Origin: Chlorobiaceae bacterium
GTDB lineage: Bacteria > Bacteroidota > Ignavibacteria > UBA10030 > SZUA-254
Length of the DNA stretch: 59,805 bases
Reading direction: 5' to 3'
Assembly (NCBI GenBank): GCA_013824245.1
Contig: PNNN01000064.1
Coordinates: forward strand, 1 to 59,805
How positions within the stretch are numbered: the first letter of the stretch is position 1; each line of letters opens with the position of its first letter. The notes below the pieces were generated by a model. The model had not been told where the DNA came from. It saw only the letters and a program-made list of their open reading frames with translations, and ran no database searches. The translations under genes and the position numbers were made by a program. This document shows, in pieces, positions 1 through 59,805 of the stretch.

Positions 1-765
1 AAGTTCGATTTTGTTATGGCAAATCCACCGTTCAATGTTGACCGTGTGGATAAGGAGCGTATCAAGGATGATCCACGCTTCCCGTTTGGTATGCCGAAGA
101 CGGATAATGCAAACTACCTCTGGATACAGATATTCGCAAGTGCGCTCAACGAGAAGGGACGTGCAGGATTTGTAATGGCAAACTCTGCCGGCGATGCACG
201 CGCTTCTGAGCTTGAAATACGCAAGAAGCTGATTGAGTCTAAAGCTGTGGATGTTATTATTTCTATTGGCTCAAACTTTTTCTATACCGTTACGCTTCCT
301 TGTACGTTATGGTTTCTTGATAAAGGGAAGAAAAAAACAGACCGTAAGGATAAAGTTCTCTTCATAGATGCACGGCATATTTTTAGGCAGATAGACCGTG
401 CGCACCGCGATTTTACGCCTGAGCAGATTGAGTTTATTGCAAACATTGTACGGTTGTTTCGTGGCGAAAAGCCAGAGTTCATGAGCGATAGCGAAAAGAT
501 GTTAAAGGAGAAATTCTCAAACGGCAAATATATTGATGTGGCAGGATTGTGTAAAGTTGCGACAATAAAAGAGATTGAAGCGCAGGGATGGAGTTTAAAT
601 CCCGGACGCTATGTTGGTGTAACTGAGCGAGCAGCTGATGATTTTGATTTCAAGGAAAAGTTAGAAGAACTAAATGAAGAATTAGAAGTACTGAATGTTG
701 AAGCGAGAGAGTTTGAAGAGCGGATTGCGACAAATGTAATCAAGCTATTGGAAAACGAGAGTTGA
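1..765 (+). CDS. hsdM: Type I restriction-modification DNA methyltransferase subunit (HsdM), C-terminal part
   Basis: The reading frame is open from the first base, so the gene begins upstream of the window and only its last 254 codons are here. HsdM is the adenine-N6 methyltransferase subunit, which with HsdS methylates the recognition site. The catalytic motif IV of N6-adenine methylases, NPPF, stands at visible residues 8-11, followed by the FPFG and NANYLWIQ stretches usual in HsdM. The C-terminal helical tail (from about residue 205) is rich in Glu, Leu and Lys and looks like the coiled coil that contacts HsdS. The stop codon overlaps the hsdS start (TGATG), so the two are translationally coupled. 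The family call is firm; the SAM-binding motif I lies outside the window. Confidence 0.95.
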
Positions 766-2018
766 TGAAGAACGGTTGGCAAAAATTACAGTTGAGTGAA
801 TGCCTACAATTCATTTCAAGAGGGAAAGCTCCTAAGTATGTTCCCACAAGTTCAGTCGCAGCTCTGAACCAAAAAGCTATCAGATGGGATTATATAGAAA
901 CCCAATATTTAAAATATCACGATCCAGATGTAAAAATTAGAGAGGATATTTTTATTCGAAAAGGTGATATTGTTGTAAATTCAACAGGCGACATTACAAT
1001 CGGTCGAGCTTATTACTTTAAAAAGGAATGGCCAAAGCTCTTTGTAGATTCTCACGTAACGATTCTAAGATTGAGAAAGGATATTCTATTACCAGAGTTT
1101 TTGATATACTTATTCCCCCTACCAGAATATCAGAAACAAATTTATAGCCTGGTAACCGGTGCAACTGGGCAATTAGAGTTATCAAAAAGCAATCTCTCAA
1201 AACTTGAAGTAATAGTTCCTCCCATACCAACCCAGCGCAAAATCGCATTAATCCTCTTCGCCTACGACGACCTGATTGAGAACAACACACGTCGCATAAA
1301 GATACTCGAAGAAATGGCGCAGACGATTTACAGGGAATGGTTTGTGGAGTTCCGTGCGCTGGGTGTTGAGCTACGCAAAGCAACACCGGAAGAAAAGAAG
1401 CTGACAGGCAAGGATGTGTTTCCGAAGGGGTGGGATGTCAAATCAGTAGTAGATGCAGTTTTTGTTTGTCCAAAAACTACGGTTCCCAAAGATGGACTGA
1501 AGCCATTCGTACCCATGGCAAGCCTTACAGATAATTCAATGTTGATAAATGATATTCAGTTTAAAGAAGGTAATGGTGGTTCAAAGTTTAAGAATGGAGA
1601 TACACTATTTGCACGCATAACGCCATGTCTGGAGAATGGAAAGACTGGTTTCGTTCAGTTCTTGAAATCAGATAGTGAGGTTGCATTTGGTTCAACCGAG
1701 TTCATGGTTTTAAGATCAAGAACCCTTACACCTGAATACGTATACTTAATGGCACGTTCCAACGAATTTAGGGATAACGCAATAAAGAGTATGTCAGGTG
1801 CTACAGGTCGACAGCGAGTGCAAGAAGATTGTTTTCAAAAATTCTTCATTGCGCAACCCGATAATAATACATTGCAACAATTCAGTGATTTAATTCAGCC
1901 AATATTCAGGATGATATATTCGCTCTCGACAAAGAACAATAATCTTCGCCGTACACGTAACCTGCTGCTGCCGAAGCTGATTAGCGGTGAAATAGAACTC
2001 ACACTGGAGACTACATGA
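765..2018 (+). CDS. hsdS: Type I restriction-modification specificity subunit (HsdS)
   Basis: This is the DNA-recognition subunit, with two target-recognition domains each followed by a conserved helix. TRD1 spans about residues 1-150, the first conserved region (PPIPTQRKIA then the YREWFVEF stretch) about 150-215, TRD2 about 220-385, and the closing conserved helix with RRTRNLLLPKLISGE ends the protein. I place the start at the ATG at 765, which overlaps the hsdM stop; a TTG one codon upstream is possible but needless. Length (417 aa) is normal for a two-TRD HsdS. The stop codon overlaps the next start (ATGA at 2015). The closing motif occurs again about 1.4 kb downstream at the end of a chimeric ORF, so this 3' end may be a recombination product. 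Confidence 0.93.
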   Translation: MKNGWQKLQLSECLQFISRGKAPKYVPTSSVAALNQKAIRWDYIETQYLKYHDPDVKIREDIFIRKGDIVVNSTGDITIGRAYYFKKEWPKLFVDSHVTILRLRKDILLPEFLIYLFPLPEYQKQIYSLVTGATGQLELSKSNLSKLEVIVPPIPTQRKIALILFAYDDLIENNTRRIKILEEMAQTIYREWFVEFRALGVELRKATPEEKKLTGKDVFPKGWDVKSVVDAVFVCPKTTVPKDGLKPFVPMASLTDNSMLINDIQFKEGNGGSKFKNGDTLFARITPCLENGKTGFVQFLKSDSEVAFGSTEFMVLRSRTLTPEYVYLMARSNEFRDNAIKSMSGATGRQRVQEDCFQKFFIAQPDNNTLQQFSDLIQPIFRMIYSLSTKNNNLRRTRNLLLPKLISGEIELTLETT

Positions 2019-3319
2019 ATAAATTAGTTGAAACTGGATCCGACGGATGTCGCAAACAACCAACACAAGAGGAAGTGCTCTCGCCTGGCTATACAAAGAT
2101 GCTCGATCTGCAAAAGCAACTTGGATCTCACTCGGGCGAGGGGCGTCACTTATTGGTGTTCCTTGATGGGACATGGAATGAAGATCGCACGCCGATCGGC
2201 GAAGCAACACCGACAAACGTGCTTCGCATGTTTCATGAAATCGATAAAAAGCCGAACCCGGGGAAACAGCCGCACATCATCGCACGATATTATCGCGGAG
2301 TTGGGAACCGTCAGGATAACAAGTACTTAAATCGATTGTGGTATGGGTTTAACGGAGAAGATGAGCAGCGGATACGCCAAGCTGCGTTCGCCGGGCTCTA
2401 CAGTGATTATAAATCTGTCAATGATGTCATTTACATTATTGGTTTTAGCCGTGGCGCAGCGAGCGCACGCCTCTTGGCAAGAGATTTATGCAAAGATGGG
2501 TTTCCACCGAATTTGGAAGTGGAGACACGCCATTACCCAAATTTCCTTACAGGCCAGATCGAAGCGCGCATCGTGTGGGTCAGACGACATAACGAGTGTG
2601 CAGACAAAACCGTTTTCCCAAAAGTAAAGTTCCTCGGTTGTTGGGATACCGTCGATGCGTTTGTTCTCCCGTCTCGCTTTCCTGCAGATGATTCAAAAGA
2701 TAAGGTCGCGAGGTGGTTTAAAAATATTGCTCCTCGTCTTCTCGGAAAGGAACGGTTTCGGGGCGATGAAAATCAGATCCCACAGAAGGTCGAACAGGCG
2801 GTACACTGTGTGGCGATCGATGAAACGAGAAACGCTTTTCTTCCAACATTGATGCCTGCTGCTAAGAATGTTGAAGAAGTGTGGTTTCCCGGCGTTCACT
2901 CCGACGTGGGAGGCGGATATGGTGATAATAAGCTTGCCGGTGAGGCGTATGACTTCATGAGAGTGTTTTTGGAAAAGGAGTCTAAAAAGGAAAATCAAAT
3001 AGATCCTATTTCTTTCAATTCTAAGGGTAAGAACTCGGAATCGTACTGTTTTCATTATCATGGTTTAAATACCGGCATGGAACGTACCAAAGAGTTTTTC
3101 GGCTTCGGGACAAACATGCGCAAGATTAGAGTTCTTAACGGTGCGCCGGGAGCTAAACCCAAGATTCATTCGTCAATCTTTACGGTAATAGGGAACGGCA
3201 ATGTGTTTGCAGCAAACAAAAAGAACAAACGCACATGGCGAGTGACCTATGACCCATACAACTTTCGAGAATTTAATGATGGTTTTGAGATTGTCGATAC
3301 GGAGCGGCGTGATTTATGA
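2015..3319 (+). CDS. DUF2235 / Tle1-like alpha/beta-hydrolase embedded in the RM operon
   Basis: This 434-residue protein carries the DUF2235 fold known from Tle1-type phospholipase effectors and many uncharacterised hydrolases. LVFLDGTWNE near residue 50 opens the fold. The nucleophile elbow GFSRGA puts the catalytic Ser at 145, CWDTVDAF puts the acid Asp at 211, and FPGVHSDVGGGY puts His at 295, so the triad looks intact. There is no signal peptide or membrane segment, so it is probably cytoplasmic. It starts inside the hsdS stop codon and its own stop overlaps the next start (ATGA at 3316). Bases 2161-2220 are 55% GC by count, higher than the AT-rich genes just downstream, which suggests a separate origin. 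A nuclease-linked lipase acting in phage defence is an inference; the substrate is unknown. Confidence 0.85.
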   Translation: MNKLVETGSDGCRKQPTQEEVLSPGYTKMLDLQKQLGSHSGEGRHLLVFLDGTWNEDRTPIGEATPTNVLRMFHEIDKKPNPGKQPHIIARYYRGVGNRQDNKYLNRLWYGFNGEDEQRIRQAAFAGLYSDYKSVNDVIYIIGFSRGAASARLLARDLCKDGFPPNLEVETRHYPNFLTGQIEARIVWVRRHNECADKTVFPKVKFLGCWDTVDAFVLPSRFPADDSKDKVARWFKNIAPRLLGKERFRGDENQIPQKVEQAVHCVAIDETRNAFLPTLMPAAKNVEEVWFPGVHSDVGGGYGDNKLAGEAYDFMRVFLEKESKKENQIDPISFNSKGKNSESYCFHYHGLNTGMERTKEFFGFGTNMRKIRVLNGAPGAKPKIHSSIFTVIGNGNVFAANKKNKRTWRVTYDPYNFREFNDGFEIVDTERRDL

Positions 3320-3492
3320 ACCCTCACGTCTACTTCAAAGACCATCTTGTTGGACGGCCAGCCATCAGGTTCCTCGCGGAGCGTGCTTGTGCTAAAATTC
3401 AAACTTTCCGCCGCACACGCGACCTGCTGCTGCCGAAGCTGATAAGCGGTGAGGTGGGTGTGGAAGAAATGGAAATAAATTTTAAGGAATAA
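3316..3492 (+). pseudogene. 58-codon chimeric ORF: unknown N-terminus joined to a second HsdS C-terminal tail
   Basis: An open frame begins with an ATG that overlaps the DUF2235 stop and ends at TAA 3490-3492. Its first 26 or so residues (beginning MNPHVYFKDHLVGRP) resemble nothing I recognise. From about residue 27 it becomes FRRTRDLLLPKLISGEV, a near copy of the last conserved helix of hsdS, and then ends with an acidic tail typical of complete HsdS proteins. The DNA is also nearly identical to the hsdS 3' end at about 1948-2000, including a run of over twenty identical bases. The simplest reading is that the original hsdS end lies here and that a recombination at this motif put the hydrolase gene upstream of it. 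The N-terminal part may be the remnant of another cargo gene. A functional peptide is not excluded. Confidence 0.75.
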
Positions 3493-3497
3493 ACATT

Positions 3498-3947
3498 ATG
3501 GCAGAAATAAATCTGACACAAGCAGAAGCAGATAGACTAATCGCAATCCAAAAAATAAAAGTAAGCGATACACCGTGGGAATATCCTGTTCAAGGATCCG
3601 GCATTTCAATTCCTTTAGTGTCAATAGATAAGAAGGAGAATTTTTTACTAGACATCAGTAGAGGGAGAATTGATTTAATTAAAGGTAGGTACCAAACACG
3701 TGCAAGACAAGTTGTAATACTAGTGCGGATAGATTTTGGCGGGGCACCTCATAGAAATCCTGATGGGAAAGAAGTGGCAAGCCCACATCTTCATGTCTAT
3801 CGCGAAGGCTATGGGGATAAGTGGGCAACTTTGATTCCAAAAGATTTATTTAAAAATATTTCTGATCGATCACAATTGCTTGAAGATTTCATGGAATATT
3901 GCAATATTATACAAAGACCCAATATTGTGCATGGACTATTTATATGA
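3498..3947 (+). CDS. Hypothetical protein, DUF6978-like
   Basis: This 149-residue soluble protein has no signal peptide or membrane helix. From memory it resembles the DUF6978 family: an N-terminal helix ([14 protein letters not shown]), a short beta-rich core with a DISRGRIDL stretch, and a conserved [14 protein letters not shown] segment near residue 100. It lies 5 bp after the chimeric HsdS-tail ORF. Its stop codon overlaps the next start (ATGA at 3944), so it should be expressed together with the DUF1828-like partner. The gene is visibly more AT-rich than the hydrolase gene before it. The two-gene arrangement resembles a small toxin-antitoxin or defence accessory pair, but nothing in the sequence assigns a biochemical role. 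Confidence 0.75.
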
Positions 3948-4711
3948 TAGTTGAAGAAATACAGAATTTATTAGACAAATACCTAGATTGGCTACGTGAT
4001 AAAACTACTCTACGTCAACTCGATGATTGGGTGGAAATCACTACCCCATATATAGATAGACATAATGATTATCTGCAGATATATGCTACTAGAAAAAATG
4101 GAAATTATATTCTAACAGATGATGGATATATTTTGCAAGATTTGGAACAATCGGGATGTGCAATTGAAAGTCCCAAACGCCAGGATCTGCTAAAAATGAC
4201 TTTGAATGGGTTTGGCGTACAATTACAAGGTAAAAAATTAGAAATTCATGCATCTGCAGAAAACTTTTCTTTGAAAAAACATAATCTTGTTCAGGCTATG
4301 CTTGCAATTAATGATTTGTTTTACCTCGCTGTTCCGATGGTAGCAAGTATATTCTTCGAAGACGTTGTACAATGGCTAGAACTTAATGAGATTCGGTATA
4401 CACCGAAGGTAAAATTTACAGGCAAAACTGGTTACGATCATCTTTTTGATTTTGTCATTCCAAAATCGAGAAAGAAACCGGAACGAATTATACAGACAAT
4501 AACAAGACCAAATCGAGATACAGCTATGGGAGTAGCATTTGCATGGGTCGACACGAGGGAGGTTAGACCATCTGATTCGAAAGCGTATGCTTTCTTAAAT
4601 GATACAGAACATACGGTACAAGCAGGAGTGCTTGATGCACTTCGCAGTTATGATGTTAGTCCGATTGTTTGGAGTAAGCGAGAAGAATTACGTGAAGAAT
4701 TTTCTGCTTGA
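3944..4711 (+). CDS. DUF1828/DUF1829 domain protein
   Basis: This is a 255-residue soluble protein. The N-terminal half (about residues 25-110, with [16 protein letters not shown] and [10 protein letters not shown]) matches what I remember of DUF1828, and the C-terminal half (about 150-240, with [17 protein letters not shown] and ending near SPIVWSKRE) matches DUF1829. I start it at the ATG overlapping the previous stop (ATGA), which is 15 codons inside the longest open frame. Bases 3961-4020 are only 33% GC by count, lower than the hsdM and hydrolase genes. No catalytic motif is obvious, though the FDF...RPNR...AFAW pattern in the second half could be a degenerate nuclease-like core (speculative). 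With its overlapping partner it forms a two-gene module lodged between hsdS and hsdR. Confidence 0.78.
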
Positions 4712-4777
4712 CAATTATTGATAAATAGCCTTCCATGAAGATATTTAATAGTAAGTGTGTAATGGATGGAATATAAA

Positions 4778-4806
4778 AATAAAAAAGGCCGACGTGACCG
4801 ACGGCC
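4778..4806 (-). terminator. Rho-independent terminator facing the minus strand
   Basis: Read on the minus strand, a strong stem (GGCCG paired with CGGCC, with two further pairs inside around one T-T mismatch and a 4-base loop, 4787-4806) is followed by a run of T broken by one A. On the plus strand the T-run is missing, so it does not terminate the cargo genes. No minus-strand gene that would need it is evident. Confidence 0.55.
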
Positions 4807-4814
4807 CAACTCCT

Positions 4815-4829
4815 TCTGCCATGGGCAGA
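4815..4829. repeat. Short inverted repeat upstream of hsdR
   Basis: Arms of 6 bp (TCTGCC / GGCAGA) flank the trinucleotide ATG, 33 bp before the hsdR start. It could be an operator or the stem of a short RNA; the evidence does not separate these. Confidence 0.35.
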
Positions 4830-4862
4830 TGAACTGGTATTAATATAACGATTAAACATTTA

Positions 4863-7800
4863 ATGTCAAACTTTACCGAAAATAAATTGGTTGAAGCGCC
4901 AGCAATTGCGCTTTTTGATGAAATTAGGTGGAAAACTGGTGATTATTTTTTCGAGGCTTTTGGACCTAATGGTACTCTTGGTCGTGAAACTCCATCAGAA
5001 GTTGTTTTGGTCTCACGTCTACGTCCTGCTTTACAAAAACTCAATCGCGAATTATCATCCGAAGCTATTCAACTTGCCATCGAAGAACTCACAAAAGATA
5101 AAAGCTCACTCAATCCTGTAAACGCCAACCGTGAAATTTACAAGTTACTCAAAGATGGCGTTCCAGTAACTGTGAGAAACCAGAAAGGTGAGGAGGTCCA
5201 AGAACGTGTCCGTGTAATAGAATGGGATAATCCGAAAGAGAATGATTACTTCCTTGCCTCACAGTTCTGGGTTACAGGCGATATGTACAAACGCCGTGCG
5301 GATCTCATCGGTTTTGTGAATGGTTTACCTATTGTATTTATCGAATTAAAAGCGATGCACAAGCGTTTAGAGAATGCATTTTACGGTAATCTAACAGACT
5401 ACAAGGATACAATTCCACAGCTATTCTGGTATAACGGTTTCATCATACTTTCAAACGGAAGCGAAAGCAAAATTGGAACAATCAGTTCTCAGTGGGAACA
5501 TTTTGCAGACTGGAAAAAGATCAACAACGAAGGTGAAGAAGGAGTTATATCACTTGAGACTATGATACGTGCTACGTGTGAGCCAAAGAGGTTGCTGGAT
5601 ATTGTAGAAAACTTCATTCTCTACAGCGATGAGAAGGGTGGTCTCGTTAAGATGGTTGCAAAAAACCATCAGCATCTTGGCGTAAATAGTGCATTCGAAG
5701 CAGTCAGGGAGATAAAGGATAATCGTGGTCGGTTAGGAGTTTTCTGGCACACACAAGGCAGCGGTAAAAGTTATTCAATGGTCTTTTTCGCTCAAAAGGT
5801 TATGCGTAAACTTCCGGGGAATTATACGTTCGTGGTTGTTACGGACCGTAATGAGCTTGACGGACAAATCTATAAGAACTTTGCTAATGCCGGAGTAATA
5901 ACGGAAGCTGAAGAACGCGTCAGAGCCGACAGCGGCGAACATCTGAAGCAATTACTCAAAGAAGATCATCGTTATCTCTTTACACTTATACAGAAGTTTC
6001 ATACCGATCCAGGTAAAACATATCCGATGATATCAGATCGTTCAGATATTATTGTTATTACAGACGAAGCACACCGCAGTCAGTATGATATAATGGCACT
6101 CAACATGAGGAATGCTTTACCTAATGCTGCCTTCATTGGTTTTACAGGTACACCTTTGATGATAGGTGAAGAGAGAACGAGGCAAGTATTTGGTGATTAC
6201 GTCAGTATATACAATTTCAAGCAATCAATAGATGATAAGGCGACTGTCCCGCTCTATTACGAAAACCGAATACCAGAACTGCAACTTACAAATAAAGAAT
6301 TAAATGAAGACATACAAAATGTCATCGAAGAAGCGATGCTCGATGAAGAGCAGGAGAAAAAGTTAGAGCGTGAGTTTTCCAGAGAATATCATCTTATTAC
6401 AAGGGATGACCGTTTAGAAAAGATAGGTGAAGATATCGTTGCACATTTTATGGGACGTGGTTATTCCGGTAAAGCGATGGTAATCTCAATCGATAAAGCA
6501 ACCGCAGTGAAGATGTACGATAAGGTTAAGAAATTCTGGGGAAAATATCTTGATGATTTGCGTGTGAAGTTAAATGCTGCCATAGATGATAAGCAGAAGG
6601 AAGAACTTCAGGAAAAGATTAGCTTCATGCAAGAGACTGATATGGCAGTTGTGGTCTCTCAGTCGCAGAATGAAATTCAGGAGTTCAGAGATAAGGGTTT
6701 GGATATTGCAACACACCGCAAGCAGATGGTAACAGAGGAGATGGATGTTAAGTTTAAAGATCCGAAAGATCCGTTCCGAATTGTATTTGTCTGTGCAATG
6801 TGGATGACAGGATTTGATGTGCCATCCTGCTCGACAATCTATCTCGATAAACCTATGAGAAATCATACACTGATGCAAACCATTGCCCGTGCGAACAGAG
6901 TTTACAAAGATAAGCTTATTGGTTTAATCGTTGATTATGTCGGCGTGTTCCGTAACTTACAGAAAGCACTTGCAATCTATGGTTCGGCTTCTGGTGGTGG
7001 TATATTACTGGGGGAATCGCCTGTTCAAGATAAACAAAAACTTGTTGAAGAACTCAGGATAGCGATTGAACTGATCGAGGATTACTGTGAAGAACGAAAG
7101 ATTGCTCTTGATAAAATCATTTCTGCTGATGCCTTCCCGAAGATAAAACTGATAGACGATGCTATTGATGCGATACTACAGAACGAGGAATCAAAGAAGA
7201 AATACATGTCTATGGCATTATCAATACAGTCTCTTTACAAAGCCATGTTGCCCGACCCTAAAGCTACGGAGTTCGTTGAGAAAGTTTTATTAATCGGAGT
7301 GATTGCGGAAAAGATACGCTCCTTAACACCTCCCGCTGATATTTCTCATGTTATGCAGGCGGTGGAAGCTGTATTGGATGGCTCAATAGCTGCCGAGGGA
7401 TATATCATACACGAGCAGGGTGAGTATGGCAAGAATGTTATTGATTTGTCTAAAATAGACTTCGAGGCACTGAAAGCTAAGTTTGAAAAATCGAAGAAAC
7501 ATATTGAAGTCGAGCGATTAAAAGGAGCAATCAATGCCCGGCTCCTGATGATGGTTCGGTTAAACAAAAGTCGGATGAATTACCTTGAGCAATTTCAGAA
7601 GATGATAGATGATTATAACTCCGGTTCGGCGAATGTCGAGCAGTTCTTCAATCAGCTAGTTGAATTCGCCAAAACATTAAATGAGGAAGAGCGTCGTGGT
7701 GTGGCTGAAGGTTTGAACGAAGAAGAACTTACATTATTTGATATTCTCACAAAACCAGACATGAATTTAACACAGGCTCAAGAGAAAGACATTAAAAAGG

Positions 7801-8027
7801 TAGCCAAAGAACTGATTGAGACGCTCAAACGTGAAAAACTCGTCCTTGACTGGAGAAAAAAACAGCAATCACGTGCAAATGTGAGAATTTGCATAGAAAA
7901 CATTTTGGATAAACTCCCACAGATTTATACAAAGGATATCTACTCCCAGAAATGCGATTATGTTTATCAGCATGTATATGATTCGTATTATGGGGAGGGG
8001 CGGAGTGTGTATTTATCGAAAACATAA
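4863..8027 (+). CDS. hsdR: Type I restriction enzyme translocase/endonuclease subunit (HsdR)
   Basis: This 1054-residue motor subunit translocates and cuts unmodified DNA in complex with HsdM and HsdS. The N-terminal PD-(D/E)xK nuclease core is visible as RRADLIGF (Asp147) and IVFIELKA (Glu161, Lys163). The SF2 helicase core follows: Walker A in TQGSGKS near residue 300, the DEAH box in ITDEAHRSQ near 400, FTGTPL near 425, and the C-terminal RecA lobe with MWMTGFDVPS and QTIARANR near residues 640-680. The acidic C-terminal region binds the methylase core. Length is normal and all key residues appear intact. Unusually, about 2.8 kb of cargo separates it from hsdS. No strong ribosome-binding site precedes the ATG. 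Confidence 0.96.
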   Translation: MSNFTENKLVEAPAIALFDEIRWKTGDYFFEAFGPNGTLGRETPSEVVLVSRLRPALQKLNRELSSEAIQLAIEELTKDKSSLNPVNANREIYKLLKDGVPVTVRNQKGEEVQERVRVIEWDNPKENDYFLASQFWVTGDMYKRRADLIGFVNGLPIVFIELKAMHKRLENAFYGNLTDYKDTIPQLFWYNGFIILSNGSESKIGTISSQWEHFADWKKINNEGEEGVISLETMIRATCEPKRLLDIVENFILYSDEKGGLVKMVAKNHQHLGVNSAFEAVREIKDNRGRLGVFWHTQGSGKSYSMVFFAQKVMRKLPGNYTFVVVTDRNELDGQIYKNFANAGVITEAEERVRADSGEHLKQLLKEDHRYLFTLIQKFHTDPGKTYPMISDRSDIIVITDEAHRSQYDIMALNMRNALPNAAFIGFTGTPLMIGEERTRQVFGDYVSIYNFKQSIDDKATVPLYYENRIPELQLTNKELNEDIQNVIEEAMLDEEQEKKLEREFSREYHLITRDDRLEKIGEDIVAHFMGRGYSGKAMVISIDKATAVKMYDKVKKFWGKYLDDLRVKLNAAIDDKQKEELQEKISFMQETDMAVVVSQSQNEIQEFRDKGLDIATHRKQMVTEEMDVKFKDPKDPFRIVFVCAMWMTGFDVPSCSTIYLDKPMRNHTLMQTIARANRVYKDKLIGLIVDYVGVFRNLQKALAIYGSASGGGILLGESPVQDKQKLVEELRIAIELIEDYCEERKIALDKIISADAFPKIKLIDDAIDAILQNEESKKKYMSMALSIQSLYKAMLPDPKATEFVEKVLLIGVIAEKIRSLTPPADISHVMQAVEAVLDGSIAAEGYIIHEQGEYGKNVIDLSKIDFEALKAKFEKSKKHIEVERLKGAINARLLMMVRLNKSRMNYLEQFQKMIDDYNSGSANVEQFFNQLVEFAKTLNEEERRGVAEGLNEEELTLFDILTKPDMNLTQAQEKDIKKVAKELIETLKREKLVLDWRKKQQSRANVRICIENILDKLPQIYTKDIYSQKCDYVYQHVYDSYYGEGRSVYLSKT

Positions 8028-8048
8028 ATTTAAAATCAAAGGATAATT

Positions 8049-8237
8049 ATGAACGAAGAACAAAAACAAAGCGCGCAACCGGTAATCGGTGAATTTAAAG
8101 GCAAACCGACTCTACGTATACCAATCGTCGACGATCCGTCGCCAGATACATCGTGGCATTGGTTTACATTTGGTAAAAGTAAAGCCAAAGCAATCGTGAA
8201 GTTTTATGATGCGATTAAGAAATTTGCGGAAGAATAA
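8049..8237 (+). CDS. Small conserved protein downstream of hsdR
   Basis: This 62-residue soluble protein starts 21 bp after hsdR with an AAAGGA ribosome-binding site 6 bases before the ATG. The core pattern, GKPTLRIPI followed by WHWFTFGKSKAKAIVK and a closing helix, resembles short proteins of the type 'FTFGLxKAKxIxENxDAIxKF' seen in many bacteria and annotated only as hypothetical. Such proteins may bind DNA or protein partners, but I know of no tested function. Its position makes it the last or next-to-last gene of the restriction operon. Confidence 0.75.
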   Translation: MNEEQKQSAQPVIGEFKGKPTLRIPIVDDPSPDTSWHWFTFGKSKAKAIVKFYDAIKKFAEE

Positions 8238-8254
8238 AAAAAAGGAGAAAAAAC

Positions 8255-8383
8255 ATGAGTAAAGGTCAGGACAGTCAGAAGACAACCAAGAAAGAACCCG
8301 TAAAAACCATGAAGGAAAAGAAAGCCGCGAAGAGAATCAAGAAAGAAGAAAAAAGAATTCATGGACTGCAATTGCCTGCATGA
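8255..8383 (+). CDS. 42-residue lysine-rich protein
   Basis: A strong AAAGGAGA ribosome-binding site lies 5-6 bases before the ATG, 17 bp after the preceding stop. The product begins MSKGQDSQKTTKKEP, is made up of about one-third Lys/Arg with almost no hydrophobic core until a short HGLQLPA tail, and is probably disordered. Small basic proteins that start MSKGKDSKKE occur in several phyla and are uncharacterised. A nucleic-acid-binding or ribosome-associated role would fit the charge but is inference. It is shorter than most gene finders accept. Confidence 0.7.
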   Translation: MSKGQDSQKTTKKEPVKTMKEKKAAKRIKKEEKRIHGLQLPA

Positions 8384-8682
8384 AATTGCGTTTTGTTAGA
8401 AACAGCATGGCATCGACTCCCGTGGAGTTCTCTTACGCGATGACGATAGGGATACGGGATCTCAAATAAATTTTAACTCATATGAACCGCATCTTCCTAT
8501 TGGCAGATGTGAAACCCCGATTATAAAATATTGGTGTTTGGTTTATTTATGTTATGATGCTGGTGAGGATATTAGGATAAGATTAGAATACCATGTATCT
8601 TAAATGTAAGAAATTCCTTATCGACTATTCTTTAAAAATATTTCAATATATGTTTAACAACTCAGAAATTCGAGGTTCATGA
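8384..8682. other. Intergenic stretch after the RM locus
   Basis: Nothing coding is convincing here. A short stem (ACTCC-CGT-GGAGT, 8416-8428) is present without a T-run. The rest is AT-rich. Confidence 0.4.
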
Positions 8683-8871
8683 ATGATTCGATTAGCCGAT
8701 GAATGGAAATTTTATCAAGACAAGAACGGGCAATGGCAATGGCGGAAGTTAATCGCTAATAAAGTTGTGGCAGTTTCTTTTGATGGCTTTCCATCGCGCA
8801 GACAGTGTATCGGGGATGCAAAGCAGAGGGGTTATATTGTCCCGCTCAAAAGTGCTCTTGTTAGAAAATAG
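8683..8871 (+). CDS. Small DUF1508/YegP-like protein
   Basis: This 62-residue protein has one copy of a beta-beta-alpha-beta pattern: WKFYQDKNGQWQWRKL, then an NKVVAVSFDGFPSR strand-turn, then a helix ending QRGY. That resembles the 'FYxDxxGxWRWRxxAxNGxxIAxSxEGYxxK' repeat of YegP/DUF1508 proteins, which usually carry two copies. Here there is one, with IANKVVAVS replacing the usual NG turn. YegP-type proteins are cytoplasmic with no established activity. It stands alone, with no overlapping neighbour. Confidence 0.6.
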   Translation: MIRLADEWKFYQDKNGQWQWRKLIANKVVAVSFDGFPSRRQCIGDAKQRGYIVPLKSALVRK

Positions 8872-8980
8872 GTTCATCAATTCTTTAAGCTTGCTTTTCT
8901 TTCTGATGGTTGTGATAAAACTATTATGAAAGAAATTCACCCGCAGACCGCCTCAATGCAAATTGGCTGGGGCAAAGAGA

Positions 8981-9349
8981 TTATGCTTTCAACATGGTAT
9001 CAATAGTGTAAAATAAATTTCCTGTATCATAAGGTTTGCCAATAAATTCATCGGCACCAAGATCTTTACATTTATAAAAATTAATTAGATCGGCATAAGC
9101 TGATAAAACGATGACTTTAGTGTTAGGGAAAGTACCTTTAACAAATTTCAAAAATTCAAAACCATCGATATATGGCATTTTTAAGTCGAGAATTATTAAC
9201 TTGAATTCTATCCCATACGTCAATGGAATTGCCTCACTGCCAGAAGCAGCTTCTCGAACATCATAGCCATAGTCGGTAAGTTGAGCGGCTAATATCTGTC
9301 TCAATTGCTGATCATCATCGACAATAAGAATTTTATTTTTTACAATCAT
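8981..9349 (-). CDS. Stand-alone response-regulator receiver domain
   Basis: This 122-residue CheY-like protein has no output domain. The acidic pocket is DDD at residues 11-13, the phospho-acceptor is Asp55 in ILDLKMP, the switch Ser is 83 and the conserved Lys is 105 in GKPY, so it should be phosphorylatable. No histidine kinase is encoded nearby. Its last third (ADLxxxxxxKxxGAxxFIGKPY) is close to that of the receiver at 55862-56251, so the two are probably paralogues. It lies downstream of a strong terminator and so is likely expressed separately from the giant-protein genes. Confidence 0.93.
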   Translation of the reverse strand: MIVKNKILIVDDDQQLRQILAAQLTDYGYDVREAASGSEAIPLTYGIEFKLIILDLKMPYIDGFEFLKFVKGTFPNTKVIVLSAYADLINFYKCKDLGADEFIGKPYDTGNLFYTIDTMLKA

Positions 9350-9442
9350 AAGAATTAACCGATTTCAATTATGTTATAAAAATATTAGGGAAAATAAAAT
9401 TATAAAACAATGGCGTTGTGATCTGAATTATCTGGATATGAA

Positions 9443-9476
9443 AAAAAACCCCAATCTGTCAGGATTGGGGTTTTTT
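9443..9476. terminator. Bidirectional rho-independent terminator
   Basis: The stem CCCCAATC / GATTGGGG with a 6-base loop extends into flanking A6 and T6 runs, giving up to 14 bp. It works in both directions and ends the minus-strand unit that finishes at 9497. Confidence 0.9.
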
Positions 9477-9496
9477 CTATGCACCATTTATAAATT

Positions 9497-10027
9497 CTAA
9501 GGTCTTTCGGGCGGAAGAGGCAACTCTGATGAACTTTTGCTTTTACTCTGGCTGCCGCTGACAATTAGCGCTATCACACCTGCAACAACGGCTGTTCCTC
9601 CTATTGCGTAATATAACCACGTACTTCTTGGTGTTATGTTTGTTACACGCACTTCAAAATAATATCCTTCACCTTGAAACCCTTGAGGGTAATCGTGGCG
9701 GAAATACCACCTGATTGTTCTGTTATTTCCTGCAAAAAATCCTTCTCCAATATCGCCCTCAGTTGTAACAGGAGTTGCGCTGAACGATGGATCGTTCTCC
9801 CGTTTCATTATAATGCGAACGTCATATTTCTCACCAGGATCTCCAATAAGATCATAGGTAATGAAGATTGCCTCATTTTTAATTGACCATTGTACATTCG
9901 TTCCACGAGGTTCGTCTGAAGATTCCGATTGGGCAAACGATTCAATTCTTAAAATAAGTAACATTATCATCGGTAACAACCCGATGATTAATGGCTTTCT
10001 AAATTTATCTAATCTTTGAAATATCAT
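9497..10027 (-). CDS. Exported beta-sandwich protein with C-terminal membrane anchor
   Basis: The 176-residue product has an N-terminal hydrophobic segment (about residues 13-32, ending SFAQ) read as a signal peptide. A beta-rich domain of about 100 residues follows, with ITYDLIGDPGEKYDVRI and IRWYFRHDYPQGFQGEGYYF, then a transmembrane helix near residues 138-160 and a Ser/Lys/Pro tail. The domain pattern is one I associate with proteins of the Bacteroidota/Chlorobi lineage lying beside gliding or surface-protein genes, but I cannot name the family. It starts 7 bp after the giant repeat protein and probably shares its transcript. It may help anchor or process that protein; this is inference. 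Confidence 0.7.
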   Translation of the reverse strand: MIFQRLDKFRKPLIIGLLPMIMLLILRIESFAQSESSDEPRGTNVQWSIKNEAIFITYDLIGDPGEKYDVRIIMKRENDPSFSATPVTTEGDIGEGFFAGNNRTIRWYFRHDYPQGFQGEGYYFEVRVTNITPRSTWLYYAIGGTAVVAGVIALIVSGSQSKSKSSSELPLPPERP

Positions 10028-10034
10028 AAAGTCC

Positions 10035-13000
10035 CTACTTTATCATTATCATTTTCTTTGTTTGGAGAAGCGTTGCACCTTCAAGTAAGCGGTAGAAATA
10101 AACGCCCGATGAGGTAATCGATCCCGAAGCATCCGTTCCATCCCATAAGAATGTATGAGTCCCGGCTGTATATGTGCCTTCGGCAACTGTTTTTACAAGC
10201 TGTCCAATTGAATTATAAATGTTCAATTTTACGTTCGCATCGCGCGGAAGTTTTACGCTGATCGAGGTGGAACTGTTAAACGGATTCGGGAAGTTCTGGA
10301 GTAACTCAAATTCCTTTGGCAGAACTTTGTTGATCTCGTTATTCACATATTCTTCCGTTCCCACGATCATTTTAAATTGCATTTTATCTATGACATTTAC
10401 AAAAGAATAAGTTGCTTGCCTTCTTAAATCGAACGGTGCACTATTCAAGAGGTTGATTAAAACCACATGATAATTTGCAGGAATATTTTCGATTCCGTCG
10501 AACCGAATTTTGCCTGTGGATTTTCGTGGATTCGCAACTTCAAAATCCCATGTTTGTCCATCACCGATATCGGGCCTGAAATCTGAACTGAAGCGCTGGA
10601 ACGTTTCATCCCACGCGGGCCGTGGGAAATAGAGGAATCCCTGATCGAGGAAGAGAGGCGGTTTTCTTCCGTCCAACATATCCATACCTTGTTTTGCTGT
10701 TGGAGAGATGCCCAAGTAATTTTCTGCATCCTTGTTGATGTCGGATTCGTAATTTAATTTAACGCTCCAAAGCGTTGGAATAATTTTTGGCGTTAGATTT
10801 ATCTTGCCGAATGGATAAGGAACTTTCAACGCTGTAAGGTTCGAACTGTTGAAGAAATAATAACCCCTGAAAGGTTCTAATGCAAGTTTTTCAGCGTATG
10901 AGCCGGTGTATGAGTATAACTTCGTTGAAGCGGGCAGACTATTTGCATCAATAATTGTTTGCCATGCAACGTTTTTATCGAATGGATTACCGAGTATATT
11001 CCATCCGCCGTGGATTTGTATACTGTATGAAGCATCGGAACTAAGCGTTGGGGTTAACATATCGAATTGCGGTAAATAGAATTCGCCTTTCTTCAGTAAC
11101 CAATATCCTTCACCCGTTCGTAAATAAGAATTCGTCGATAATTCAATAAGATAATTCTCAGCGCTTCCGTTATCGGAGAACATTCTCCAGTCGATTCGCG
11201 GAACACCGAATGGATAAATACCCACCTTCAGTGTATCGACAATGCCCGGAACGCTGAACAAGCGATATTCGATTGAAGAAAGCGGTTCGGGTGCAAACGG
11301 AATGGTTGTAGACATTCGAACAGTTAAGGGCAGTCTCCCGGAAACGATGGAGAAGATATTGCTTTCTCCAACAATCTCGTTGTTAAGGATTGATTCCACT
11401 TTCAGTCGGCAACTGTCGATTGGATTTACTGCGAGAGTATCGGGCAGTATTACGGTTGTTTGACCATTATTGATTAAATTTTCTTTTATCAAGCGGAATG
11501 TTTTTCCGCTATCTATGGACAATTTGATATTGACGTTACCGCTTAATGTTGGACTGGTTGTCCATAAGATTGGATATGTAAAAGTAGTTGCCCAAGTATT
11601 GGGCGGGGTTACAACAGCAATCGTAGCGCCGACCGTTGTGAACCTTCTTGGATTTGAGAAGCGGCTTTCATCTATTCCCGATTTTACGCTGACACGCCAG
11701 AAATATAGACGGGCATTAGCAAGCGAAGATAATTGAACGGATGTATCGATAATACCGCGCTGATTCAAAATGAATTTTGTCGAGTCGGTAAAAGTAGAAT
11801 CGGAAGAAATCTGGACGTTATATGAATTTGCTCCGGGGTATAACATCCAACTGAGCATAGGTGAGGTAGAGATGTCTGATGCGCCATCAATAATTCCAGT
11901 CAGTATTGGAGGTGGAATGTAATGACTGAACATTGCTTGCTGTCTGAGCGGTTCATTCATAATAACCGCGGCAGGATTTACGCTTCCCGTGTATGAACCA
12001 TTCCCCGTTCCTAACCACTGATAGAATGCATAATCGATCGTTGGGGTTGCACTAATCGGCACGGTGTCTCCTTTACCAAACCAACCACTAATCGGATCAG
12101 CGGTGCCGCCGATATCTGCTACCATAGTCAGATAATACTGTGTATTAAATGTTGCCGTGTAAATTGTATCGGTTAATGGAGCAACATAATGAATTGTATC
12201 GCCGAAATCATTCCATTGTTTGAAGATGTAACGGATTCCATCAACATCAGATTGTGGTGTTAGTGCAGACAGGCGATGACTCGATCCGCGGAGCCAAGAT
12301 ATATTCTTGGGTGTTGTATAAGTGGAATCATCGACCATAATTTTTCTGCCGGTCGGAACAGTGGTTAGAGAAATCTGGACTGCTGAACCGAAATTGGCGG
12401 TAATGCTAATAGGTTCGGTAAAAACTATTTTTACAGGATTTTCGTTGCGTGAAATTCCACCACTCCATCCGGTGAAGACATAGCCGACTGCAGGTGTCGC
12501 GATCAACGTAACCGTATCTCCGATGAAATAATATTTTTTACCTGATGGATTTGTTGTTCCTGAATTGGCAGGAAAAACATTCATTGTGAGTGTGTATTGG
12601 GGGCTAAAGGATGCCGTAAAAACTGAATCGGTGGTTGGGAAAATAGTGTGCGCTTGTGAGCCACCATCGTTCCAGCTTGCCCATACCCACTGCTTGTCGG
12701 GAAGTGCATCAGGTTGCGGAGATGGAGCGCCGAGAGTTAATTGCGATCCCGGATCTACAAAACGTGTTTGTGTGGCGCTGTATGTTGATCCGTTGTAGAT
12801 GAATGATCTGCCCGGTGGATCTGTGCCAATTGTTATTTGAACAGGTTTGCGGGTAAAGTTTGCAGTTTCGGTTATAGGTGCATTCATTGTAACAGAAGAA
12901 GGATTGGTTGGTCCACTGTACGATCCGCTACCTGACCCTGCCCAAGTTGTAAAGTTATAACCGGTGATCGGGATGGCAGTTATTTGAACATTCTGAGAGC

Positions 13001-16000
13001 GGTTGAACCACCCACTTTGCGGTGTAACTGTGCCTCCAGTATTTGCATTCATCGTTAAATAATATTGAGTAACAAATATAGCGGTGAATGTGGTATCAGA
13101 TAGCGGAGTGATAGTATGACTTTTTGAACCGCTGTCGCTCCAAATATTCCATGTGTAGCGAATTCCTGTAGCGCCTTGTTGTGTATCTACAACACTGATA
13201 GTGTGAAGTGTGCCTGTTGCCCAATTAAATAGATGCGGGCTTTGGTAAAGTGTATCATCAACAACGATAGAAAGTCCTGCAGGCAATGTTGCAACATTAA
13301 TATTTGCAAGATACCGTTTAAATGATGCGGTCTCTGAAATTGGAGAGAACACTGAGATATTGACCGGATTCAGAGTATCGGAATAAGAACCATCACCTGT
13401 TCCAGTCCATCTATCAAACTGGTATCCAAGAGACGGTATCGCTCTAATCGATATTAACTTCCCGCTATCTTGCCAACTGCTCACCGGTGTTACAGAGCCG
13501 CCCGTTAATGCATTCATGGTTAAATAATATTGAGGTCGATAAAAAGCGATGAAAGTAGAATCTCGGGTGATTACAACTTGGTGACTCTTTGTTCTGCCAT
13601 CGCTCCAATTTGTATATAAATAACGAGTGTCAATTTTCGTGTTTTGAGTATCGACCGCGACTATGCTGTGAACTGAACCATAGGTCCACGAAAACGTTTG
13701 TGGTGATGTATACGGAAGATTATCGATGACTATCGAGAGACTATCAGGTACAGTTCGAACTATCACAGAGATCATATTGATTGCGAAGATAGCACGAATT
13801 GTGTGGTTCGCCGATAACTGAGTGAAAGTATAAGATGTATCTTTTCCGACATACAAACTATCTACCAAAACACTATCAACATGATAGTTGGTGCTTGGAC
13901 GGATTGAGTATCTTTGTGAACTGCCGTATGGCAATGTTATAGTCCCTGATGGAGAGATGGTGCCATTTACGCCAGCGGTGGCAGTTATCGTATAATTATT
14001 GATTATGAATGTAGCCGATATAGAATGATTCGCTCTTATATTTCTGAAGGTATAAGAGGGGATAGCTCCCACATTTATAGCATCGACCAAAACAGAAACT
14101 ATATGATAACCGGTATCGGGGAGAATTGATATGACTAAACTATCGTCATAGCTAACAATAGTTGAGCCAAGCGGACTCAATGTGCCGTTCAAACCACTTG
14201 CTGCAGTTATGGTGAATTTGTTTATAGAAAATGTTACACTGATAGTGTGAGGGATGATAATATTTGTAAAGGTGTAATTAGCCGGTGATCCTTGATAAAC
14301 TCCATCTACGAATACGCTGTCAATATGATAGCCGGTGTCGGGTAAAAATGTAAAAGTACGAATTGAACCATAGCTCACATTCACATCGCCGGATGGTGAT
14401 ATGGTGCCGTGCGTGCTTGAAGTTGCTGAAATGATTAATTGGTTTGGTGCAAACTTGGCAGATATAGTATGGTTCGATGTTACATTCTCGAATGAATAAT
14501 TAGATTGAGACCCTATGAAACTGCCATCTACAATAACGCTGTCGATATAATAACCTGTATCCGGGAGAATGGTAAATGCAATTGTTGATCCATAATCTAC
14601 TGATATTGGACCAGATGGATTTATTGAACCATGAAGTCCGGCAGATGCGGTGATGGTATAACCGGTGATTGTAAAGCTTGCAATAATCGAGTGTGGGGTT
14701 GTTACATTCGAGAAAGTATACGATGGTACTGCACCAACAGAGATCCCATCAACTACGACATCAGAAATATGATATATGGTGTCCGGTGTGATAGTAAACG
14801 ATTGACTAGTGCCATAAACTACTTTTACATCGCCGGAAGGTGTGATTGTACCGTGAAGTCCTGCGCTTGCAGTGACAATTATTGTATCAAGCGCGAACGA
14901 TGCAGTTTGAGTTATCGGACTGCCGATAGTGATTATGGTTGAATCAAGCGTGCCCGTATAAGAACCTGTCCCAGTTCCGGTCCATCCTTTAAAAATATAA
15001 CCCAAATTCGGCAGCGCTTTAATTAAAACAATGGCTCCACTATCTTTATAACCGGTTAAAGGCGAGACGGTTCCGCCTGAGCCCGCCATCATTGTTAATG
15101 AAAATTGAGTGGTGAAATTCGCTGTGAACGTTGTATCTGATACGGGGAAAATCGTATGCGTCGCGATTCCACCGTCACTCCAATTGTTCCATACATATTG
15201 AATTCCGGTTCCACCGGGTTGTGTTGTCGTTGCAATTCTAATGGTGTGGCTTGTTCCAGGTTGTTCTGTAAAAGTTTGTTTTACTAAATATGTTGTTCCG
15301 TCATAAACGAATGATCTGCCCGATGGATTTGTTTGAATAGTTACCGAAATAGGATTTCGCGTAAAGCTCGCCGTTTCTGTAATTGGGAGGTTTACTGTAA
15401 CGTTTGAGGGATTTGTTTTGCCGCTGTAACCACCGGTTGTTCCACTCCAGATATTGAAACTATAATCAACATTTGGTATAGCAGTGATTGCTACTATTTG
15501 ACCGTGGTTAAACCATCCGCTTGGTGGTGTGACTGTACCACCTTCATTTGCAACCATTGTTAGGTAATGTTGAGTGGCGAAGTTTGCAGTATAAGTTGTA
15601 TTTACCAATGGAGAAATTACGCTCATCAATGTGGTTGCATTTGTCCACGAATTCCAAACGTAACGTGTTCCGGTTGTTCCGGGTTGAATTGAGTCGGTGG
15701 AAATAACATGGCTTTCACCTGCTATCCAATTAAAAATTTGAGTTGTTGAATATGTGCTTCCATCTACTGTAAAATTCATTCCTATCAGATTGGATTGAAC
15801 CGTAACGGTAATATTATTTGGCGCGAATGAAACATCGATTGTATGATTGGCAGTAATATTCGTGAATGTGTACCTGTTCGAAGTATCGATCGAAACAGGA
15901 ACTCCATCTACATTTACAACATTTATATGATATCCGAGATCGGGAGTGATTAAGAATGAACTGCTTGATCCGTAAGTTGCCGAGACCGATCCGCTTGGCG

Positions 16001-19000
16001 AAATAGCTCCATGCAAACCTGCAGTTGCGTTTATTGTGAATGTGTTGATGCTAAACGATGCCGAAATTGTATGGTTGGTTCGAACATTCGTGAATGAATA
16101 TGATGTAGGCGCGCCGAACGAAATTCCGTCGACAAATAAATCAATAATATGGTATCCTATATCAGGCGTAATAGTAAAAGATTGATTCGATCCGAAAAGA
16201 ACCTTCACAATGCCTTGCGGGGAAATTGAACCGTGAGTTCCAGCCGTCGCTGTAATTATCAGGGTATCGATTGCAAACGATGCACTGATTGAATGATCAG
16301 ATATAATATTTGTGAATGTATAATTTGTTTGCGCGCCAATGGGGCTGCCATCCACAAGCACATTTACTATATGATAACCGGTATCGGGGGTGACAGTAAA
16401 AGATTGATTCATTGCGTAACCAACACGCACATTCCCGGATGGATAGATTTTTCCGTTTGTACCGGCAGAGGCAGTTATTGTTAGAGAATCGGGCACAAAC
16501 GAAACAGATATTGTATGATTCACGGTAACATTTGTAAATGTATATGATGTTGCTGAAGGATTTTGTACACCATCAATTGAATAATTTAATACATGATATC
16601 CCGCCGAAGGAATGAATGTAAAAGTTTGATTGCTTCCATAAAGCACTGGAACAGTTCCTGAAGGACTAATCGCACCGTTCGTTCCAGCCGAAGCGGTAAT
16701 AGTAAGTGTATCGATGGCGAAGGTAGCATTAATTGTATGGTTGTCCGTAACATTCGTGAATGTATAAGATGAAACTTTTCCAACAGTGATCGCATCAACC
16801 GATACATCAAAAATATGGTATCCGATATCAGGCGTTATATAAAATATTTGATTTGCTCCGTAATTTACATTTACAACTCCAGACGGTGTTATTGAGCCAT
16901 GAATACCGGCTGTTGCCGTAATAGTGTATTGACTTAGCGTGAATGAATTACTTGTAACCGGTGAGTATAATTGATGAGTTGCTTCCAAAGATTTAACCCC
17001 GGGTAGATCTATACTAAGATCACTAAAAATAGCATTCCCAGAAGAGTTGGTTGGTTGGCGCTTTGTTCCATTTAAAGTTCCGGTACCGGTTTTCTTAGAA
17101 ATCGTAATTGTATCTCCTAAAATTGGAATGGGATTCCCGGCAATATCCGTAATTTGAACTTTAATAGGTGGTGATATGAGGGCGCCTGCGATTCCGTCTG
17201 ACGGCTGTTGTAAGTAAACCAATTTTGATGGAACGCCTGCCAAGACTGTAATTGTACCTGAATTTACAGAAGTCAAGCCGATTTTTTCAGCATGGATTTG
17301 AGCCGTGCCTGTTAGCCGCGCTGTAAATGTTGCACAATTACATGCACTTGAATATGCGAAATCGGATTGCTTTATACTATCAGTAATAAATTGCAACGAC
17401 CACGTAGCAGTTGAATCGTTAGCAACAAAATTGTCATATTGATCTCTCTTAACTGAGTAAACAGTGAGAGTATTCCCGGAAATTATCGATTGAGCAGTAA
17501 CAACGCTCCCGTTTCCATCAGGCGCGCTTTCAACAATTATCTTTGTCGCTATTGCCGGTAGTATATTAAATGAGTTACTAACAATCGGAGTAAACAAAGT
17601 CCGGGTTGCAGTTATTTGTTTTGTCCCGGATTTTTGAATGCTGAGATCACTGAATGTTGCTGTACCGCTTGCGTCTGTAATGATGGATGTTGTCCCCATT
17701 AACGGTCCGGTCCCCGATGTCAATGTGAGTGTGATTGTTTCACCTGCTGTTGGGACGACATTATCGTAGCTGTCTCGTAATTGAACAGTAATTGCCGGAG
17801 AGATTGTTGAACCGGCATTGGTATTAGCGGGTGGTTGTTGTAGAAACGCAATTGCAACCGGTGTCCCTGCTGAAATTAAAAATGCATCGCTCACTGCCGG
17901 TATCAACGACCCGCTTTGTGCAGATAGATTTTTTATTCCGGTTTTATTGATTGAAAGATCGGTAAACGTTGCCAATCCGCTTGCATTAGTCAATTGCGTA
18001 AGTGTACCGCTTAGAATTCCCGTGCCTGAATTTAAACTGAGTGTCACCGCGACATTCGGCACCGAGACATTGTTTCCGATACTATCTTTAAGTTGAACCG
18101 TTACCGAAGGGCTGATAGCTGTTCCGGCTACTGTGGAGGTGGGTTGTTGAATAAAAGCTAAACGCTTAACATTACCTGCAACAACAGTGATCGTACCTGA
18201 TGATATAGGTGCTAAGACTCCTGACGTTGATTTAATATTAGCACTGCCTGCACCGTGTCCTGTAAATGTTGCCGCGCGATTACCATCGAAAGTTACAAGG
18301 TCGGTCCCGATAACACTGCCGGTAACATTATCAAGCGACCAAGAGCTGATTGAATTTGCAATGTAATTGTTATAAACGTCTCTAGTAATTGCATACGCAG
18401 TTAAAGAACTGCCGGAGATAATTGTCTGAGTCGGAATGATTACACCGCTGCCATCTGCCATAGTTTCGACTGATATTTTGCTCGCCGTCGCCGGTGATAT
18501 TATGAAAAATGAACTCACCGCGGTTGTAATTCCTGAGCTTGTTGCAGTGATCGCTTTTGTGCCAATCAGTTGAATACTCAAACCACTAAATGTTGCTAAT
18601 CCATTCACATCGGTTATACTGGTTTTAATTCCTCTTAGTGTATCTGTTCCGCTCGATACTTCAAGAGATACTGATACACCGGATGTGGTGACGTTATTTT
18701 CAAATTGGTCTTTTAGTTGAACCGTAACTGCCGGTGAAATCGATTCTCCGGCCACCGTATTGGTAGGTTGTTGTACGAAAACAAGATGATCGGGTGAGGC
18801 GGCAGTAATAGAAAATGAATTGCTGATGGCGCTTGTTAAACTGCCACTGGATGCGTTTATGTTTTTTGTTCCAACTATATCCATCCAAAGATCATTGAAC
18901 GATGCTGATCCGTTTGCATCGGTTGTTCGCGATTTTGTGCCGTTAAGTGTCCCGCTGCCGCTTGAGAGTGCAACTGTGATTACGATTCCGGATGCGGCTA

Positions 19001-20870
19001 CATCGTTTTCGTAAACGTCTTTTAATTGAACAGTAACTGCCGGTGAGATAAAAGAACCGGCTTGCGTTGATGTTGGTTCTTGAACGAAAACAAGATGATT
19101 GGCTGATGCTGATGTAACAGTAATCGTACCGCTTGGTATACTATCTTTTCCGGTAGAAACAGCTTGCACTGTGGCAGATCCGGCAAAGTGCCCTGTGAAT
19201 ACCGAACTTTTTTGATCTGGCGCCGGGACAAGATCTGACGCTAGAACTCCACCGGTAATATTATTTAATGACCATGTTGAGGCAATGTTCTGAACAAAAT
19301 TATCATGTAGATCACGCTCAATTGCATAAAGTGTAATCGAATTTCCGGCGGTTAAATTTTGTGATAGGATGATTGTTCCGCTCCCATTCGCCGCTGTTTC
19401 AACACGAACTTTTACACCTGAATTATGGCTGACATGAATGCTGTCGGAAGTTACAGCCGTTAGTGGTCCTGATGTAAAATGTAAGACAATCGTTTCGGCA
19501 GTATTATATGAGAGATCTGAGAATACAACAACTCCGCCCGATGCAGTTACAGATGTAGTACCCTGAAGAGAACTGGTACCATCTTGTGCGGAACCGATGA
19601 CAATAGTACTATTATCAGATGTTACAAGATTACTGTAAATATCCTCGATGTGGATTACAGGTTGGACTGAAAATGCAACTCCTGCAATTGCTGTATTTGA
19701 CGGCTGAGTTTGAATAGTTAATCTATTTGCCACGGCGGATGTAATGGTAAAGGTATTACTTGTGCCAATTTCACTACCGCTGGTTTTTGTTGCGGTGATA
19801 GTGATGTTATTTGATGCGGTTGTAATTGTTAATGAATGTGAAGATAGTATCCCATTCACGAAAGTTGCCGTTGTTCCCGATCCTGAGGAAATTGTTCCGT
19901 TCGAAGTTATATCAACAGTGCCGTTAAAATCTGTTACGGTATTGTTGTAAAAATCTCTTGCTGTAATTTTAATTGAAAAGGGTGTTCCGGCAATTTGTTG
20001 TCCGATTGCGCCGCCGCTTTGGTTTTCTATTAAGAAATTATTGAGAGTGCCATAACCGATTGTAATGGAAAAAATTTTTGTAACGGTCGTAGATATATTA
20101 TCGGTCACTCTGACTGTGAAATTTGCTATTTGAATAGTTGTTGGAGTTCCACTGATTATTCCAGTTGATGAAAGCACCAATCCATCCGGGAGAGATCCAC
20201 TACTAATTATCCATGAATATGGGACTGTACCGTTGAATGCAATGAGCGTATCTCTGTAAGGTGCACCCGGTATCCCATTTTGTCTTGGTGATGTGCTGGA
20301 AATGCCCAATGGGGATAATGTTCCATTCGTCAATTGATTCAGGTGACCGGTTGAATCGGTTATGTTAACATTGAGATCAGAAATGTCGTATGCGTTTACT
20401 TTGGTTATGGGGAGTGAACCGGAATTTTTCCAGCTAATATTAGCTTTTTGATCAGAGAACGGAACGCTGCTTGTGAGACGAAATCTACCAACTCTTAATC
20501 CAGGACTAATCGGTATAATAGTGCCATTTGAAGCACCCGGAGGAGTCCGAGGCGCAACTTGTAATTCGCTCCCAACTAATGAAAGTGAAGTTGGTTGTTG
20601 TGACGAGTTTAATTCGGATGAACCTGAATTTATTGTGAATGTTAAACTCCCGGAACTGATGGCGGTATTAAATCTCATTATCGGTGAGATGGTAGCAAGT
20701 TCTAACTCGGTTGTCCCGGCACGCTGGATGTAAATGTCAAATTCATAAGTTGTATTATTGAGCAATGAATCGTTCTTCAATATCAGATTATAGGTTGGTG
20801 TCTGAGCGAACGTGGACATTGCAGTTAGCAGTATTAGGAAGAAAATTAATTTCGTTTTCATAACATTCAT
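10035..20870 (-). CDS. Giant T9SS-secreted repeat protein with cohesin-like N-terminus
   Basis: The protein has 3611 residues. The order is: signal peptide (about 1-22; an internal ATG at 20861 is an alternative start); a cohesin-like beta domain (about 25-180); a putative-Ig module (about 190-275, SGSLPDGLVLSSTGIISGTP); a run of bacterial Ig-like modules of about 100 residues carrying the pattern FVQQPTxTxAGxxISPAVTVQLKD to about 1310; ten InlB-B-like repeats of about 74 residues and six longer ones of about 155 to about 2980; one fibronectin-III-like module; a conserved C-terminal region; and a T9SS sorting domain from about 3520 (NFPNPFN, ending in a Lys-rich strand). It is probably a cell-surface adhesin or scaffold. 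No catalytic domain was seen. Confidence 0.9.
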   Translation of the reverse strand: MNVMKTKLIFFLILLTAMSTFAQTPTYNLILKNDSLLNNTTYEFDIYIQRAGTTELELATISPIMRFNTAISSGSLTFTINSGSSELNSSQQPTSLSLVGSELQVAPRTPPGASNGTIIPISPGLRVGRFRLTSSVPFSDQKANISWKNSGSLPITKVNAYDISDLNVNITDSTGHLNQLTNGTLSPLGISSTSPRQNGIPGAPYRDTLIAFNGTVPYSWIISSGSLPDGLVLSSTGIISGTPTTIQIANFTVRVTDNISTTVTKIFSITIGYGTLNNFLIENQSGGAIGQQIAGTPFSIKITARDFYNNTVTDFNGTVDITSNGTISSGSGTTATFVNGILSSHSLTITTASNNITITATKTSGSEIGTSNTFTITSAVANRLTIQTQPSNTAIAGVAFSVQPVIHIEDIYSNLVTSDNSTIVIGSAQDGTSSLQGTTSVTASGGVVVFSDLSYNTAETIVLHFTSGPLTAVTSDSIHVSHNSGVKVRVETAANGSGTIILSQNLTAGNSITLYAIERDLHDNFVQNIASTWSLNNITGGVLASDLVPAPDQKSSVFTGHFAGSATVQAVSTGKDSIPSGTITVTSASANHLVFVQEPTSTQAGSFISPAVTVQLKDVYENDVAASGIVITVALSSGSGTLNGTKSRTTDANGSASFNDLWMDIVGTKNINASSGSLTSAISNSFSITAASPDHLVFVQQPTNTVAGESISPAVTVQLKDQFENNVTTSGVSVSLEVSSGTDTLRGIKTSITDVNGLATFSGLSIQLIGTKAITATSSGITTAVSSFFIISPATASKISVETMADGSGVIIPTQTIISGSSLTAYAITRDVYNNYIANSISSWSLDNVTGSVIGTDLVTFDGNRAATFTGHGAGSANIKSTSGVLAPISSGTITVVAGNVKRLAFIQQPTSTVAGTAISPSVTVQLKDSIGNNVSVPNVAVTLSLNSGTGILSGTLTQLTNASGLATFTDLSINKTGIKNLSAQSGSLIPAVSDAFLISAGTPVAIAFLQQPPANTNAGSTISPAITVQLRDSYDNVVPTAGETITLTLTSGTGPLMGTTSIITDASGTATFSDLSIQKSGTKQITATRTLFTPIVSNSFNILPAIATKIIVESAPDGNGSVVTAQSIISGNTLTVYSVKRDQYDNFVANDSTATWSLQFITDSIKQSDFAYSSACNCATFTARLTGTAQIHAEKIGLTSVNSGTITVLAGVPSKLVYLQQPSDGIAGALISPPIKVQITDIAGNPIPILGDTITISKKTGTGTLNGTKRQPTNSSGNAIFSDLSIDLPGVKSLEATHQLYSPVTSNSFTLSQYTITATAGIHGSITPSGVVNVNYGANQIFYITPDIGYHIFDVSVDAITVGKVSSYTFTNVTDNHTINATFAIDTLTITASAGTNGAISPSGTVPVLYGSNQTFTFIPSAGYHVLNYSIDGVQNPSATSYTFTNVTVNHTISVSFVPDSLTITASAGTNGKIYPSGNVRVGYAMNQSFTVTPDTGYHIVNVLVDGSPIGAQTNYTFTNIISDHSISASFAIDTLIITATAGTHGSISPQGIVKVLFGSNQSFTITPDIGYHIIDLFVDGISFGAPTSYSFTNVRTNHTISASFSINTFTINATAGLHGAISPSGSVSATYGSSSSFLITPDLGYHINVVNVDGVPVSIDTSNRYTFTNITANHTIDVSFAPNNITVTVQSNLIGMNFTVDGSTYSTTQIFNWIAGESHVISTDSIQPGTTGTRYVWNSWTNATTLMSVISPLVNTTYTANFATQHYLTMVANEGGTVTPPSGWFNHGQIVAITAIPNVDYSFNIWSGTTGGYSGKTNPSNVTVNLPITETASFTRNPISVTIQTNPSGRSFVYDGTTYLVKQTFTEQPGTSHTIRIATTTQPGGTGIQYVWNNWSDGGIATHTIFPVSDTTFTANFTTQFSLTMMAGSGGTVSPLTGYKDSGAIVLIKALPNLGYIFKGWTGTGTGSYTGTLDSTIITIGSPITQTASFALDTIIVTASAGLHGTITPSGDVKVVYGTSQSFTITPDTIYHISDVVVDGISVGAVPSYTFSNVTTPHSIIASFTITGYTITASAGLHGSINPSGPISVDYGSTIAFTILPDTGYYIDSVIVDGSFIGSQSNYSFENVTSNHTISAKFAPNQLIISATSSTHGTISPSGDVNVSYGSIRTFTFLPDTGYHIDSVFVDGVYQGSPANYTFTNIIIPHTISVTFSINKFTITAASGLNGTLSPLGSTIVSYDDSLVISILPDTGYHIVSVLVDAINVGAIPSYTFRNIRANHSISATFIINNYTITATAGVNGTISPSGTITLPYGSSQRYSIRPSTNYHVDSVLVDSLYVGKDTSYTFTQLSANHTIRAIFAINMISVIVRTVPDSLSIVIDNLPYTSPQTFSWTYGSVHSIVAVDTQNTKIDTRYLYTNWSDGRTKSHQVVITRDSTFIAFYRPQYYLTMNALTGGSVTPVSSWQDSGKLISIRAIPSLGYQFDRWTGTGDGSYSDTLNPVNISVFSPISETASFKRYLANINVATLPAGLSIVVDDTLYQSPHLFNWATGTLHTISVVDTQQGATGIRYTWNIWSDSGSKSHTITPLSDTTFTAIFVTQYYLTMNANTGGTVTPQSGWFNRSQNVQITAIPITGYNFTTWAGSGSGSYSGPTNPSSVTMNAPITETANFTRKPVQITIGTDPPGRSFIYNGSTYSATQTRFVDPGSQLTLGAPSPQPDALPDKQWVWASWNDGGSQAHTIFPTTDSVFTASFSPQYTLTMNVFPANSGTTNPSGKKYYFIGDTVTLIATPAVGYVFTGWSGGISRNENPVKIVFTEPISITANFGSAVQISLTTVPTGRKIMVDDSTYTTPKNISWLRGSSHRLSALTPQSDVDGIRYIFKQWNDFGDTIHYVAPLTDTIYTATFNTQYYLTMVADIGGTADPISGWFGKGDTVPISATPTIDYAFYQWLGTGNGSYTGSVNPAAVIMNEPLRQQAMFSHYIPPPILTGIIDGASDISTSPMLSWMLYPGANSYNVQISSDSTFTDSTKFILNQRGIIDTSVQLSSLANARLYFWRVSVKSGIDESRFSNPRRFTTVGATIAVVTPPNTWATTFTYPILWTTSPTLSGNVNIKLSIDSGKTFRLIKENLINNGQTTVILPDTLAVNPIDSCRLKVESILNNEIVGESNIFSIVSGRLPLTVRMSTTIPFAPEPLSSIEYRLFSVPGIVDTLKVGIYPFGVPRIDWRMFSDNGSAENYLIELSTNSYLRTGEGYWLLKKGEFYLPQFDMLTPTLSSDASYSIQIHGGWNILGNPFDKNVAWQTIIDANSLPASTKLYSYTGSYAEKLALEPFRGYYFFNSSNLTALKVPYPFGKINLTPKIIPTLWSVKLNYESDINKDAENYLGISPTAKQGMDMLDGRKPPLFLDQGFLYFPRPAWDETFQRFSSDFRPDIGDGQTWDFEVANPRKSTGKIRFDGIENIPANYHVVLINLLNSAPFDLRRQATYSFVNVIDKMQFKMIVGTEEYVNNEINKVLPKEFELLQNFPNPFNSSTSISVKLPRDANVKLNIYNSIGQLVKTVAEGTYTAGTHTFLWDGTDASGSITSSGVYFYRLLEGATLLQTKKMIMIK
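11930..16935 (-). repeat. Coding repeat array: 10 short and 6 long InlB-B-like repeats
   Basis: Within the giant gene, ten units of about 74 codons follow the pattern TITASAGxxGxISPSG, GYHIxxVxVDG, YTFTNVxxNHTISxSF. They fall in two blocks of five. Six units of about 155 codons (YYLTMNAxxGGTVxPxSGW then a GYxFxxWxG core) follow each block: two after the first and four after the second. DNA copies have diverged, so this is not a recent expansion. Two more short units occur in the neighbouring gene at about 21560-22000. Confidence 0.88.
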
Positions 20871-20907
20871 ACCTTGATAATAATATCCGAAGGATTTGTT
20901 TCCATAT

Positions 20908-22986
20908 TTAATTTGGTGTTTGCGAGCTAATAAACATATTATTATCCGGACTCATAAAATCATCCGAATCTATAAAACCATCTAAGCTATGATCTGCGTC
21001 TTGGTAACCACTCTTAAACATATTGTTGTCAGGACCCATAAAATCATCGCTGTCGATAAAACCATCGTGTGAAGAATCACCGTTGTACATCCCGTATTTG
21101 CCACCGCTTAATGATGCCGCAGAACCACCGTAGTATTGCGAAATATTAGTAGTAAAATCATAAAGCGCGCTTGATGCTGTTAGATTTACAGGGGATGCAG
21201 ACATAATCGAAAGATGGTTGTGATGATGTACAACAATATAATAATTTCCAATTAAAACCGTGGAAAAACTCAGCGGAGAAATTCCATCCGTATCAACTAT
21301 ACTCCCATCCGATTTTATGAAACCTGCACGCGTGGCAATGCGTGTTGAAGCTGGCTGACCTGTTCTCAATTCTACTAAGATCCAATCAACAACATCAGTT
21401 GGTATCGACGGAGCCGTTTCCATTCCATTATAATTCCATGGTGCTCGATTGTACGGCTGACTGTTTGGAAGAATGCTATTCAGCAGAGTTGTCATACTCC
21501 CTGAACTGTATGCTCCTTGTAGAAAGATCTTTGTGTTGACTACCGGAATATCTGCCATAAATGTTAAATGAATCTCATGATCAGTGGTTATGTTTTCAAA
21601 CAGATAATTTGATGGCGCACCTATAAATAGTCCGTCAACGTAAACGCTGTCAATGTGATAACCAAAATTAGGTGTCATGGAATATAATTGAGAACTCCCA
21701 TAATTGAAAACTAACGAGCCGTTGGGAGAAATAGTTCCATTTGCCCCGGCGCTCGATGTGATAGTATACGTATTTATAGAGAAATAAACTGCGATTGTAT
21801 GGTTATCTGAAATATTGATAAATGTATAACTGAGTACTGAATCTGATGGCATTCCGTCAACAACAACGCTATCTGTATGATAGCCGGTTTCAGGTGCTAT
21901 TAAGAATGTTTGAGTCGAACCGTAAATAAGTTGAATGACTCCATCAGGTGTGATTGTTCCGTGGTTTGCGGCGCTTGCATCTATGATTAATGGATCGAGT
22001 TGAAAAGTATCCCCGACTGCCGTCGTCAAAGAATCAGCAGAGGCAAGTAAATTCTTTTTGCCGAACGAATTAATTTGTAAGTCAGTGAACATCGTTTGTC
22101 CGGTAGAGTCGCTGGTTTTGCTTAATGTTCCGATAAGCGTTCCCTGAGAGGGTGGAATAGATAAGGTTATCTGTTCCACCGATGAAGAAACAAAATTACC
22201 AAACGTATCTGCAATGTTGACAATTGGATAAGGAGATAATGTGGTACCTGCAATTCCATTGGTTGGTCCTTGAGTAAATATCAGTTTGGACGCTGCAGCA
22301 GGAATAACAGTTATGCTGCCAGAAGCGATGCTTGCAACATTAACTGCGGCTGCCTGAATTTTTCCACTCCCTGTTAAATGTCCTGTGAATATCACAGATG
22401 AACTATCTCCGTTTATTACAAGATCGCCGGACTGAACATTGCCGGTTAAAGTTTCAACAGTCCACACTGCCCCACTGATGTTCGCAATAAAATTATTCAG
22501 AGTATCTCTTGTGATAGAGTAAAGTGTAATATTCTGACCGGCAATGATTGTCTGTGAAGGGATGGGAATCCCGGTTCCATCAATTGCCGATTCAACTTGT
22601 AATCTTGACGGTTCTCCCGGATGTAACGTAAAAGAATTGCTTGTCCCGGTGGCGGTGCCGGATGTTTGGACGACGGTGAATTCAAATGTCCCGGTATTTG
22701 AGAATTTAACTTGATGAGATGATAATACGCCCGATATAAATGAATTGGTAGTTCCGCTGCCTTGGAGTAAATTTCCAGAACTTGAAACATCAACTGTACC
22801 TGTAAACGAATCAATTGTTCCATTAACACTATCTCTCGCAACAATTTCTATGAAAAAAGGAATACCCGCCGTTTGTGCCGGTATATCCTCACCACCTGTT
22901 AGTGCTACAGAGAAATGATGGATCTGGCTATTGGTGTAACATGAAAATAATAATGTTATTAATAATATTAGAATATGTATTTTCAT
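20908..22986 (-). CDS. Secreted Ig/InlB-repeat protein ending in a dockerin-like repeat
   Basis: This 692-residue protein has a signal peptide (about 1-20), a filamin/Ig-like segment and further Ig modules (about 25-330) like those of the giant protein, and two InlB-B-like repeats (about 335-480). A domain of about 110 residues follows, with FLQGAYSSGSMTTLL and DWILVELRTGQPA, a type common in secreted proteins of this lineage. The C-terminus carries two acidic repeats, each with DGFIDSDDFM and xPDNNMF, that read as dockerin-like calcium-binding loops (about 635-690). There is no NPFN-type T9SS tail, unlike its neighbour. The giant protein begins with a cohesin-like domain, so a cohesin-dockerin contact between the two is conceivable but unproven. 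Confidence 0.83.
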   Translation of the reverse strand: MKIHILILLITLLFSCYTNSQIHHFSVALTGGEDIPAQTAGIPFFIEIVARDSVNGTIDSFTGTVDVSSSGNLLQGSGTTNSFISGVLSSHQVKFSNTGTFEFTVVQTSGTATGTSNSFTLHPGEPSRLQVESAIDGTGIPIPSQTIIAGQNITLYSITRDTLNNFIANISGAVWTVETLTGNVQSGDLVINGDSSSVIFTGHLTGSGKIQAAAVNVASIASGSITVIPAAASKLIFTQGPTNGIAGTTLSPYPIVNIADTFGNFVSSSVEQITLSIPPSQGTLIGTLSKTSDSTGQTMFTDLQINSFGKKNLLASADSLTTAVGDTFQLDPLIIDASAANHGTITPDGVIQLIYGSTQTFLIAPETGYHTDSVVVDGMPSDSVLSYTFINISDNHTIAVYFSINTYTITSSAGANGTISPNGSLVFNYGSSQLYSMTPNFGYHIDSVYVDGLFIGAPSNYLFENITTDHEIHLTFMADIPVVNTKIFLQGAYSSGSMTTLLNSILPNSQPYNRAPWNYNGMETAPSIPTDVVDWILVELRTGQPASTRIATRAGFIKSDGSIVDTDGISPLSFSTVLIGNYYIVVHHHNHLSIMSASPVNLTASSALYDFTTNISQYYGGSAASLSGGKYGMYNGDSSHDGFIDSDDFMGPDNNMFKSGYQDADHSLDGFIDSDDFMSPDNNMFISSQTPN

Positions 22987-23030
22987 AAAATCAATTTATT
23001 GAATGGAACCTTTACTTCGGAGCAAAATAA

Positions 23031-23399
23031 TTATGCTTGCACGTTATCGAGAATTGCTCGGATCCTTTTTAACCATGTTTTCACGTCAAAAGGTTTTTGT
23101 ATATAATCAATTGCTCCATACTTCATAGCAATTACTGATGATTCGACTGATGGATATCCGGTTATCACTATCACCTTTGCTTTTTCATCAATCCTACGTA
23201 TTTCACGTAAAACTTCCAAACCACTCATGCTTGCTAAACCGAGATCGAGAAGCACAAGATCAATTTTGTGTTTCTGAAATATAGTTATTCCTTGTGGTCC
23301 GTCTGCAGTTGCATATAATTTATATCCTGAATCCATTAAGATAGAGCGTTGCAGTGCAAGCTGAACCTCATCGTCTTCGATCATTAATATTGTGTACAT
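23031..23399 (-). CDS. Stand-alone response-regulator receiver domain
   Basis: This 122-residue single-domain receiver has acidic pocket residues at 8-10 (EDD), phospho-acceptor Asp52 in LLDLGL, switch Thr80 and Lys102 in QKPF. It has no output domain and no kinase neighbour. It sits between the exopolysaccharide genes and the repeat-protein genes on the same strand, a position that would suit a small signalling adaptor controlling either set. It is less like the other two receivers in the window than they are like each other. Confidence 0.93.
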   Translation of the reverse strand: MYTILMIEDDEVQLALQRSILMDSGYKLYATADGPQGITIFQKHKIDLVLLDLGLASMSGLEVLREIRRIDEKAKVIVITGYPSVESSVIAMKYGAIDYIQKPFDVKTWLKRIRAILDNVQA

Positions 23400-23463
23400 A
23401 TATATACCTCAGTGCTTACATAAAATCTATCTAAAGAATGGATTAGAAGTAATGGTTAAGAAA

Positions 23464-24657
23464 TCATTCACGTTCGGTGCGGATCCATTCTGATGTTGAT
23501 TTTTTTAGAAACCGTTTCGAATATAAAAATAACTTCCATACCGCATATCTTGGAATTTGTATCAACGCAGTGTAAAGATTTTTGTCTGCTCGTGCCGAAA
23601 TTAATCCTATAAAAACATGACTTATCCCAAGAAGTACCACGATTACCCAGATTATAAAAAAAGTGAACGCATGTTGTAGATTAAATATCCACAGTATTAA
23701 GTGAATAAAGCAAATCAATAAGACGCCACTAAATAAATTTACAAAAGGTGGAATTAGTAATTCGAGAAATAGATCACAATATCGAAAAGACATATTTTTT
23801 AATGTTCCTGCTAAAAGCGGGATAGTATATCGTTTTATAACGGGAAATCGCCCCTTTTCCCATCTTGTTCGTTGGGTTTCTGCAATTTTTGTTTGAATGG
23901 GCATGGTTGCAAAAACGGTCGTTTCCGGCACAAAATCAACATTTACTCTATTTAGAAAAAGGATGATACCATATTCTAAATCTTCGTTTAAAGAATATGT
24001 ATTCCAAGGAATTTTCTTCAAGACCTGGGTTCTGAAGCACATTCCATTACCTCTTATACCGGCAGTTCCTTTGAATAATTTTCTTCCCAGCGGTCGAACA
24101 TAATTATATAAAGTAAACCCTAACCTCGTCATTTCAGAACTCCAAGCCCCTGGCTGTGGAGATACCATATCACTGACTTGTACTGTTTGTGAGCCGTTTT
24201 CCAAATAGTAATTAATGACGCGGAGATAATTTGATGATACAACTGTATCAGCATCAATTATAGCTATCGCTTCATAATTGTATGACGGACCGAGTATAAT
24301 ATCGAAGCACCAGCGAAGTGCATAACCTTTTCCGCGTTTTGTTTTATCATCACGTTTTAGCGCAGTTACACCAAGCTTCGAAGCGATTTCATACGTGCGG
24401 TCGGTGCAGTTATCTGCAACAACAATTATATCGAATAAATCGCGTGGGTAATCAATCTTCAATAAACTTTCGATAGTTGGTGTTATCGAGTTTTCTTCAT
24501 TATGTGCCGGGATCACGATTGCAAATCTTTTGAATCTTGTTGTCTCAAAATTTTTCATTTTTTTTGTGAAGAGCGACATTACACTTAACCCTGCGAGGTA
24601 AAGCATAAAGCCACCGAATACCGAAATTAAAATTATGTTTATTATTATTAATCCCAT
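23464..24657 (-). CDS. Membrane glycosyltransferase, family GT2 (cellulose-synthase-like)
   Basis: The 397-residue protein has an N-terminal membrane helix (about 1-28), a GT-A catalytic domain and about three C-terminal helices (about 285-360). The motifs of processive or membrane GT2 enzymes are visible: IPAHNEE near residue 50, ADNCTDRT near 82, IDADT near 137 (metal-binding DxD), NEDLEYG near 220 and QRTRW near 259. It should transfer a sugar from a nucleotide donor at the inner membrane, as part of exopolysaccharide assembly. Its start overlaps the end of an acetyltransferase stub by 10 bp. It is the last recognisable enzyme of the minus-strand polysaccharide run. Confidence 0.9.
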   Translation of the reverse strand: MGLIIINIILISVFGGFMLYLAGLSVMSLFTKKMKNFETTRFKRFAIVIPAHNEENSITPTIESLLKIDYPRDLFDIIVVADNCTDRTYEIASKLGVTALKRDDKTKRGKGYALRWCFDIILGPSYNYEAIAIIDADTVVSSNYLRVINYYLENGSQTVQVSDMVSPQPGAWSSEMTRLGFTLYNYVRPLGRKLFKGTAGIRGNGMCFRTQVLKKIPWNTYSLNEDLEYGIILFLNRVNVDFVPETTVFATMPIQTKIAETQRTRWEKGRFPVIKRYTIPLLAGTLKNMSFRYCDLFLELLIPPFVNLFSGVLLICFIHLILWIFNLQHAFTFFIIWVIVVLLGISHVFIGLISARADKNLYTALIQIPRYAVWKLFLYSKRFLKKSTSEWIRTERE

Positions 24658-24875
24658 ATATTTTCAATGAACGAGCGGACGCGACGTGAATAAAAATATG
24701 AATATTTTTGAATATATCTAAAAAAGTTGTACATCCGTAATGTATGATTTTGCCACCATTCATAATTCCAAGTGAATGATTGAAAAATGGTGCCGTTAGC
24801 TATGTTATGGAGATCATTCCATGATATCTTCAGAGCTTGAAAATCTTCGTTCGTAGTGATCAACTTCGTGATCAT
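24648..24875 (-). pseudogene. N-terminal stub of a FemAB/BioF2-like acetyltransferase
   Basis: The frame starts MITKLITTNEDF and continues through WNDLH and IFQSFTWNYEWW, the opening block found in the three complete acetyltransferases of this locus (compare VFQSYEWLRTWW). After WWQNH the similarity stops, and about 30 unrelated residues run to a stop inside the next gene's start. Only about 75 codons remain where the family has more than 350, so this is a decayed or truncated copy. An in-frame start farther up (24929) would overlap the previous gene and is less likely. Confidence 0.75.
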
Positions 24876-24894
24876 ATTTGTACTCCAGAACTTA

Positions 24895-26262
24895 TCATTT
24901 GAGCACTTCGTTATTATTCTGTTTAGCACAAGGGAGATCTTTTTTTAACTCGGATTTTATCAGAGTTTTAATGGGTAAATGGCGAAATACAAAATTGAAT
25001 CCGAGCCGATTTAGCTTACCGAGAATAGAAAAGATATATTTCAATCGATCGCCGATTGTCCGAGGTTTTGTGATTAAAAATCTTCTGTACTCATAATATT
25101 CCCGTTGTATGCGAATGCAAGCTTTGCCGCCTAATTCATAAACAAGGTAGAGAAAAAATCCCGGTGATCTGCTGACCTTATTGGGTTTAACTCGTAATAA
25201 ATAATTTTTGCGGATTGTTACATCCCACTCACTGAATTTATACGACTCATCACCGCGCATATAATCGAAAACTTCCATGCCTTGTTTAATTCCATCAGAC
25301 ATCGCAATGCTTCGTAAGAACAAGCCCGGACTGCATCGCATAACTTCATCCGAACCACTTGCATTGCTCTGGTACATATAAATTCTTTTGTTAAAATAAA
25401 AACCAAAGCTTGCCGCAACAGGTTTGTTGTTTACGCGGAGTATGTACAGCCGGAGCCAACCCCTGCGTGCGAATTTATTCGAAAACTCAACATGAAACTC
25501 TTTATGTGCCGGGCAATCGAATGCACTCGGGTGTCCGAGACTTTTCCACCTACTGCCGTGAATTTCCGAAAATTCATCTATCGCTTTTTGAAAATCGTCT
25601 GTCTCATGTTTGTACACATCTATCGATGTCTGGAAATTATTCTGAAGCTTTTTAACTTTTCGCTTGAAATTGTGCCCGCTTGTTTGCCCCATACTTTCAA
25701 TTAGCAAATCCGGAGACTCGGGAAGCATTACTTGTGGACAAATGTTTCCCTGAAACTTAAATAATCTCAACCCATGCTTTTCTATAAAATGAGGGAAACG
25801 TTGAACCAGCCGGGTATCTTCATTTACATCTTCTATATCAAAAAGATTCCAAAATGGCGCTGAAGATGCAAGATAATTAGTGAAGCGCTCAAAAATATAA
25901 TCTTCAAATCCCGGCAGAATAATAAAATTCACATAATCGCTTAACCCCCTTCCTAAGAATTGCAACCGCCTCGCCAAAGGAAGCCCGGCTATTTTTAATG
26001 TTTCTAAAAAGAGTGGAGCAATTCCCTCTATTTGGTTGTTGTGGTAGAATACCAATATATTAAGTTTAAAGTTCGGTTTAGCAAAATATTTCCACCATGT
26101 ACGAAGCCATTCATAGCTTTGAAAAACGGTAACATCGGATTGATCGAAAAGTTTCGTCCACTCATTTTCAAGCGCATCGAATTCAGCATTTGTGCAGACG
26201 ATTCTTATTTGTCGTTTTATCTCTGACGCGCTATAGGTAATATTTTCGATTTTTGAAGGCAT
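24895..26262 (-). CDS. FemAB/BioF2-like acyltransferase (GNAT fold), copy 1
   Basis: I start this at an internal ATG, 5 bp after the preceding stop, giving about 455 residues; the longer frame would overlap the upstream gene by 166 bp. It belongs to the Acetyltransf_6 type: an entry block VFQSYEWLRTWW, then IEGIAPLF, a central basic helix (FKRKVKKLQ), and the second GNAT half with NNKPVAASFGF and the closing FDYMRGDESYKF motif. Relatives occur in exopolysaccharide loci associated with EpsH/XrtA-type systems. The likely job is adding an acyl or aminoacyl group to a sugar or lipid-linked intermediate; the donor is unknown. No exosortase gene is in view. Confidence 0.85.
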   Translation of the reverse strand: MPSKIENITYSASEIKRQIRIVCTNAEFDALENEWTKLFDQSDVTVFQSYEWLRTWWKYFAKPNFKLNILVFYHNNQIEGIAPLFLETLKIAGLPLARRLQFLGRGLSDYVNFIILPGFEDYIFERFTNYLASSAPFWNLFDIEDVNEDTRLVQRFPHFIEKHGLRLFKFQGNICPQVMLPESPDLLIESMGQTSGHNFKRKVKKLQNNFQTSIDVYKHETDDFQKAIDEFSEIHGSRWKSLGHPSAFDCPAHKEFHVEFSNKFARRGWLRLYILRVNNKPVAASFGFYFNKRIYMYQSNASGSDEVMRCSPGLFLRSIAMSDGIKQGMEVFDYMRGDESYKFSEWDVTIRKNYLLRVKPNKVSRSPGFFLYLVYELGGKACIRIQREYYEYRRFLITKPRTIGDRLKYIFSILGKLNRLGFNFVFRHLPIKTLIKSELKKDLPCAKQNNNEVLK

Positions 26263-26267
26263 CGATT

Positions 26268-27512
26268 CTATTTCCGTTTGATCTCGTTTAGCTGGTCTAT
26301 TCTGGTTAATTCGGAATTCCTCAAGCGAATATTGAATTTTCTCAGTAATCTGTCTCGGTATTCGATGAACACTCGTTCGAATGAAAGATAATGCAATTTT
26401 ATCAATATGAAATTTAAAAATTGAGGATACCACCCATGGTTAAAAATAAAAATTTGCATGTAAGTTTTTGTCACCGGAAGCCAGCGTTGTTTTGTGGTCG
26501 TCATTCCCCACAACATGTTGATTGATGTAACTTTTTGTTGGAAGGCATGTTCAATTTCTTTTGCCAAAAGGATATTACCCGGACCGTAAGAGTGGTAATC
26601 AGAATCGTAGCTTCCTTTTAGACTGGTGACCGAATTTTGGAATAAAATATTATAATCGTAGGCGATATATTTATTGCCAACACGCAGCAGCCATAATTGT
26701 ATCATACCGGAATCTGCACCGAGATCGATGAGTCGGTTGAAGAAATCGCAGAATACGATTGAGTTGATGCTTATTCCAATATCCCACTTCCAACTTCTTT
26801 TTTCAATATCCAAAAGAGTTGCCATATGCAGTCGAAGCTCTTCTTTCGCTGTGTGCAATTCAACTGTTATTTCATATTTTTCTTTTAGTCTCTTTTCAGC
26901 TGCGTTTAGATGCTTCCTGAAATTTTTCGAAAGCGATTTAAAATAGTTTTGCCACGAATCGGTGATTGGAAGAATAACATTATCGAATACTACATTCGCA
27001 TTATATTTATACCCTGATTTGATGGTTGCAGTTTTCAAGTTTTCTATTGTAGGCGAGTCTGAGGCGACCGGATTGAGACGAATAAAATGCCAATTAAATT
27101 TATTTTTGAGGAATTGAATGAGTGTGTTAATTATCTCGTCGTTGTTGTTTGGAATAATAAAATCAATCGACACTGCAATATTCGAGGGTGAATCTGCATA
27201 TTTCGACATAGAAAGAAATTCTATTTTCCTGATTTTAAAAAATAGAAATCGATCTTTCACAAGCATGAGTGGAGCAATGCCGATAAGGGTACCTGATTTT
27301 TTTATTACTACAACATATAATTCCTTATCATCGTCTTTCATACAAATCCACCATGTCGCCAGCCACTCATAAGTGATGCATGGCGACACTATTGGCATTT
27401 GCTTAACAAGACTATCCCATTCAGTTCGGATAGTGGCAAGTTGTTCCAACGTTGTTAATGTTTCGATTTCGTATTCCGACGATCTATTATATGTGGTAAT
27501 AGTTTTCTTCAT
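26268..27512 (-). CDS. FemAB/BioF2-like acyltransferase (GNAT fold), copy 2
   Basis: This 414-residue protein starts at an ATG; a TTG one codon earlier is the longer option. The family blocks are ITYEWLATWW (about residue 47), GTLIGIAPLML, the basic segment NFRKHLNAAEKRL (about 225), and the second half with NKYIAYDYNILF and GPGNILLAKEIEHAF. The closing motif INMLWGMTTTKQRW differs from the DYMRGDESYKF version in copies 1 and 3, so the substrate may differ. It is separated from copy 1 by 5 bp. Confidence 0.82.
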   Translation of the reverse strand: MKKTITTYNRSSEYEIETLTTLEQLATIRTEWDSLVKQMPIVSPCITYEWLATWWICMKDDDKELYVVVIKKSGTLIGIAPLMLVKDRFLFFKIRKIEFLSMSKYADSPSNIAVSIDFIIPNNNDEIINTLIQFLKNKFNWHFIRLNPVASDSPTIENLKTATIKSGYKYNANVVFDNVILPITDSWQNYFKSLSKNFRKHLNAAEKRLKEKYEITVELHTAKEELRLHMATLLDIEKRSWKWDIGISINSIVFCDFFNRLIDLGADSGMIQLWLLRVGNKYIAYDYNILFQNSVTSLKGSYDSDYHSYGPGNILLAKEIEHAFQQKVTSINMLWGMTTTKQRWLPVTKTYMQIFIFNHGWYPQFLNFILIKLHYLSFERVFIEYRDRLLRKFNIRLRNSELTRIDQLNEIKRK

Positions 27513-27544
27513 CAAAATATTTTTAAATATAGTCGATCATGATT

Positions 27545-28759
27545 TTATTTTTGACTAAAAATATTTAATATTCTATTTGTCCTCCGTTTAATGAACGGAA
27601 TGGTCCTGCTAAAAAAAGGTAAAGGGTCGCTCCAACGAAAATAAAAAAAATGCTGATAATGTGCTATACTCTTTATCCATTGCAACCAGCTTAACTTACC
27701 ATTATAATGCAATTCCCTGAAAGCTAAGAAATCTGATACGAATCGGAATAAACGAACCCCTCGTTTATATTTGGTTGGCGGTAGAGCTTTGCCGAGAAGA
27801 TAATTGTAGACTAAGAGGGGCCAGTCTAATCCGGATAACGGTAACAGTGCTGTAGTTCCGGTAAACCGTGGGTTGCATTCGATAAATTTTAATGAACCGT
27901 CTCTTGCATCGCGTATAAATTCAACTGTCCCGATGCCCCGTAATCCGACACTTTTTATAAAGCGCAATCCGAGTTCAGCCACCTCTGGGTTCCATGTGGA
28001 TATATTATATGTCCCAAGCCCGAATAAATTTGGATGCTGACGGATGCGGAGTTTAGTAAAATGGAATAATGGGTTTCCTTGGTTATCGATGAATGTATAA
28101 TAACTATGATAACCTTCGGATGCCGGTGGAATCAATTCCGTTACTATCATTTTTAAATTAAATTTATCGGCTTCGATGAACTTTTCGACCAACTCCTCTT
28201 TCGAGTTGATAACAAATAATTTTAATGACGGGAAATGTTCTGCAAATAGATGCGATTCGCGCGGTTTTAATGCGCATGGATATTTTATATTACCCGCCAA
28301 TTTATGAAGATCATCAACTGAATTAATTTCCCATGTGCCTGGCACGGGTATATTGTGCTTGCATGCTAAATCATAAGTTTTTAATTTATCTAATAAAGCA
28401 AGAGTGAGATTATCGTCTCCATCGATTACATTATAAAATTTTTCAAGTTCTGCTCTATGTTGAGCTATTAATGTCAAACCCTCATCACTGCATGGAATTA
28501 ATATCGAACGGCTATGAATTTTATTTCCTTCATTCAGCAACCATTCATACCAACCATCTATATTATTCTTTGAACTTGGGATAGGAATGCCGATGCAATG
28601 ACGTGAAAAATACGCTTCGCTTTCAGAATCATCAAGAACAAATGTTTGGATATTTGCGCGCGCTAATGATCGTCCTACAGAAAGTGCGACAACACCACCT
28701 CCTAGTAATATCACCGGTGTAATATTGTTATTTATTTTATAATGAACTGATTTTTTCAT
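27545..28759 (-). CDS. ATP-grasp carboxylate-amine/thiol ligase
   Basis: This 404-residue soluble enzyme begins with a Rossmann-like pre-ATP-grasp domain (VILLGGGVVALSVGRSLA). The ATP-grasp fold follows: KYPCALKPRE with the ATP-binding Lys (about 190), the central GTVEFIRDARDGSLKFIECNPRF block with metal-binding Glu and Asn (about 305), and a closing TTALLPLSGLDWP loop. Such ligases join a carboxylate to an amine through an acyl phosphate. Among polysaccharide genes it may attach an amino acid to a sugar, or prepare the acyl donor for the neighbouring FemAB-like enzymes; both are inferences. The 3' neighbour follows after about 30 bp. Confidence 0.85.
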   Translation of the reverse strand: MKKSVHYKINNNITPVILLGGGVVALSVGRSLARANIQTFVLDDSESEAYFSRHCIGIPIPSSKNNIDGWYEWLLNEGNKIHSRSILIPCSDEGLTLIAQHRAELEKFYNVIDGDDNLTLALLDKLKTYDLACKHNIPVPGTWEINSVDDLHKLAGNIKYPCALKPRESHLFAEHFPSLKLFVINSKEELVEKFIEADKFNLKMIVTELIPPASEGYHSYYTFIDNQGNPLFHFTKLRIRQHPNLFGLGTYNISTWNPEVAELGLRFIKSVGLRGIGTVEFIRDARDGSLKFIECNPRFTGTTALLPLSGLDWPLLVYNYLLGKALPPTKYKRGVRLFRFVSDFLAFRELHYNGKLSWLQWIKSIAHYQHFFYFRWSDPLPFFSRTIPFIKRRTNRILNIFSQK

Positions 28760-28913
28760 GATATTATTTTAATTCTCAACTGGAGATAAATTTAATAACT
28801 GCCTTTAACGAATGATAATCTTGGAAAATAATATTAAATGTGTTAGACGCAAGGATATTACTATGTAAAATTTACCAACAACGATTGCTATACCCTCTGT
28901 ATTTGTAGCCGCC

Positions 28914-29663
28914 TTACTCATATCTCGAATGAATTTTATCTTTAGGTTGAGCAGGATTTGAGGAAAAATCCGCTGTACCGCCATTAAAGAGTGTATGTAT
29001 AACCTTGACCAAGCTGAATTGCAAATATTTATCGAACTCAACTAATTCGATCCATTCGCGTGAGATATTTTTTAACGGATGAAAATTTTCGCTGCTATTT
29101 GTCAATTCAGCATGGCTGAAATTCAGGAATGCAGCATCATCTCTCGAAATTGAGTAAGGTATAGAAAGTGCTATATCTTCCGATTGAATATCCATCAATT
29201 TTTCGATAGCGCGTGAACCCATATGGTCTAACGAATTACTATTATTTTTCTCAGCCAGGAGAGGAGATTTAAGAGCATTTTCCATGAATAGGATTTGGCA
29301 CGAAACGATATCTCGAATAATCGGAAATTTTTCTACATCTTCATTGGTTGTAATTACTATCCACGGTTTTGTGTGGCGAACAATGTTTTGTATCTGATCA
29401 ACAGAAGATGTTGGATCAATCGGTATTGCGATGCCGCCGCTGCGTATCGCAGCAAATATTGCCGTCATCTCCGCTGCTCGGTTATTTAACAACAAAACCA
29501 CTTCGCTATTCTTACGTATTCCTTCTAAAATTAGAATATCAGATAGGATGTCAATATCATTAATCAGGTCAGAATAAGTAATGGCGATGTCATCGGTTAC
29601 CAGCGCTGTCTTAGCGCTATATCGTGAGGAAATTTCAGCCAACTTTTTATATATCAAGGACAT
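28914..29663 (-). CDS. Truncated, degenerate AMP-binding (ANL superfamily) protein
   Basis: This 249-residue protein has only the first half of an acyl/aryl-adenylate-forming enzyme. Residues 1-105 (ITYSDLINDIDILSD, VVLLLNNRAAEMTAIFAAIRSGGIAIPIDP) are clear. Where the phosphate-binding P-loop should be, the sequence reads SIPYSISRDDAAFLNFSHAEL, without the SGTTGxPK pattern. The region after LFNGGT is followed by a stop, so the C-terminal half with the catalytic Lys is absent (family length about 500). The 154 bp downstream show no continuation. It starts 2 bp after a glycosyltransferase gene and is probably a decaying pseudogene, or less likely a non-catalytic binding protein. Confidence 0.72.
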   Translation of the reverse strand: MSLIYKKLAEISSRYSAKTALVTDDIAITYSDLINDIDILSDILILEGIRKNSEVVLLLNNRAAEMTAIFAAIRSGGIAIPIDPTSSVDQIQNIVRHTKPWIVITTNEDVEKFPIIRDIVSCQILFMENALKSPLLAEKNNSNSLDHMGSRAIEKLMDIQSEDIALSIPYSISRDDAAFLNFSHAELTNSSENFHPLKNISREWIELVEFDKYLQFSLVKVIHTLFNGGTADFSSNPAQPKDKIHSRYE

Positions 29664-29665
29664 AT

Positions 29666-30751
29666 TTATTTTTGAATATTATTCTTTCGTTTATTTTTTT
29701 CGGCAATCGCGACGCTTGCAATTTGTTTTACACTATCAACGAATTGTTCGAGTGTATGATATTTTTCAAGATATTCTCTTGCGGCTTTTCCCATCTGTGT
29801 AGCGAGCTCAGGGTTGTTCCAAAGTGATAATATTGCTTCACGAAGAGCAATGGGGTCTTGCGGAGGAACAAAAATTCCGGTTATTCCTTCCTGAACAACA
29901 TCGACCTGTCCCTCCGTTCGTGAACAAATAACGGCTTTCCCCATTGCCATCGATTCAAGTATGCATGTGAGTCCGTTGTCGGTGTCGGTGGGAAGCACGG
30001 GAACAACAACAAATCGCGATCGGGCATATAATTCTCTAAGTTCCGAATAATTTTTTTTACCTATCGTTACGTTAGGCGGAATATCATTAATGTCGTATAG
30101 TGCTTTTACGGTATCGTATAATTTACCGCGTGTCATACCGGTGGCAATGTGGCATCGAATATCTAATCCTCTTAAAGCTTCAATCAGGGTCGGATAATCT
30201 CTCATCTCAGAACCCGCAGCACAAATCATCGTTGTTTCTTGATTCATGGGACGATAAAAACGCTGGTCGGCAAATTTACGGATGAATGCGATTTTAGACG
30301 GTGGAACATTTAATTTATTAATTGCGAGATCTTTTTGAACTGTTGACCACATTAAAATTCTATCGATATGGGATTGAGAAAATCGAAGTAATTTCGATTT
30401 CCGTGGATTTGAAATCCAACTGCTTAAAGTGATATGCGGAACTGATCTGCCGGTTAACTTCAGGAGCAGGGCGAATGGATATCCTAACCGTTCAGCCCAC
30501 GTAACAACGATATCGTATTTGTGGCAAATGAAATATGCTTCGAAAATCTGTGAGAGGAGGGTGGGTAAAAACTTATATAGAAAACGTCTCCATGCCGGTG
30601 CGTTCAAGAGAAATTTTTCGTCGAGCATGTCCGAATTCATCATCGTGCTGTAATAAGAGGAACGTGGGTGACGATCGGCTTCTTCTTCGCGGATAAGTTT
30701 ATCTCGGTCTGGTCTGTTGAGTCCGGTGGATACTAATGTCAATACTTTCAT
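29666..30751 (-). CDS. Glycosyltransferase, GT4-type (GT-B fold)
   Basis: The 361-residue protein has the C-terminal Rossmann domain of family 4 glycosyltransferases: a variable VPVLPTDTDNGLTCILESMAMGKAV block (about 265), in which the Glu of the E-x7-E pattern contacts the donor sugar, then EGITGIFVPPQD and a closing helix. The N-terminal acceptor domain is less conserved (VTWAERLGYPFALLLKL). It has no signal peptide and should work on the cytoplasmic face on a lipid-linked sugar. Only 6 bp separate it from the acetyltransferase gene before it. Confidence 0.88.
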   Translation of the reverse strand: MKVLTLVSTGLNRPDRDKLIREEEADRHPRSSYYSTMMNSDMLDEKFLLNAPAWRRFLYKFLPTLLSQIFEAYFICHKYDIVVTWAERLGYPFALLLKLTGRSVPHITLSSWISNPRKSKLLRFSQSHIDRILMWSTVQKDLAINKLNVPPSKIAFIRKFADQRFYRPMNQETTMICAAGSEMRDYPTLIEALRGLDIRCHIATGMTRGKLYDTVKALYDINDIPPNVTIGKKNYSELRELYARSRFVVVPVLPTDTDNGLTCILESMAMGKAVICSRTEGQVDVVQEGITGIFVPPQDPIALREAILSLWNNPELATQMGKAAREYLEKYHTLEQFVDSVKQIASVAIAEKNKRKNNIQK

Positions 30752-30757
30752 ATTAAA

Positions 30758-32143
30758 TTATTCACTCTTATCGATGTAATTATTTGTCTTATTTATTTTG
30801 AGAAACCTGTTTTTTACTTTTTTCAATAGCATGGGTGATCTGAATCTGAAATAATAAAAGAAAGACAGCGGAAAAGCATGGTTCTTATTTTGGATCTTAA
30901 ATAATTCGATTTCTTTATTAAATATGAATCTGATGAATGAAATAAATTTTAAAATCTGTAGGGCATAATTTGAAATAGCTTTCCCTTGGGATGGCAACCT
31001 GAGACGAATATTTGAATTGTGGATAAGCGTGTTTGTAAATTCAAACTTATATGCTTCATTCCCACGAAGCAAATCGATGACTGCAATCTTCTCACGAACC
31101 GCATCGTCTATCATTTCAATTAATAGAGCGAGCCCGGGTCTTCGTTTTGCTGCAGGTGTGGATTCATCAAAGCCCGTCAAGTAATCGTAGAGGCGATCAT
31201 TAAAACGAAATGCGAGTCGCCCGGCAATACAATGTTCTCCATCATGAGCGGTTTTAAACCATAGCCAACCGTTGCGATTGAATTGCATAATAATATCACT
31301 GAAAAACAATCTATATTGATTGCTGGCGAAGAAACCGGGATAACCAATTTTATTCCAGCGGCTTTGATGTAATTGTATCAAACGTGAAATTGATTCCTGA
31401 TAATCATCTGTGGTTGAAACCATACGAATCGAAAAAATTGATCCTTCCTTTGCTGCCTTCCATGATTGGACAAGTCGTCTTTTTACACTCTGGTGCCGCT
31501 CGTTTAAAAATTTTTCAACAGATGAGGGAGTAGTCATGTATGGGCAGACGTCGGCAAAAGAAATTTGATACTCGAATCCTTTATGTTGTAAGGCAGGTAG
31601 GAGATGATTATTAATCTTGCTGTCTTCTCGAATATTCAGAAGATTTATTTCGTCAAATTTGGAAGAATTTTCAATCAAAAAATCTGATAAAGTATCCGGA
31701 ACAGATTTTTCGTAACCCGGCTTTACGATTATGTCCAGATAATCGCTTGGTCCATCATCTAGGAAAATACCAAAAGATTTATTGAAGGCGTTTCCGCTCG
31801 CCAACAAACAAAGACGGCGATAAAATTTTATTCCAAATACTGAATCGGTTTGTAGATAAAATGGAGCTATTCCAACAATGTTATCTCTATGGTAAAAAAT
31901 CAAAATGAATAGAGAATCGTTCTTTTGGTCGTTGTAATATTTCCACCAAGTTGAGAGCCATGTATGAGTTTGATAAATGTGTGCTGCCGATGTTTCTGCA
32001 AGACGATTCCAATCCGCTTCGAGATTAGAAAAATTTGACCATGTATCGACCAGCAAAATCTTCAATTCAGAATCTGAGATTCCATTGTTAACATTTGAAG
32101 TTAAGTTTGATATATCGTTTGTGTTAATTATCATTTCTATCAT
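30758..32143 (-). CDS. FemAB/BioF2-like acyltransferase (GNAT fold), copy 3
   Basis: The 461-residue protein has the same plan as copy 1: IYQTHTWLSTWW (about residue 57), NIVGIAPFYLQ, a basic central segment (HQSVKRRLVQSW), GEHCIAGRLAFRF in the second half, and the closing IDLLRGNEAYKFEF motif. It sits between the deacetylase and a GT4 gene, and the close likeness of its ends to copy 1 suggests duplication within the locus. The C-terminal 60 residues are basic and may bind the membrane surface. Confidence 0.84.
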   Translation of the reverse strand: MIEMIINTNDISNLTSNVNNGISDSELKILLVDTWSNFSNLEADWNRLAETSAAHIYQTHTWLSTWWKYYNDQKNDSLFILIFYHRDNIVGIAPFYLQTDSVFGIKFYRRLCLLASGNAFNKSFGIFLDDGPSDYLDIIVKPGYEKSVPDTLSDFLIENSSKFDEINLLNIREDSKINNHLLPALQHKGFEYQISFADVCPYMTTPSSVEKFLNERHQSVKRRLVQSWKAAKEGSIFSIRMVSTTDDYQESISRLIQLHQSRWNKIGYPGFFASNQYRLFFSDIIMQFNRNGWLWFKTAHDGEHCIAGRLAFRFNDRLYDYLTGFDESTPAAKRRPGLALLIEMIDDAVREKIAVIDLLRGNEAYKFEFTNTLIHNSNIRLRLPSQGKAISNYALQILKFISFIRFIFNKEIELFKIQNKNHAFPLSFFYYFRFRSPMLLKKVKNRFLKINKTNNYIDKSE

Positions 32144-32171
32144 TGTTATTACTGAATTGAACTATCAAGGG

Positions 32172-33011
32172 TTATATTGGATATCCAGCATCATTTCCAA
32201 GTTGTCGAAAAAATTTTGTTTTGATTTTCCATCGGGTCCAATCGCAATATTGATACGGTGTGAGCATTCTAAGGGCGAAATATTTTATGGGCATACTTCC
32301 CGATATTAACATCCGCCTGATTTCAGAGTGATCTTGTCCGAATATGGGAGGTCCGGTGTATGTTCCGCAGCCGAAATTATAACCTGCATCAATGGTCATA
32401 TGTTTGATCGTGTCGTTAGTTAATCCGTAAGGATATGCAAAGGTTTTCACCGGATTATTTAATAAAATTTCCAATATCATACGTGATCTTGAGATTTCTT
32501 CCCAAGCTTTCTCACGCGGAATATGAGGCAATTGCGGATGCGATATTGAATGCGATCCGATTTCGAAACCCGCTGCATGTAATTCAATAATCTGTTGATT
32601 GTTAAGTAAGGGTAATTGTGGAATTCCAAAATGTGCGTCCCATACACTTGTTTTGACTTTTCTATCTGCGGTAATAAACAGAACACCCTTCATTCCATAT
32701 TCTTTCATTATTGGATATACATATTTATATATATCTTCATATCCATCGTCAAATGTAAGAATGATCGGCTTCTTGGGGAGATTTAATTCGCCTTCAAGAT
32801 AAAGCTGATAATCTTCAAATGTTATTGGGGTAAATCCCCAACGTTCAAGAAATTTAATCTGACTGCGGAAAGATTCAACAGGTAAACTTATACTCTTGAA
32901 TTTTCGACAAAAATTATTATTATCAGTTATGAGATGATACATTAGAACTTTTATTTTTCTAGGATTTCCTTGTGCAGGAATTTTAATATCAACCTCATTG
33001 GTCTCAACCAT
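32172..33011 (-). CDS. Polysaccharide deacetylase (NodB domain, CE4)
   Basis: This 279-residue CE4 enzyme removes acetyl groups from N-acetylated sugars. Motif 1 is LTFDDGYED (about residue 85) with the catalytic base and metal Asp; motif 2 is SHSISHP (about 155) with the two metal-binding His; motif 3 is KTFAYPYG (about 195). Only a short N-terminal extension is present and no signal peptide is clear, so it may act in the cytoplasm or be exported unusually. In this locus it may trim the repeating unit. It follows the hexapeptide acyltransferase by 2 bp, so the pair could set acetylation in opposite directions. Confidence 0.9.
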   Translation of the reverse strand: MVETNEVDIKIPAQGNPRKIKVLMYHLITDNNNFCRKFKSISLPVESFRSQIKFLERWGFTPITFEDYQLYLEGELNLPKKPIILTFDDGYEDIYKYVYPIMKEYGMKGVLFITADRKVKTSVWDAHFGIPQLPLLNNQQIIELHAAGFEIGSHSISHPQLPHIPREKAWEEISRSRMILEILLNNPVKTFAYPYGLTNDTIKHMTIDAGYNFGCGTYTGPPIFGQDHSEIRRMLISGSMPIKYFALRMLTPYQYCDWTRWKIKTKFFRQLGNDAGYPI

Positions 33012-33013
33012 GG

Positions 33014-33583
33014 CTATTTCTCGTTCTTAGATTTGGTTAAATTGAGTAAAACGCGGGCAGGGACGCCGCCAACAAGAGTGTGCGGCTCAACATCCTTAGT
33101 AACAATTGCACCGGCCGCAACCACTGCGCCGGTTCCTACACGGACACCTTTTAAAATAATAGAACGGCATCCGATCCAAACTCCATCTTCTATAATCACC
33201 GGTTTATCTTCAAGGGCAGTGCCGGGTATGGCGTGCTGATCTGTATCCATAATGATGACATCCCAAGAAATTTTACAATCTCTGCCGATTTTGACTTGCT
33301 TGTGAGAAACGATAAGAGAATTTCGGTTGATGTAGGTTCCATTGCCGATTTGAACAATCGCGTCTTTACCAATCTCAATTCGAACTCCGGAATAAAATTG
33401 GCAATTCTCCGAAAATATTTTACCGCCATCATTTAAAATTTGGGGTGATGGGTGTCCGCCGCTTACTACGATAATACCTGATTTTGTAAATTTCCGAGAA
33501 AACCATATCCCACGAAGATGTTCAATCAAAGAATGTTTTTTCAGGCGACGCCGATACCGTTGTATGATTTCAATAATGCTCAT
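33014..33583 (-). CDS. Hexapeptide-repeat acyltransferase (LbH fold)
   Basis: The 189-residue protein is built from left-handed beta-helix hexapeptides, visible from about residue 70 as [39 protein letters not shown] and [15 protein letters not shown]. It closes with VVGGVPAR-like [12 protein letters not shown]. Such enzymes O- or N-acetylate sugars using acetyl-CoA; the His of the catalytic site may be in [10 protein letters not shown]. Its ATG overlaps the stop of the GT4 gene upstream by 4 bp, so it is cotranscribed and coupled. Confidence 0.9.
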
Positions 33584-34815
33584 ATCCGATTCGCAAAGTT
33601 GGATGATGAATATTTCAAATATTTATTTTTATTATTTACAAGTGTCTGAAGTGTTCGCTCTAAATCATTCCCGATGACAGACCATTCATATTTCGATTTC
33701 ATCAATTCAAATCCATTTTCGGTCAAAGTTTGTCGTAAATTTTTATTGTTTAACAATTTGATAACAGATTCTGCGAAAGATTCCGGCTCGTTGGCTATTA
33801 AAACCGATTCGTTGTCAACAACATTAATACCCTCGCAACCCATGCTTGTGGTAACTATTGGTATTCGCATCGACATTGCTTCTAGAACCTTCAAACGTGT
33901 ACCGCTTCCCATTCTTAGTGGCACAACGTAGACACTTGAACGGTTAATATACGGTCGAACATCATCTACAAATCCGGTAATAACAATGTTGTTTGAAGCT
34001 CGGCTTAAAAGATTCTTGGGAGGGTTATTGCCGACAATATAGATTTTGATATCGGGAATAGTTTTTTGTATGATGGGAAAAATTGTGTCGAGGAAGTACA
34101 CTAATCCGTCATAATTTGGAACGTACGACATTGTGCCTGTAAAGACCAATGAGTTGGGTTCACGCTTTTCATCGGTTGGTGTAAAATATTCGGCGTCAAC
34201 ACCATTCGGAATGACATATTTAGGGACTTCCGGTACTTCCCGATCTAAAATATTTTTATCGTTTACCGACGTAACGAGGATAGAGTTTTGCCGGCGAATT
34301 GCGATCATCTCTTCGTGGTAGAATTTTTTATACTCGCTTTTATAATAGAGTTGTCTTAACGGCGACCGGGCGTTCAGCCACATGCGACGAAATATTTCGT
34401 ACTCAACGTTATGAGCATCCATAATTTTTACTGCGTCGGTATTCATTTCATAAGATGCAGTGTGGGGAAATTCTGTGAGGGCAATATCGAATTTATTTCT
34501 ATCGAATAATTCATCCAATTTTTGTTGCATCTGATTGTGCCGTGCCATCATATAATAAAAACTGTGTCTGCCGAGCAGCGAATATAGCTGTCCGATTCTT
34601 TTATATTTTCTTGTCCAATGTTTCTCGATGAAATGAATATTTTTTACCTGATTCCCGAAATGTGATTCCAATTCTATTTTATTCTGTGCATTCCCGAATG
34701 TAAGAACGGTGAGTTCATGATTTCGGGCGAGCAGACGCAGCAGATGATACACCCGCAATGCGCCGCCGAATGTTGGCGGAACCGGTGAATAGGGCATTAG
34801 GTGTAAAATTCTCAT
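33580..34815 (-). CDS. Glycosyltransferase, GT4-type
   Basis: The 411-residue protein starts [14 protein letters not shown] with a [13 protein letters not shown] helix, the donor/acceptor start of the Stp1/EpsH-associated GT4 group (this subgroup is from memory). [12 protein letters not shown] (about 205) and [14 protein letters not shown] (about 230) are typical, as is the [20 protein letters not shown] block (about 320) containing the Glu of the donor site. It works on the cytoplasmic face. It overlaps both the flippase gene before it and the acyltransferase gene after it by 4 bp, so translation is coupled in a tight run. Confidence 0.9.
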
Positions 34816-36308
34816 GATTGTTTACTCTTTGAGGGAAGAATGACTTGCTTTAAGTTTTTAAAGGAAATATAGTTTTTAAAGAATTCTAACTCGGCTGGTT
34901 CCAGCGTTTTCAGAAGCAGTAAAGAGGCAACATAAATTATCGAGGCAATAATTCCCTGTAAAATCCAGGGAAACAATAAAAGGTTCATTAATTTAATACT
35001 AATCGCCATTATGATTCCGCTTGATATCGCCTTTATGGGTATGCCAATTTTGCCATTTTCAAAAGTATTTTTTGGTATCAGGAACAAAGCACAAACCATC
35101 ACAAAAAATTCGGTGATGATTGTAGCAACTGCCGAGCCGATGCCGCCATTGTGATAAACATTTTGGGTGAAAGGGATCGCAAGATAATTTAAACCGACAT
35201 TGATTATGACTGCGAATAAAGCAACGATTGACCATTGGCGTTGTTTGTCTGAGGCAAGAATTGCAGTTCCAAGAATCATATCGATGTAAACAAGTAGGAT
35301 CCCTATTGAAAAAATTTGAAGAATTAATACCGAAGGAGCATATCCTTCTATTCCGTAAAAAAGTTGCGTAATATTTCGAGCAAAATAATAAAGACCAATT
35401 GTTACGGGGATACCAGCAATAATTATAAAATCGATACTCTTGTTTGTTGTTGCGGCAAGTGTGTCTTTGCTTTTCCAAAGTCGGGAGAGAACCGGAAATA
35501 CCGCTATGCTGAATATGCTCGGGATAAACATCAATACATCAAAAAACCGATATGCGGCGCCATACCAGCCGACTACAGATGCCGGTGTTAAGAATGAAAG
35601 CATAATTGCATCAACCCGATAATAAATAATTCCAAATATCGACCAAAGAAAATATGGAATTCCTTTCTTGATTAGTTTCACCGACTCGCTATATTGGTAT
35701 TTGGGCAGCGGAGTGATAAGCTTTCGGGCATACTTTGCGTGGATGAAAAAATTTATAAATGTTCCGAGAGTATAAACAATTCCTATTACTAAAACACCAG
35801 CCCCCAAGAGCAATAAACTTACCGCAAAAAAAGTGATAAATATTTGTTCCGATATAGAACCCAAAGATGGATATCTCATTTGCTCAGTGCCTTGGTAGAA
35901 ACTCCATAACACTTTTCTGGTCCCTTCCCATAACATGCCTATGGCAAATAATAATAATAGATAATTAACTATAGGCGGATATTCGGCAACAAAAATAAAT
36001 ATTATTAGCACAAATATCGACAATAACCAAAAATAGAATCGAATGCCAATTGCGTTTACAACAATTGATGCGGCTTGTGCAGGTGCTCTGGATATTTCTT
36101 TTGCTATCGAGTATCGACCACCGAAATCTATAAATACGATAAATATTCCAATTATCGAATTGGCTAAATATAAATATCCGTAATTTGCGCTTCCGAGGTA
36201 ACGGGGAAGGAAGAGCATAAGGACGAAACTCATTGTCCATGTTATCGCCTGAGATCCCATAAGAACCGCGGCATTTTTTGTAACTGATTTGGCAACTTCT
36301 ATGCTCAT
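34812..36308 (-). CDS. Polysaccharide flippase (Wzx-like, MATE/MOP superfamily)
   Basis: The 498-residue integral membrane protein has about 12-14 predicted helices, starting with AVLMGSQAITWTMSFVLMLFLPRYLGS, the usual N-terminal signature of Wzx-type flippases. A second conserved stretch, LIKKGIPYFLWSIFGIIYYRVDAIML (about 215-240), matches the second half of the fold. It should move undecaprenyl-linked repeat units across the inner membrane, ahead of the polymerase. It overlaps the next gene by 4 bp. Wzx sequences vary widely, so only the family call is certain. Confidence 0.9.
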   Translation of the reverse strand: MSIEVAKSVTKNAAVLMGSQAITWTMSFVLMLFLPRYLGSANYGYLYLANSIIGIFIVFIDFGGRYSIAKEISRAPAQAASIVVNAIGIRFYFWLLSIFVLIIFIFVAEYPPIVNYLLLLFAIGMLWEGTRKVLWSFYQGTEQMRYPSLGSISEQIFITFFAVSLLLLGAGVLVIGIVYTLGTFINFFIHAKYARKLITPLPKYQYSESVKLIKKGIPYFLWSIFGIIYYRVDAIMLSFLTPASVVGWYGAAYRFFDVLMFIPSIFSIAVFPVLSRLWKSKDTLAATTNKSIDFIIIAGIPVTIGLYYFARNITQLFYGIEGYAPSVLILQIFSIGILLVYIDMILGTAILASDKQRQWSIVALFAVIINVGLNYLAIPFTQNVYHNGGIGSAVATIITEFFVMVCALFLIPKNTFENGKIGIPIKAISSGIIMAISIKLMNLLLFPWILQGIIASIIYVASLLLLKTLEPAELEFFKNYISFKNLKQVILPSKSKQS

Positions 36309-36368
36309 ATTCCGGGTTCTTTTTGTAAACGATATTTAATAAATATATTGGACACTATTTGTGTGAAA

Positions 36369-37124
36369 TTAATTTTGAGTATGCTTAAAAATTCTTGAAT
36401 AAATAACGAGCGCCGCAAAATGCGGTAATGCGAGCATGCGTTTCCAGCGCCAAGGTTCTCGAAATAAACGATAAAGCCACTCCACCCCTAATCTTTGAAT
36501 CCACACCGGAGCGCGGGAAGAAATGCCGGCAATAAAATCGAATGTACCGCCAATACCTATCGCAACCGGAACCTTTATTTTATTCAGGTTGCGCGCTATC
36601 CAGATATCCTGACTGGGAGCGCCGTATGCCACGAATAGAATATGCGGTTTCGTATCGATTATTCTTGAACAGATACCTTCTTCTTCTTCAATTCGAGGTG
36701 AGCCGGCATATGTACCAACAATCTGTATCCCCGGATATTTAGACCGTAAAATATCAGCCGCTTGTTCTGCAACTCCATCTGCCGCACCGAGAAAAAATAT
36801 TCTCCAACCGTTGTCGCGTGCCAACGCAGATATTCGTTCAACGGTATCCACACCGGTTACTCGTTCAGGAATTTGTTTCCCTAACAATTTTGAAGCTAAA
36901 ACTATTCCGATGCCGTCTGGAAGCGATAGTTCGGCTTCATTCAGAATATTTCGGAATAAAATGTTTTTCCTCGCTTTCATCACAAACTCGGGATTGACGG
37001 TAACTATTTGATGATAACTGCCATTCGAAATTGATGAACTGACGAAGTTCAGCGTATCCTGCATTGTAACACGATCCACACGCACATCTAGAATTTTAAC
37101 CGAAGAAAGATTGTGATTCATCAT
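36369..37124 (-). CDS. GT26 glycosyltransferase (WecG/TagA/CpsF type)
   Basis: The 251-residue enzyme has the GT26 signatures: VNPEFVMKARK (about 45), PDGIGIVLASKLLG (about 72), ERVTGVDTVERI (about 90), FLGAADGVAEQAA (about 116), VAYGAPSQDIWI (about 173), GIGGTFDFIAG (about 195) and ending GVEWLYRLFREPWRWKRM. These enzymes add the second sugar to an undecaprenyl-PP-sugar, in step with the WecA-type initiator at 44180. The start overlaps the stop of the O-antigen-ligase-like gene by 4 bp. Confidence 0.93.
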   Translation of the reverse strand: MMNHNLSSVKILDVRVDRVTMQDTLNFVSSSISNGSYHQIVTVNPEFVMKARKNILFRNILNEAELSLPDGIGIVLASKLLGKQIPERVTGVDTVERISALARDNGWRIFFLGAADGVAEQAADILRSKYPGIQIVGTYAGSPRIEEEEGICSRIIDTKPHILFVAYGAPSQDIWIARNLNKIKVPVAIGIGGTFDFIAGISSRAPVWIQRLGVEWLYRLFREPWRWKRMLALPHFAALVIYSRIFKHTQN

Positions 37125-38662
37125 TTATCAGACAGTTGCTTTAATATTTTTGTAGAACTTTCGGTTGTATCTAATCTTTCGATTGTAGATAACAGTCCCA
37201 TGATCATTCCCAAGTAAACCATATTTCTATAGAATGTTAGTTGCAAATCAACGAACGACACAACGATTTGACCGACAATCGCTATTATCGCAACAGCGCA
37301 AATAGCTTTAAGGTATGGATCTTTTAAGCGCATAAAAGTGTAAGTTGCACTCATAACGTACGAATTTATAAAAAGCCAAAATAAGAAAAACCCGATAACC
37401 CCCATTTTTACGATTAACCAGTAAATCTCGTTGTGCGGAATATAATCGCGGAGGGGAAACGGAATTTTCGGTAACGCTATCGGTTGATCATATTTATTGC
37501 CAAAACCAATACCAATAACCGGCGATCGTTTAACTGTTTGGGCGAGGTTGTAATTTTCAAAATCTCGATAAAGGTTCGAATAGTATCTGTCGCCGGCTGT
37601 CTCGTGATCAGAAGAGATTGAGGATTTTACCAGTTGAGCGGGAAGCGCTATACTGCTTTCGCTGTTCCAAAAGATTGCCAAATATAAAACGCCAGCTATT
37701 GCAACGGGAAACATTTTTTTTAATAATTTCGCTCGTTGTATTTTTGGTAATAGAATCATAAATGTAATTAGTGAAAATCCAAGCGCGGCATATGTAGCGC
37801 GCCGCTGAGATAAAATGAAAATACCCAACATCGGCAGTAACAACCAGTAAAGTATTTTCTTTTGTTTATCATCGCTTCTGAATAAAATCATTCCGAAAAG
37901 CAAGATAAAAAGAGAAACAAAAAATAAAGGGTCTTCGTGATTCGTTAGTTCTGTGCGGGAGCCGAAACTAAATCCCAACCGTACAGCGCGGATGCCGCCT
38001 TGCATCGCTTTAAAAGCGAGCGCACCAATAACAACCCAAATCAGCAAGCGGAGTTGCTCGCGCGATTGAATAATTTGCGGGATGAAAAAATAAATAACTC
38101 CCATGTAAAACAATGCTCTCAATTCCCACAGCGCGGGTAAAAAATCTCCACCTCTTGCTAAACCATAGATTGCAGAAATGATAAGCCAGCCAAAAAAAAG
38201 AAGCGCTGTAAACCAAACCGGGACGCGGTTCAATTGTACATTCTTGCCAAGCACAATCATTACTATCCAAACCGTTCCGATCAGTAACAGTTGGAGTTCA
38301 AGCGGATTCAGAACAGCCGCATCGATTTTTGAAAAGAGAGGAAGAGATTTTAAATTCCCGAAATATTCCGTGCCAATTATAGTTATGCCATAACCGCGTG
38401 GAGGAAATTGATCGAATATCAACACCATACCGATAAATAGTATGAATCCCCAATCAACTCTGTATAATGTAATCATCACCGCCAGCACAAGAAATATTAT
38501 GGCTACAACTGCAAATATGCTTCCGCCGCTGCTTAAAAATATTCCTGAGATAATTAATGAGAGGACGATGATTAAAATAGTGCTCCGATGTGTATTAAAC
38601 CTTGCGGTTAACCAATCGAGTTTTAATCCATAAATGATTTTATTCTCCGTGGTACTTGGCAT
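37121..38662 (-). CDS. O-antigen ligase/Wzy-like polymerase membrane protein
   Basis: I start this at an internal ATG four bases after the stop of the small membrane-protein gene before it; the longer open frame would overlap that gene. The protein has about 513 residues and about 10-12 helices. The Wzy_C-type outer loop is visible in the second half (FGNKYDQPIALPKIPFPL, then RDYIPHNEIYWLIVKMGVIG) with the conserved His of the ligase/polymerase superfamily. It would polymerise repeat units, or ligate the finished glycan, on the periplasmic side. The charge and loop pattern do not decide between polymerase and ligase. No other polymerase candidate is in the window. Confidence 0.86.
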   Translation of the reverse strand: MPSTTENKIIYGLKLDWLTARFNTHRSTILIIVLSLIISGIFLSSGGSIFAVVAIIFLVLAVMITLYRVDWGFILFIGMVLIFDQFPPRGYGITIIGTEYFGNLKSLPLFSKIDAAVLNPLELQLLLIGTVWIVMIVLGKNVQLNRVPVWFTALLFFGWLIISAIYGLARGGDFLPALWELRALFYMGVIYFFIPQIIQSREQLRLLIWVVIGALAFKAMQGGIRAVRLGFSFGSRTELTNHEDPLFFVSLFILLFGMILFRSDDKQKKILYWLLLPMLGIFILSQRRATYAALGFSLITFMILLPKIQRAKLLKKMFPVAIAGVLYLAIFWNSESSIALPAQLVKSSISSDHETAGDRYYSNLYRDFENYNLAQTVKRSPVIGIGFGNKYDQPIALPKIPFPLRDYIPHNEIYWLIVKMGVIGFFLFWLFINSYVMSATYTFMRLKDPYLKAICAVAIIAIVGQIVVSFVDLQLTFYRNMVYLGMIMGLLSTIERLDTTESSTKILKQLSDK

Positions 38663-38666
38663 CTTT

Positions 38667-38846
38667 TTATCGTAAGAAAGTAGCAGATGGAATTTTGAGC
38701 GAGTACATAACATATACAACAATCGCCACCTGAAGCAGGGCGATTATTGCGAGAAGGATGTAGTGTCTCCAATTGTGTTGCTGAATGTGCTTTCCGATAA
38801 TTACAACCATCATCAACAGACCGAGTGTTCCAACAATAGCTATCAT
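38667..38846 (-). CDS. 59-residue two-helix membrane protein of the polysaccharide operon
   Basis: A short frame starts at an ATG 12 bp after the stop of the BY-kinase gene and ends 4 bp before the polymerase/ligase start. The product begins MIAIVGTLGLLMMVVIIGKH, then a basic-polar loop (IQQHNWRHY) and a second helix (about residues 30-46), then a SLKIPSATFLR tail. The two helices and the tight fit between neighbours argue that it is a real gene, though it falls below usual length cutoffs. A role as a small subunit or assembly factor for the kinase/co-polymerase or the polymerase is a guess from position. Confidence 0.78.
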   Translation of the reverse strand: MIAIVGTLGLLMMVVIIGKHIQQHNWRHYILLAIIALLQVAIVVYVMYSLKIPSATFLR

Positions 38847-38858
38847 TTGCTAAATTGA

Positions 38859-39665
38859 TTAGTTATATTTTTGCTGAAGGTCAAACCTGTTTAAAACAAA
38901 ACCAAGGACCTGCCGTTCATTTATACGCTGAAAGATTGCATCCACTTCTTCTTTCTTTGTTTTTCCCGAATGAACTACAACTACCAACCCGTGTAGTTGA
39001 TTTGCAAAAAGAGTAGGCACGCTGACAGAGTTGATTGCCGGCATATCTACGAGGATAAGTTCGTAATTCTGTTCAAGCGAATAAATCAAATCGCGGAATG
39101 CCGCAAGCTGATCAAGCCCAAGCATGGCACGCGATGCGATAGAGGATGATCCTTCGAGCTTAGAATTATTAGCGAACAAATTTTCATGGGGAATTAGTGT
39201 GCTGCCTGCAGTTAATACATCTAAATTTTCGATCATGGTTCGAGACACAATGATCTCGGAAGATATCAGACCTTCCGTCAAGCCGGGTGCTAACTGAACA
39301 CCAAATATTCTGTGAAGGTTTGGATTGGCTACATTAAGATCGACCAATATGGTTTTTTTCTGAGAGCCCATGGCAAACGATACCGCCATGTTGCAGCTAA
39401 TCAAAGTTTTTCCTTCACCTTGTTTGGCGCTTGTTATGCCAAGAGTTAAATTGACATTTTGATTCTCTCTAGAAAGTAAAAAATAATTGAATGAATTGTA
39501 GTATTTATACTTTATTACCGATTCATCGATGAATTTGCCGCGCTCTGGATTCATGACGATGGCTTTTATGAGGCGAATAATCTTTTCATTCTTCTCTTGT
39601 TTGTCGGCGCCGCCAATGTTTTGATTTGCGTCGGTTTGAGTATGTTTTATTTCTGGATCTATCAT
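38859..39665 (-). CDS. Tyrosine autokinase (BY-kinase, CpsD/CapB/Wzc-type cytoplasmic domain)
   Basis: This 268-residue separate cytoplasmic domain pairs with the membrane protein before it. Walker A is SAKQGEGKT (residues 79-87), Walker A' is ILVDLNVANP (about 105) and Walker B is LILVDMPAI (about 206). The C-terminus holds a single Tyr (QQKYN) rather than the usual tyrosine cluster, and the Walker A' Asp is followed by an Asn-rich stretch. Without a Tyr cluster, autophosphorylation may be weak or absent, and it may act as a pseudo-kinase regulator of export. It is separated from the co-polymerase by 58 bp. Confidence 0.88.
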   Translation of the reverse strand: MIDPEIKHTQTDANQNIGGADKQEKNEKIIRLIKAIVMNPERGKFIDESVIKYKYYNSFNYFLLSRENQNVNLTLGITSAKQGEGKTLISCNMAVSFAMGSQKKTILVDLNVANPNLHRIFGVQLAPGLTEGLISSEIIVSRTMIENLDVLTAGSTLIPHENLFANNSKLEGSSSIASRAMLGLDQLAAFRDLIYSLEQNYELILVDMPAINSVSVPTLFANQLHGLVVVVHSGKTKKEEVDAIFQRINERQVLGFVLNRFDLQQKYN

Positions 39666-39723
39666 CTATTATCTGCCATTTATTGAGATTATTATTCAGT
39701 CAATTAGATCGAAATGTTTATTA

Positions 39724-41073
39724 TTACTTGCGCTCTTCTTGAATGCTTTCACCTATGAAAGCTATGATCGGTTTTTGGTATACTTCGATATCCTTTGGCG
39801 CGCGTATAGTTGTATCGAATAATTCTGCAATAATCACGGCAAGGAATCCAAAGAAGATACTGATACCCAAACCACCGAATACTATCATAGGTCGATTCGG
39901 TTTCGATGGTGTTAACGGTACAATGGGTGGATCAATGATAACAAATTGATTGGCACTCTTCTGTCCTAAATCGCGTGATGTACGGGCTTGTTCTAATTTA
40001 ACCTTCATCTCATCGTATAATTTTTTGTACATGGTATAATCAGATTCTTTGTCGCCGCTAAGCTGTTCGCTGATTGATGATTCTCTAATACCATCAACAA
40101 TCTGGGTTCTCCGAGTTTCAAGATCTGTTCTCGAAGAATTTATTTTTTTTATTTCAGAATCTAAAGAAGTTTTCATCCTATCAAGAAGTTCCGGTAATTG
40201 AGATTCAATGTTCTGCACTTCTGGGTATTGGGGTGTGTAACGTCGAAGAAAATCGTCGTATTTCGACAGTAGTGAACGAAGTTCCACTGCAAAAGGTATA
40301 TCGAGACGCTGTAGTTCATACAAAGAGTTCCGGCTATCTTCATCTCTTATTTTTAACGAAGAAGTTCGAAGAGTATTCAACGCCTGATGGTTGGTTCTCA
40401 ATTTTATGTCAAGATCTGCGATTTGTTTTTCTATGGTTTCCATTTGCATGTATAGGGTACGACTTTCGGTTGGCAAAGTGCTAATTCTCCGACCGATTAT
40501 CGACATGACTTGCCGTTGGCTGGCTTCGAATTTATCTTTAGTCTCAGCCAGCTTTTTTTCAAAAAATTCTACCGATTGCTCGCCACGCTGGTTTTCAACG
40601 CTCATTAAAGTTTCAATAAAAAGTTTCGAAAGAAGTTCAACGCCGCGTTGTGCTCTGTTTGGGTCATCGTCTGTGAAAGTGATTCGAAACGAATCAGACC
40701 CACGTTTTTCGGTTTCAATTACTGTAGCTAATGCACTCACTAGCTTTTGTCTCTTGGCTTCAGTCTGAGCTTTCTCTCCATACCCAAGACTATCTATCAA
40801 TTTGAGAAGCATCGTTCTGCTATATAATATTTCATTGAATGTTCTAAGCCGATCCTCTGATGCCATAGCTCTGGAAATTTCGTAACCAAGTAAGAGGTTG
40901 GGGATCTCATCGCGTTGAACGAGTATTGTTGATGAAGATTCAAACTTTTGCGGTAGAAGCAAAGCCCCAACCACACTGATACTCGTTATGATAATTAATG
41001 GAATGAAGAAGAATTTTCTTCTTCTTCGAAAGAGGGAAAATATTTCGTGCAATGTAAATTGAGCAGAGCGCAA
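39724..41073 (-). CDS. Wzz/GumC-type polysaccharide co-polymerase
   Basis: The 449-residue protein has an N-terminal helix (about 21-40), a long periplasmic part with heptad-like coiled coils (about 160-345), and a C-terminal helix (about 395-415) preceded by PIVPLTPSKPNRPMI, the proline-rich motif of the family. It controls chain length and, with the adjacent kinase, polymer export. The start is TTG: an AAAGGA ribosome-binding site lies 7 bases before it and no in-frame ATG suits. It is the first gene of the minus-strand run, 52 bp downstream of the -24/-12 element. Confidence 0.9.
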   Translation of the reverse strand: MRSAQFTLHEIFSLFRRRRKFFFIPLIIITSISVVGALLLPQKFESSSTILVQRDEIPNLLLGYEISRAMASEDRLRTFNEILYSRTMLLKLIDSLGYGEKAQTEAKRQKLVSALATVIETEKRGSDSFRITFTDDDPNRAQRGVELLSKLFIETLMSVENQRGEQSVEFFEKKLAETKDKFEASQRQVMSIIGRRISTLPTESRTLYMQMETIEKQIADLDIKLRTNHQALNTLRTSSLKIRDEDSRNSLYELQRLDIPFAVELRSLLSKYDDFLRRYTPQYPEVQNIESQLPELLDRMKTSLDSEIKKINSSRTDLETRRTQIVDGIRESSISEQLSGDKESDYTMYKKLYDEMKVKLEQARTSRDLGQKSANQFVIIDPPIVPLTPSKPNRPMIVFGGLGISIFFGFLAVIIAELFDTTIRAPKDIEVYQKPIIAFIGESIQEERK

Positions 41074-41124
41074 TTTGATTTCCTTTAAATGATGATAATA
41101 ATATTAGGTAGTACGTTTATTATG

Positions 41125-41139
41125 GCAACTAACATGCCA
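41125..41139 (-). promoter_or_regulatory. Candidate sigma-54 (-24/-12) promoter for the minus-strand EPS run
   Basis: Read on the minus strand it is TGGCAT-N5-TTGC, matching the -24 GG and -12 GC elements at the right spacing, about 52 bp before the co-polymerase start. The only mismatch to TGGCAC is the sixth base. Confidence 0.65.
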
Positions 41140-41249
41140 TTAAAGTTCGTCTATAATAAAGTAAATTCGTGAAAATATTTTGTTGTGGTAGATCACCTTT
41201 CTCAAACATTTCTCATTATTATATTGTTCCGTCTATCAGGTGGGAAGTA

Positions 41250-41311
41250 TTTACACACTATCTTGAAATATGCTTATCGCGGCAAATAAATAAGTTATCA
41301 TTGTGTGTAAA
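41250..41311. repeat. Perfect 9-bp inverted repeat, candidate activator-binding site
   Basis: TTTACACAC (41250-41258) and GTGTGTAAA (41303-41311) are perfect inverted copies with centres 53 bp apart, about five helical turns. They lie between the two -24/-12 elements, as an upstream site for a sigma-54 activator would. Confidence 0.5.
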
Positions 41312-41481
41312 ATATTTACCTTTAAATGAGTACCCACTATTTTGTTTGATAAAAACGAAAAAATTATTCCAGATTGGCTTTAGATTGTAAATCGGTGATC
41401 GATATCAACATTTATTAAATCGAATCTTCGCACATTGTACTGCGACCATGAATCTGTTTTCTATCATTGAATTGATTCATG

Positions 41482-41496
41482 TGGCATAGGATTTGT
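41482..41496 (+). promoter_or_regulatory. Candidate sigma-54 (-24/-12) promoter for the plus-strand EPS run
   Basis: TGGCAT-N5-TTGT has the right spacing and an intact -24 GG, but the -12 GC reads GT. It lies 57 bp before the Wza-like gene. It is weaker than its divergent twin. Confidence 0.5.
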
Positions 41497-41553
41497 CAGG
41501 TACAACTGGTAGCTACCATCTCCTCCAGTTAACTGATTACTGAGACATCTCAA

Positions 41554-42297
41554 ATGGAGGAAAGAATTTCAACTAAACTAAAAAGATTTATGATACAACG
41601 AATAATAATATTTAGCATATTAATTTTTTTTCTGATAATAATTGGATGTTCATCTTCAGAAGAAATCGCGAAGGATAATTTAACACAAATTATCCGATCG
41701 GGCAGCCGTTCAATGCAAATTGAAGCGCAATCAGGCGGTTACGTTGTCAGACAGTCCGATCAGGTACAAATTGCTGTTTGGGGTTATCCTGAATTTAATT
41801 GTCAGGGTCCCGTTAAAGAGAATGGAGCTGTAACTGTTCCTCTATTAGGGGAAGTTGTTGCAGCAGGGTTGACAAAGGAGCAATTTACCGATCAACTGAA
41901 ACAAAAACTTTCTGTTTATATCCAAGGCGAGATTCAGTTGTCTGCAACAATCACAAGCGCAATTCCTCAAAAAATTGCCGTGCTTGGGGCTGTATCGAAT
42001 CAAAATAATTACCCGATAACGACGGATGTGACATTGATTGAAGTTCTCTCAGCGGCTGGCGGTACAACAATCGATTCTGATTTGCGTCATATCCGAATAA
42101 TTCGGAATGGTATGAGCGATCAACCGATCGATGTTGATCTGACAGCATATATTGAAAACGGCAATATTGAAGCAATCCCGATGGTTCGCCCTGGAGATAC
42201 AGTGTTTGTCCCTAAAAAATCAAACGTCATAAGAGAGTTGTCTGATTTTATGCGTGATGCGATTTTCATTTTCGGATTCTTCCGAATATTTAATTAA
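41554..42297 (+). CDS. Wza-type polysaccharide export lipoprotein
   Basis: The 247-residue protein carries a lipoprotein signal (FSILIFFLIIIGC, lipobox ending in Cys). The Poly_export domain follows (residues about 65-135: SDQVQIAVWGYPEFN, VPLLGEVVAAGLT) and then one SLBB domain (about 140-225: KIAVLGAVSNQNNYPI, LIEVLSAAGG). It should form the outer-membrane export channel working with the co-polymerase across the divergent region. I use the ATG at 41554; an internal ATG at 41590 would place the signal peptide at the very start and is a fair alternative. The hydrophobic C-terminus (FIFGFFRIF) is shorter than in enterobacterial Wza. Confidence 0.88.
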   Translation: MEERISTKLKRFMIQRIIIFSILIFFLIIIGCSSSEEIAKDNLTQIIRSGSRSMQIEAQSGGYVVRQSDQVQIAVWGYPEFNCQGPVKENGAVTVPLLGEVVAAGLTKEQFTDQLKQKLSVYIQGEIQLSATITSAIPQKIAVLGAVSNQNNYPITTDVTLIEVLSAAGGTTIDSDLRHIRIIRNGMSDQPIDVDLTAYIENGNIEAIPMVRPGDTVFVPKKSNVIRELSDFMRDAIFIFGFFRIFN

Positions 42298-42309
42298 TTG
42301 AGTGCTGCA

Positions 42310-43254
42310 ATGAATAGATCAATAAAAATTTATGGATTTATAATTATCCAATTTACAATTGGTTTTTTATATAATCATTATGCAGATGCTCAATCGTCAT
42401 ATTTCAATTCGAGGCATGCACTAATTGGAGCTCGAGCAGCATCTTTAGCTGATGCACTCGTTGCCGAAGCCTACGATGCGAATACGATGTATTCGAATCC
42501 GGCCGCACTTGTGCATTTAACTAAATCGTCATTAGTTCTGAATCATAATCAGGAAAGATATTACGATGGCATGACTGAAAATGTTGGACTACCGGTTCGT
42601 ACCGGCTTTTCCGAAGCAATGGTTTTTGGATTAAGCGTCAGTCATATCGGATATCTGAAAAAAGTTTCAACTACCAACACCCGTCCTTTCCAAATCGGTT
42701 ATGATTTTGCTTATGCAAGAGAGATAATGCCAACTTTCAGCGTCGGCGCCAGGATCGGTGTTGATTATGGTCAGGCAGGAAGTACTAATTTATTGGGTGC
42801 GTCTGCCTCTCTTGGAATATGCTATTCTCCATCGCCGGAAATAACTTATGGTGCTGCCTTCAATGGTATTGGAACAGGTATTCATTATAATATCAGCGGT
42901 GGAACAACTGCTATCCGATTGGATAATTTGCCGCATAGTTTGCAAGCGGGTGTTGCAATGCGGTATCCGGCAATTCCAAACCAGAATATCGTTACCGTGG
43001 CGATTTCGAACGAGAAAATTTTCGGACAAACCGGCATCCAGTATACCGGTGGTGTTGAGATATACCCGATACAGTTTCTTGCAATTCGTGGTGGCTACAC
43101 AGTGAAGAATCTGGAAAAGTCTGGAAGAATCGGTTTCGGTGTGCGTTCGGGTTATGGAAATTTTGATATTTCTATTTCACCGAGCCGTTCAACAGATCAA
43201 TCTATATTTCTTACAGGTTCTTTTGTTCTTTGGAAAACAGAAACTCGCTATTAA
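42310..43254 (+). CDS. PorV/PorQ-like outer-membrane beta-barrel protein
   Basis: The product has 314 residues from the ATG at 42310; a TTG four codons earlier directly follows the Wza stop. There is a signal peptide (about 1-28, ending ADAQ). The start of the mature protein, GARAASLADALVAEAYDANTMYSNPAALV, is the block typical of the PorV/PorQ and UPF0164 group, followed by alternating beta strands to the end. PorV-like barrels deliver T9SS cargo to the attachment complex, but they also occur in polysaccharide loci. Lying between Wza and a regulator gene, it may be an outer-membrane partner of export rather than the secretion subunit. Its stop overlaps the next ATG (TAATG). Confidence 0.82.
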   Translation: MNRSIKIYGFIIIQFTIGFLYNHYADAQSSYFNSRHALIGARAASLADALVAEAYDANTMYSNPAALVHLTKSSLVLNHNQERYYDGMTENVGLPVRTGFSEAMVFGLSVSHIGYLKKVSTTNTRPFQIGYDFAYAREIMPTFSVGARIGVDYGQAGSTNLLGASASLGICYSPSPEITYGAAFNGIGTGIHYNISGGTTAIRLDNLPHSLQAGVAMRYPAIPNQNIVTVAISNEKIFGQTGIQYTGGVEIYPIQFLAIRGGYTVKNLEKSGRIGFGVRSGYGNFDISISPSRSTDQSIFLTGSFVLWKTETRY

Positions 43255-44069
43255 TGAAAGAATTCATTATGATTAATTCGCTTAATCAAAATGTCGTATC
43301 TACCGACAGTCCATCGGTAGAAAGATTGTTGAAAAAGATTGAACCAATTATTTTAAGTGGTCTTGGTTTGATTATCGTCGGAGAACAGGGGACAGAAAGA
43401 GAATACATTGCTTCGCGAATAAACGAACTTAGTGGCAGGGAAAACCATGTTTTCTCGAAATATGATTGCAATTATAATTATCAATATTTATCAGAAAAAA
43501 TTATTTTCGGTTCTGAAGATCTGATATTAACAGGAGTTGAGATCAATCGTGGTATGCTCGAGAAAATTTCTAAAGGTTCAATATATTTTGAAAATATTGA
43601 ATCTATGTCACCTCCATTGATATCGCGTCTAATTCGAGAAGTTGAAAATGGACATTTTCGTCGCGTGGGTGGTGTTGAAGATATTCCCTTGAACGTCCGA
43701 TTTCTTGCCGGAATGGACTCACATATCGTTAATAGCTTGGATACGAAAACAAGCGAATTAATTCATCGACTGTTTCCTATCATCGTCAATTTTCCTCCGC
43801 TCAGAGAAAGAAAAGAAGATATTTGGTATTATTTAATGAAAATTATCGAGAAATATTCATTTACGCGTGTGATGAACGACACAATTATTTCCGATAAATT
43901 TGCACAATTTGTATTGAATTATTCCTGGCCAGGGAATTTTCAGGAATTAAATAATGTTATCAAAAGTACGATTATCAATGCCGGATGGAAAACGATCCGA
44001 GTGGAACATTTGCCTAATTATTTATTTCAACAATATTTTGGTAAGGGGCAAGGTTTTGCTATTAATTAG
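43254..44069 (+). CDS. Degenerate sigma-54 activator-like AAA+ protein
   Basis: The protein has about 271 residues from the ATG that overlaps the preceding stop; another ATG at 43269 is possible. It aligns with the AAA+ domain of NtrC-type activators: FPPLRERKEDIWYYL and YSWPGNFQELNNVI are clear. Key parts are broken: Walker A GESGTGKE reads GEQGTERE (Lys replaced by Arg), the GAFTGA loop reads DLILTGV, and Walker B reads IYFENI. There is no receiver and no C-terminal helix-turn-helix. It therefore cannot be a normal activator. A role as a decoy or inhibitor of the real activator at 53024, or as a vestige, fits; both are inferences. Confidence 0.82.
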   Translation: MKEFIMINSLNQNVVSTDSPSVERLLKKIEPIILSGLGLIIVGEQGTEREYIASRINELSGRENHVFSKYDCNYNYQYLSEKIIFGSEDLILTGVEINRGMLEKISKGSIYFENIESMSPPLISRLIREVENGHFRRVGGVEDIPLNVRFLAGMDSHIVNSLDTKTSELIHRLFPIIVNFPPLRERKEDIWYYLMKIIEKYSFTRVMNDTIISDKFAQFVLNYSWPGNFQELNNVIKSTIINAGWKTIRVEHLPNYLFQQYFGKGQGFAIN

Positions 44070-44179
44070 TTGCATTGAGGATATCATTGAATTTTAACGG
44101 GCAATACGAAAATAAATATATATTCCGTGATAGTTTTTTTAGTTACATTATGAACGAGAAAGGATTTTAGTAGGTAATC

Positions 44180-46117
44180 ATGTTATTGCCTTTATTGTTA
44201 ATTTTTATTATTCCTGTGATTTTATCGATAGTCATCACTCCATATGTTATCGGGTTTGCTGAGCATATTGGTGCGATGGATATGCCAAACGATCGGAAGG
44301 TACATAAGTATCCTATACCTCGGTTGGGCGGAATAGCAATATACATCAGTTTTTTTGCCGCACTAATTTTTTCGTTATATCTCCAACCATCGATCCATCC
44401 GTTTGGGACCATCACGCCCAAAACAGGAATAATGCTTGTCGTCTCTTTAACTATAGTATTAATCTTGGGGATATGGGACGACCTAAAACAATTAAGTCCG
44501 GGTAAAAAATTTATTGGTCAGGTATTTGCCGCGTCGATAGTTTATTTTGCCGGGTTCCGTATCTCTGCAATTACATCTCCGATGGATTTGGCATTATTAG
44601 ACTTGGGTATATTCGATTTTCCGGCAACAGTTCTTTGGGTGGTTGGAATTACAAATGCATTCAATCTGATAGACGGCTTAGACGGGCTTGCCTCCGGAGT
44701 GGCTTTTATTGTAGCCATTACAATTTTTCTGATATCATTCATGAAGAACGATATCGGTTCTGCGATGTTGGCTTTGTTGCTTGCAGGCGCTGTTCTCGGA
44801 TTTTTACGTTATAACTTCAATCGTGCGCGAATATTTCTTGGAGACTCTGGAAGTCTTTTTATAGGTTTTACGCTCGCTATTTTATCGATGACAAGTTCAA
44901 CAAAAGGATCAACTGCATTTTCGATCATTGTTCCTGTACTGACATTGGGATTGCCGATTATGGATACGATGCTTGCTATGACCAGACGTTTCCTTCGTTC
45001 CATGTTTCCAGATCAAAAAGAATACAAGCCATTTATAAGGAAAATGCTATCGATATTCGATCCAGATAAAGGCCACATTCATCATCAATTGATAAATCTC
45101 GGATTGTCGCACAGGAAAGTTGTGCTTCTTCTCTATGTTGTCTCGGTAACATTTGGAGTTGGAGCATTTGCGGTAACAGTTACTAATACATTAAGCGCTA
45201 TCCCGATATTAATCGCAATTGGCGTTGCTACTGTTATCGGTGTGAGTCAGTTGAAGTATAAAGAAATGGCTGTCTTGCGTAACGGATATTTACTTCCGAT
45301 ATATAAAATGCAATTGATGAATAATACTTTTTTCCTCGGTTTTCTTGATATTGCATTTATTATTATATCTTTCGTTTCTGCAACAGCGTTGGCTTCTATA
45401 GGTCAGCATGGCTCAGCGTATGGTCAGAATATCTTCAAAACAATTACGCTCGTTTCCGGGATACAGTTGGTAATTTTTTATATCAGCGGATTGTATAAAG
45501 GAACATTCCATCAATGGGGGATAGGCGATATATTGAAAATTTTAAAAGTCGTTTCGACGGCAATTATTGTAACTTGGGGTATTTTTGCGCTCTTTCCCCA
45601 AATTGGTTTTAATTTTAACATAACAATTTTTATTATCGATTTTTACCTTTTGATAACGCTTGTTATGGGGACAAGAATTTCATATCAAATACTTAATTAT
45701 TTCTCAAAGCGCGGTGAACGGGGAAAGAAAAACGTTTTAATTTATGGCGCCGATATAAAAGGCGTTCTAATGCTTCAGGAAATGGTGGATGATACAAGTC
45801 TGCAGATTTCACCTGTCGGATTTTTAGATGATGATCCGAAACTTGAAGGTAAAAGATTAAACGGTTATCCGATCTTCGGAGGTCACCGGAAATTAGAGCG
45901 GTTAATTAATACAAAAGGCATATCAGAGGTAATTCTGAGTAATGATGCGATCAAGCCGATTGTTTTAAAAAAATTGATCGATATTGCAAGAAACCGAGGC
46001 ATCATTGTTCGGAAATTTAAAGTTCGCTTCGAAGAGGTTTCAAGAGCCGATCATAAGTCTCAAGTTCTCGAAAGCCAGACTGCGTTTTACGAGCAGATAA
46101 AGAATCAATCTGTTTAA
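44180..46117 (+). CDS. WecA/TagO-type phosphosugar transferase fused to a FlaA1/CapD-like N-terminal half
   Basis: The protein has 645 residues. Part one (about 1-350) is a polyprenyl-phosphate N-acetylhexosamine-1-phosphate transferase, with DD at 100-101, NAFNLIDGLDG at 159-169, FLGDSGS at 219-225 and HIHH at 299-302; it starts polysaccharide synthesis. Part two (about 380-645) has four membrane helices and a Rossmann domain (NVLIYGADIKG near 535, PVGFLDDDPKLEGKRLNGYP), matching the N-terminal half of FlaA1/PglF-type or PssY-type proteins but without their catalytic dehydratase. The fusion couples initiation to a possible nucleotide-sugar-sensing domain. No frameshift is visible at the joint. 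Confidence 0.88.
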   Translation: MLLPLLLIFIIPVILSIVITPYVIGFAEHIGAMDMPNDRKVHKYPIPRLGGIAIYISFFAALIFSLYLQPSIHPFGTITPKTGIMLVVSLTIVLILGIWDDLKQLSPGKKFIGQVFAASIVYFAGFRISAITSPMDLALLDLGIFDFPATVLWVVGITNAFNLIDGLDGLASGVAFIVAITIFLISFMKNDIGSAMLALLLAGAVLGFLRYNFNRARIFLGDSGSLFIGFTLAILSMTSSTKGSTAFSIIVPVLTLGLPIMDTMLAMTRRFLRSMFPDQKEYKPFIRKMLSIFDPDKGHIHHQLINLGLSHRKVVLLLYVVSVTFGVGAFAVTVTNTLSAIPILIAIGVATVIGVSQLKYKEMAVLRNGYLLPIYKMQLMNNTFFLGFLDIAFIIISFVSATALASIGQHGSAYGQNIFKTITLVSGIQLVIFYISGLYKGTFHQWGIGDILKILKVVSTAIIVTWGIFALFPQIGFNFNITIFIIDFYLLITLVMGTRISYQILNYFSKRGERGKKNVLIYGADIKGVLMLQEMVDDTSLQISPVGFLDDDPKLEGKRLNGYPIFGGHRKLERLINTKGISEVILSNDAIKPIVLKKLIDIARNRGIIVRKFKVRFEEVSRADHKSQVLESQTAFYEQIKNQSV

Positions 46118-46549
46118 TTTCCATAACTCAAAGCGGACAGTTTTCAGTACTTCGCAATCTTGTTTTTTTACTGTCGTTAATCAATTCGCATTCTTATGTG
46201 AATTGACTGTTGGAATTAATGAAGATTGATGGGGTGATATCTTCTCTCCACAATTCTAATCTTATTTTACCGAAATTAATGTAATCCTTCTTAGTTGAAA
46301 CGAAGATTCAAACGAATCTTCGTAAATACCTTTCTAATATAAATTTAATCCGGTTATTCTCTTGCTTAAAGCATGAATACCATGCCCTCAAAATAATCCA
46401 TCCTACCCAATTTTCGGATAGAATTTAAGCTATCAACATTATTCAAATCACAATCTATTCTGCCTTGTGATATTTGTCAAACTTTCATTGGAATCACATC
46501 ATTCATTCTGTACCTTTTGATTGAATGAATTAATAAATGAAGAAATTAG
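46118..46549. promoter_or_regulatory. 432-bp intergenic region upstream of the first GH18 gene
   Basis: No gene is supported. Two hairpins stand out. One is TCAATTC...GAATTGA (46181-46206), whose inner CA/TG also pairs. The other is a perfect 10-bp stem (46300-46323) with loop AAAC. Neither has a T-run, so operator or RNA-stability roles are likelier than termination. No clear -24/-12 element was found. Confidence 0.45.
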
Positions 46550-49500
46550 ATGAATGAAATGTTAAAAATAATGATTAAGGTTGGTAAGATTCAGATGAAA
46601 CATGTTTCTATGATGATTTTAAGCATTGTGTTGTTTTTATCAACATTTGCGTTCGGAAGTACGAATTCTGATAAAAATTCAACTGATATGCGAAATAACT
46701 CCGATCCGGGCATTTGGGTAACCGGATATATTGCATCATGGACATTGCATATGGGATCTGGAACGGATGGAAATTATGGCAATATGCCATATCAGGCAGT
46801 TGATCTTGATGCTATGACACACTTGATAATGTTTGCAGCGGCTATACAAGCTGACGGTAGTTTGAAATATAACAATATAGTAACATCACGCCGCAAGCCG
46901 TTTAATGATTATGTTCATTCAAAAGGTAAACCGATTATATTGTCTGTGGGCGGTGCCGGCAATACCGAATTCTCAACAGCGATAAGTGCAACATATCGAA
47001 CGAACCTCACTCATAATTTAATGGATGCCATTCGCACATATGAGTATGATGGGATCGATATAGACATCGAACCGGTAAATGCCTCAGACACAGCGAATAT
47101 ATCTTTGTTCATTAAAGAATTGTACGACTCTCTTCAACTCCATCATTCATATCATGATGTTTCAAAGAAGCCGTTTCTAACATGTGCTATCTACAATTAT
47201 GCAAATTTGTGGGCAAGCTTAAGTCAATATTTTGATCAGATTAATTTGATGAGTTACGATTATTTTGGAACTTGGTTCGGGAAAAGTTGGCATAATAATG
47301 CGCCATCAGCTCCATCAACTGATGTTGATATATATGGGGTTGTAATGACAACAGTCCAATCGAAAATGCAAAGATTTCTTGATTCTGGAATTCCCAAAAA
47401 TAAATTCGGTGTTGGAATCGATTTTAACGGTTGGGTATGGAAAGGCGGTTTACTTGCAGACGGATCCGGGAACGGAGTAACTGCACCGCGTCAAAAATGG
47501 TCAACTGCTCCAACAATTGTTGGCGGTAAGGAAACCCAATATTATGTGTTACGAAAAAAGTATATCGATACAGCAACCGTAAGCTATCACTATGACAATG
47601 TTTGTAAAGTTCCATACATCGGTATCGACAGCGTTGGAAATACATCCGATATTTATGTTACATATCAGGATACGTCAACGATTCGCGAGATTTTTAATCT
47701 CACAAAACAAAATGGAATCGGTGGTTTGATTCTTTGGGAAGTAGGCGGTGGTTATCTTGGAACAACTGATTTCCCCACTACTTTATATCCCAATTTAATA
47801 CGCGATCCATTGCTGCGAGCTGTTAAAGAATCTCTATTGGGCGGATTACCAATTATCACTGAACCTCCTCAAGCTCCATTATTATTAGCACCATCAAATA
47901 ATACGTACAACGTATCTATTAATCCTTTAATGCAATGGAATGTTGCTGCAGGTGCGACGAACTATCGTTTGCAGATTTCAGATGATGCTTCATTCACAAA
48001 TCTGATATCGGATGATTCAACTCTCTTTATAACATCGAAACAAGTTTCAAGTTTGAGCTATTTATCTACATATTTTTGGAGAGTTAATTCCCGTAATACG
48101 GTAGGATCAAGTCAGTGGTCTGAGGTTTGGTCGTTCGTTACCGACTCTGAAAAAACAATTATACCACCACCCCCTGTAGATCCAGTTGACGAATTGGTGT
48201 ATAATGATTCACTGAATTCACCATGGAATAATGCTTCTTGGAGTTCAACAATAACATTTAAAAGCGTGGAAAATAAATATCAGGGCTTATACTCAATTAA
48301 ATCGGTTCAGAACGCATGGGGAGCTTTAAGATTTATAAGCGGTACTTGGGAATCTCCAAAGGCAATGAAAACTTCATCCGATCAGCGCTTACAGTTTAAT
48401 TTCTATAATACTACATCGGGACTCGCGATTAAAATTTATTTTGCTAACCTGACTGGTGAAAGCTTCCCGCAATTCGTAGTCAAAACATTGCCGGTTAATC
48501 AGTGGGTGAACATAGAATTTCCTGCAGACTCCATGAATCCGGGTGGTCTGGATGTTCATTATATCGTTATTCAAAATATCACATCAAATGTTTCTACTTA
48601 TTTCGTTGATGACATCTCGGTTGCAACTTCGGGAAGTCAATCGTTATCTTCGGTGCGCCTGCTTGCTCCAGAAAACTATTCAACTTTGGTAACGAATTCA
48701 ATCGTTGTGCAATGGGATTCAGTCAGCGGGGCTTCACTTTACCATTTACAACTTTCGAAAGACAGTACTTTCTCATCAACCGTATTTGAAGATTCTCTAT
48801 GTCCAATTCCATCAAGAGAGATAATCGGACTCGATTGGAATGCGAAATATTATTGGAGAGTGCGCGCTTCAAACCAACTAGTTGCTGGAGAATTTTCCGG
48901 TGTATGGAGTTTCACAACACCGGCATCAAGCGTAAAATTAGTGCTGTCTAAATCAAATATAGATTTTGGAAAAGTTTTAATAGGTACAACCAAAGTTGAT
49001 TCGATTAGATTAATTAACGATGGTACTGACACGCTCAACATTATGAGTTCTCAATCTTCTTCCACGTTCATGGTAAATCCTTCGGTTCTTCAGATAGTTC
49101 CGGGGGCGTCCAATACTATATTAGTAACATTTATTTCAACTAAAAAAGGAACATATGAAGAAAATATTCTTATCGAATACGGTGTCCCCAAGATGTATGA
49201 TACAATTAAAGTTAGTGGACAATCAGTGGCTCCACCGAGAAACGTAAGAAATCCTACGCGCTTAACATTTAAAACCGTTGTGCCCGTTTCACCGGTTATT
49301 GAGAGCTTTTATATTTATAATGACGGTGATCTTGATTTAATTATTGATAGTATGTATTCAACATCAAGTTTAATATCAATAGCACCAGCATCAATGACTG
49401 TTACCCCGAGCGATAGCCAGAAAGTTACAGTCACTACGATTGCTGCTGACCAAATGGAAAGCACAGCGTTGATAATATTCAATGATAATAGCGTGAAACC

Positions 49501-49861
49501 AATCGATACTATGCAGGTAATTTTTGAAACAGCAACCGACATTAAAACAGAATATTTCCCGACAGAGTTTTCGCTGAATCAGAATTATCCCAATCCGTTT
49601 AACCCGTCAACAACCATCAGTTATTCACTGCCTAACGAGTGCATAGTTAAGCTGACTCTCTATGATATATTAGGTCAGACAGTACAAACTCTGGTGAACG
49701 AGGTTCAACAAGCAGGTGTTCATAATGTCATTTGGAATGCCAGTGATGCGATTACAAACTCTATTGCATCCGATATATATTTCTATAGAATTGAAGCGAT
49801 AGGAATTAGCAGCCCAGGTAATGCTTTTACATTATCACGTAAAATGACTTTAATAAAGTGA
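46550..49861 (+). CDS. Secreted GH18 glycosidase with T9SS sorting domain, copy 1
   Basis: The protein has 1103 residues; an ATG at codon 16 would give a standard signal peptide (ILSIVLFLSTFAFG). The GH18 barrel (about 55-435) carries the chitinase motif YDGIDIDIEP (catalytic Glu174), preceded by the SVGGAG strand and followed by QINLMSYD. Downstream are a fibronectin-III-like module (about 445-530), a beta-sandwich carbohydrate-binding-like domain (about 545-690), a second fibronectin-like module, a HYDIN-type or choice-of-anchor segment and a T9SS tail (FSLNQNYPNPFNPS). It should hydrolyse chitin or another N-acetylglucosaminyl polymer outside the cell. It is followed by a terminator. Confidence 0.88.
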   Translation: MNEMLKIMIKVGKIQMKHVSMMILSIVLFLSTFAFGSTNSDKNSTDMRNNSDPGIWVTGYIASWTLHMGSGTDGNYGNMPYQAVDLDAMTHLIMFAAAIQADGSLKYNNIVTSRRKPFNDYVHSKGKPIILSVGGAGNTEFSTAISATYRTNLTHNLMDAIRTYEYDGIDIDIEPVNASDTANISLFIKELYDSLQLHHSYHDVSKKPFLTCAIYNYANLWASLSQYFDQINLMSYDYFGTWFGKSWHNNAPSAPSTDVDIYGVVMTTVQSKMQRFLDSGIPKNKFGVGIDFNGWVWKGGLLADGSGNGVTAPRQKWSTAPTIVGGKETQYYVLRKKYIDTATVSYHYDNVCKVPYIGIDSVGNTSDIYVTYQDTSTIREIFNLTKQNGIGGLILWEVGGGYLGTTDFPTTLYPNLIRDPLLRAVKESLLGGLPIITEPPQAPLLLAPSNNTYNVSINPLMQWNVAAGATNYRLQISDDASFTNLISDDSTLFITSKQVSSLSYLSTYFWRVNSRNTVGSSQWSEVWSFVTDSEKTIIPPPPVDPVDELVYNDSLNSPWNNASWSSTITFKSVENKYQGLYSIKSVQNAWGALRFISGTWESPKAMKTSSDQRLQFNFYNTTSGLAIKIYFANLTGESFPQFVVKTLPVNQWVNIEFPADSMNPGGLDVHYIVIQNITSNVSTYFVDDISVATSGSQSLSSVRLLAPENYSTLVTNSIVVQWDSVSGASLYHLQLSKDSTFSSTVFEDSLCPIPSREIIGLDWNAKYYWRVRASNQLVAGEFSGVWSFTTPASSVKLVLSKSNIDFGKVLIGTTKVDSIRLINDGTDTLNIMSSQSSSTFMVNPSVLQIVPGASNTILVTFISTKKGTYEENILIEYGVPKMYDTIKVSGQSVAPPRNVRNPTRLTFKTVVPVSPVIESFYIYNDGDLDLIIDSMYSTSSLISIAPASMTVTPSDSQKVTVTTIAADQMESTALIIFNDNSVKPIDTMQVIFETATDIKTEYFPTEFSLNQNYPNPFNPSTTISYSLPNECIVKLTLYDILGQTVQTLVNEVQQAGVHNVIWNASDAITNSIASDIYFYRIEAIGISSPGNAFTLSRKMTLIK

Positions 49862-49901
49862 TTTCAAAAATATATAACACCTACATAAATTAACAATCGA
49901 T

Positions 49902-49933
49902 GCCTGAGTTTTATAAAACTCGGGCTTTTTTTT
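49902..49933 (+). terminator. Rho-independent terminator after GH18 copy 1
   Basis: The 11-bp stem GCCTGAGTTTT / AAAACTCGGGC (one G-T pair) with a 2-base centre is followed by T8. Confidence 0.88.
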
Positions 49934-50149
49934 ACGGACTTTCGTAACTAAAAAGAATATTCATTCCCCAAAATTGTTCCGAGGTTGAAACAAATTAGCA
50001 TTAATTTTTGTTTAATGTATGTTATTAGTTGTAAATCAACAGTAATTTGATTAGTTTTATTAAGTTTCCTTTCTCGTCTACGGATATTTTAGATAAAAAT
50101 GAAAAATGAAAATCATAAAACAAATAATATTTTTAATGAGGACAAAAGA

Positions 50150-52975
50150 ATGAAATATATTTCTTCCATTCTCCTCTTTCTTCTCGGTTTTATAACGCAC
50201 GGATACCCATCTGATAACGGTAATCAGAATCGATCATCGGTTGTTCGTTCATCGCAACAAACACTTTCATCGATCTGGGTGACCGCGTATTTACCGTCGT
50301 GGGAGTTGAACATGGGCTCCGGAACGACAGCAAATTATGGAAACCTTCCGGTAACGAATATTGACTGGTCTGCAATATCACATATAATAATGTTTGCATG
50401 TGGTCCTACATCAACCGGCACCTTAAGCTATGGGAATTTGCTTCCATCACGGCGAAAACCATTCAACGATATTGCCCACTCCAACGGTACGCCGGTTTTA
50501 CTCGCTCTTGGGGGTGCCGGGAATGAAGTTTGGGGAGAAGCTTGTAGCGCTGCCAATATTGACAATTTTTTGAAAAACGTTCTAACCGAATTGGATATCA
50601 GCCAATATGATGGTATTGATTTAGATGTAGAACCTTTCCGAAATACCGGAACGATAAACGACACCACAAGAGTGGGACCGTTCATACGTCGGCTTTATGA
50701 TTCGTTACAAGTCCGAAGACAGTTCGCAGATCCATCTAAGAAACCATTATTAACAACTGCAATTCTTCCCAGTTGGGCGGGTGAATTTTGGGCTAAACAT
50801 GAAAACATATTAGACCAAATCAATATCATGACTTATGATATGGCTCAATCGATGGGTTGGGGAACAGATAGAACATGGCATAACAATGCAGTGTTTTCAC
50901 CGCCACCTCCAACCGGAACAAACCTTTATTATACATCGATTCAATCACGCTGGTTAGATCAATTATACAAAAGAGGCGGAAAGAATAAAGGTAAATACGG
51001 AGTAGGTATTGATTTTAACGGATCGCTTTATAAGGGAGGAGTTACTATAGACAATCCGAATGAGGGAGTATCACAGCCAATGCAAAGATGGCAAACAGCT
51101 CCAAAGTTTACATGGGATTACGATTTTGATCTTATGTTCAAGACATATCTTGATACTGCAACGCGGACAGTTAGAAGGTACGATTCAGTTCATCAAGCTG
51201 CTTATCTAAAAATTGTAGTTTCTCCGCAATTAGCAAGTGACCCATCACAACCCTGGTTAGATGAAGCATATTTATCATATACTGATTCTACGCAGATAAA
51301 AAGAATTGTACGATATGTTCGAGATTCAAGTGCTGGTGGCATAATAATATGGAATATCGGGGAAGGGTATCTGCCCAGCCAATATCTTGAACGTGATAGA
51401 ATGTTGCAATCTGTAAAAAATGCGGTTTGGATGATTGCGCCTCCACCGCCCAAAATTCAGCCGCGCATTAGGGGAGAAATATTTTTCGATAGAGAACCCG
51501 ACGGAATAAAAAGCACTCTCGACCCTTCGATGTCGGGCTGGAAAGTTACTATCTTTGGTCCTGAAGGAGAACAGATTGCTTTTACCGATTCATCAGGAAA
51601 GTATGAATTTGATTCATTGCAAACCGGAGAGTATGTTGTTACTGTTGAGGTAAAAAATTTGTGGAGACCAACGTTTCCACTTCCCGCTGGTCAGATTACT
51701 TATACCACTCAACTACTCGATGATACATCTGTCTCGGTCTGCGATTTCGGTTTGTATGCTTCGAATGTAATCGGTACTCAATACGGGGCGGGGTGGAGCG
51801 CCGTCTCTTTGCCGCTAAATGTTCCCGATCCACGCACCGGTGTTATATTTCCTCGTGCATCAAGTTCTGCTTTTTCGTATTTGAATTCCTATCTTTTGGA
51901 AGATTCATTGCAGGTTGGAAAGGGGTATCTGATAAAATTTTATTCAAATCATACTCTCTGGACAGCCGGATATGCTGTTGATAGTATTGTGGTTCCATTG
52001 AACGAAGGATGGAATATTATTGGCTCTATATCCACATCTGTTCCGCTGAGTTATATGAAAACCTCTCCATCTGGAATTTTATCCTCACCATTTTATTCAT
52101 TTGATAATGCAGGATATATGTTCTCGGATTCTATCATAGCCGGTAAGGGGTATTGGGTAAAGACTTCGGAAAAAGGTTCTATTCAAGTATCGACTGATGG
52201 AAATCAAGCTTTCAGAAAAATTGACAACACAAAATCGTTAAAGGAATCTTCGCATTCGATAACATTCAACTCGGCGTCAGGGGAATCGAGAACCTTATAT
52301 TTTGAGGGCATGAATATTGAAAATTTGTCTGAATATGAATCGTATTACGAACTTCCGCCATCATTGAATGATGAGAATTTTTTCGATGCACGATTCATTT
52401 CTCTCTCCGATCCTCTCTTTAATGGAGCATTGATCGGTTTTTTTAGGGATGGGGCTACCGGAATAGAAAAGATACCTATTCAGATCACAGCGGTTCGGTA
52501 TCCCCTCAGCTTAAAATATAAGATCGATAACGAAAATGAATATCGGTATGAATTAGAAGCACCCGATAAATTAATTTACACACTCAATGGCAATGCTGAG
52601 ATTTGTATTCGTGAATCTAAGGCGCAATCTTCCGGGTCTTCTGAATTAATATGGTTAATCCGCAAACCGATCACCTCGGTGACCCAGCAACCGGTGAAAT
52701 TTTCATTGAATCAAAATTATCCAAATCCATTTAATAATGGAACGGTCATATCATTTGATATCCCTTCTGATGGGTTTGTCCGGTTGGAAGTATATAACAT
52801 CTTGGGAGAAAGGGTTGCCGTTCTTTTAAATGGTGAGATGAACGCGGGCAATCATTCTCAGCAATTCGAAGATTTTCAAAATCTTTCGAGCGGATTATAT
52901 CTTTATAAACTCTCTTTTACAAACAAGTCTCATTCTGTTTCCAATGAGACTAAACGGATGCTTCTTCTGAAATAA
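50150..52975 (+). CDS. Secreted GH18 glycosidase with T9SS sorting domain, copy 2
   Basis: I start at the internal ATG at 50150: a GAGGA ribosome-binding site lies about 8 bases before it and it gives a clean signal peptide (MKYISSILLFLLGFITHG). The protein has 941 residues. The GH18 barrel has YDGIDLDVEPF with the catalytic Glu, the LALGGAG strand and QINIMTYD. After the barrel come a SdrD-B-like module (RGEIFFDREPDG, about 455-535), a further beta region, and a T9SS tail (FSLNQNYPNPFNNG). Its N-terminal 380 residues resemble copy 1 (both have SGTxxNYGN and SRRKPFND), so the pair arose by duplication, but the accessory domains differ. Confidence 0.88.
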   Translation: MKYISSILLFLLGFITHGYPSDNGNQNRSSVVRSSQQTLSSIWVTAYLPSWELNMGSGTTANYGNLPVTNIDWSAISHIIMFACGPTSTGTLSYGNLLPSRRKPFNDIAHSNGTPVLLALGGAGNEVWGEACSAANIDNFLKNVLTELDISQYDGIDLDVEPFRNTGTINDTTRVGPFIRRLYDSLQVRRQFADPSKKPLLTTAILPSWAGEFWAKHENILDQINIMTYDMAQSMGWGTDRTWHNNAVFSPPPPTGTNLYYTSIQSRWLDQLYKRGGKNKGKYGVGIDFNGSLYKGGVTIDNPNEGVSQPMQRWQTAPKFTWDYDFDLMFKTYLDTATRTVRRYDSVHQAAYLKIVVSPQLASDPSQPWLDEAYLSYTDSTQIKRIVRYVRDSSAGGIIIWNIGEGYLPSQYLERDRMLQSVKNAVWMIAPPPPKIQPRIRGEIFFDREPDGIKSTLDPSMSGWKVTIFGPEGEQIAFTDSSGKYEFDSLQTGEYVVTVEVKNLWRPTFPLPAGQITYTTQLLDDTSVSVCDFGLYASNVIGTQYGAGWSAVSLPLNVPDPRTGVIFPRASSSAFSYLNSYLLEDSLQVGKGYLIKFYSNHTLWTAGYAVDSIVVPLNEGWNIIGSISTSVPLSYMKTSPSGILSSPFYSFDNAGYMFSDSIIAGKGYWVKTSEKGSIQVSTDGNQAFRKIDNTKSLKESSHSITFNSASGESRTLYFEGMNIENLSEYESYYELPPSLNDENFFDARFISLSDPLFNGALIGFFRDGATGIEKIPIQITAVRYPLSLKYKIDNENEYRYELEAPDKLIYTLNGNAEICIRESKAQSSGSSELIWLIRKPITSVTQQPVKFSLNQNYPNPFNNGTVISFDIPSDGFVRLEVYNILGERVAVLLNGEMNAGNHSQQFEDFQNLSSGLYLYKLSFTNKSHSVSNETKRMLLLK

Positions 52976-53010
52976 AAAATCCGATCTTCTGTAGAGGACG
53001 GATTATTTTT
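52976..53010. terminator. Bidirectional terminator between convergent genes
   Basis: The stem AATCCG / CGGATT is extended inward by TCTTCT / AGAGGA with a GT loop, with A- and T-rich flanks. It separates the GH18 gene from the converging NtrC-type gene. Confidence 0.7.
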
Positions 53011-53023
53011 ACATTCCCTGTAT

Positions 53024-54373
53024 TTATTCCAACTGATAACTTGACAATTTGTTGTGCAAAGTTTTTCGGCTAACACCAAGAATTTTTGCTGCTTTAGCTT
53101 TATTATTCCCAGTAGAAGCGAGTGTTTGAAGAAACAGAATCCGTTCTGCTTCGTGCGCGGTGCTTCCGATAGGTATGCTGATGTTTGTTTGAAATGCCGG
53201 TTGTTGATGCAATCTTTGCGGCAGATAATGAGTGTTGATGATTTGGTGATTACAGATTACAAGCGCCCGCTCAACTATATTCCGGAGTTCACGGATATTG
53301 CCGGGCCAATGGTAAAGCATTAACAACTCAAGAGCGTCTTCCGAAAAACGTTGAATTGGCTTCTCGTACTTAACTGCAAATATCTTGAGGAAATAGTCTA
53401 CGAGCAGTGGAATATCTTCTTTTCGCTCTCTGAGAGGAGGAATATAAATTTCGATAACACTTAAACGGTAATATAAATCTTCGCGGAGTTCTTTCGCTTT
53501 TATTGCCTCGGTGATATTCTTGTTTGTTGCGGCAACCATTCTTACATCAACGTTGATTTCTTCTTTGCCGCCCAGCCGTCGGAATTTTTGGGTTTCAATC
53601 GCACGCAGCAATTTTGCCTGCGTTTCATGACTCATTTCCGCAATCTCGTCAAAAAGCAGTGTCCCTCCGTTTGCCAACTCAAAATAACCCGCCTTTTTTT
53701 GCAACGCACCGGTAAAGGCACCTTTCTCGTGCCCGAATAATTCATTTTCAATCACATCTTTTGGAAGGGTTGCACAATTAAGAGCATGGAATTGTTTTTG
53801 TGCTCGCTTGCTGTGCCGGTGAATGAGGTGAGCTACGACCTCTTTTCCTGTGCCGCTTTCCCCGCTGATTAGTACTGTTGTCTCCGATTTTGCGACGAGC
53901 CGTATTGCCGAGCGAATTTCTGAGATTGCCGCACTCTTCCCGATGAATGTAATATTGTTTTCAGATTGAATATTTTCCGGTTCGGTTGGACTTTGTGAGA
54001 TAAGGAACGATTCTTGATCTGAGGTCAGTTTTACTATTGATTCAATTAACCGGGGGTCTGTCAATCCTCCGATTATATAATCGGTCGCTCCCGCTTTCAT
54101 TAATCTTACTGCGTCCGATATTGAGCCGTTTTGGGCGCTGACTAATAATTTGACATTTAATTTTTGTGTTTTTATAAATTCAGAGATCGATAAAGCCGGT
54201 GCGAAATTTTCAATGTATCGCATTATGCAGATTGAGTAGCTGCGAGAATTGAGTTGAGATACCGCTTCGTTGTATGATAAAGCTGAATGAACGAATATAT
54301 CTGCGGAGTTTAATTTAGCTTGCAGTTCGGCATCTGAATCATTTTCAAGTGTTATCAATAAAATTGTTTCCAT
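53024..54373 (-). CDS. NtrC-family sigma-54 activator with degenerate receiver
   Basis: The protein has 449 residues. The AAA+ domain is intact: Walker A GESGTGKE (171-178), GAFTGA (218-223), Walker B LLFDEIAEM and the PPLRERKEDI block. A Fis-type helix-turn-helix ends the protein (KAAKILGVSRKTLHNKL). The N-terminal receiver (1-118) has lost its key residues: the acidic pocket reads ITLENDSD, the phospho-acceptor strand reads CIMRYIEN without Asp, and IIGGLTD replaces the conserved Lys-Pro. It must therefore be controlled by something other than Asp phosphorylation, perhaps ligand or protein contact. It is the best candidate in the window to drive the -24/-12 elements of the polysaccharide locus, though no target is proven. 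Confidence 0.92.
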   Translation of the reverse strand: METILLITLENDSDAELQAKLNSADIFVHSALSYNEAVSQLNSRSYSICIMRYIENFAPALSISEFIKTQKLNVKLLVSAQNGSISDAVRLMKAGATDYIIGGLTDPRLIESIVKLTSDQESFLISQSPTEPENIQSENNITFIGKSAAISEIRSAIRLVAKSETTVLISGESGTGKEVVAHLIHRHSKRAQKQFHALNCATLPKDVIENELFGHEKGAFTGALQKKAGYFELANGGTLLFDEIAEMSHETQAKLLRAIETQKFRRLGGKEEINVDVRMVAATNKNITEAIKAKELREDLYYRLSVIEIYIPPLRERKEDIPLLVDYFLKIFAVKYEKPIQRFSEDALELLMLYHWPGNIRELRNIVERALVICNHQIINTHYLPQRLHQQPAFQTNISIPIGSTAHEAERILFLQTLASTGNNKAKAAKILGVSRKTLHNKLSSYQLE

Positions 54374-54559
54374 AATCGTATAAATCTCCAGTCAATCAAA
54401 TCGTTTGATCATTTTGGTCGATCAAATAAACCATAACACCATCCGATGTAAATAAGTTCGTATTTAAAAAGAAATGTCAAATCAAGTTTTTTAAGATATA
54501 ATCTTCAACACATAATCAAAGCTTAAAAAAAAGATTTTGTTTCATTTACCCACTAAAAG

Positions 54560-54577
54560 TTCAGACAGTCGTCTGAA
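54560..54577. repeat. Inverted repeat between the GspE-like and NtrC-like genes
   Basis: TTCAGAC-AGTC-GTCTGAA, 7-bp arms with a 4-base loop. On the minus strand a short T-run (CTTTTA) follows, so it may be a weak terminator of the GspE-like gene, or an operator. Confidence 0.45.
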
Positions 54578-54594
54578 TCTCGGTCTAATTCAAA

Positions 54595-55851
54595 TCAGCC
54601 GAGAGCCCGATAAAATTCGGATATAGTTGTTACCCCGGCTTTCACTTTGTTGATTCCATCTTGAAAAGCGCTTTCAAATCCGGAGGCGCGGGCTGCGTCT
54701 TTAATCTTCATAATTGACGCATGTTGATATATAAGATCGCGCATTTGATCGTTAAGCACAAGAACTTCCTGAATGGCGGTTCGTCCGTAATACCCGGAGT
54801 TGTCGCATTTTTCGCATCCCTTGCCGTGATAGAATTTAGCTTCGCCTGCAAGCATGCTGACGAATGAAGATTCGTCTGCTTTAGTCGGTTGATATTCTTC
54901 TTTGCATGAGGTGCATATTTTACGAACGAGTTGCTGATATACGATGCCGATAAGTGTTGATGCCAGCCAGTATGGCGGAACCCCAATGCTTATTAACCGG
55001 AAGATTGCGCCGATTGCGCTATCCGATAATATAGTGCTTAGAACGAGATTGCCGGTGAGCGCCGCCTCTGCCGCCACTACACCGGTTTCTGCTTCACGAA
55101 TTTCACCGAGCATGATAATGTTAGGATTCTGCCGGAGGATAGCGCGAAGAGCATCGACGTACGTAAATGATTTATCGGATGAGGCGCTTACCTGAGAAGC
55201 GAAGTCAAGTTTATACTCAACAGGATTTTCTACCGTGAAAATATTTTTCTCCATACCTTGAATATCGTTTACGGCGGCATAGGTTGTAGTTGTTTTCCCC
55301 GAACCGGATGGTCCGGTAACAATGAATAAACCGTTCGGACGATGGAGCAAATTGCGAACCTTGATAAGATTTTCAGGTGTAAATCCGAGTTCATCCAAAC
55401 TTGTAACGCGCGCGTTCTTCTCAAGTATCCGCAGGGCGATTCGTTCTCCGAACATGACCGGTATTGTGCTGATCCGTATATCAAATTGGTGAAGACCGAC
55501 ATTCAGAGAAAATCGGCCGTCTTGAGGTTTTTTCTTTTCGAATGCGTTTAATGCGCCTTTTGTTTTAAGAACGTTTGCAAGGTTTTCGGAAATCTCACGA
55601 GGCAAAGAAACTAATTTTTTCAGAACACCCTCGGAACCATAGCGAATTCTAAGCTCTGCGTCTGTTGGTTCAAAATGAATATCAGTCGCTTCACTTTTTA
55701 CCGCGCGGAGGAGAATTTCATCAACCATCACTTCGGCTGTGGGAACCTTGCCGGTCCGAAAAAGATCCCGAATTTTGTCTTTAGCAAATGAACTTATATC
55801 GAATTGTTCTAAGTTTACTTTGCTTGGAATGTTTTTGAAATCATCAATCAT
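54595..55851 (-). CDS. Orphan GspE/PilB-type ATPase
   Basis: The protein has 418 residues. It has the N2 domain (SEATDIHFEP, about 53-62), Walker A GPSGSGKT (180-187), the Asp box FTVENPVEY, Walker B NIIMLGEIR (244-252) and the zinc-binding tetracysteine CTSC (313-316) and CEKC (346-349). The His box, normally STLHTNDA, reads STILSDSA, so its conserved His is absent. The usual long N1 domain is short, and no pilin, secretin or platform gene is nearby. It lies 10 bp after a stand-alone receiver gene, so a signalling-controlled assembly motor is plausible, but the loss of the His box makes weak activity or a regulatory role possible. Confidence 0.9.
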   Translation of the reverse strand: MIDDFKNIPSKVNLEQFDISSFAKDKIRDLFRTGKVPTAEVMVDEILLRAVKSEATDIHFEPTDAELRIRYGSEGVLKKLVSLPREISENLANVLKTKGALNAFEKKKPQDGRFSLNVGLHQFDIRISTIPVMFGERIALRILEKNARVTSLDELGFTPENLIKVRNLLHRPNGLFIVTGPSGSGKTTTTYAAVNDIQGMEKNIFTVENPVEYKLDFASQVSASSDKSFTYVDALRAILRQNPNIIMLGEIREAETGVVAAEAALTGNLVLSTILSDSAIGAIFRLISIGVPPYWLASTLIGIVYQQLVRKICTSCKEEYQPTKADESSFVSMLAGEAKFYHGKGCEKCDNSGYYGRTAIQEVLVLNDQMRDLIYQHASIMKIKDAARASGFESAFQDGINKVKAGVTTISEFYRALG

Positions 55852-55861
55852 GTTAGCCCGA

Positions 55862-56251
55862 TCAATTATCCTGGAGAACTCGTTCTACTGTAGATAATAT
55901 ATCTTCAATTTTATACGGCTTGCCAATAAAATCTTTCGCTCCAAATTCTTTTGCTTCCATTGCATGTTTAAGGTCTGCATATCCGGTGAGCATTATAGCT
56001 TTAATATTGGGGGCGTGCTCTTGTAAATATTTTAAAACCTGTATGCCGTTCACGTTAGGCATCTGGATATCCAGAAGAACGAGGTTGTAACCCCCGAATT
56101 TAAGAGCATTAATCGCTTCTTCGCCGTCGGAAGCTTCTGAAACATCGTAACCGGCTCCGATAAGAACATGGCTTAATAGTGTTCGCAGATCGGGTTCATC
56201 ATCAACTATTAAAAGGTGTTGTTTTTCTTTCACTTGTATTTGCTCCTGCAT
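55862..56251 (-). CDS. Stand-alone response-regulator receiver domain
   Basis: The protein has 129 residues. The acidic pocket is DDE at 17-19, phospho-acceptor Asp61 in LLDIQMP, switch Thr89 and Lys111 in GKPY; all are intact. It directly precedes the GspE/PilB-like ATPase (10 bp), suggesting that it signals to it. The end (GAKDFIGKPYK) is very like the receiver at 8981, pointing to a shared ancestor. Confidence 0.93.
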   Translation of the reverse strand: MQEQIQVKEKQHLLIVDDEPDLRTLLSHVLIGAGYDVSEASDGEEAINALKFGGYNLVLLDIQMPNVNGIQVLKYLQEHAPNIKAIMLTGYADLKHAMEAKEFGAKDFIGKPYKIEDILSTVERVLQDN

Positions 56252-56439
56252 GTAAAATATATAACTTAAAGTATTCGCAAGTTAAAGAAAACGAGCATGA
56301 AAATCAAGAGCGAGTGTGTTTTATGCCAATAATAATCAAAATTACTTTCACTAAATTGTTCACCATGCTAATTTTAATGACATCATATATTCAGAAAATC
56401 CTGCATCTCAAAAGTAGATAATTTTGTATGTTTTCAATA

Positions 56440-58512
56440 TTATGGATCGTTTTGGGATGCAAGTTTCTGCCGTGCGGTTTTACTTCCCAGGATAGCGGCG
56501 CGGTTATAATTTTCGCGTGCTTTTCGAATCTCCCCGATCGTTTCATAGACTCTTCCAAGATCTTCGTAGGCGAAAGAAAGATTTGGATTTACCTCGATAG
56601 ACTTTTTTAATAAAGAGATTGTTGTTTCGGTATCACCGGTCGCGAAATATGATTTTGCCATGTTTTTATATCCTAAGGCATAATTCGAATCAACATCGAT
56701 AGCTTTTTTAAAATAATTTATTGATATATCATATTTCTTGAAATCATAATAAATCAATCCGAGATTATTATATACGCCGGGTATATTTTTATCAAAATTT
56801 ATCGCTTCTTCTAATTTTTGAATAGCAGCAGAGTATTGATTCAACTTGATATAATAACTTCCGTGAAGAAAACAAAAAGCTGCGTATTTCGATTTCGCTT
56901 CGGTGTTATTAGAATCAATTGAAATCCAATTTTTGAAAGTTCTTTCTATCGATCTGTAACCATATTCACCCAGTTCCCAATACGATTGGATTAATTTATC
57001 GTAACCGTTTCCATCGGATGGAAATTGGATTATATATTTCTTCCACAAATCAACAAGATTATTTATATCTCTCTCGTAGAAATAATACATCGCTAAATGA
57101 AATGTCGTTTGATATATGCCTGATTGAGAAGAGGTTTGGGGATTGAGGAATAATTTTACCCGGTTGATATTTGGGAGTGTCGAAGCGTTTAAAACAAAAA
57201 ATAGAATTGATGTGAACATCGTTGATACAGTTAAAATGCTTAATAATCGATAAGAATGAATTTTCAACAATCGGTAGCCCGTTGTTGCCGCGTAAACAGC
57301 GAGAACGTAAAATAAGGGCGCTATAACATCCCAATCGATTGCCATCGGTAAATCGAACTTCACGATAAACATGAAAAGTATCAGACTAATTCCGGTGAAG
57401 ATAAAAATATTTGAGTTTTCAGTCGGAGAAAATTTATTGCGCGAATAAATAAAAGAGAGAACGATCAGAAATAAAGCGGGAGCTCCGTTAAGAATCAATA
57501 AATTCAGAATATCTACAAGATGATATGGTGAAAAAAGCGAATATGCCTGATAGTAGTCATCAGATTGAGTAAGCGCGAGAAGGTGTGAATGGTTCGACGG
57601 TGAGAGGAATAATTCCAGCCGATATCCCGAAAATGAAAATATTAAAAAAGAAAGTGATGCTGCAACCGCGCCTCCCAATAAAATATTTTTTAGACCGCTC
57701 GTTTTGTATTCTATGAACAGCAAGTATAATAATGAGGGTACCAATAAAACGGCGCTCAAATATCCGGAGAATAATATGAGGAAGAAAAGAATCGAAATTA
57801 AAACGAAAGAAACACGCTTTTGCAAATAAGCGACAACTGCCCAAATATATATCGAAATGAAAAATAATTGCACGGAATAAAATTCAACATATCCGAAGTA
57901 CAATTGCATGTACGGAAATGAAAGAATAAAAATAAAAGATAGCAGTGTGTGCCGAGGGTCGGTAGTTAATAGTCTGATCGTATAGAAGGAAGATATAATG
58001 AAACCAATTCCTAAAATTATCTCACCGATCAGAAAAACATCCATTATCCCCAAATAAGTATCGGCTCCAAATATTTTGATCATTATGTAAAAATATAACT
58101 TAGAACCGGGATGGCGGGAAAGTTCGAGTTCACGGGCACCTTTCATGATATTCTCATATCCGTTCAATATCACATATCCGTCTCCCAACAACGGTGTTTG
58201 AATACGAAGAATGATTGCAGCGGCGATAAAAGCTGCGATCGAGAAAAAAAGAAATACAAAAGGTTTTAACGAAACGAATGAAGCGATTTTTTCAAGAAAG
58301 GGTTCATATCTCGATGTAAAGATGAATATGCTTATTATCAGCATGAGGGAAATATATATGATCACCGTTGTCGAAGATAAAAACGCAAGTGAGTGAAAAC
58401 CCCAAGATAGATTTGAAGGTAACAAAAACCCTGCAAATTGAAGAATTAAAATGCAAATGGGATAACTCGCCGCAATGATCGTGAAGCGTTTATTTCTGTC
58501 ATCATTTTCCAC
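56440..58512 (-). CDS. Polytopic membrane protein with C-terminal TPRs (glycosyltransferase-like)
   Basis: The 690-residue protein starts at GTG; no in-frame ATG fits. About 12 membrane helices fill residues 10-430. After the second helix region the loop LLGDGYVILNGYENIMKG carries an acidic patch like the first luminal loop of GT-C transferases (PMT/ArnT/TMTC types). The C-terminal 230 residues hold about four TPR units (for example VYNNLGLIYYDFKKYDISI and ALGYKNMAKSYFATGD). The plan resembles TMTC-type O-mannosyltransferases with TPRs, so protein glycosylation is a reasonable guess, but the catalytic residues cannot be confirmed here. Confidence 0.78.
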   Translation of the reverse strand: MENDDRNKRFTIIAASYPICILILQFAGFLLPSNLSWGFHSLAFLSSTTVIIYISLMLIISIFIFTSRYEPFLEKIASFVSLKPFVFLFFSIAAFIAAAIILRIQTPLLGDGYVILNGYENIMKGARELELSRHPGSKLYFYIMIKIFGADTYLGIMDVFLIGEIILGIGFIISSFYTIRLLTTDPRHTLLSFIFILSFPYMQLYFGYVEFYSVQLFFISIYIWAVVAYLQKRVSFVLISILFFLILFSGYLSAVLLVPSLLYLLFIEYKTSGLKNILLGGAVAASLSFLIFSFSGYRLELFLSPSNHSHLLALTQSDDYYQAYSLFSPYHLVDILNLLILNGAPALFLIVLSFIYSRNKFSPTENSNIFIFTGISLILFMFIVKFDLPMAIDWDVIAPLFYVLAVYAATTGYRLLKIHSYRLLSILTVSTMFTSILFFVLNASTLPNINRVKLFLNPQTSSQSGIYQTTFHLAMYYFYERDINNLVDLWKKYIIQFPSDGNGYDKLIQSYWELGEYGYRSIERTFKNWISIDSNNTEAKSKYAAFCFLHGSYYIKLNQYSAAIQKLEEAINFDKNIPGVYNNLGLIYYDFKKYDISINYFKKAIDVDSNYALGYKNMAKSYFATGDTETTISLLKKSIEVNPNLSFAYEDLGRVYETIGEIRKARENYNRAAILGSKTARQKLASQNDP

Positions 58513-58759
58513 TTTTTATATTTTCATTTAGTTAGACTTTTCAATTTTCCCAAATAAAGTGGCAATAAGTATTTTACGGTTCATAATATTTATTTTTCTA
58601 CATGGAATCTTCATTCAATATGATTATAAAAATCACAATAGAGAACACTTTTGAATGATAGAAATATAATAATTTTCAGAAAGCCGATGATAAGACATCC
58701 CCAAATTTTTGGCAACATTGCAGTTGAAAGTTGATATCATATAATGATGTTGGGTTAAA

Positions 58760-59461
58760 TTATAAACCGATGATCAGACGTCTGCTAAGGATAGAGGGGA
58801 GTTTGAATTTTTTCAACGCATCAATGGTTTTTTGTATATCGTATTCAAGACGGATATTCTGATACATCCATTCTTTAGTATCGAAAATGCCGAATGAAGT
58901 CTTCGGGATGCCGTCTCTTGGCTGCCCAACGCTTCCAACGTTAATAATAAAACGTTTCTCATGCTCTAATTTCGTTGATGATAAATCTTCGCTGATGAGC
59001 GCCGGAATATGTGTATGTCCGATGAAACAAATCGATGTCTTAAATCCCCGGAATGCTTCTTCTGCTTCTTGATATGTGAATATATATTGAAAGTTTTCCG
59101 GGTTTAGGGGTGAAGCGTGGACAAATGTCAGGTTCTGCCAGATGACGTTTAACGGTAGAGTCTCTAAAAACTTTTTATTCTCCTCAGTTATTATCTTTTC
59201 AGTCCAGAGGAGTGTTTTCTTTCCCATCTTATTAAAGTTTTTAATTGGAATTTTTTTTAACTGAGCTAAGTCATGGTTGCCGGATATTGTCCTGAAACAT
59301 TTTTGTCGTACCAGTTCGATGCATTCGTTCGGAAATGGTCCGTAACCGACAATATCACCGAGGCAAAATATTTTTTCGATGTTGTTCGATTTCAGATAAG
59401 AAAAAATAGCTTCCAGAGCAGGGAGATTCGAGTGAATATCAGATAATATCGCAATTTGCAT
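58760..59461 (-). CDS. Metallophosphoesterase (calcineurin-like)
   Basis: I start it at the internal ATG that gives MQIAILSDIHSN; the longer frame adds 24 unrelated residues. The protein has 233 residues. The metal-binding residues are Asp8 and His10, Asp36 in CLGDIVGYGP, GNHD (61-64), His115 in FVHASP, and GHTHIP (148-153). It is soluble and probably cytoplasmic, a small two-metal phosphatase or phosphodiesterase of the YfcE/PP2A-like group. It stands alone; the substrate is unknown. Confidence 0.92.
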   Translation of the reverse strand: MQIAILSDIHSNLPALEAIFSYLKSNNIEKIFCLGDIVGYGPFPNECIELVRQKCFRTISGNHDLAQLKKIPIKNFNKMGKKTLLWTEKIITEENKKFLETLPLNVIWQNLTFVHASPLNPENFQYIFTYQEAEEAFRGFKTSICFIGHTHIPALISEDLSSTKLEHEKRFIINVGSVGQPRDGIPKTSFGIFDTKEWMYQNIRLEYDIQKTIDALKKFKLPSILSRRLIIGL

Positions 59462-59732
59462 ACAGTAATTAACAGAAAAAGTGGTGAAAACCAAAAAATA
59501 CACCGATTGAAACTCGGTAGGAGAAATAAACATCGATGTCTTAATGCTGAAAATAAATCAACTTTTTCATTCTAAAAACGATATTTTTGATTGAAACTTG
59601 TGATATTTGTCTCAAAGTCCAAGTTCCCGCAGAGGGTCTAAATATCAGTTGTGATAATTCGCATCCATGCGTTGAGAGAGGGGTTGATTTCCTTTATTTT
59701 GATGTAAGATTTGACAAATAAAGGATTTTAGA

Positions 59733-59805
59733 GTGAACAAGCAAGTAATAAAAGTAGTTTTAATGGGATTATTGATCACGATATTGTGTATAAATTTTGG
59801 TTATT
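59733..59805 (+). CDS. Start of an exported protein (runs off the window)
   Basis: A GTG start (VNKQVIKVV) with an AAAGGA ribosome-binding site 7 bases before it leads into a hydrophobic run (VVLMGLLITILCIN), reading as a signal peptide. The rest lies beyond the window. A TTGACA element at 59711-59716 may be a -35 box but no good -10 follows. Confidence 0.5.
   Translation, partial: MNKQVIKVVLMGLLITILCINFGY

Follow-up and report, generated by a model that had tools for sequence, protein, structure and literature searches.

In the type I restriction (RM) operon at the start of the window, that is, the whole 59,805-nucleotide stretch of contig PNNN01000064.1 from a Chlorobiaceae bacterium, a Tle1-like hydrolase gene is followed by a 58-codon open reading frame (ORF) that is a recombination scar. 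Its first ~26 codons are the start of an hsdR gene from another lineage, and its last 32 codons the native hsdS tail of this operon lineage. We argue, with a probability of roughly 65%, that the operon has a cargo slot in which a donor block of hsdS, hydrolase and hsdR start was inserted at the 3' end of the hsdS already present, and that the hydrolase is likely an effector. The features of the locus are listed below.

1-765, plus strand: hsdM, 3' part only (PF02384, 2.1e-42); the contig begins at window base 1, inside this gene
762-2018, plus strand: hsdS, 418 aa, start TTG at 762 or ATG at 765 (PF01420, 1.2e-20)
1947-1990, plus strand: tail 1, the conserved HsdS closing segment (44-nt direct repeat)
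2015-3319, plus strand: Tle1-like (DUF2235) Ser-Asp-His hydrolase, 434 aa (PF09994, 1.8e-40)
3316-3492, plus strand: 58-codon ORF, in which a foreign hsdR start is fused to the native hsdS tail (recombination scar)
3316-3393, plus strand: donor hsdR start (DNA similarity to hsdR 5' ends extends to about 3392)
3394-3492, plus strand: tail 2, native HsdS tail including its stop (tail HMM covers 3394-3471)
3498-3947, plus strand: DUF6978 protein, PADLOC PDC-M24A (PF22398, 1.1e-43; PDC-M24A, 1.4e-56)
3944-4711, plus strand: DUF1828/DUF1829 protein, PADLOC PDC-M24B (4.3e-108)
4863-8027, plus strand: hsdR, 1054 aa (TIGR00348, 4e-152; PF04313, 2.3e-43)

ATGA overlaps couple hsdS to the hydrolase gene and the hydrolase gene to the 58-codon ORF, whose stop lies 5 nt before the start of the DUF6978 gene. 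Located between hsdS and hsdR, on the same strand and coupled, the hydrolase gene is embedded in the RM operon. The DUF6978 and DUF1828/DUF1829 genes, themselves ATGA-coupled, also sit between the 58-codon ORF and hsdR; they adjoin each other and match both the M24A and M24B models, as expected of the PADLOC candidate system PDC-M24. Promoter and terminator scans gave results no better than chance.

That the hydrolase is an intact DUF2235 enzyme with a Ser-Asp-His triad, coupled by ATGA on both sides, had been proposed from the sequence alone, and its coordinates, PF09994 match and invariant triad bear this out. The PF09994 score was 139.5 bits against a curated cut-off of 27, and the triad residues Ser145, Asp211 and His295 do not vary among 38 aligned sequences, nor in a separate alignment of 21 sequences. 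The predicted structure (model pLDDT 71.7) superimposed on 4o5p with Z 22.6 (257 aligned, rmsd 5.1) and on TleB (9j3f) with Z 21.1, and the model shows a Tle1-type alpha/beta-hydrolase fold. The entry 4o5p, titled as uncharacterized in the PDB, is one which we take to be the Tle1 effector PA3290. Judged by fold and triad, the enzyme may cleave lipids.

The two tails form the longer of two direct-repeat families in bases 1-8100 (1947-1990 and 3409-3452, 44 nt, 91%). A profile HMM built from 29 intact HsdS tails, with tail 2 left out, recovered tail 2 at E = 1e-13 and 2e-13 in two runs, and no reversed-peptide decoy fell below 0.01. The 58-codon ORF does end, as the sequence-only reading had claimed, in a second, nearly identical HsdS closing segment. 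Nor is this second tail a random ending: it matches the hsdS end of the relative G395 at 44 of 45 core bases, and 3407-3488 (82 bp) is 92.7% identical. Tail 1 and tail 2 are equal at 40 of 45 core bases. Tail 1 matches the G395 end at 39 of 45 and is nearer to its own operon lineage (39/45, 38/45) than to the other matched tails (at most 34/45). A recent target-site duplication was excluded, since the two tails have 5 mismatches in 45 core bases and it is tail 2, not tail 1, that fits G395.

The front part of the 58-codon ORF points to a different origin. When 2,921 ORF starts were scored against 44 HsdR starts, 43 scored at least as high as the 58-codon ORF; apart from this ORF, all of them are hsdR starts (42, including two relics). 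None of the remaining 2,878 equalled its score, and it was reached by 0 of 3,000 shuffles. By profile alone the hsdR start is weak (4.4 bits). The HsdR start of locus L230 is identical to the ORF at 12 of 22 residues, with M1 on M1, and the hsdR DNA of L228 agrees with it at 71% over 63 nt. Together with L044, these loci are the best donor candidates, and the HsdR of the window itself ranks 31 of 44. Since a foreign hsdR start stands behind the hydrolase, the hydrolase would already have been cargo of a donor operon with the order hsdS-hydrolase-hsdR.

The interval between hsdS and hsdR is a general slot that holds other cargo in other loci. A comparison of related RM loci had been suggested as a check, and in the nearest relatives the hydrolase segment is missing: G395 and G414 (HsdR 92% and 86%) gave no hydrolase match at E<=1e-10. 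The slot of G395 contains PDC-M04A/B, and that of G414 contains a GajB-like helicase, an IVP ORF and DarTG, in the order tail-cargo-tail-cargo-tail. In L240 the order is hsdS, a 275-aa gene, a 107-aa HsdS relic, DUF6978 and DUF1828. PADLOC models (E<=1e-10) were matched by 19 of 30 slot proteins versus 5 of 20 upstream ORFs (p 0.010). In an operon of the form hsdM-hsdS-cargo-hsdR, the interval would thus take up cargo that is exchangeable and for the most part related to defence. Another RM operon with the hydrolase of the window in its slot was not found among the loci examined.

Similar scars recur elsewhere. We scanned 53 sequences (670,146 bases, six frames) with the tail HMM, leaving out loci L242-L249, L251 and L254, and found 7 extra hsdS tails in 6 of the 53 at E<1e-3, the one in the window included, with 0 decoys; all are on the same strand and before hsdR. 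HsdS-tail stubs stand before hsdR in 5 sequences besides the window, and the distance between stub stop and following gene is -4 to +5 nt in 6 of 7 cases. The count leaves out the latter part of an hsdS that is split in L227, and also the weak stubs of L228 (tblastn E 4e-4) and L280 (2e-3); a tblastn match at 3.4e-4 that lies outside the interval in L295 marks that E level as noise. Relics of hsdR starts were also found in L041, L228 and L252. As only one of the 7 stubs, that of the window, is preceded by an hsdR start, the others may stem from another route. Among plasmid operons, a tail stub was found in 0 of 12 examined (of 118 records), and 10 of the 12 have cargo.

How could such a scar arise? 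Before the event, the PDC-M24 pair probably lay directly 3' of hsdS. The DNA that then came in would have been a block of a different restriction operon, extending from hsdS across the Tle1-like hydrolase gene to the first ~26 hsdR codons. Its left join was most likely made by homology somewhere within hsdS, because the hsdS of the window is a mosaic: by segment identities its central region resembles the nearest relatives and its second recognition domain another lineage. The right join would be illegitimate, putting the donor hsdR start onto the final ~32 codons of the hsdS already present, a remnant still coupled to the candidate defence pair PDC-M24. Homology-facilitated illegitimate recombination yields one homologous and one illegitimate junction, and would account both for the homology on the left and for the hsdR-start/hsdS-tail join on the right.

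Two other routes to the same arrangement were weighed. Duplications of hsdS genes are known, and the hydrolase could have entered between tandem copies of which the second was eroded to its tail. The 107-aa relic of L240 might be a longer remnant of this kind, but an intact, coupled hsdS tail to which an hsdR start is joined abruptly favours crossover over erosion, and we regard such decay as quite improbable. An exchange between tails, in which a cassette of hydrolase plus hsdS tail recombined by tail homology and stayed re-excisable between two tails, would fit the direct repeat that flanks the insert, the alternating order in G414 and the circles that, in the excerpted account, the pneumococcal tvr locus excises at hsdS repeats (PMC6265443). 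It is improbable as well, as the tails differ (40/45), none of the seven proteins scanned in 1-8027 is a recombinase, and the bases joined to tail 2 read as a foreign hsdR start, not as hsdS. For the last reason, the proposal that the HsdS tail was the seam that loaded the lipase holds in part: the seam does lie at the hsdS end, but it is not simply homologous on both sides.

The hydrolase family is not dedicated to RM, since most members have no RM genes nearby; the capture reading still stands. Hydrolase genes occurring widely away from RM genes had been named as a sign against the sequence-only reading, and for the family this is the case: RM genes were near 0 of 20 phylum relatives, 0 of 80 genome-contig relatives (best 80 of 529) and 1 of 23 viral-contig relatives. 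The phylum set came from matches in 21 other genomes, of which G033 was left out. With the hydrolase alone as query, no relative was found in genome contigs or viral contigs, although an alignment query did find some; a search of phage records gave no match. In its own order, the relative search matched 4 of 98 genomes including the source genome (the locus of G442 was left out). The nearest homologue among the matches listed (L067, 43%) is preceded by an apparent symporter gene, and its own genome was the only one of 194 in its phylum to match. No annotated hsd gene was present in the 7-kb flanks of the 8 plasmid records inspected out of 43 with DUF2235.

These neighbourhoods, mostly outside RM loci, would suit a hitchhiker or a metabolic lipase without a role in defence. 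We consider this unlikely, given that the hydrolase appears to have been slot cargo in the donor too, that slot cargo is enriched in matches to defence models, that its triad and reading frame are intact, and that one relative is coupled to a cyclase. In that relative, the viral contig L168 (prophage), a PF09994 hydrolase 27% identical to that of the window is ATGA-coupled to a SMODS (CBASS-type) cyclase; a viral relative 56% identical to the L168 hydrolase is without a cyclase. No PADLOC model matched the hydrolase (E<=0.1) or three of its relatives. A secreted T6SS Tle1 effector that lies here by chance is suggested by family name and fold, but is highly improbable: the PF05591 sheath gene (one marker) had 0 matches in its own genome while a control was found in E. 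coli, and none of the seven scanned proteins matches a T6SS spike or tube family. We propose instead an intracellular effector as the most likely role of the hydrolase: co-made with HsdS, it would be triggered during infection and attack membrane lipids in parallel to restriction. Its embedding and the one cyclase-coupled relative make a defence role plausible.

It is conceivable, if rather doubtful, that defence cassettes pass between type I RM operons as blocks with operon genes at their ends (hsdS end, cargo, hsdR start), with scars giving the order of arrival and a Tle1-like intracellular antiphage effector as the newest layer in the window. If blocks are traded in this way, each landing would leave either an hsdR start or an hsdS tail, and through such a tail the older cassette would stay coupled. 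The scars would be read from hsdS to hsdR, so that in G414 the helicase would be newest and DarTG oldest.

The window offers a concrete, checkable scar for the way in which defence genes enter one of the commonest immune operons, and suggests how bacteria may swap spare defence genes through one slot. If such scars are general, they could serve to locate embedded cassettes and to establish when each arrived relative to the others. Lipases of the Tle1 type, familiar as weapons that cells secrete, become candidate internal defence effectors, with the L168 pair as a second independent hint.

The RRDM island in a coli type I RM locus carries cargo in the same slot as the window (PMC12255303); its cargo is different, and DarTG occupies this slot in the relative G414. 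The excerpted text of that source makes no mention of a scar from hsdS or hsdR such as the window has (PMC12255303). Defence genes between RM genes are also described, in the portion of the report concerned, for TgvAB in the V. cholerae VPI-2 type I RM and RloF of Campylobacter, and protection by TgvAB is independent of HsdR restriction activity (PMC11411939). TgvAB is given there as a modification-dependent restriction system, whereas the cargo of the window is lipase-like. In the excerpt on pneumococcal tvr/SpnIV, the stretch from hsdM to hsdR holds hsdS, toxin-antitoxin genes and a further hsdS part, and direct repeats drive rearrangement (PMC6265443). That locus has a recombinase and whole recognition-domain parts, whereas the window has a tail remnant fused to an hsdR start; among the seven proteins of 1-8027, bounded by the contig edge on the left, neither a recombinase nor a second hsdS with recognition domains, as in ivr/tvr, was found. 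In the CBASS-like cassette of L168 a defence cyclase adjoins the PF09994 hydrolase, whereas profile and PADLOC searches found no cyclase in the window operon. The Tle1 phospholipases 4o5p and TleB (9j3f) are T6SS effectors, whereas the window hydrolase stands in another operon context, in a genome in which no T6SS sheath gene was found; what they have in common with it is the catalytic domain fold, as predicted, and the sequence motifs.

A type I restriction-modification (RM) operon occupies bases 1-8027 of the window, which is contig C14 of a 3.23-Mb genome in 76 contigs. Its genes follow one another in this order:

hsdM, + strand, cut by the contig edge
hsdS, + strand, overlapping the hydrolase gene by ATGA at 2015
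PF09994 (DUF2235) hydrolase gene, + strand, overlapping the next ORF by ATGA at 3316
58-codon ORF, + strand, its stop separated from the next start by a 5-nt gap
DUF6978 gene, + strand, starting at 3498 and overlapping the next gene by ATGA at 3944
DUF1828/1829 gene, + strand
hsdR, + strand

The gene order, the ATGA couplings and a second copy of the HsdS closing segment confirm that a lipase-like gene lies inside a type I RM operon with a duplicated HsdS tail. PADLOC's models for the candidate defence system PDC-M24A/B match the DUF6978-DUF1828 pair at 1.4e-56 and 4.3e-108. Four comparison loci in other genomes (L240, L241, L255, L286) likewise have PDC-M24 genes within a type I RM operon or next to one; further copies are solitary or lie next to methylase-like or helicase-like ORFs. 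Elsewhere in the window, bases 10035-20870 encode a 3611-aa secreted-looking repeat protein with a C-terminal sorting-like segment, adjoined by a smaller relative, and bases 23464-46117 hold a large cluster of glycosyltransferase, GNAT-like and polysaccharide-export genes, likely for exopolysaccharide synthesis as read from the translations.

By sequence comparison, the 58-codon ORF is a recombination scar in which an hsdR start is fused to an hsdS tail. An HsdS tail (tail 2) makes up its last 32 codons; the first copy (tail 1) is the end of hsdS itself. Tail 2 matches G395, one of the operon's two nearest relatives (HsdR 92% identical in G395 and 86% in G414), at 44 of 45 core bases, within 82 bp at 92.7% that reach the hsdS end. 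Since tail 1 matches G395 at only 39 of 45, tail 2 is the native tail of this operon lineage. The first 26 codons correspond to an HsdR N-terminus with the initial Met residues in register: 12 of 22 residues are identical in locus L230, and the HsdR starts of L228 and L044 align too. At the DNA level, 63 nt are 71% identical to L228 hsdR and end at ∼3392, directly against tail 2. Only 43 of 2,921 ORF starts in 53 operon sequences do as well as the 58-codon ORF in average match to 44 HsdR starts, namely the ORF itself plus 42 hsdR starts, relics in two cases (L041 at 10497, L228 at 4727); none of 3,000 shuffled controls matched as well. A profile of HsdR starts scores the ORF weakly (4.4 bits), and its identification as an hsdR start therefore relies on register, position and ranking. 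Among the 44, the window's own HsdR comes 31st, so the hsdR start behind the hydrolase was not copied from the local gene.

The fusion implies that the hydrolase arrived with RM sequence behind it, and would point to a donor operon ordered hsdS-hydrolase-hsdR with the same ATGA coupling. The sequence-only reading had proposed that the HsdS tail served as a seam for loading a lipase into the operon. The seam is upheld in modified form, and the lipase appears to have come as cargo from another restriction operon.

The hsdS gene itself is also a mosaic. Its central region is closest, among seven compared, to G395 (51 of 75 residues) and G414 (50 of 75), and its second recognition domain shares 104 of 160 residues with two operons of another lineage and 27 of 160 with G395. 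Tail 1 agrees with its own lineage at 39/45 and 38/45, versus at most 34/45 for the other tails compared. A mosaic hsdS with a lineage-like tail 1 places the left crossover somewhere in or before hsdS.

Neither G395 nor G414 has a hydrolase match at E≤1e-10. The hsdS-hsdR interval of G395 holds a DUF3800 protein and its partner (PDC-M04A/B), and that of G414 a GajB-like UvrD helicase, a 23S-IVP-type ORF and DarT-DarG. The G414 locus (L042:4521-8558) also contains a small-dispersed-repeat-like stretch reading ..RPAPSRWDESPFGNGTRV.. within HsdS and just behind its first tail stub. In G172, the sole same-genus genome compared, window bases 8037-8384, immediately downstream of hsdR, are 85% conserved and the sequence from base 9443 onward 80%, with no HsdR match at E≤1e-50; other island-like ORFs, integrase-like and methylase-like as read by eye, stand in place of the operon.

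We infer the following order and route. Before the event, PDC-M24 probably lay directly behind hsdS. A donor block comprising an hsdS end, the hydrolase gene and an hsdR start would then have entered the resident hsdS at its 3' end, the block's left junction formed by homology and its right by an illegitimate join. The native hsdS tail would have been left behind, where it could still pass ribosomes to DUF6978, and the hydrolase would be produced together with HsdS.

Scars of this kind appear to be recurrent, not universal. A six-frame search with an HMM of 29 intact HsdS tails, tail 2 excluded, covered 53 sequences (8.1 kb from the start of the window and 52 loci, some without hsdS or hsdR; 670,146 bases, of which 115,879 are hsdS-hsdR intervals). 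Outside complete hsdS genes, and not counting the 3' half of the split hsdS gene in L227, the HMM found seven tail stubs at E<1e-3: one in the window, two in G414, and one each in L232, L238, L240 and L278. All seven lie on the operon strand upstream of hsdR, the L278 contig stopping short of hsdS, and reversed peptides gave no match under 0.01. Stubs occur in 5 of 38 sequences with an interval of at least 500 bp; the 12 plasmid operons inspected out of 118 records, 10 with cargo, contain no stub. For six of the seven, the distance from the stub's stop to the start of the following gene is -4 to +5 nt; for the first G414 stub it is 47 nt. L240 repeats the window's layout with a different newest cargo: a 275-aa gene follows hsdS, and an HsdS C-terminal relic of 107 aa stands between that gene and DUF6978-DUF1828. 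Relics of hsdR starts are also seen upstream of full hsdR genes at L228 (4727-4846 in operon orientation, E 6e-9), L252 (11605-11682, E 2e-8) and L041 (10497-10799), where a 100-aa ORF directly ahead of hsdR is 59% identical to HsdR residues 1-64. Among the sequences scanned, an hsdR start joined to an HsdS tail occurs only in the window, and the routes to scars may differ between loci. In the open-access literature (no subscription papers, few preprints), the matches listed include no HsdS-tail or HsdR-start scars beside cargo; many of those on truncated or duplicated hsdS concern phase-variable loci.

The hydrolase gene is intact, and all 38 aligned sequences share Ser145, Asp211 and His295. 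An AlphaFold2 model built from this alignment (mean pLDDT 71.7) has 4o5p as its top PDB match in Foldseek (E 1.3e-10). VIA-align on Foldseek's list gave Z 22.6 for 4o5p, 21.1 for TleB (9j3f), 19.7 and 19.5 for the type VI secretion (T6SS) effector Tle1, 18.7 for a Legionella protein annotated without function (4m0m), and 13.9 and below for general alpha/beta hydrolases. By sequence, triad and modelled fold the protein belongs to the Tle1-like family; its activity is predicted. The single T6SS marker searched, the sheath gene, is absent from the genome (the control rings in E. coli), and the hydrolase N-terminus is hydrophilic as read by eye.

The family is mostly not tied to defence, and not specifically to RM. 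Genes resembling the window's RM genes lie near none of 20 phylum relatives of the hydrolase, none of 80 genome relatives (the best 80 of 529, at least two apparently the same loci as among the 20) and one of 23 on viral contigs; these zeros are soft, since the caller missed the DUF2235 ORF in 16 of the 103 genome and viral-contig relatives and many contigs are short. The nearest homologue among the matches listed (43%, in L067, an Opitutales MAG) lies behind an apparent symporter gene, as read by eye. Two cases nevertheless point toward a defence link, against the family trend. On a viral contig (L168:8629-11200), SLATT_4, a SMODS cyclase (PADLOC Cyclase, 5.9e-118) and a PF09994/DUF2235 hydrolase ATGA-coupled to the cyclase form one coupled run, adjoined by a divergent type I RM operon; this run is a CBASS-like cassette whose candidate effector is Tle1-like. 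On Emticicia oligotrophica plasmid pEMTOL01 (L310:1853-5032), a DUF2235 gene and the hsdM gene of a type I RM operon are divergent and ∼115 bp apart. From the parallels with embedded defence genes and with the cyclase-coupled relative, we infer that on infection the hydrolase would attack membrane lipids; such a defence role is plausible. By their titles, the papers listed for DUF2235 mostly concern T6SS, the rest polymorphic toxins, type IV secretion and effector-immunity pairs, and no link to a restriction operon was found among the matches listed (open-access titles and abstract starts; no subscription papers, few preprints).

The other cargo of the hsdS-hsdR slot is enriched in defence-model matches. 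Of 58 non-redundant slot proteins of at least 120 aa, eight come from the window, G395 or G414, and PADLOC models match all of these except the hydrolase. Thirty of the remaining 50 were scanned, in list order with skips rather than by random draw, and 19 matched at E≤1e-10, against 5 of 20 ORFs drawn randomly from 155 upstream of hsdM (Fisher p = 0.010); the support is modest, since broad-domain matches account for a few of the 19 (for example that of L221 to pAgo), ORF calling was mechanical in both sets, and the region upstream of hsdM is itself rich in defence genes. The interval is already known as a slot: DarTG2 occupies it in an E. coli island, where a recombination hotspot has been suggested (PMC12255303), and TgvAB lies inside a Vibrio type I operon (PMC11411939).

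Follow-up and report, generated by a model that had tools for sequence, protein, structure and literature searches.

The polysaccharide (EPS) operon in the window, by which we mean the whole stretch of 59,805 nucleotides that was analysed, encodes a protein, here called dEBP, that goes back to the sigma-54 activators, has lost the motifs with which these contact sigma-54 and hydrolyse ATP, and is under purifying selection. The reading to which we give about an even chance is that dEBP is an ATPase-dead modulator, which joins or competes for the ring of the complete activator EPSact and most likely damps it. The papers and databases searched, whose coverage was partial, contained no description of a conserved family of activator-like proteins that stand alone and have neither GAFTGA nor Walker B. 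The features concerned are collected in Table 1.

Table 1. Features of the polysaccharide locus and of dEBP (window coordinates).
Feature	Coordinates	Strand	Basis
BY-kinase-like ATPase, divergent operon	38859..39665	-	
Wzz-type chain-length/co-polymerase protein, divergent operon	39724..41073	-	
Sigma-54-type -24/-12 site TGGCATGTTAGTTGCC preceding wzz; highest in the window by the scoring used	41124..41139	-	
Inverted repeat TTACACAC...GTGTGTAA, halfway from one divergent sigma-54-type site to the other	41251..41310	.	lead only
Sigma-54-type -24/-12 site TGGCATAGGATTTGTC before wza; weak -12	41482..41497	+	
Wza-type polysaccharide export protein, first gene of the operon	41554..42297	+	domain search
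PorV/PorQ-family outer-membrane barrel; stop overlaps dEBP start	42298..43254	+	domain search, sequence
dEBP, degenerate stand-alone AAA+ sigma-54-activator-like protein, 271 aa	43254..44069	+	ORF, Pfam, motif alignment, model
Walker A remnant GEQGTERE (normal GESGTGKE)	43380..43403	+	motif alignment
L1 region FGSEDLILTGVE, replaces the GAFTGA loop, one residue shorter; beta-hairpin in prediction	43506..43541	+	alignment, model
Walker B remnant IYFENI (normal LLFDEI)	43581..43598	+	motif alignment
Lid/sensor II block WPGNFQEL (normal WPGNIREL)	43926..43949	+	motif alignment
WecA-type glycosyl-phosphate transferase fused to CoA_binding_3 domain	44180..46117	+	domain search
EPSact, complete sigma-54 activator: GAFTGA, Fis-type HTH, degenerate receiver	53024..54373	-	Pfam, motifs

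The ATG start codon of dEBP and the TAA stop codon of the PorV-type gene share a base (TAATG), which bears out the original prediction of an in-frame, coupled gene within the polysaccharide operon. Pfam assigns residues 17-173 to Sigma54_activat (PF00158, 2.1e-22) and also detects AAA_lid_14 (PF25601, 1.4e-14); no receiver or HTH family is matched by Pfam. With the intact activator encoded at 53024-54373 (-) as motif reference, the Walker A of dEBP has Arg in place of Lys and Glu in place of the Gly just before it, GAFTGAL is replaced by the one residue shorter LILTGV, the FDEI of Walker B reads FENI, the glutamate switch has changed from NC to DC (Asn to Asp), and the REL of sensor II has become QEL; the PPLRERKED and WPGN blocks are retained. 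Among the attributes of the bEBP class, dEBP has the AAA+ Sigma54_activat domain and lid (by Pfam and fold) and lacks GAFTGA, intact Walker A, Walker B and switch, and the Fis-type HTH. To judge by these motifs, dEBP cannot grip sigma-54, the GAFTGA loop being gone, and normal ATP hydrolysis appears ruled out with Walker B and the glutamate switch gone. Failing these defining features, it should not bear the name sigma-54 activator, and more generally a Sigma54_activat match alone does not justify annotation as an activator. The earlier view of a disabled protein of sigma-54 activator origin agrees with the Pfam and fold matches, the altered Walker A, GAFTGA and Walker B, and the missing HTH. 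The part of it that concerned the Walker A Lys holds for this protein and does not extend to the family, since this residue is lost in only two of the 15 members, both of this genus, and several relatives have a normal Walker A.

The AlphaFold2 model of dEBP is a confident AAA+ fold (pLDDT 88.3). In the PDB it is matched best by the ATPase domains of NtrC1, NtrC4, FlrC, LuxO, PspF and FleQ, a predicted likeness to the sigma-54 activator fold that goes far beyond chance. The L1 segment is predicted as a tight beta-hairpin (strands 86-91 and 94-99); in the control model of the intact activator, built on almost identical alignment rows, L1 is predicted with strand fragments of one or two residues only. 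The AAA+ domains of PspF and NtrC1, which are among the best PDB matches in sequence and structure, have the same fold as dEBP, but these proteins are active ATPases with GAFTGA and a DNA-binding domain; PspF is naturally without a receiver (PMC3162934).

Counting the protein of this window, 15 members were identified; in the genomes of relatives they score as a distinct set above the ordinary activators, and together they are distributed over five families (f1, f2, f4, f5 and f6) within a single order of Ignavibacteria. As far as their contigs reach (that of G013 starts inside the PorV-type gene), all are located directly 3' of the Wza and PorV/PorQ-type barrel genes, and the co-conserved copies in other EPS loci that were to be sought according to the original prediction are thus present. 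The WecA-type transferase comes next after dEBP in most members and is missing there in G190, G229 and G277. All 15 have kept the remaining AAA+ core, whose core residues are invariant, and in all 15 GAFTGA is absent, the Walker B D-E pair is broken and the switch Asn is replaced by Asp or Glu. A relative whose gene in this slot has both Walker A and GAFTGA complete, named beforehand as the sign of a merely local pseudogene, is therefore not among them. Other positions are less uniform: the Gly before the Walker A Lys is lost in six members, those of f2 are without the putative arginine finger, and several have a changed sensor II Arg, so that both faces of the ring may be altered. A Fis-type HTH is kept in two members (G217 and G013), the other 13, including the dEBP described here, having no DNA-binding domain. 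Conserved residues specific to the family are DC, N-x-PPLRER (in f1 and f2) and HLPxY (in most members). Intermediates between normal and disarmed proteins, with the DNA-binding domain kept and a normal Walker A, exist in relatives.

A search anchored on the barrel gene, and therefore independent of the dEBP motifs, found no complete activator in the dEBP slot. It did find sister loci with the arrangement Wza-PorV-WecA and no dEBP, within the order and also elsewhere in the class, in other families; such loci are the majority of those comparable (in G005 the contig ends at the slot, which is unreadable). Outside the order, this class-wide search found the EPS locus only without dEBP. Contig matches beyond Ignavibacteria were rejected as dEBPs, since their scores are those of ordinary activators and a receiver lies immediately upstream of many. 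The 11 other matches in the own genome are each at most 31% identical to dEBP, and a scan of genome contigs with the single protein found nothing.

The dN/dS (NG86) of dEBP in four independent genome pairs is 0.159, 0.167, 0.114 and 0.152, values that are rough in three of the four pairs, where dS is about 0.9-1.1. In this genus dN/dS exceeds that of the neighbour genes, indicating faster evolution, yet it is clearly purifying. This faster evolution and the degenerate motifs speak for a decaying duplicate caught in passing, which we nevertheless find hardly credible in view of the open frame in 15 genomes of five families, the dN/dS of 0.11-0.17 and the invariant core residues; synteny likewise leads to rejection of a local pseudogene. 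In a maximum-likelihood tree that contains long branches, the 15 dEBPs form one side of a 100/100 branch with 41 activators on the other, and a single origin of the dEBPs appears likely; the tree of the barrel proteins requires at least two gains or losses of the dEBP gene. As G217 and G013 still carry an HTH, the ancestral protein was probably an activator that had this domain but no receiver. Duplication of the cognate activator is unsupported as a source of dEBP, which in sequence comparison is no closer to this activator than to several others.

Several observations point to control of the locus by sigma-54. RpoN is encoded in the genome, and both divergent operons are preceded by sigma-54-type sites, identified as consensus matches; the -12 element on the wza side has GT instead of GC in this window and reads TTTGCC in a sister genome. 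In relatives such sites recur, with distances of about 42-74 nt to wzz and 54-162 nt to wza, the mean best site score in the wzz-wza regions of relatives being 15.1 versus 11.9 in mononucleotide shuffles (for G353 the 92 bases taken were too few for a judgement). We consider that the polysaccharide locus is probably sigma-54-driven in both divergent operons. The sites occur with and without dEBP, and no correlation with its presence was found. No literature tying the EPS of Ignavibacteria to sigma-54 was found in the part of the literature covered. The inverted repeat TTACACAC/GTGTGTAA, to which similar arms recur in related intergenic regions, is a possible candidate for the activator-binding site. 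No strict palindromic activator site was found elsewhere in the window, and a loose search, with 21 matches versus 10 expected and none in the wzz-wza region, was uninformative.

EPSact orthologues (at least 51% identity) are present in 24 of the 25 genomes with the locus, the exception being G229, and in none of the 11 without it, where the best match reaches at most 43% identity. Owing to this co-occurrence, EPSact is the best candidate for the activator of the operon. It is also a candidate partner of dEBP. Since other genomes have the locus and the activator without dEBP, the latter is dispensable to the circuit. The receiver of EPSact is degenerate (Pfam 18.3 bits versus a cut-off of 30.2), and in G008, G190, G353 and G277 the similarity of the orthologues begins only at about residue 131-142, which makes it probable that EPSact is not controlled by phosphorylation. 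By eye, an Arg is located at the expected phospho-Asp position. EPSact is adjoined by a PilB/GspE-like ATPase and a stand-alone receiver (54595-56251, -), likewise recognized by eye.

In the mechanism that we favour, dEBP would be the product of an operon that is probably under sigma-54 control in its own right, and would enter, or compete for, the hexameric EPSact ring in the manner of FleT and FleQ. Greater expression of the operon would bring more dead subunits into the ring, and these would damp EPSact, resulting in negative feedback on polysaccharide synthesis. We infer the interaction between the two proteins, the mixed rings and the negative sign. An action on the activator ring is the simplest one for a dead ring protein produced from the probable target operon of that activator, and damping is the likeliest outcome because dEBP is predicted neither to grip sigma-54 nor to hydrolyse ATP normally. 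The poisoning of hexamers of the 53024 activator, put forward in the original prediction, is plausible. The wider proposal, that pseudo-ATPase, sigma-54-blind subunits produced from the activator's own target operon set the polysaccharide gain throughout the lineage via ring poisoning, as a product feedback, is more tentative, and we would sooner expect it to fail than to hold.

The closest parallel is FleT of Rhodobacter/Cereibacter sphaeroides, which is without receiver and DNA-binding domain, whose expression needs FleQ and RpoN2, and which forms hetero-oligomers with FleQ (PMC11999139, PMC7277832, PMC3162934). dEBP shares its architecture, an activator-type AAA+ domain without receiver or DNA-binding domain. 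The FleT operon depends on the partner activator and sigma-54; for the dEBP operon, the recurrent -24/-12 sites and the co-occurrence of EPSact would fit such a dependence. In contrast, FleT is flagellar and activates together with FleQ, whereas dEBP belongs to an EPS operon and no longer possesses GAFTGA, Walker B or the switch Asn; FleT is likened to it by description, and the descent claimed is that of the shared domain only. By analogy, dEBP probably works like FleT. HrpR/HrpS and VnfA1/VnfA3 are ATPase-competent, DNA-binding activators. These paralogous activators form mixed complexes (PMC9542535). Sigma-54 activators are ring ATPases, and the effects of dead or altered subunits have been studied in engineered PspF rings; when wild-type and glutamate-switch-mutant subunits alternate in such rings, protein remodelling is favoured over DNA remodelling (PMC4132715). 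If the proposed mechanism is true, the dEBP family provides a natural case, in which subunits graded from nearly intact to disarmed occur beside a defined operon and a candidate activator. The results also suggest sigma-54 control of surface-polysaccharide loci in Ignavibacteria.

Other roles were weighed against damping of the EPSact ring. As a positive or specificity partner of the FleT kind, dEBP could form mixed rings that switch between promoters, for example the wza and wzz sides, or stabilise ring assembly. FleQ alone and FleQ in complex with FleT differ in the class of promoter they recognise (PMC11999139), part of the function persists in PspF rings that contain switch-mutant subunits (PMC4132715), and the two divergent sigma-54-type promoters of the locus differ in quality; to lose GAFTGA and Walker B altogether is, however, more than a helper subunit needs, and the same two promoters are found in loci without dEBP, so that we hold this role to be unlikely. 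A cytoplasmic AAA+ scaffold or nucleotide sensor, repurposed to act post-translationally on the EPS machinery (the WecA-type transferase, the BY-kinase) with no role in transcription, would fit the constant location of dEBP among structural EPS genes, the loss of sigma-54-contact and ATPase motifs from a fold that was kept, and the residues specific to the family. It too has, in our estimation, a small chance of being correct, as WecA is not directly behind dEBP in three members, most loci of the same kind are without dEBP and no domain was added. The related suggestion of a structural protein, made in the original prediction, found no support for the same reasons of domain content and missing WecA neighbour.

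VpsR of Vibrio cholerae retains a DNA-binding and a receiver-like domain, both of which are missing from dEBP. It is an activator-like EPS regulator whose GAFTGA carries a deletion (PMC3162934), and this, as well as the Fis-type HTH of G217 and G013, would be consistent with dEBP belonging, like VpsR/TyrR, to the DNA-binding regulators of sigma-70 type and having lost GAFTGA. dEBP has the defective GAFTGA of this class but not its HTH, and with 13 of the 15 members, this one included, devoid of a DNA-binding domain, we judge such a role very improbable.

Some further features of the locus and of the window were recorded. Two related large proteins (46550-49861 and 50099-52975, both +) are encoded between WecA and the activator and are kept in several relatives; by eye, both have a GH18-type secreted look and a C-terminal tail resembling those of type IX secretion. 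In G030 (L040, 5542-7659, +) the Wzz-type protein and the BY-kinase constitute one ORF, where its near relative G020 has two. The window also encodes a repetitive protein of 3611 residues with many similar repeats (10035-20870, -).
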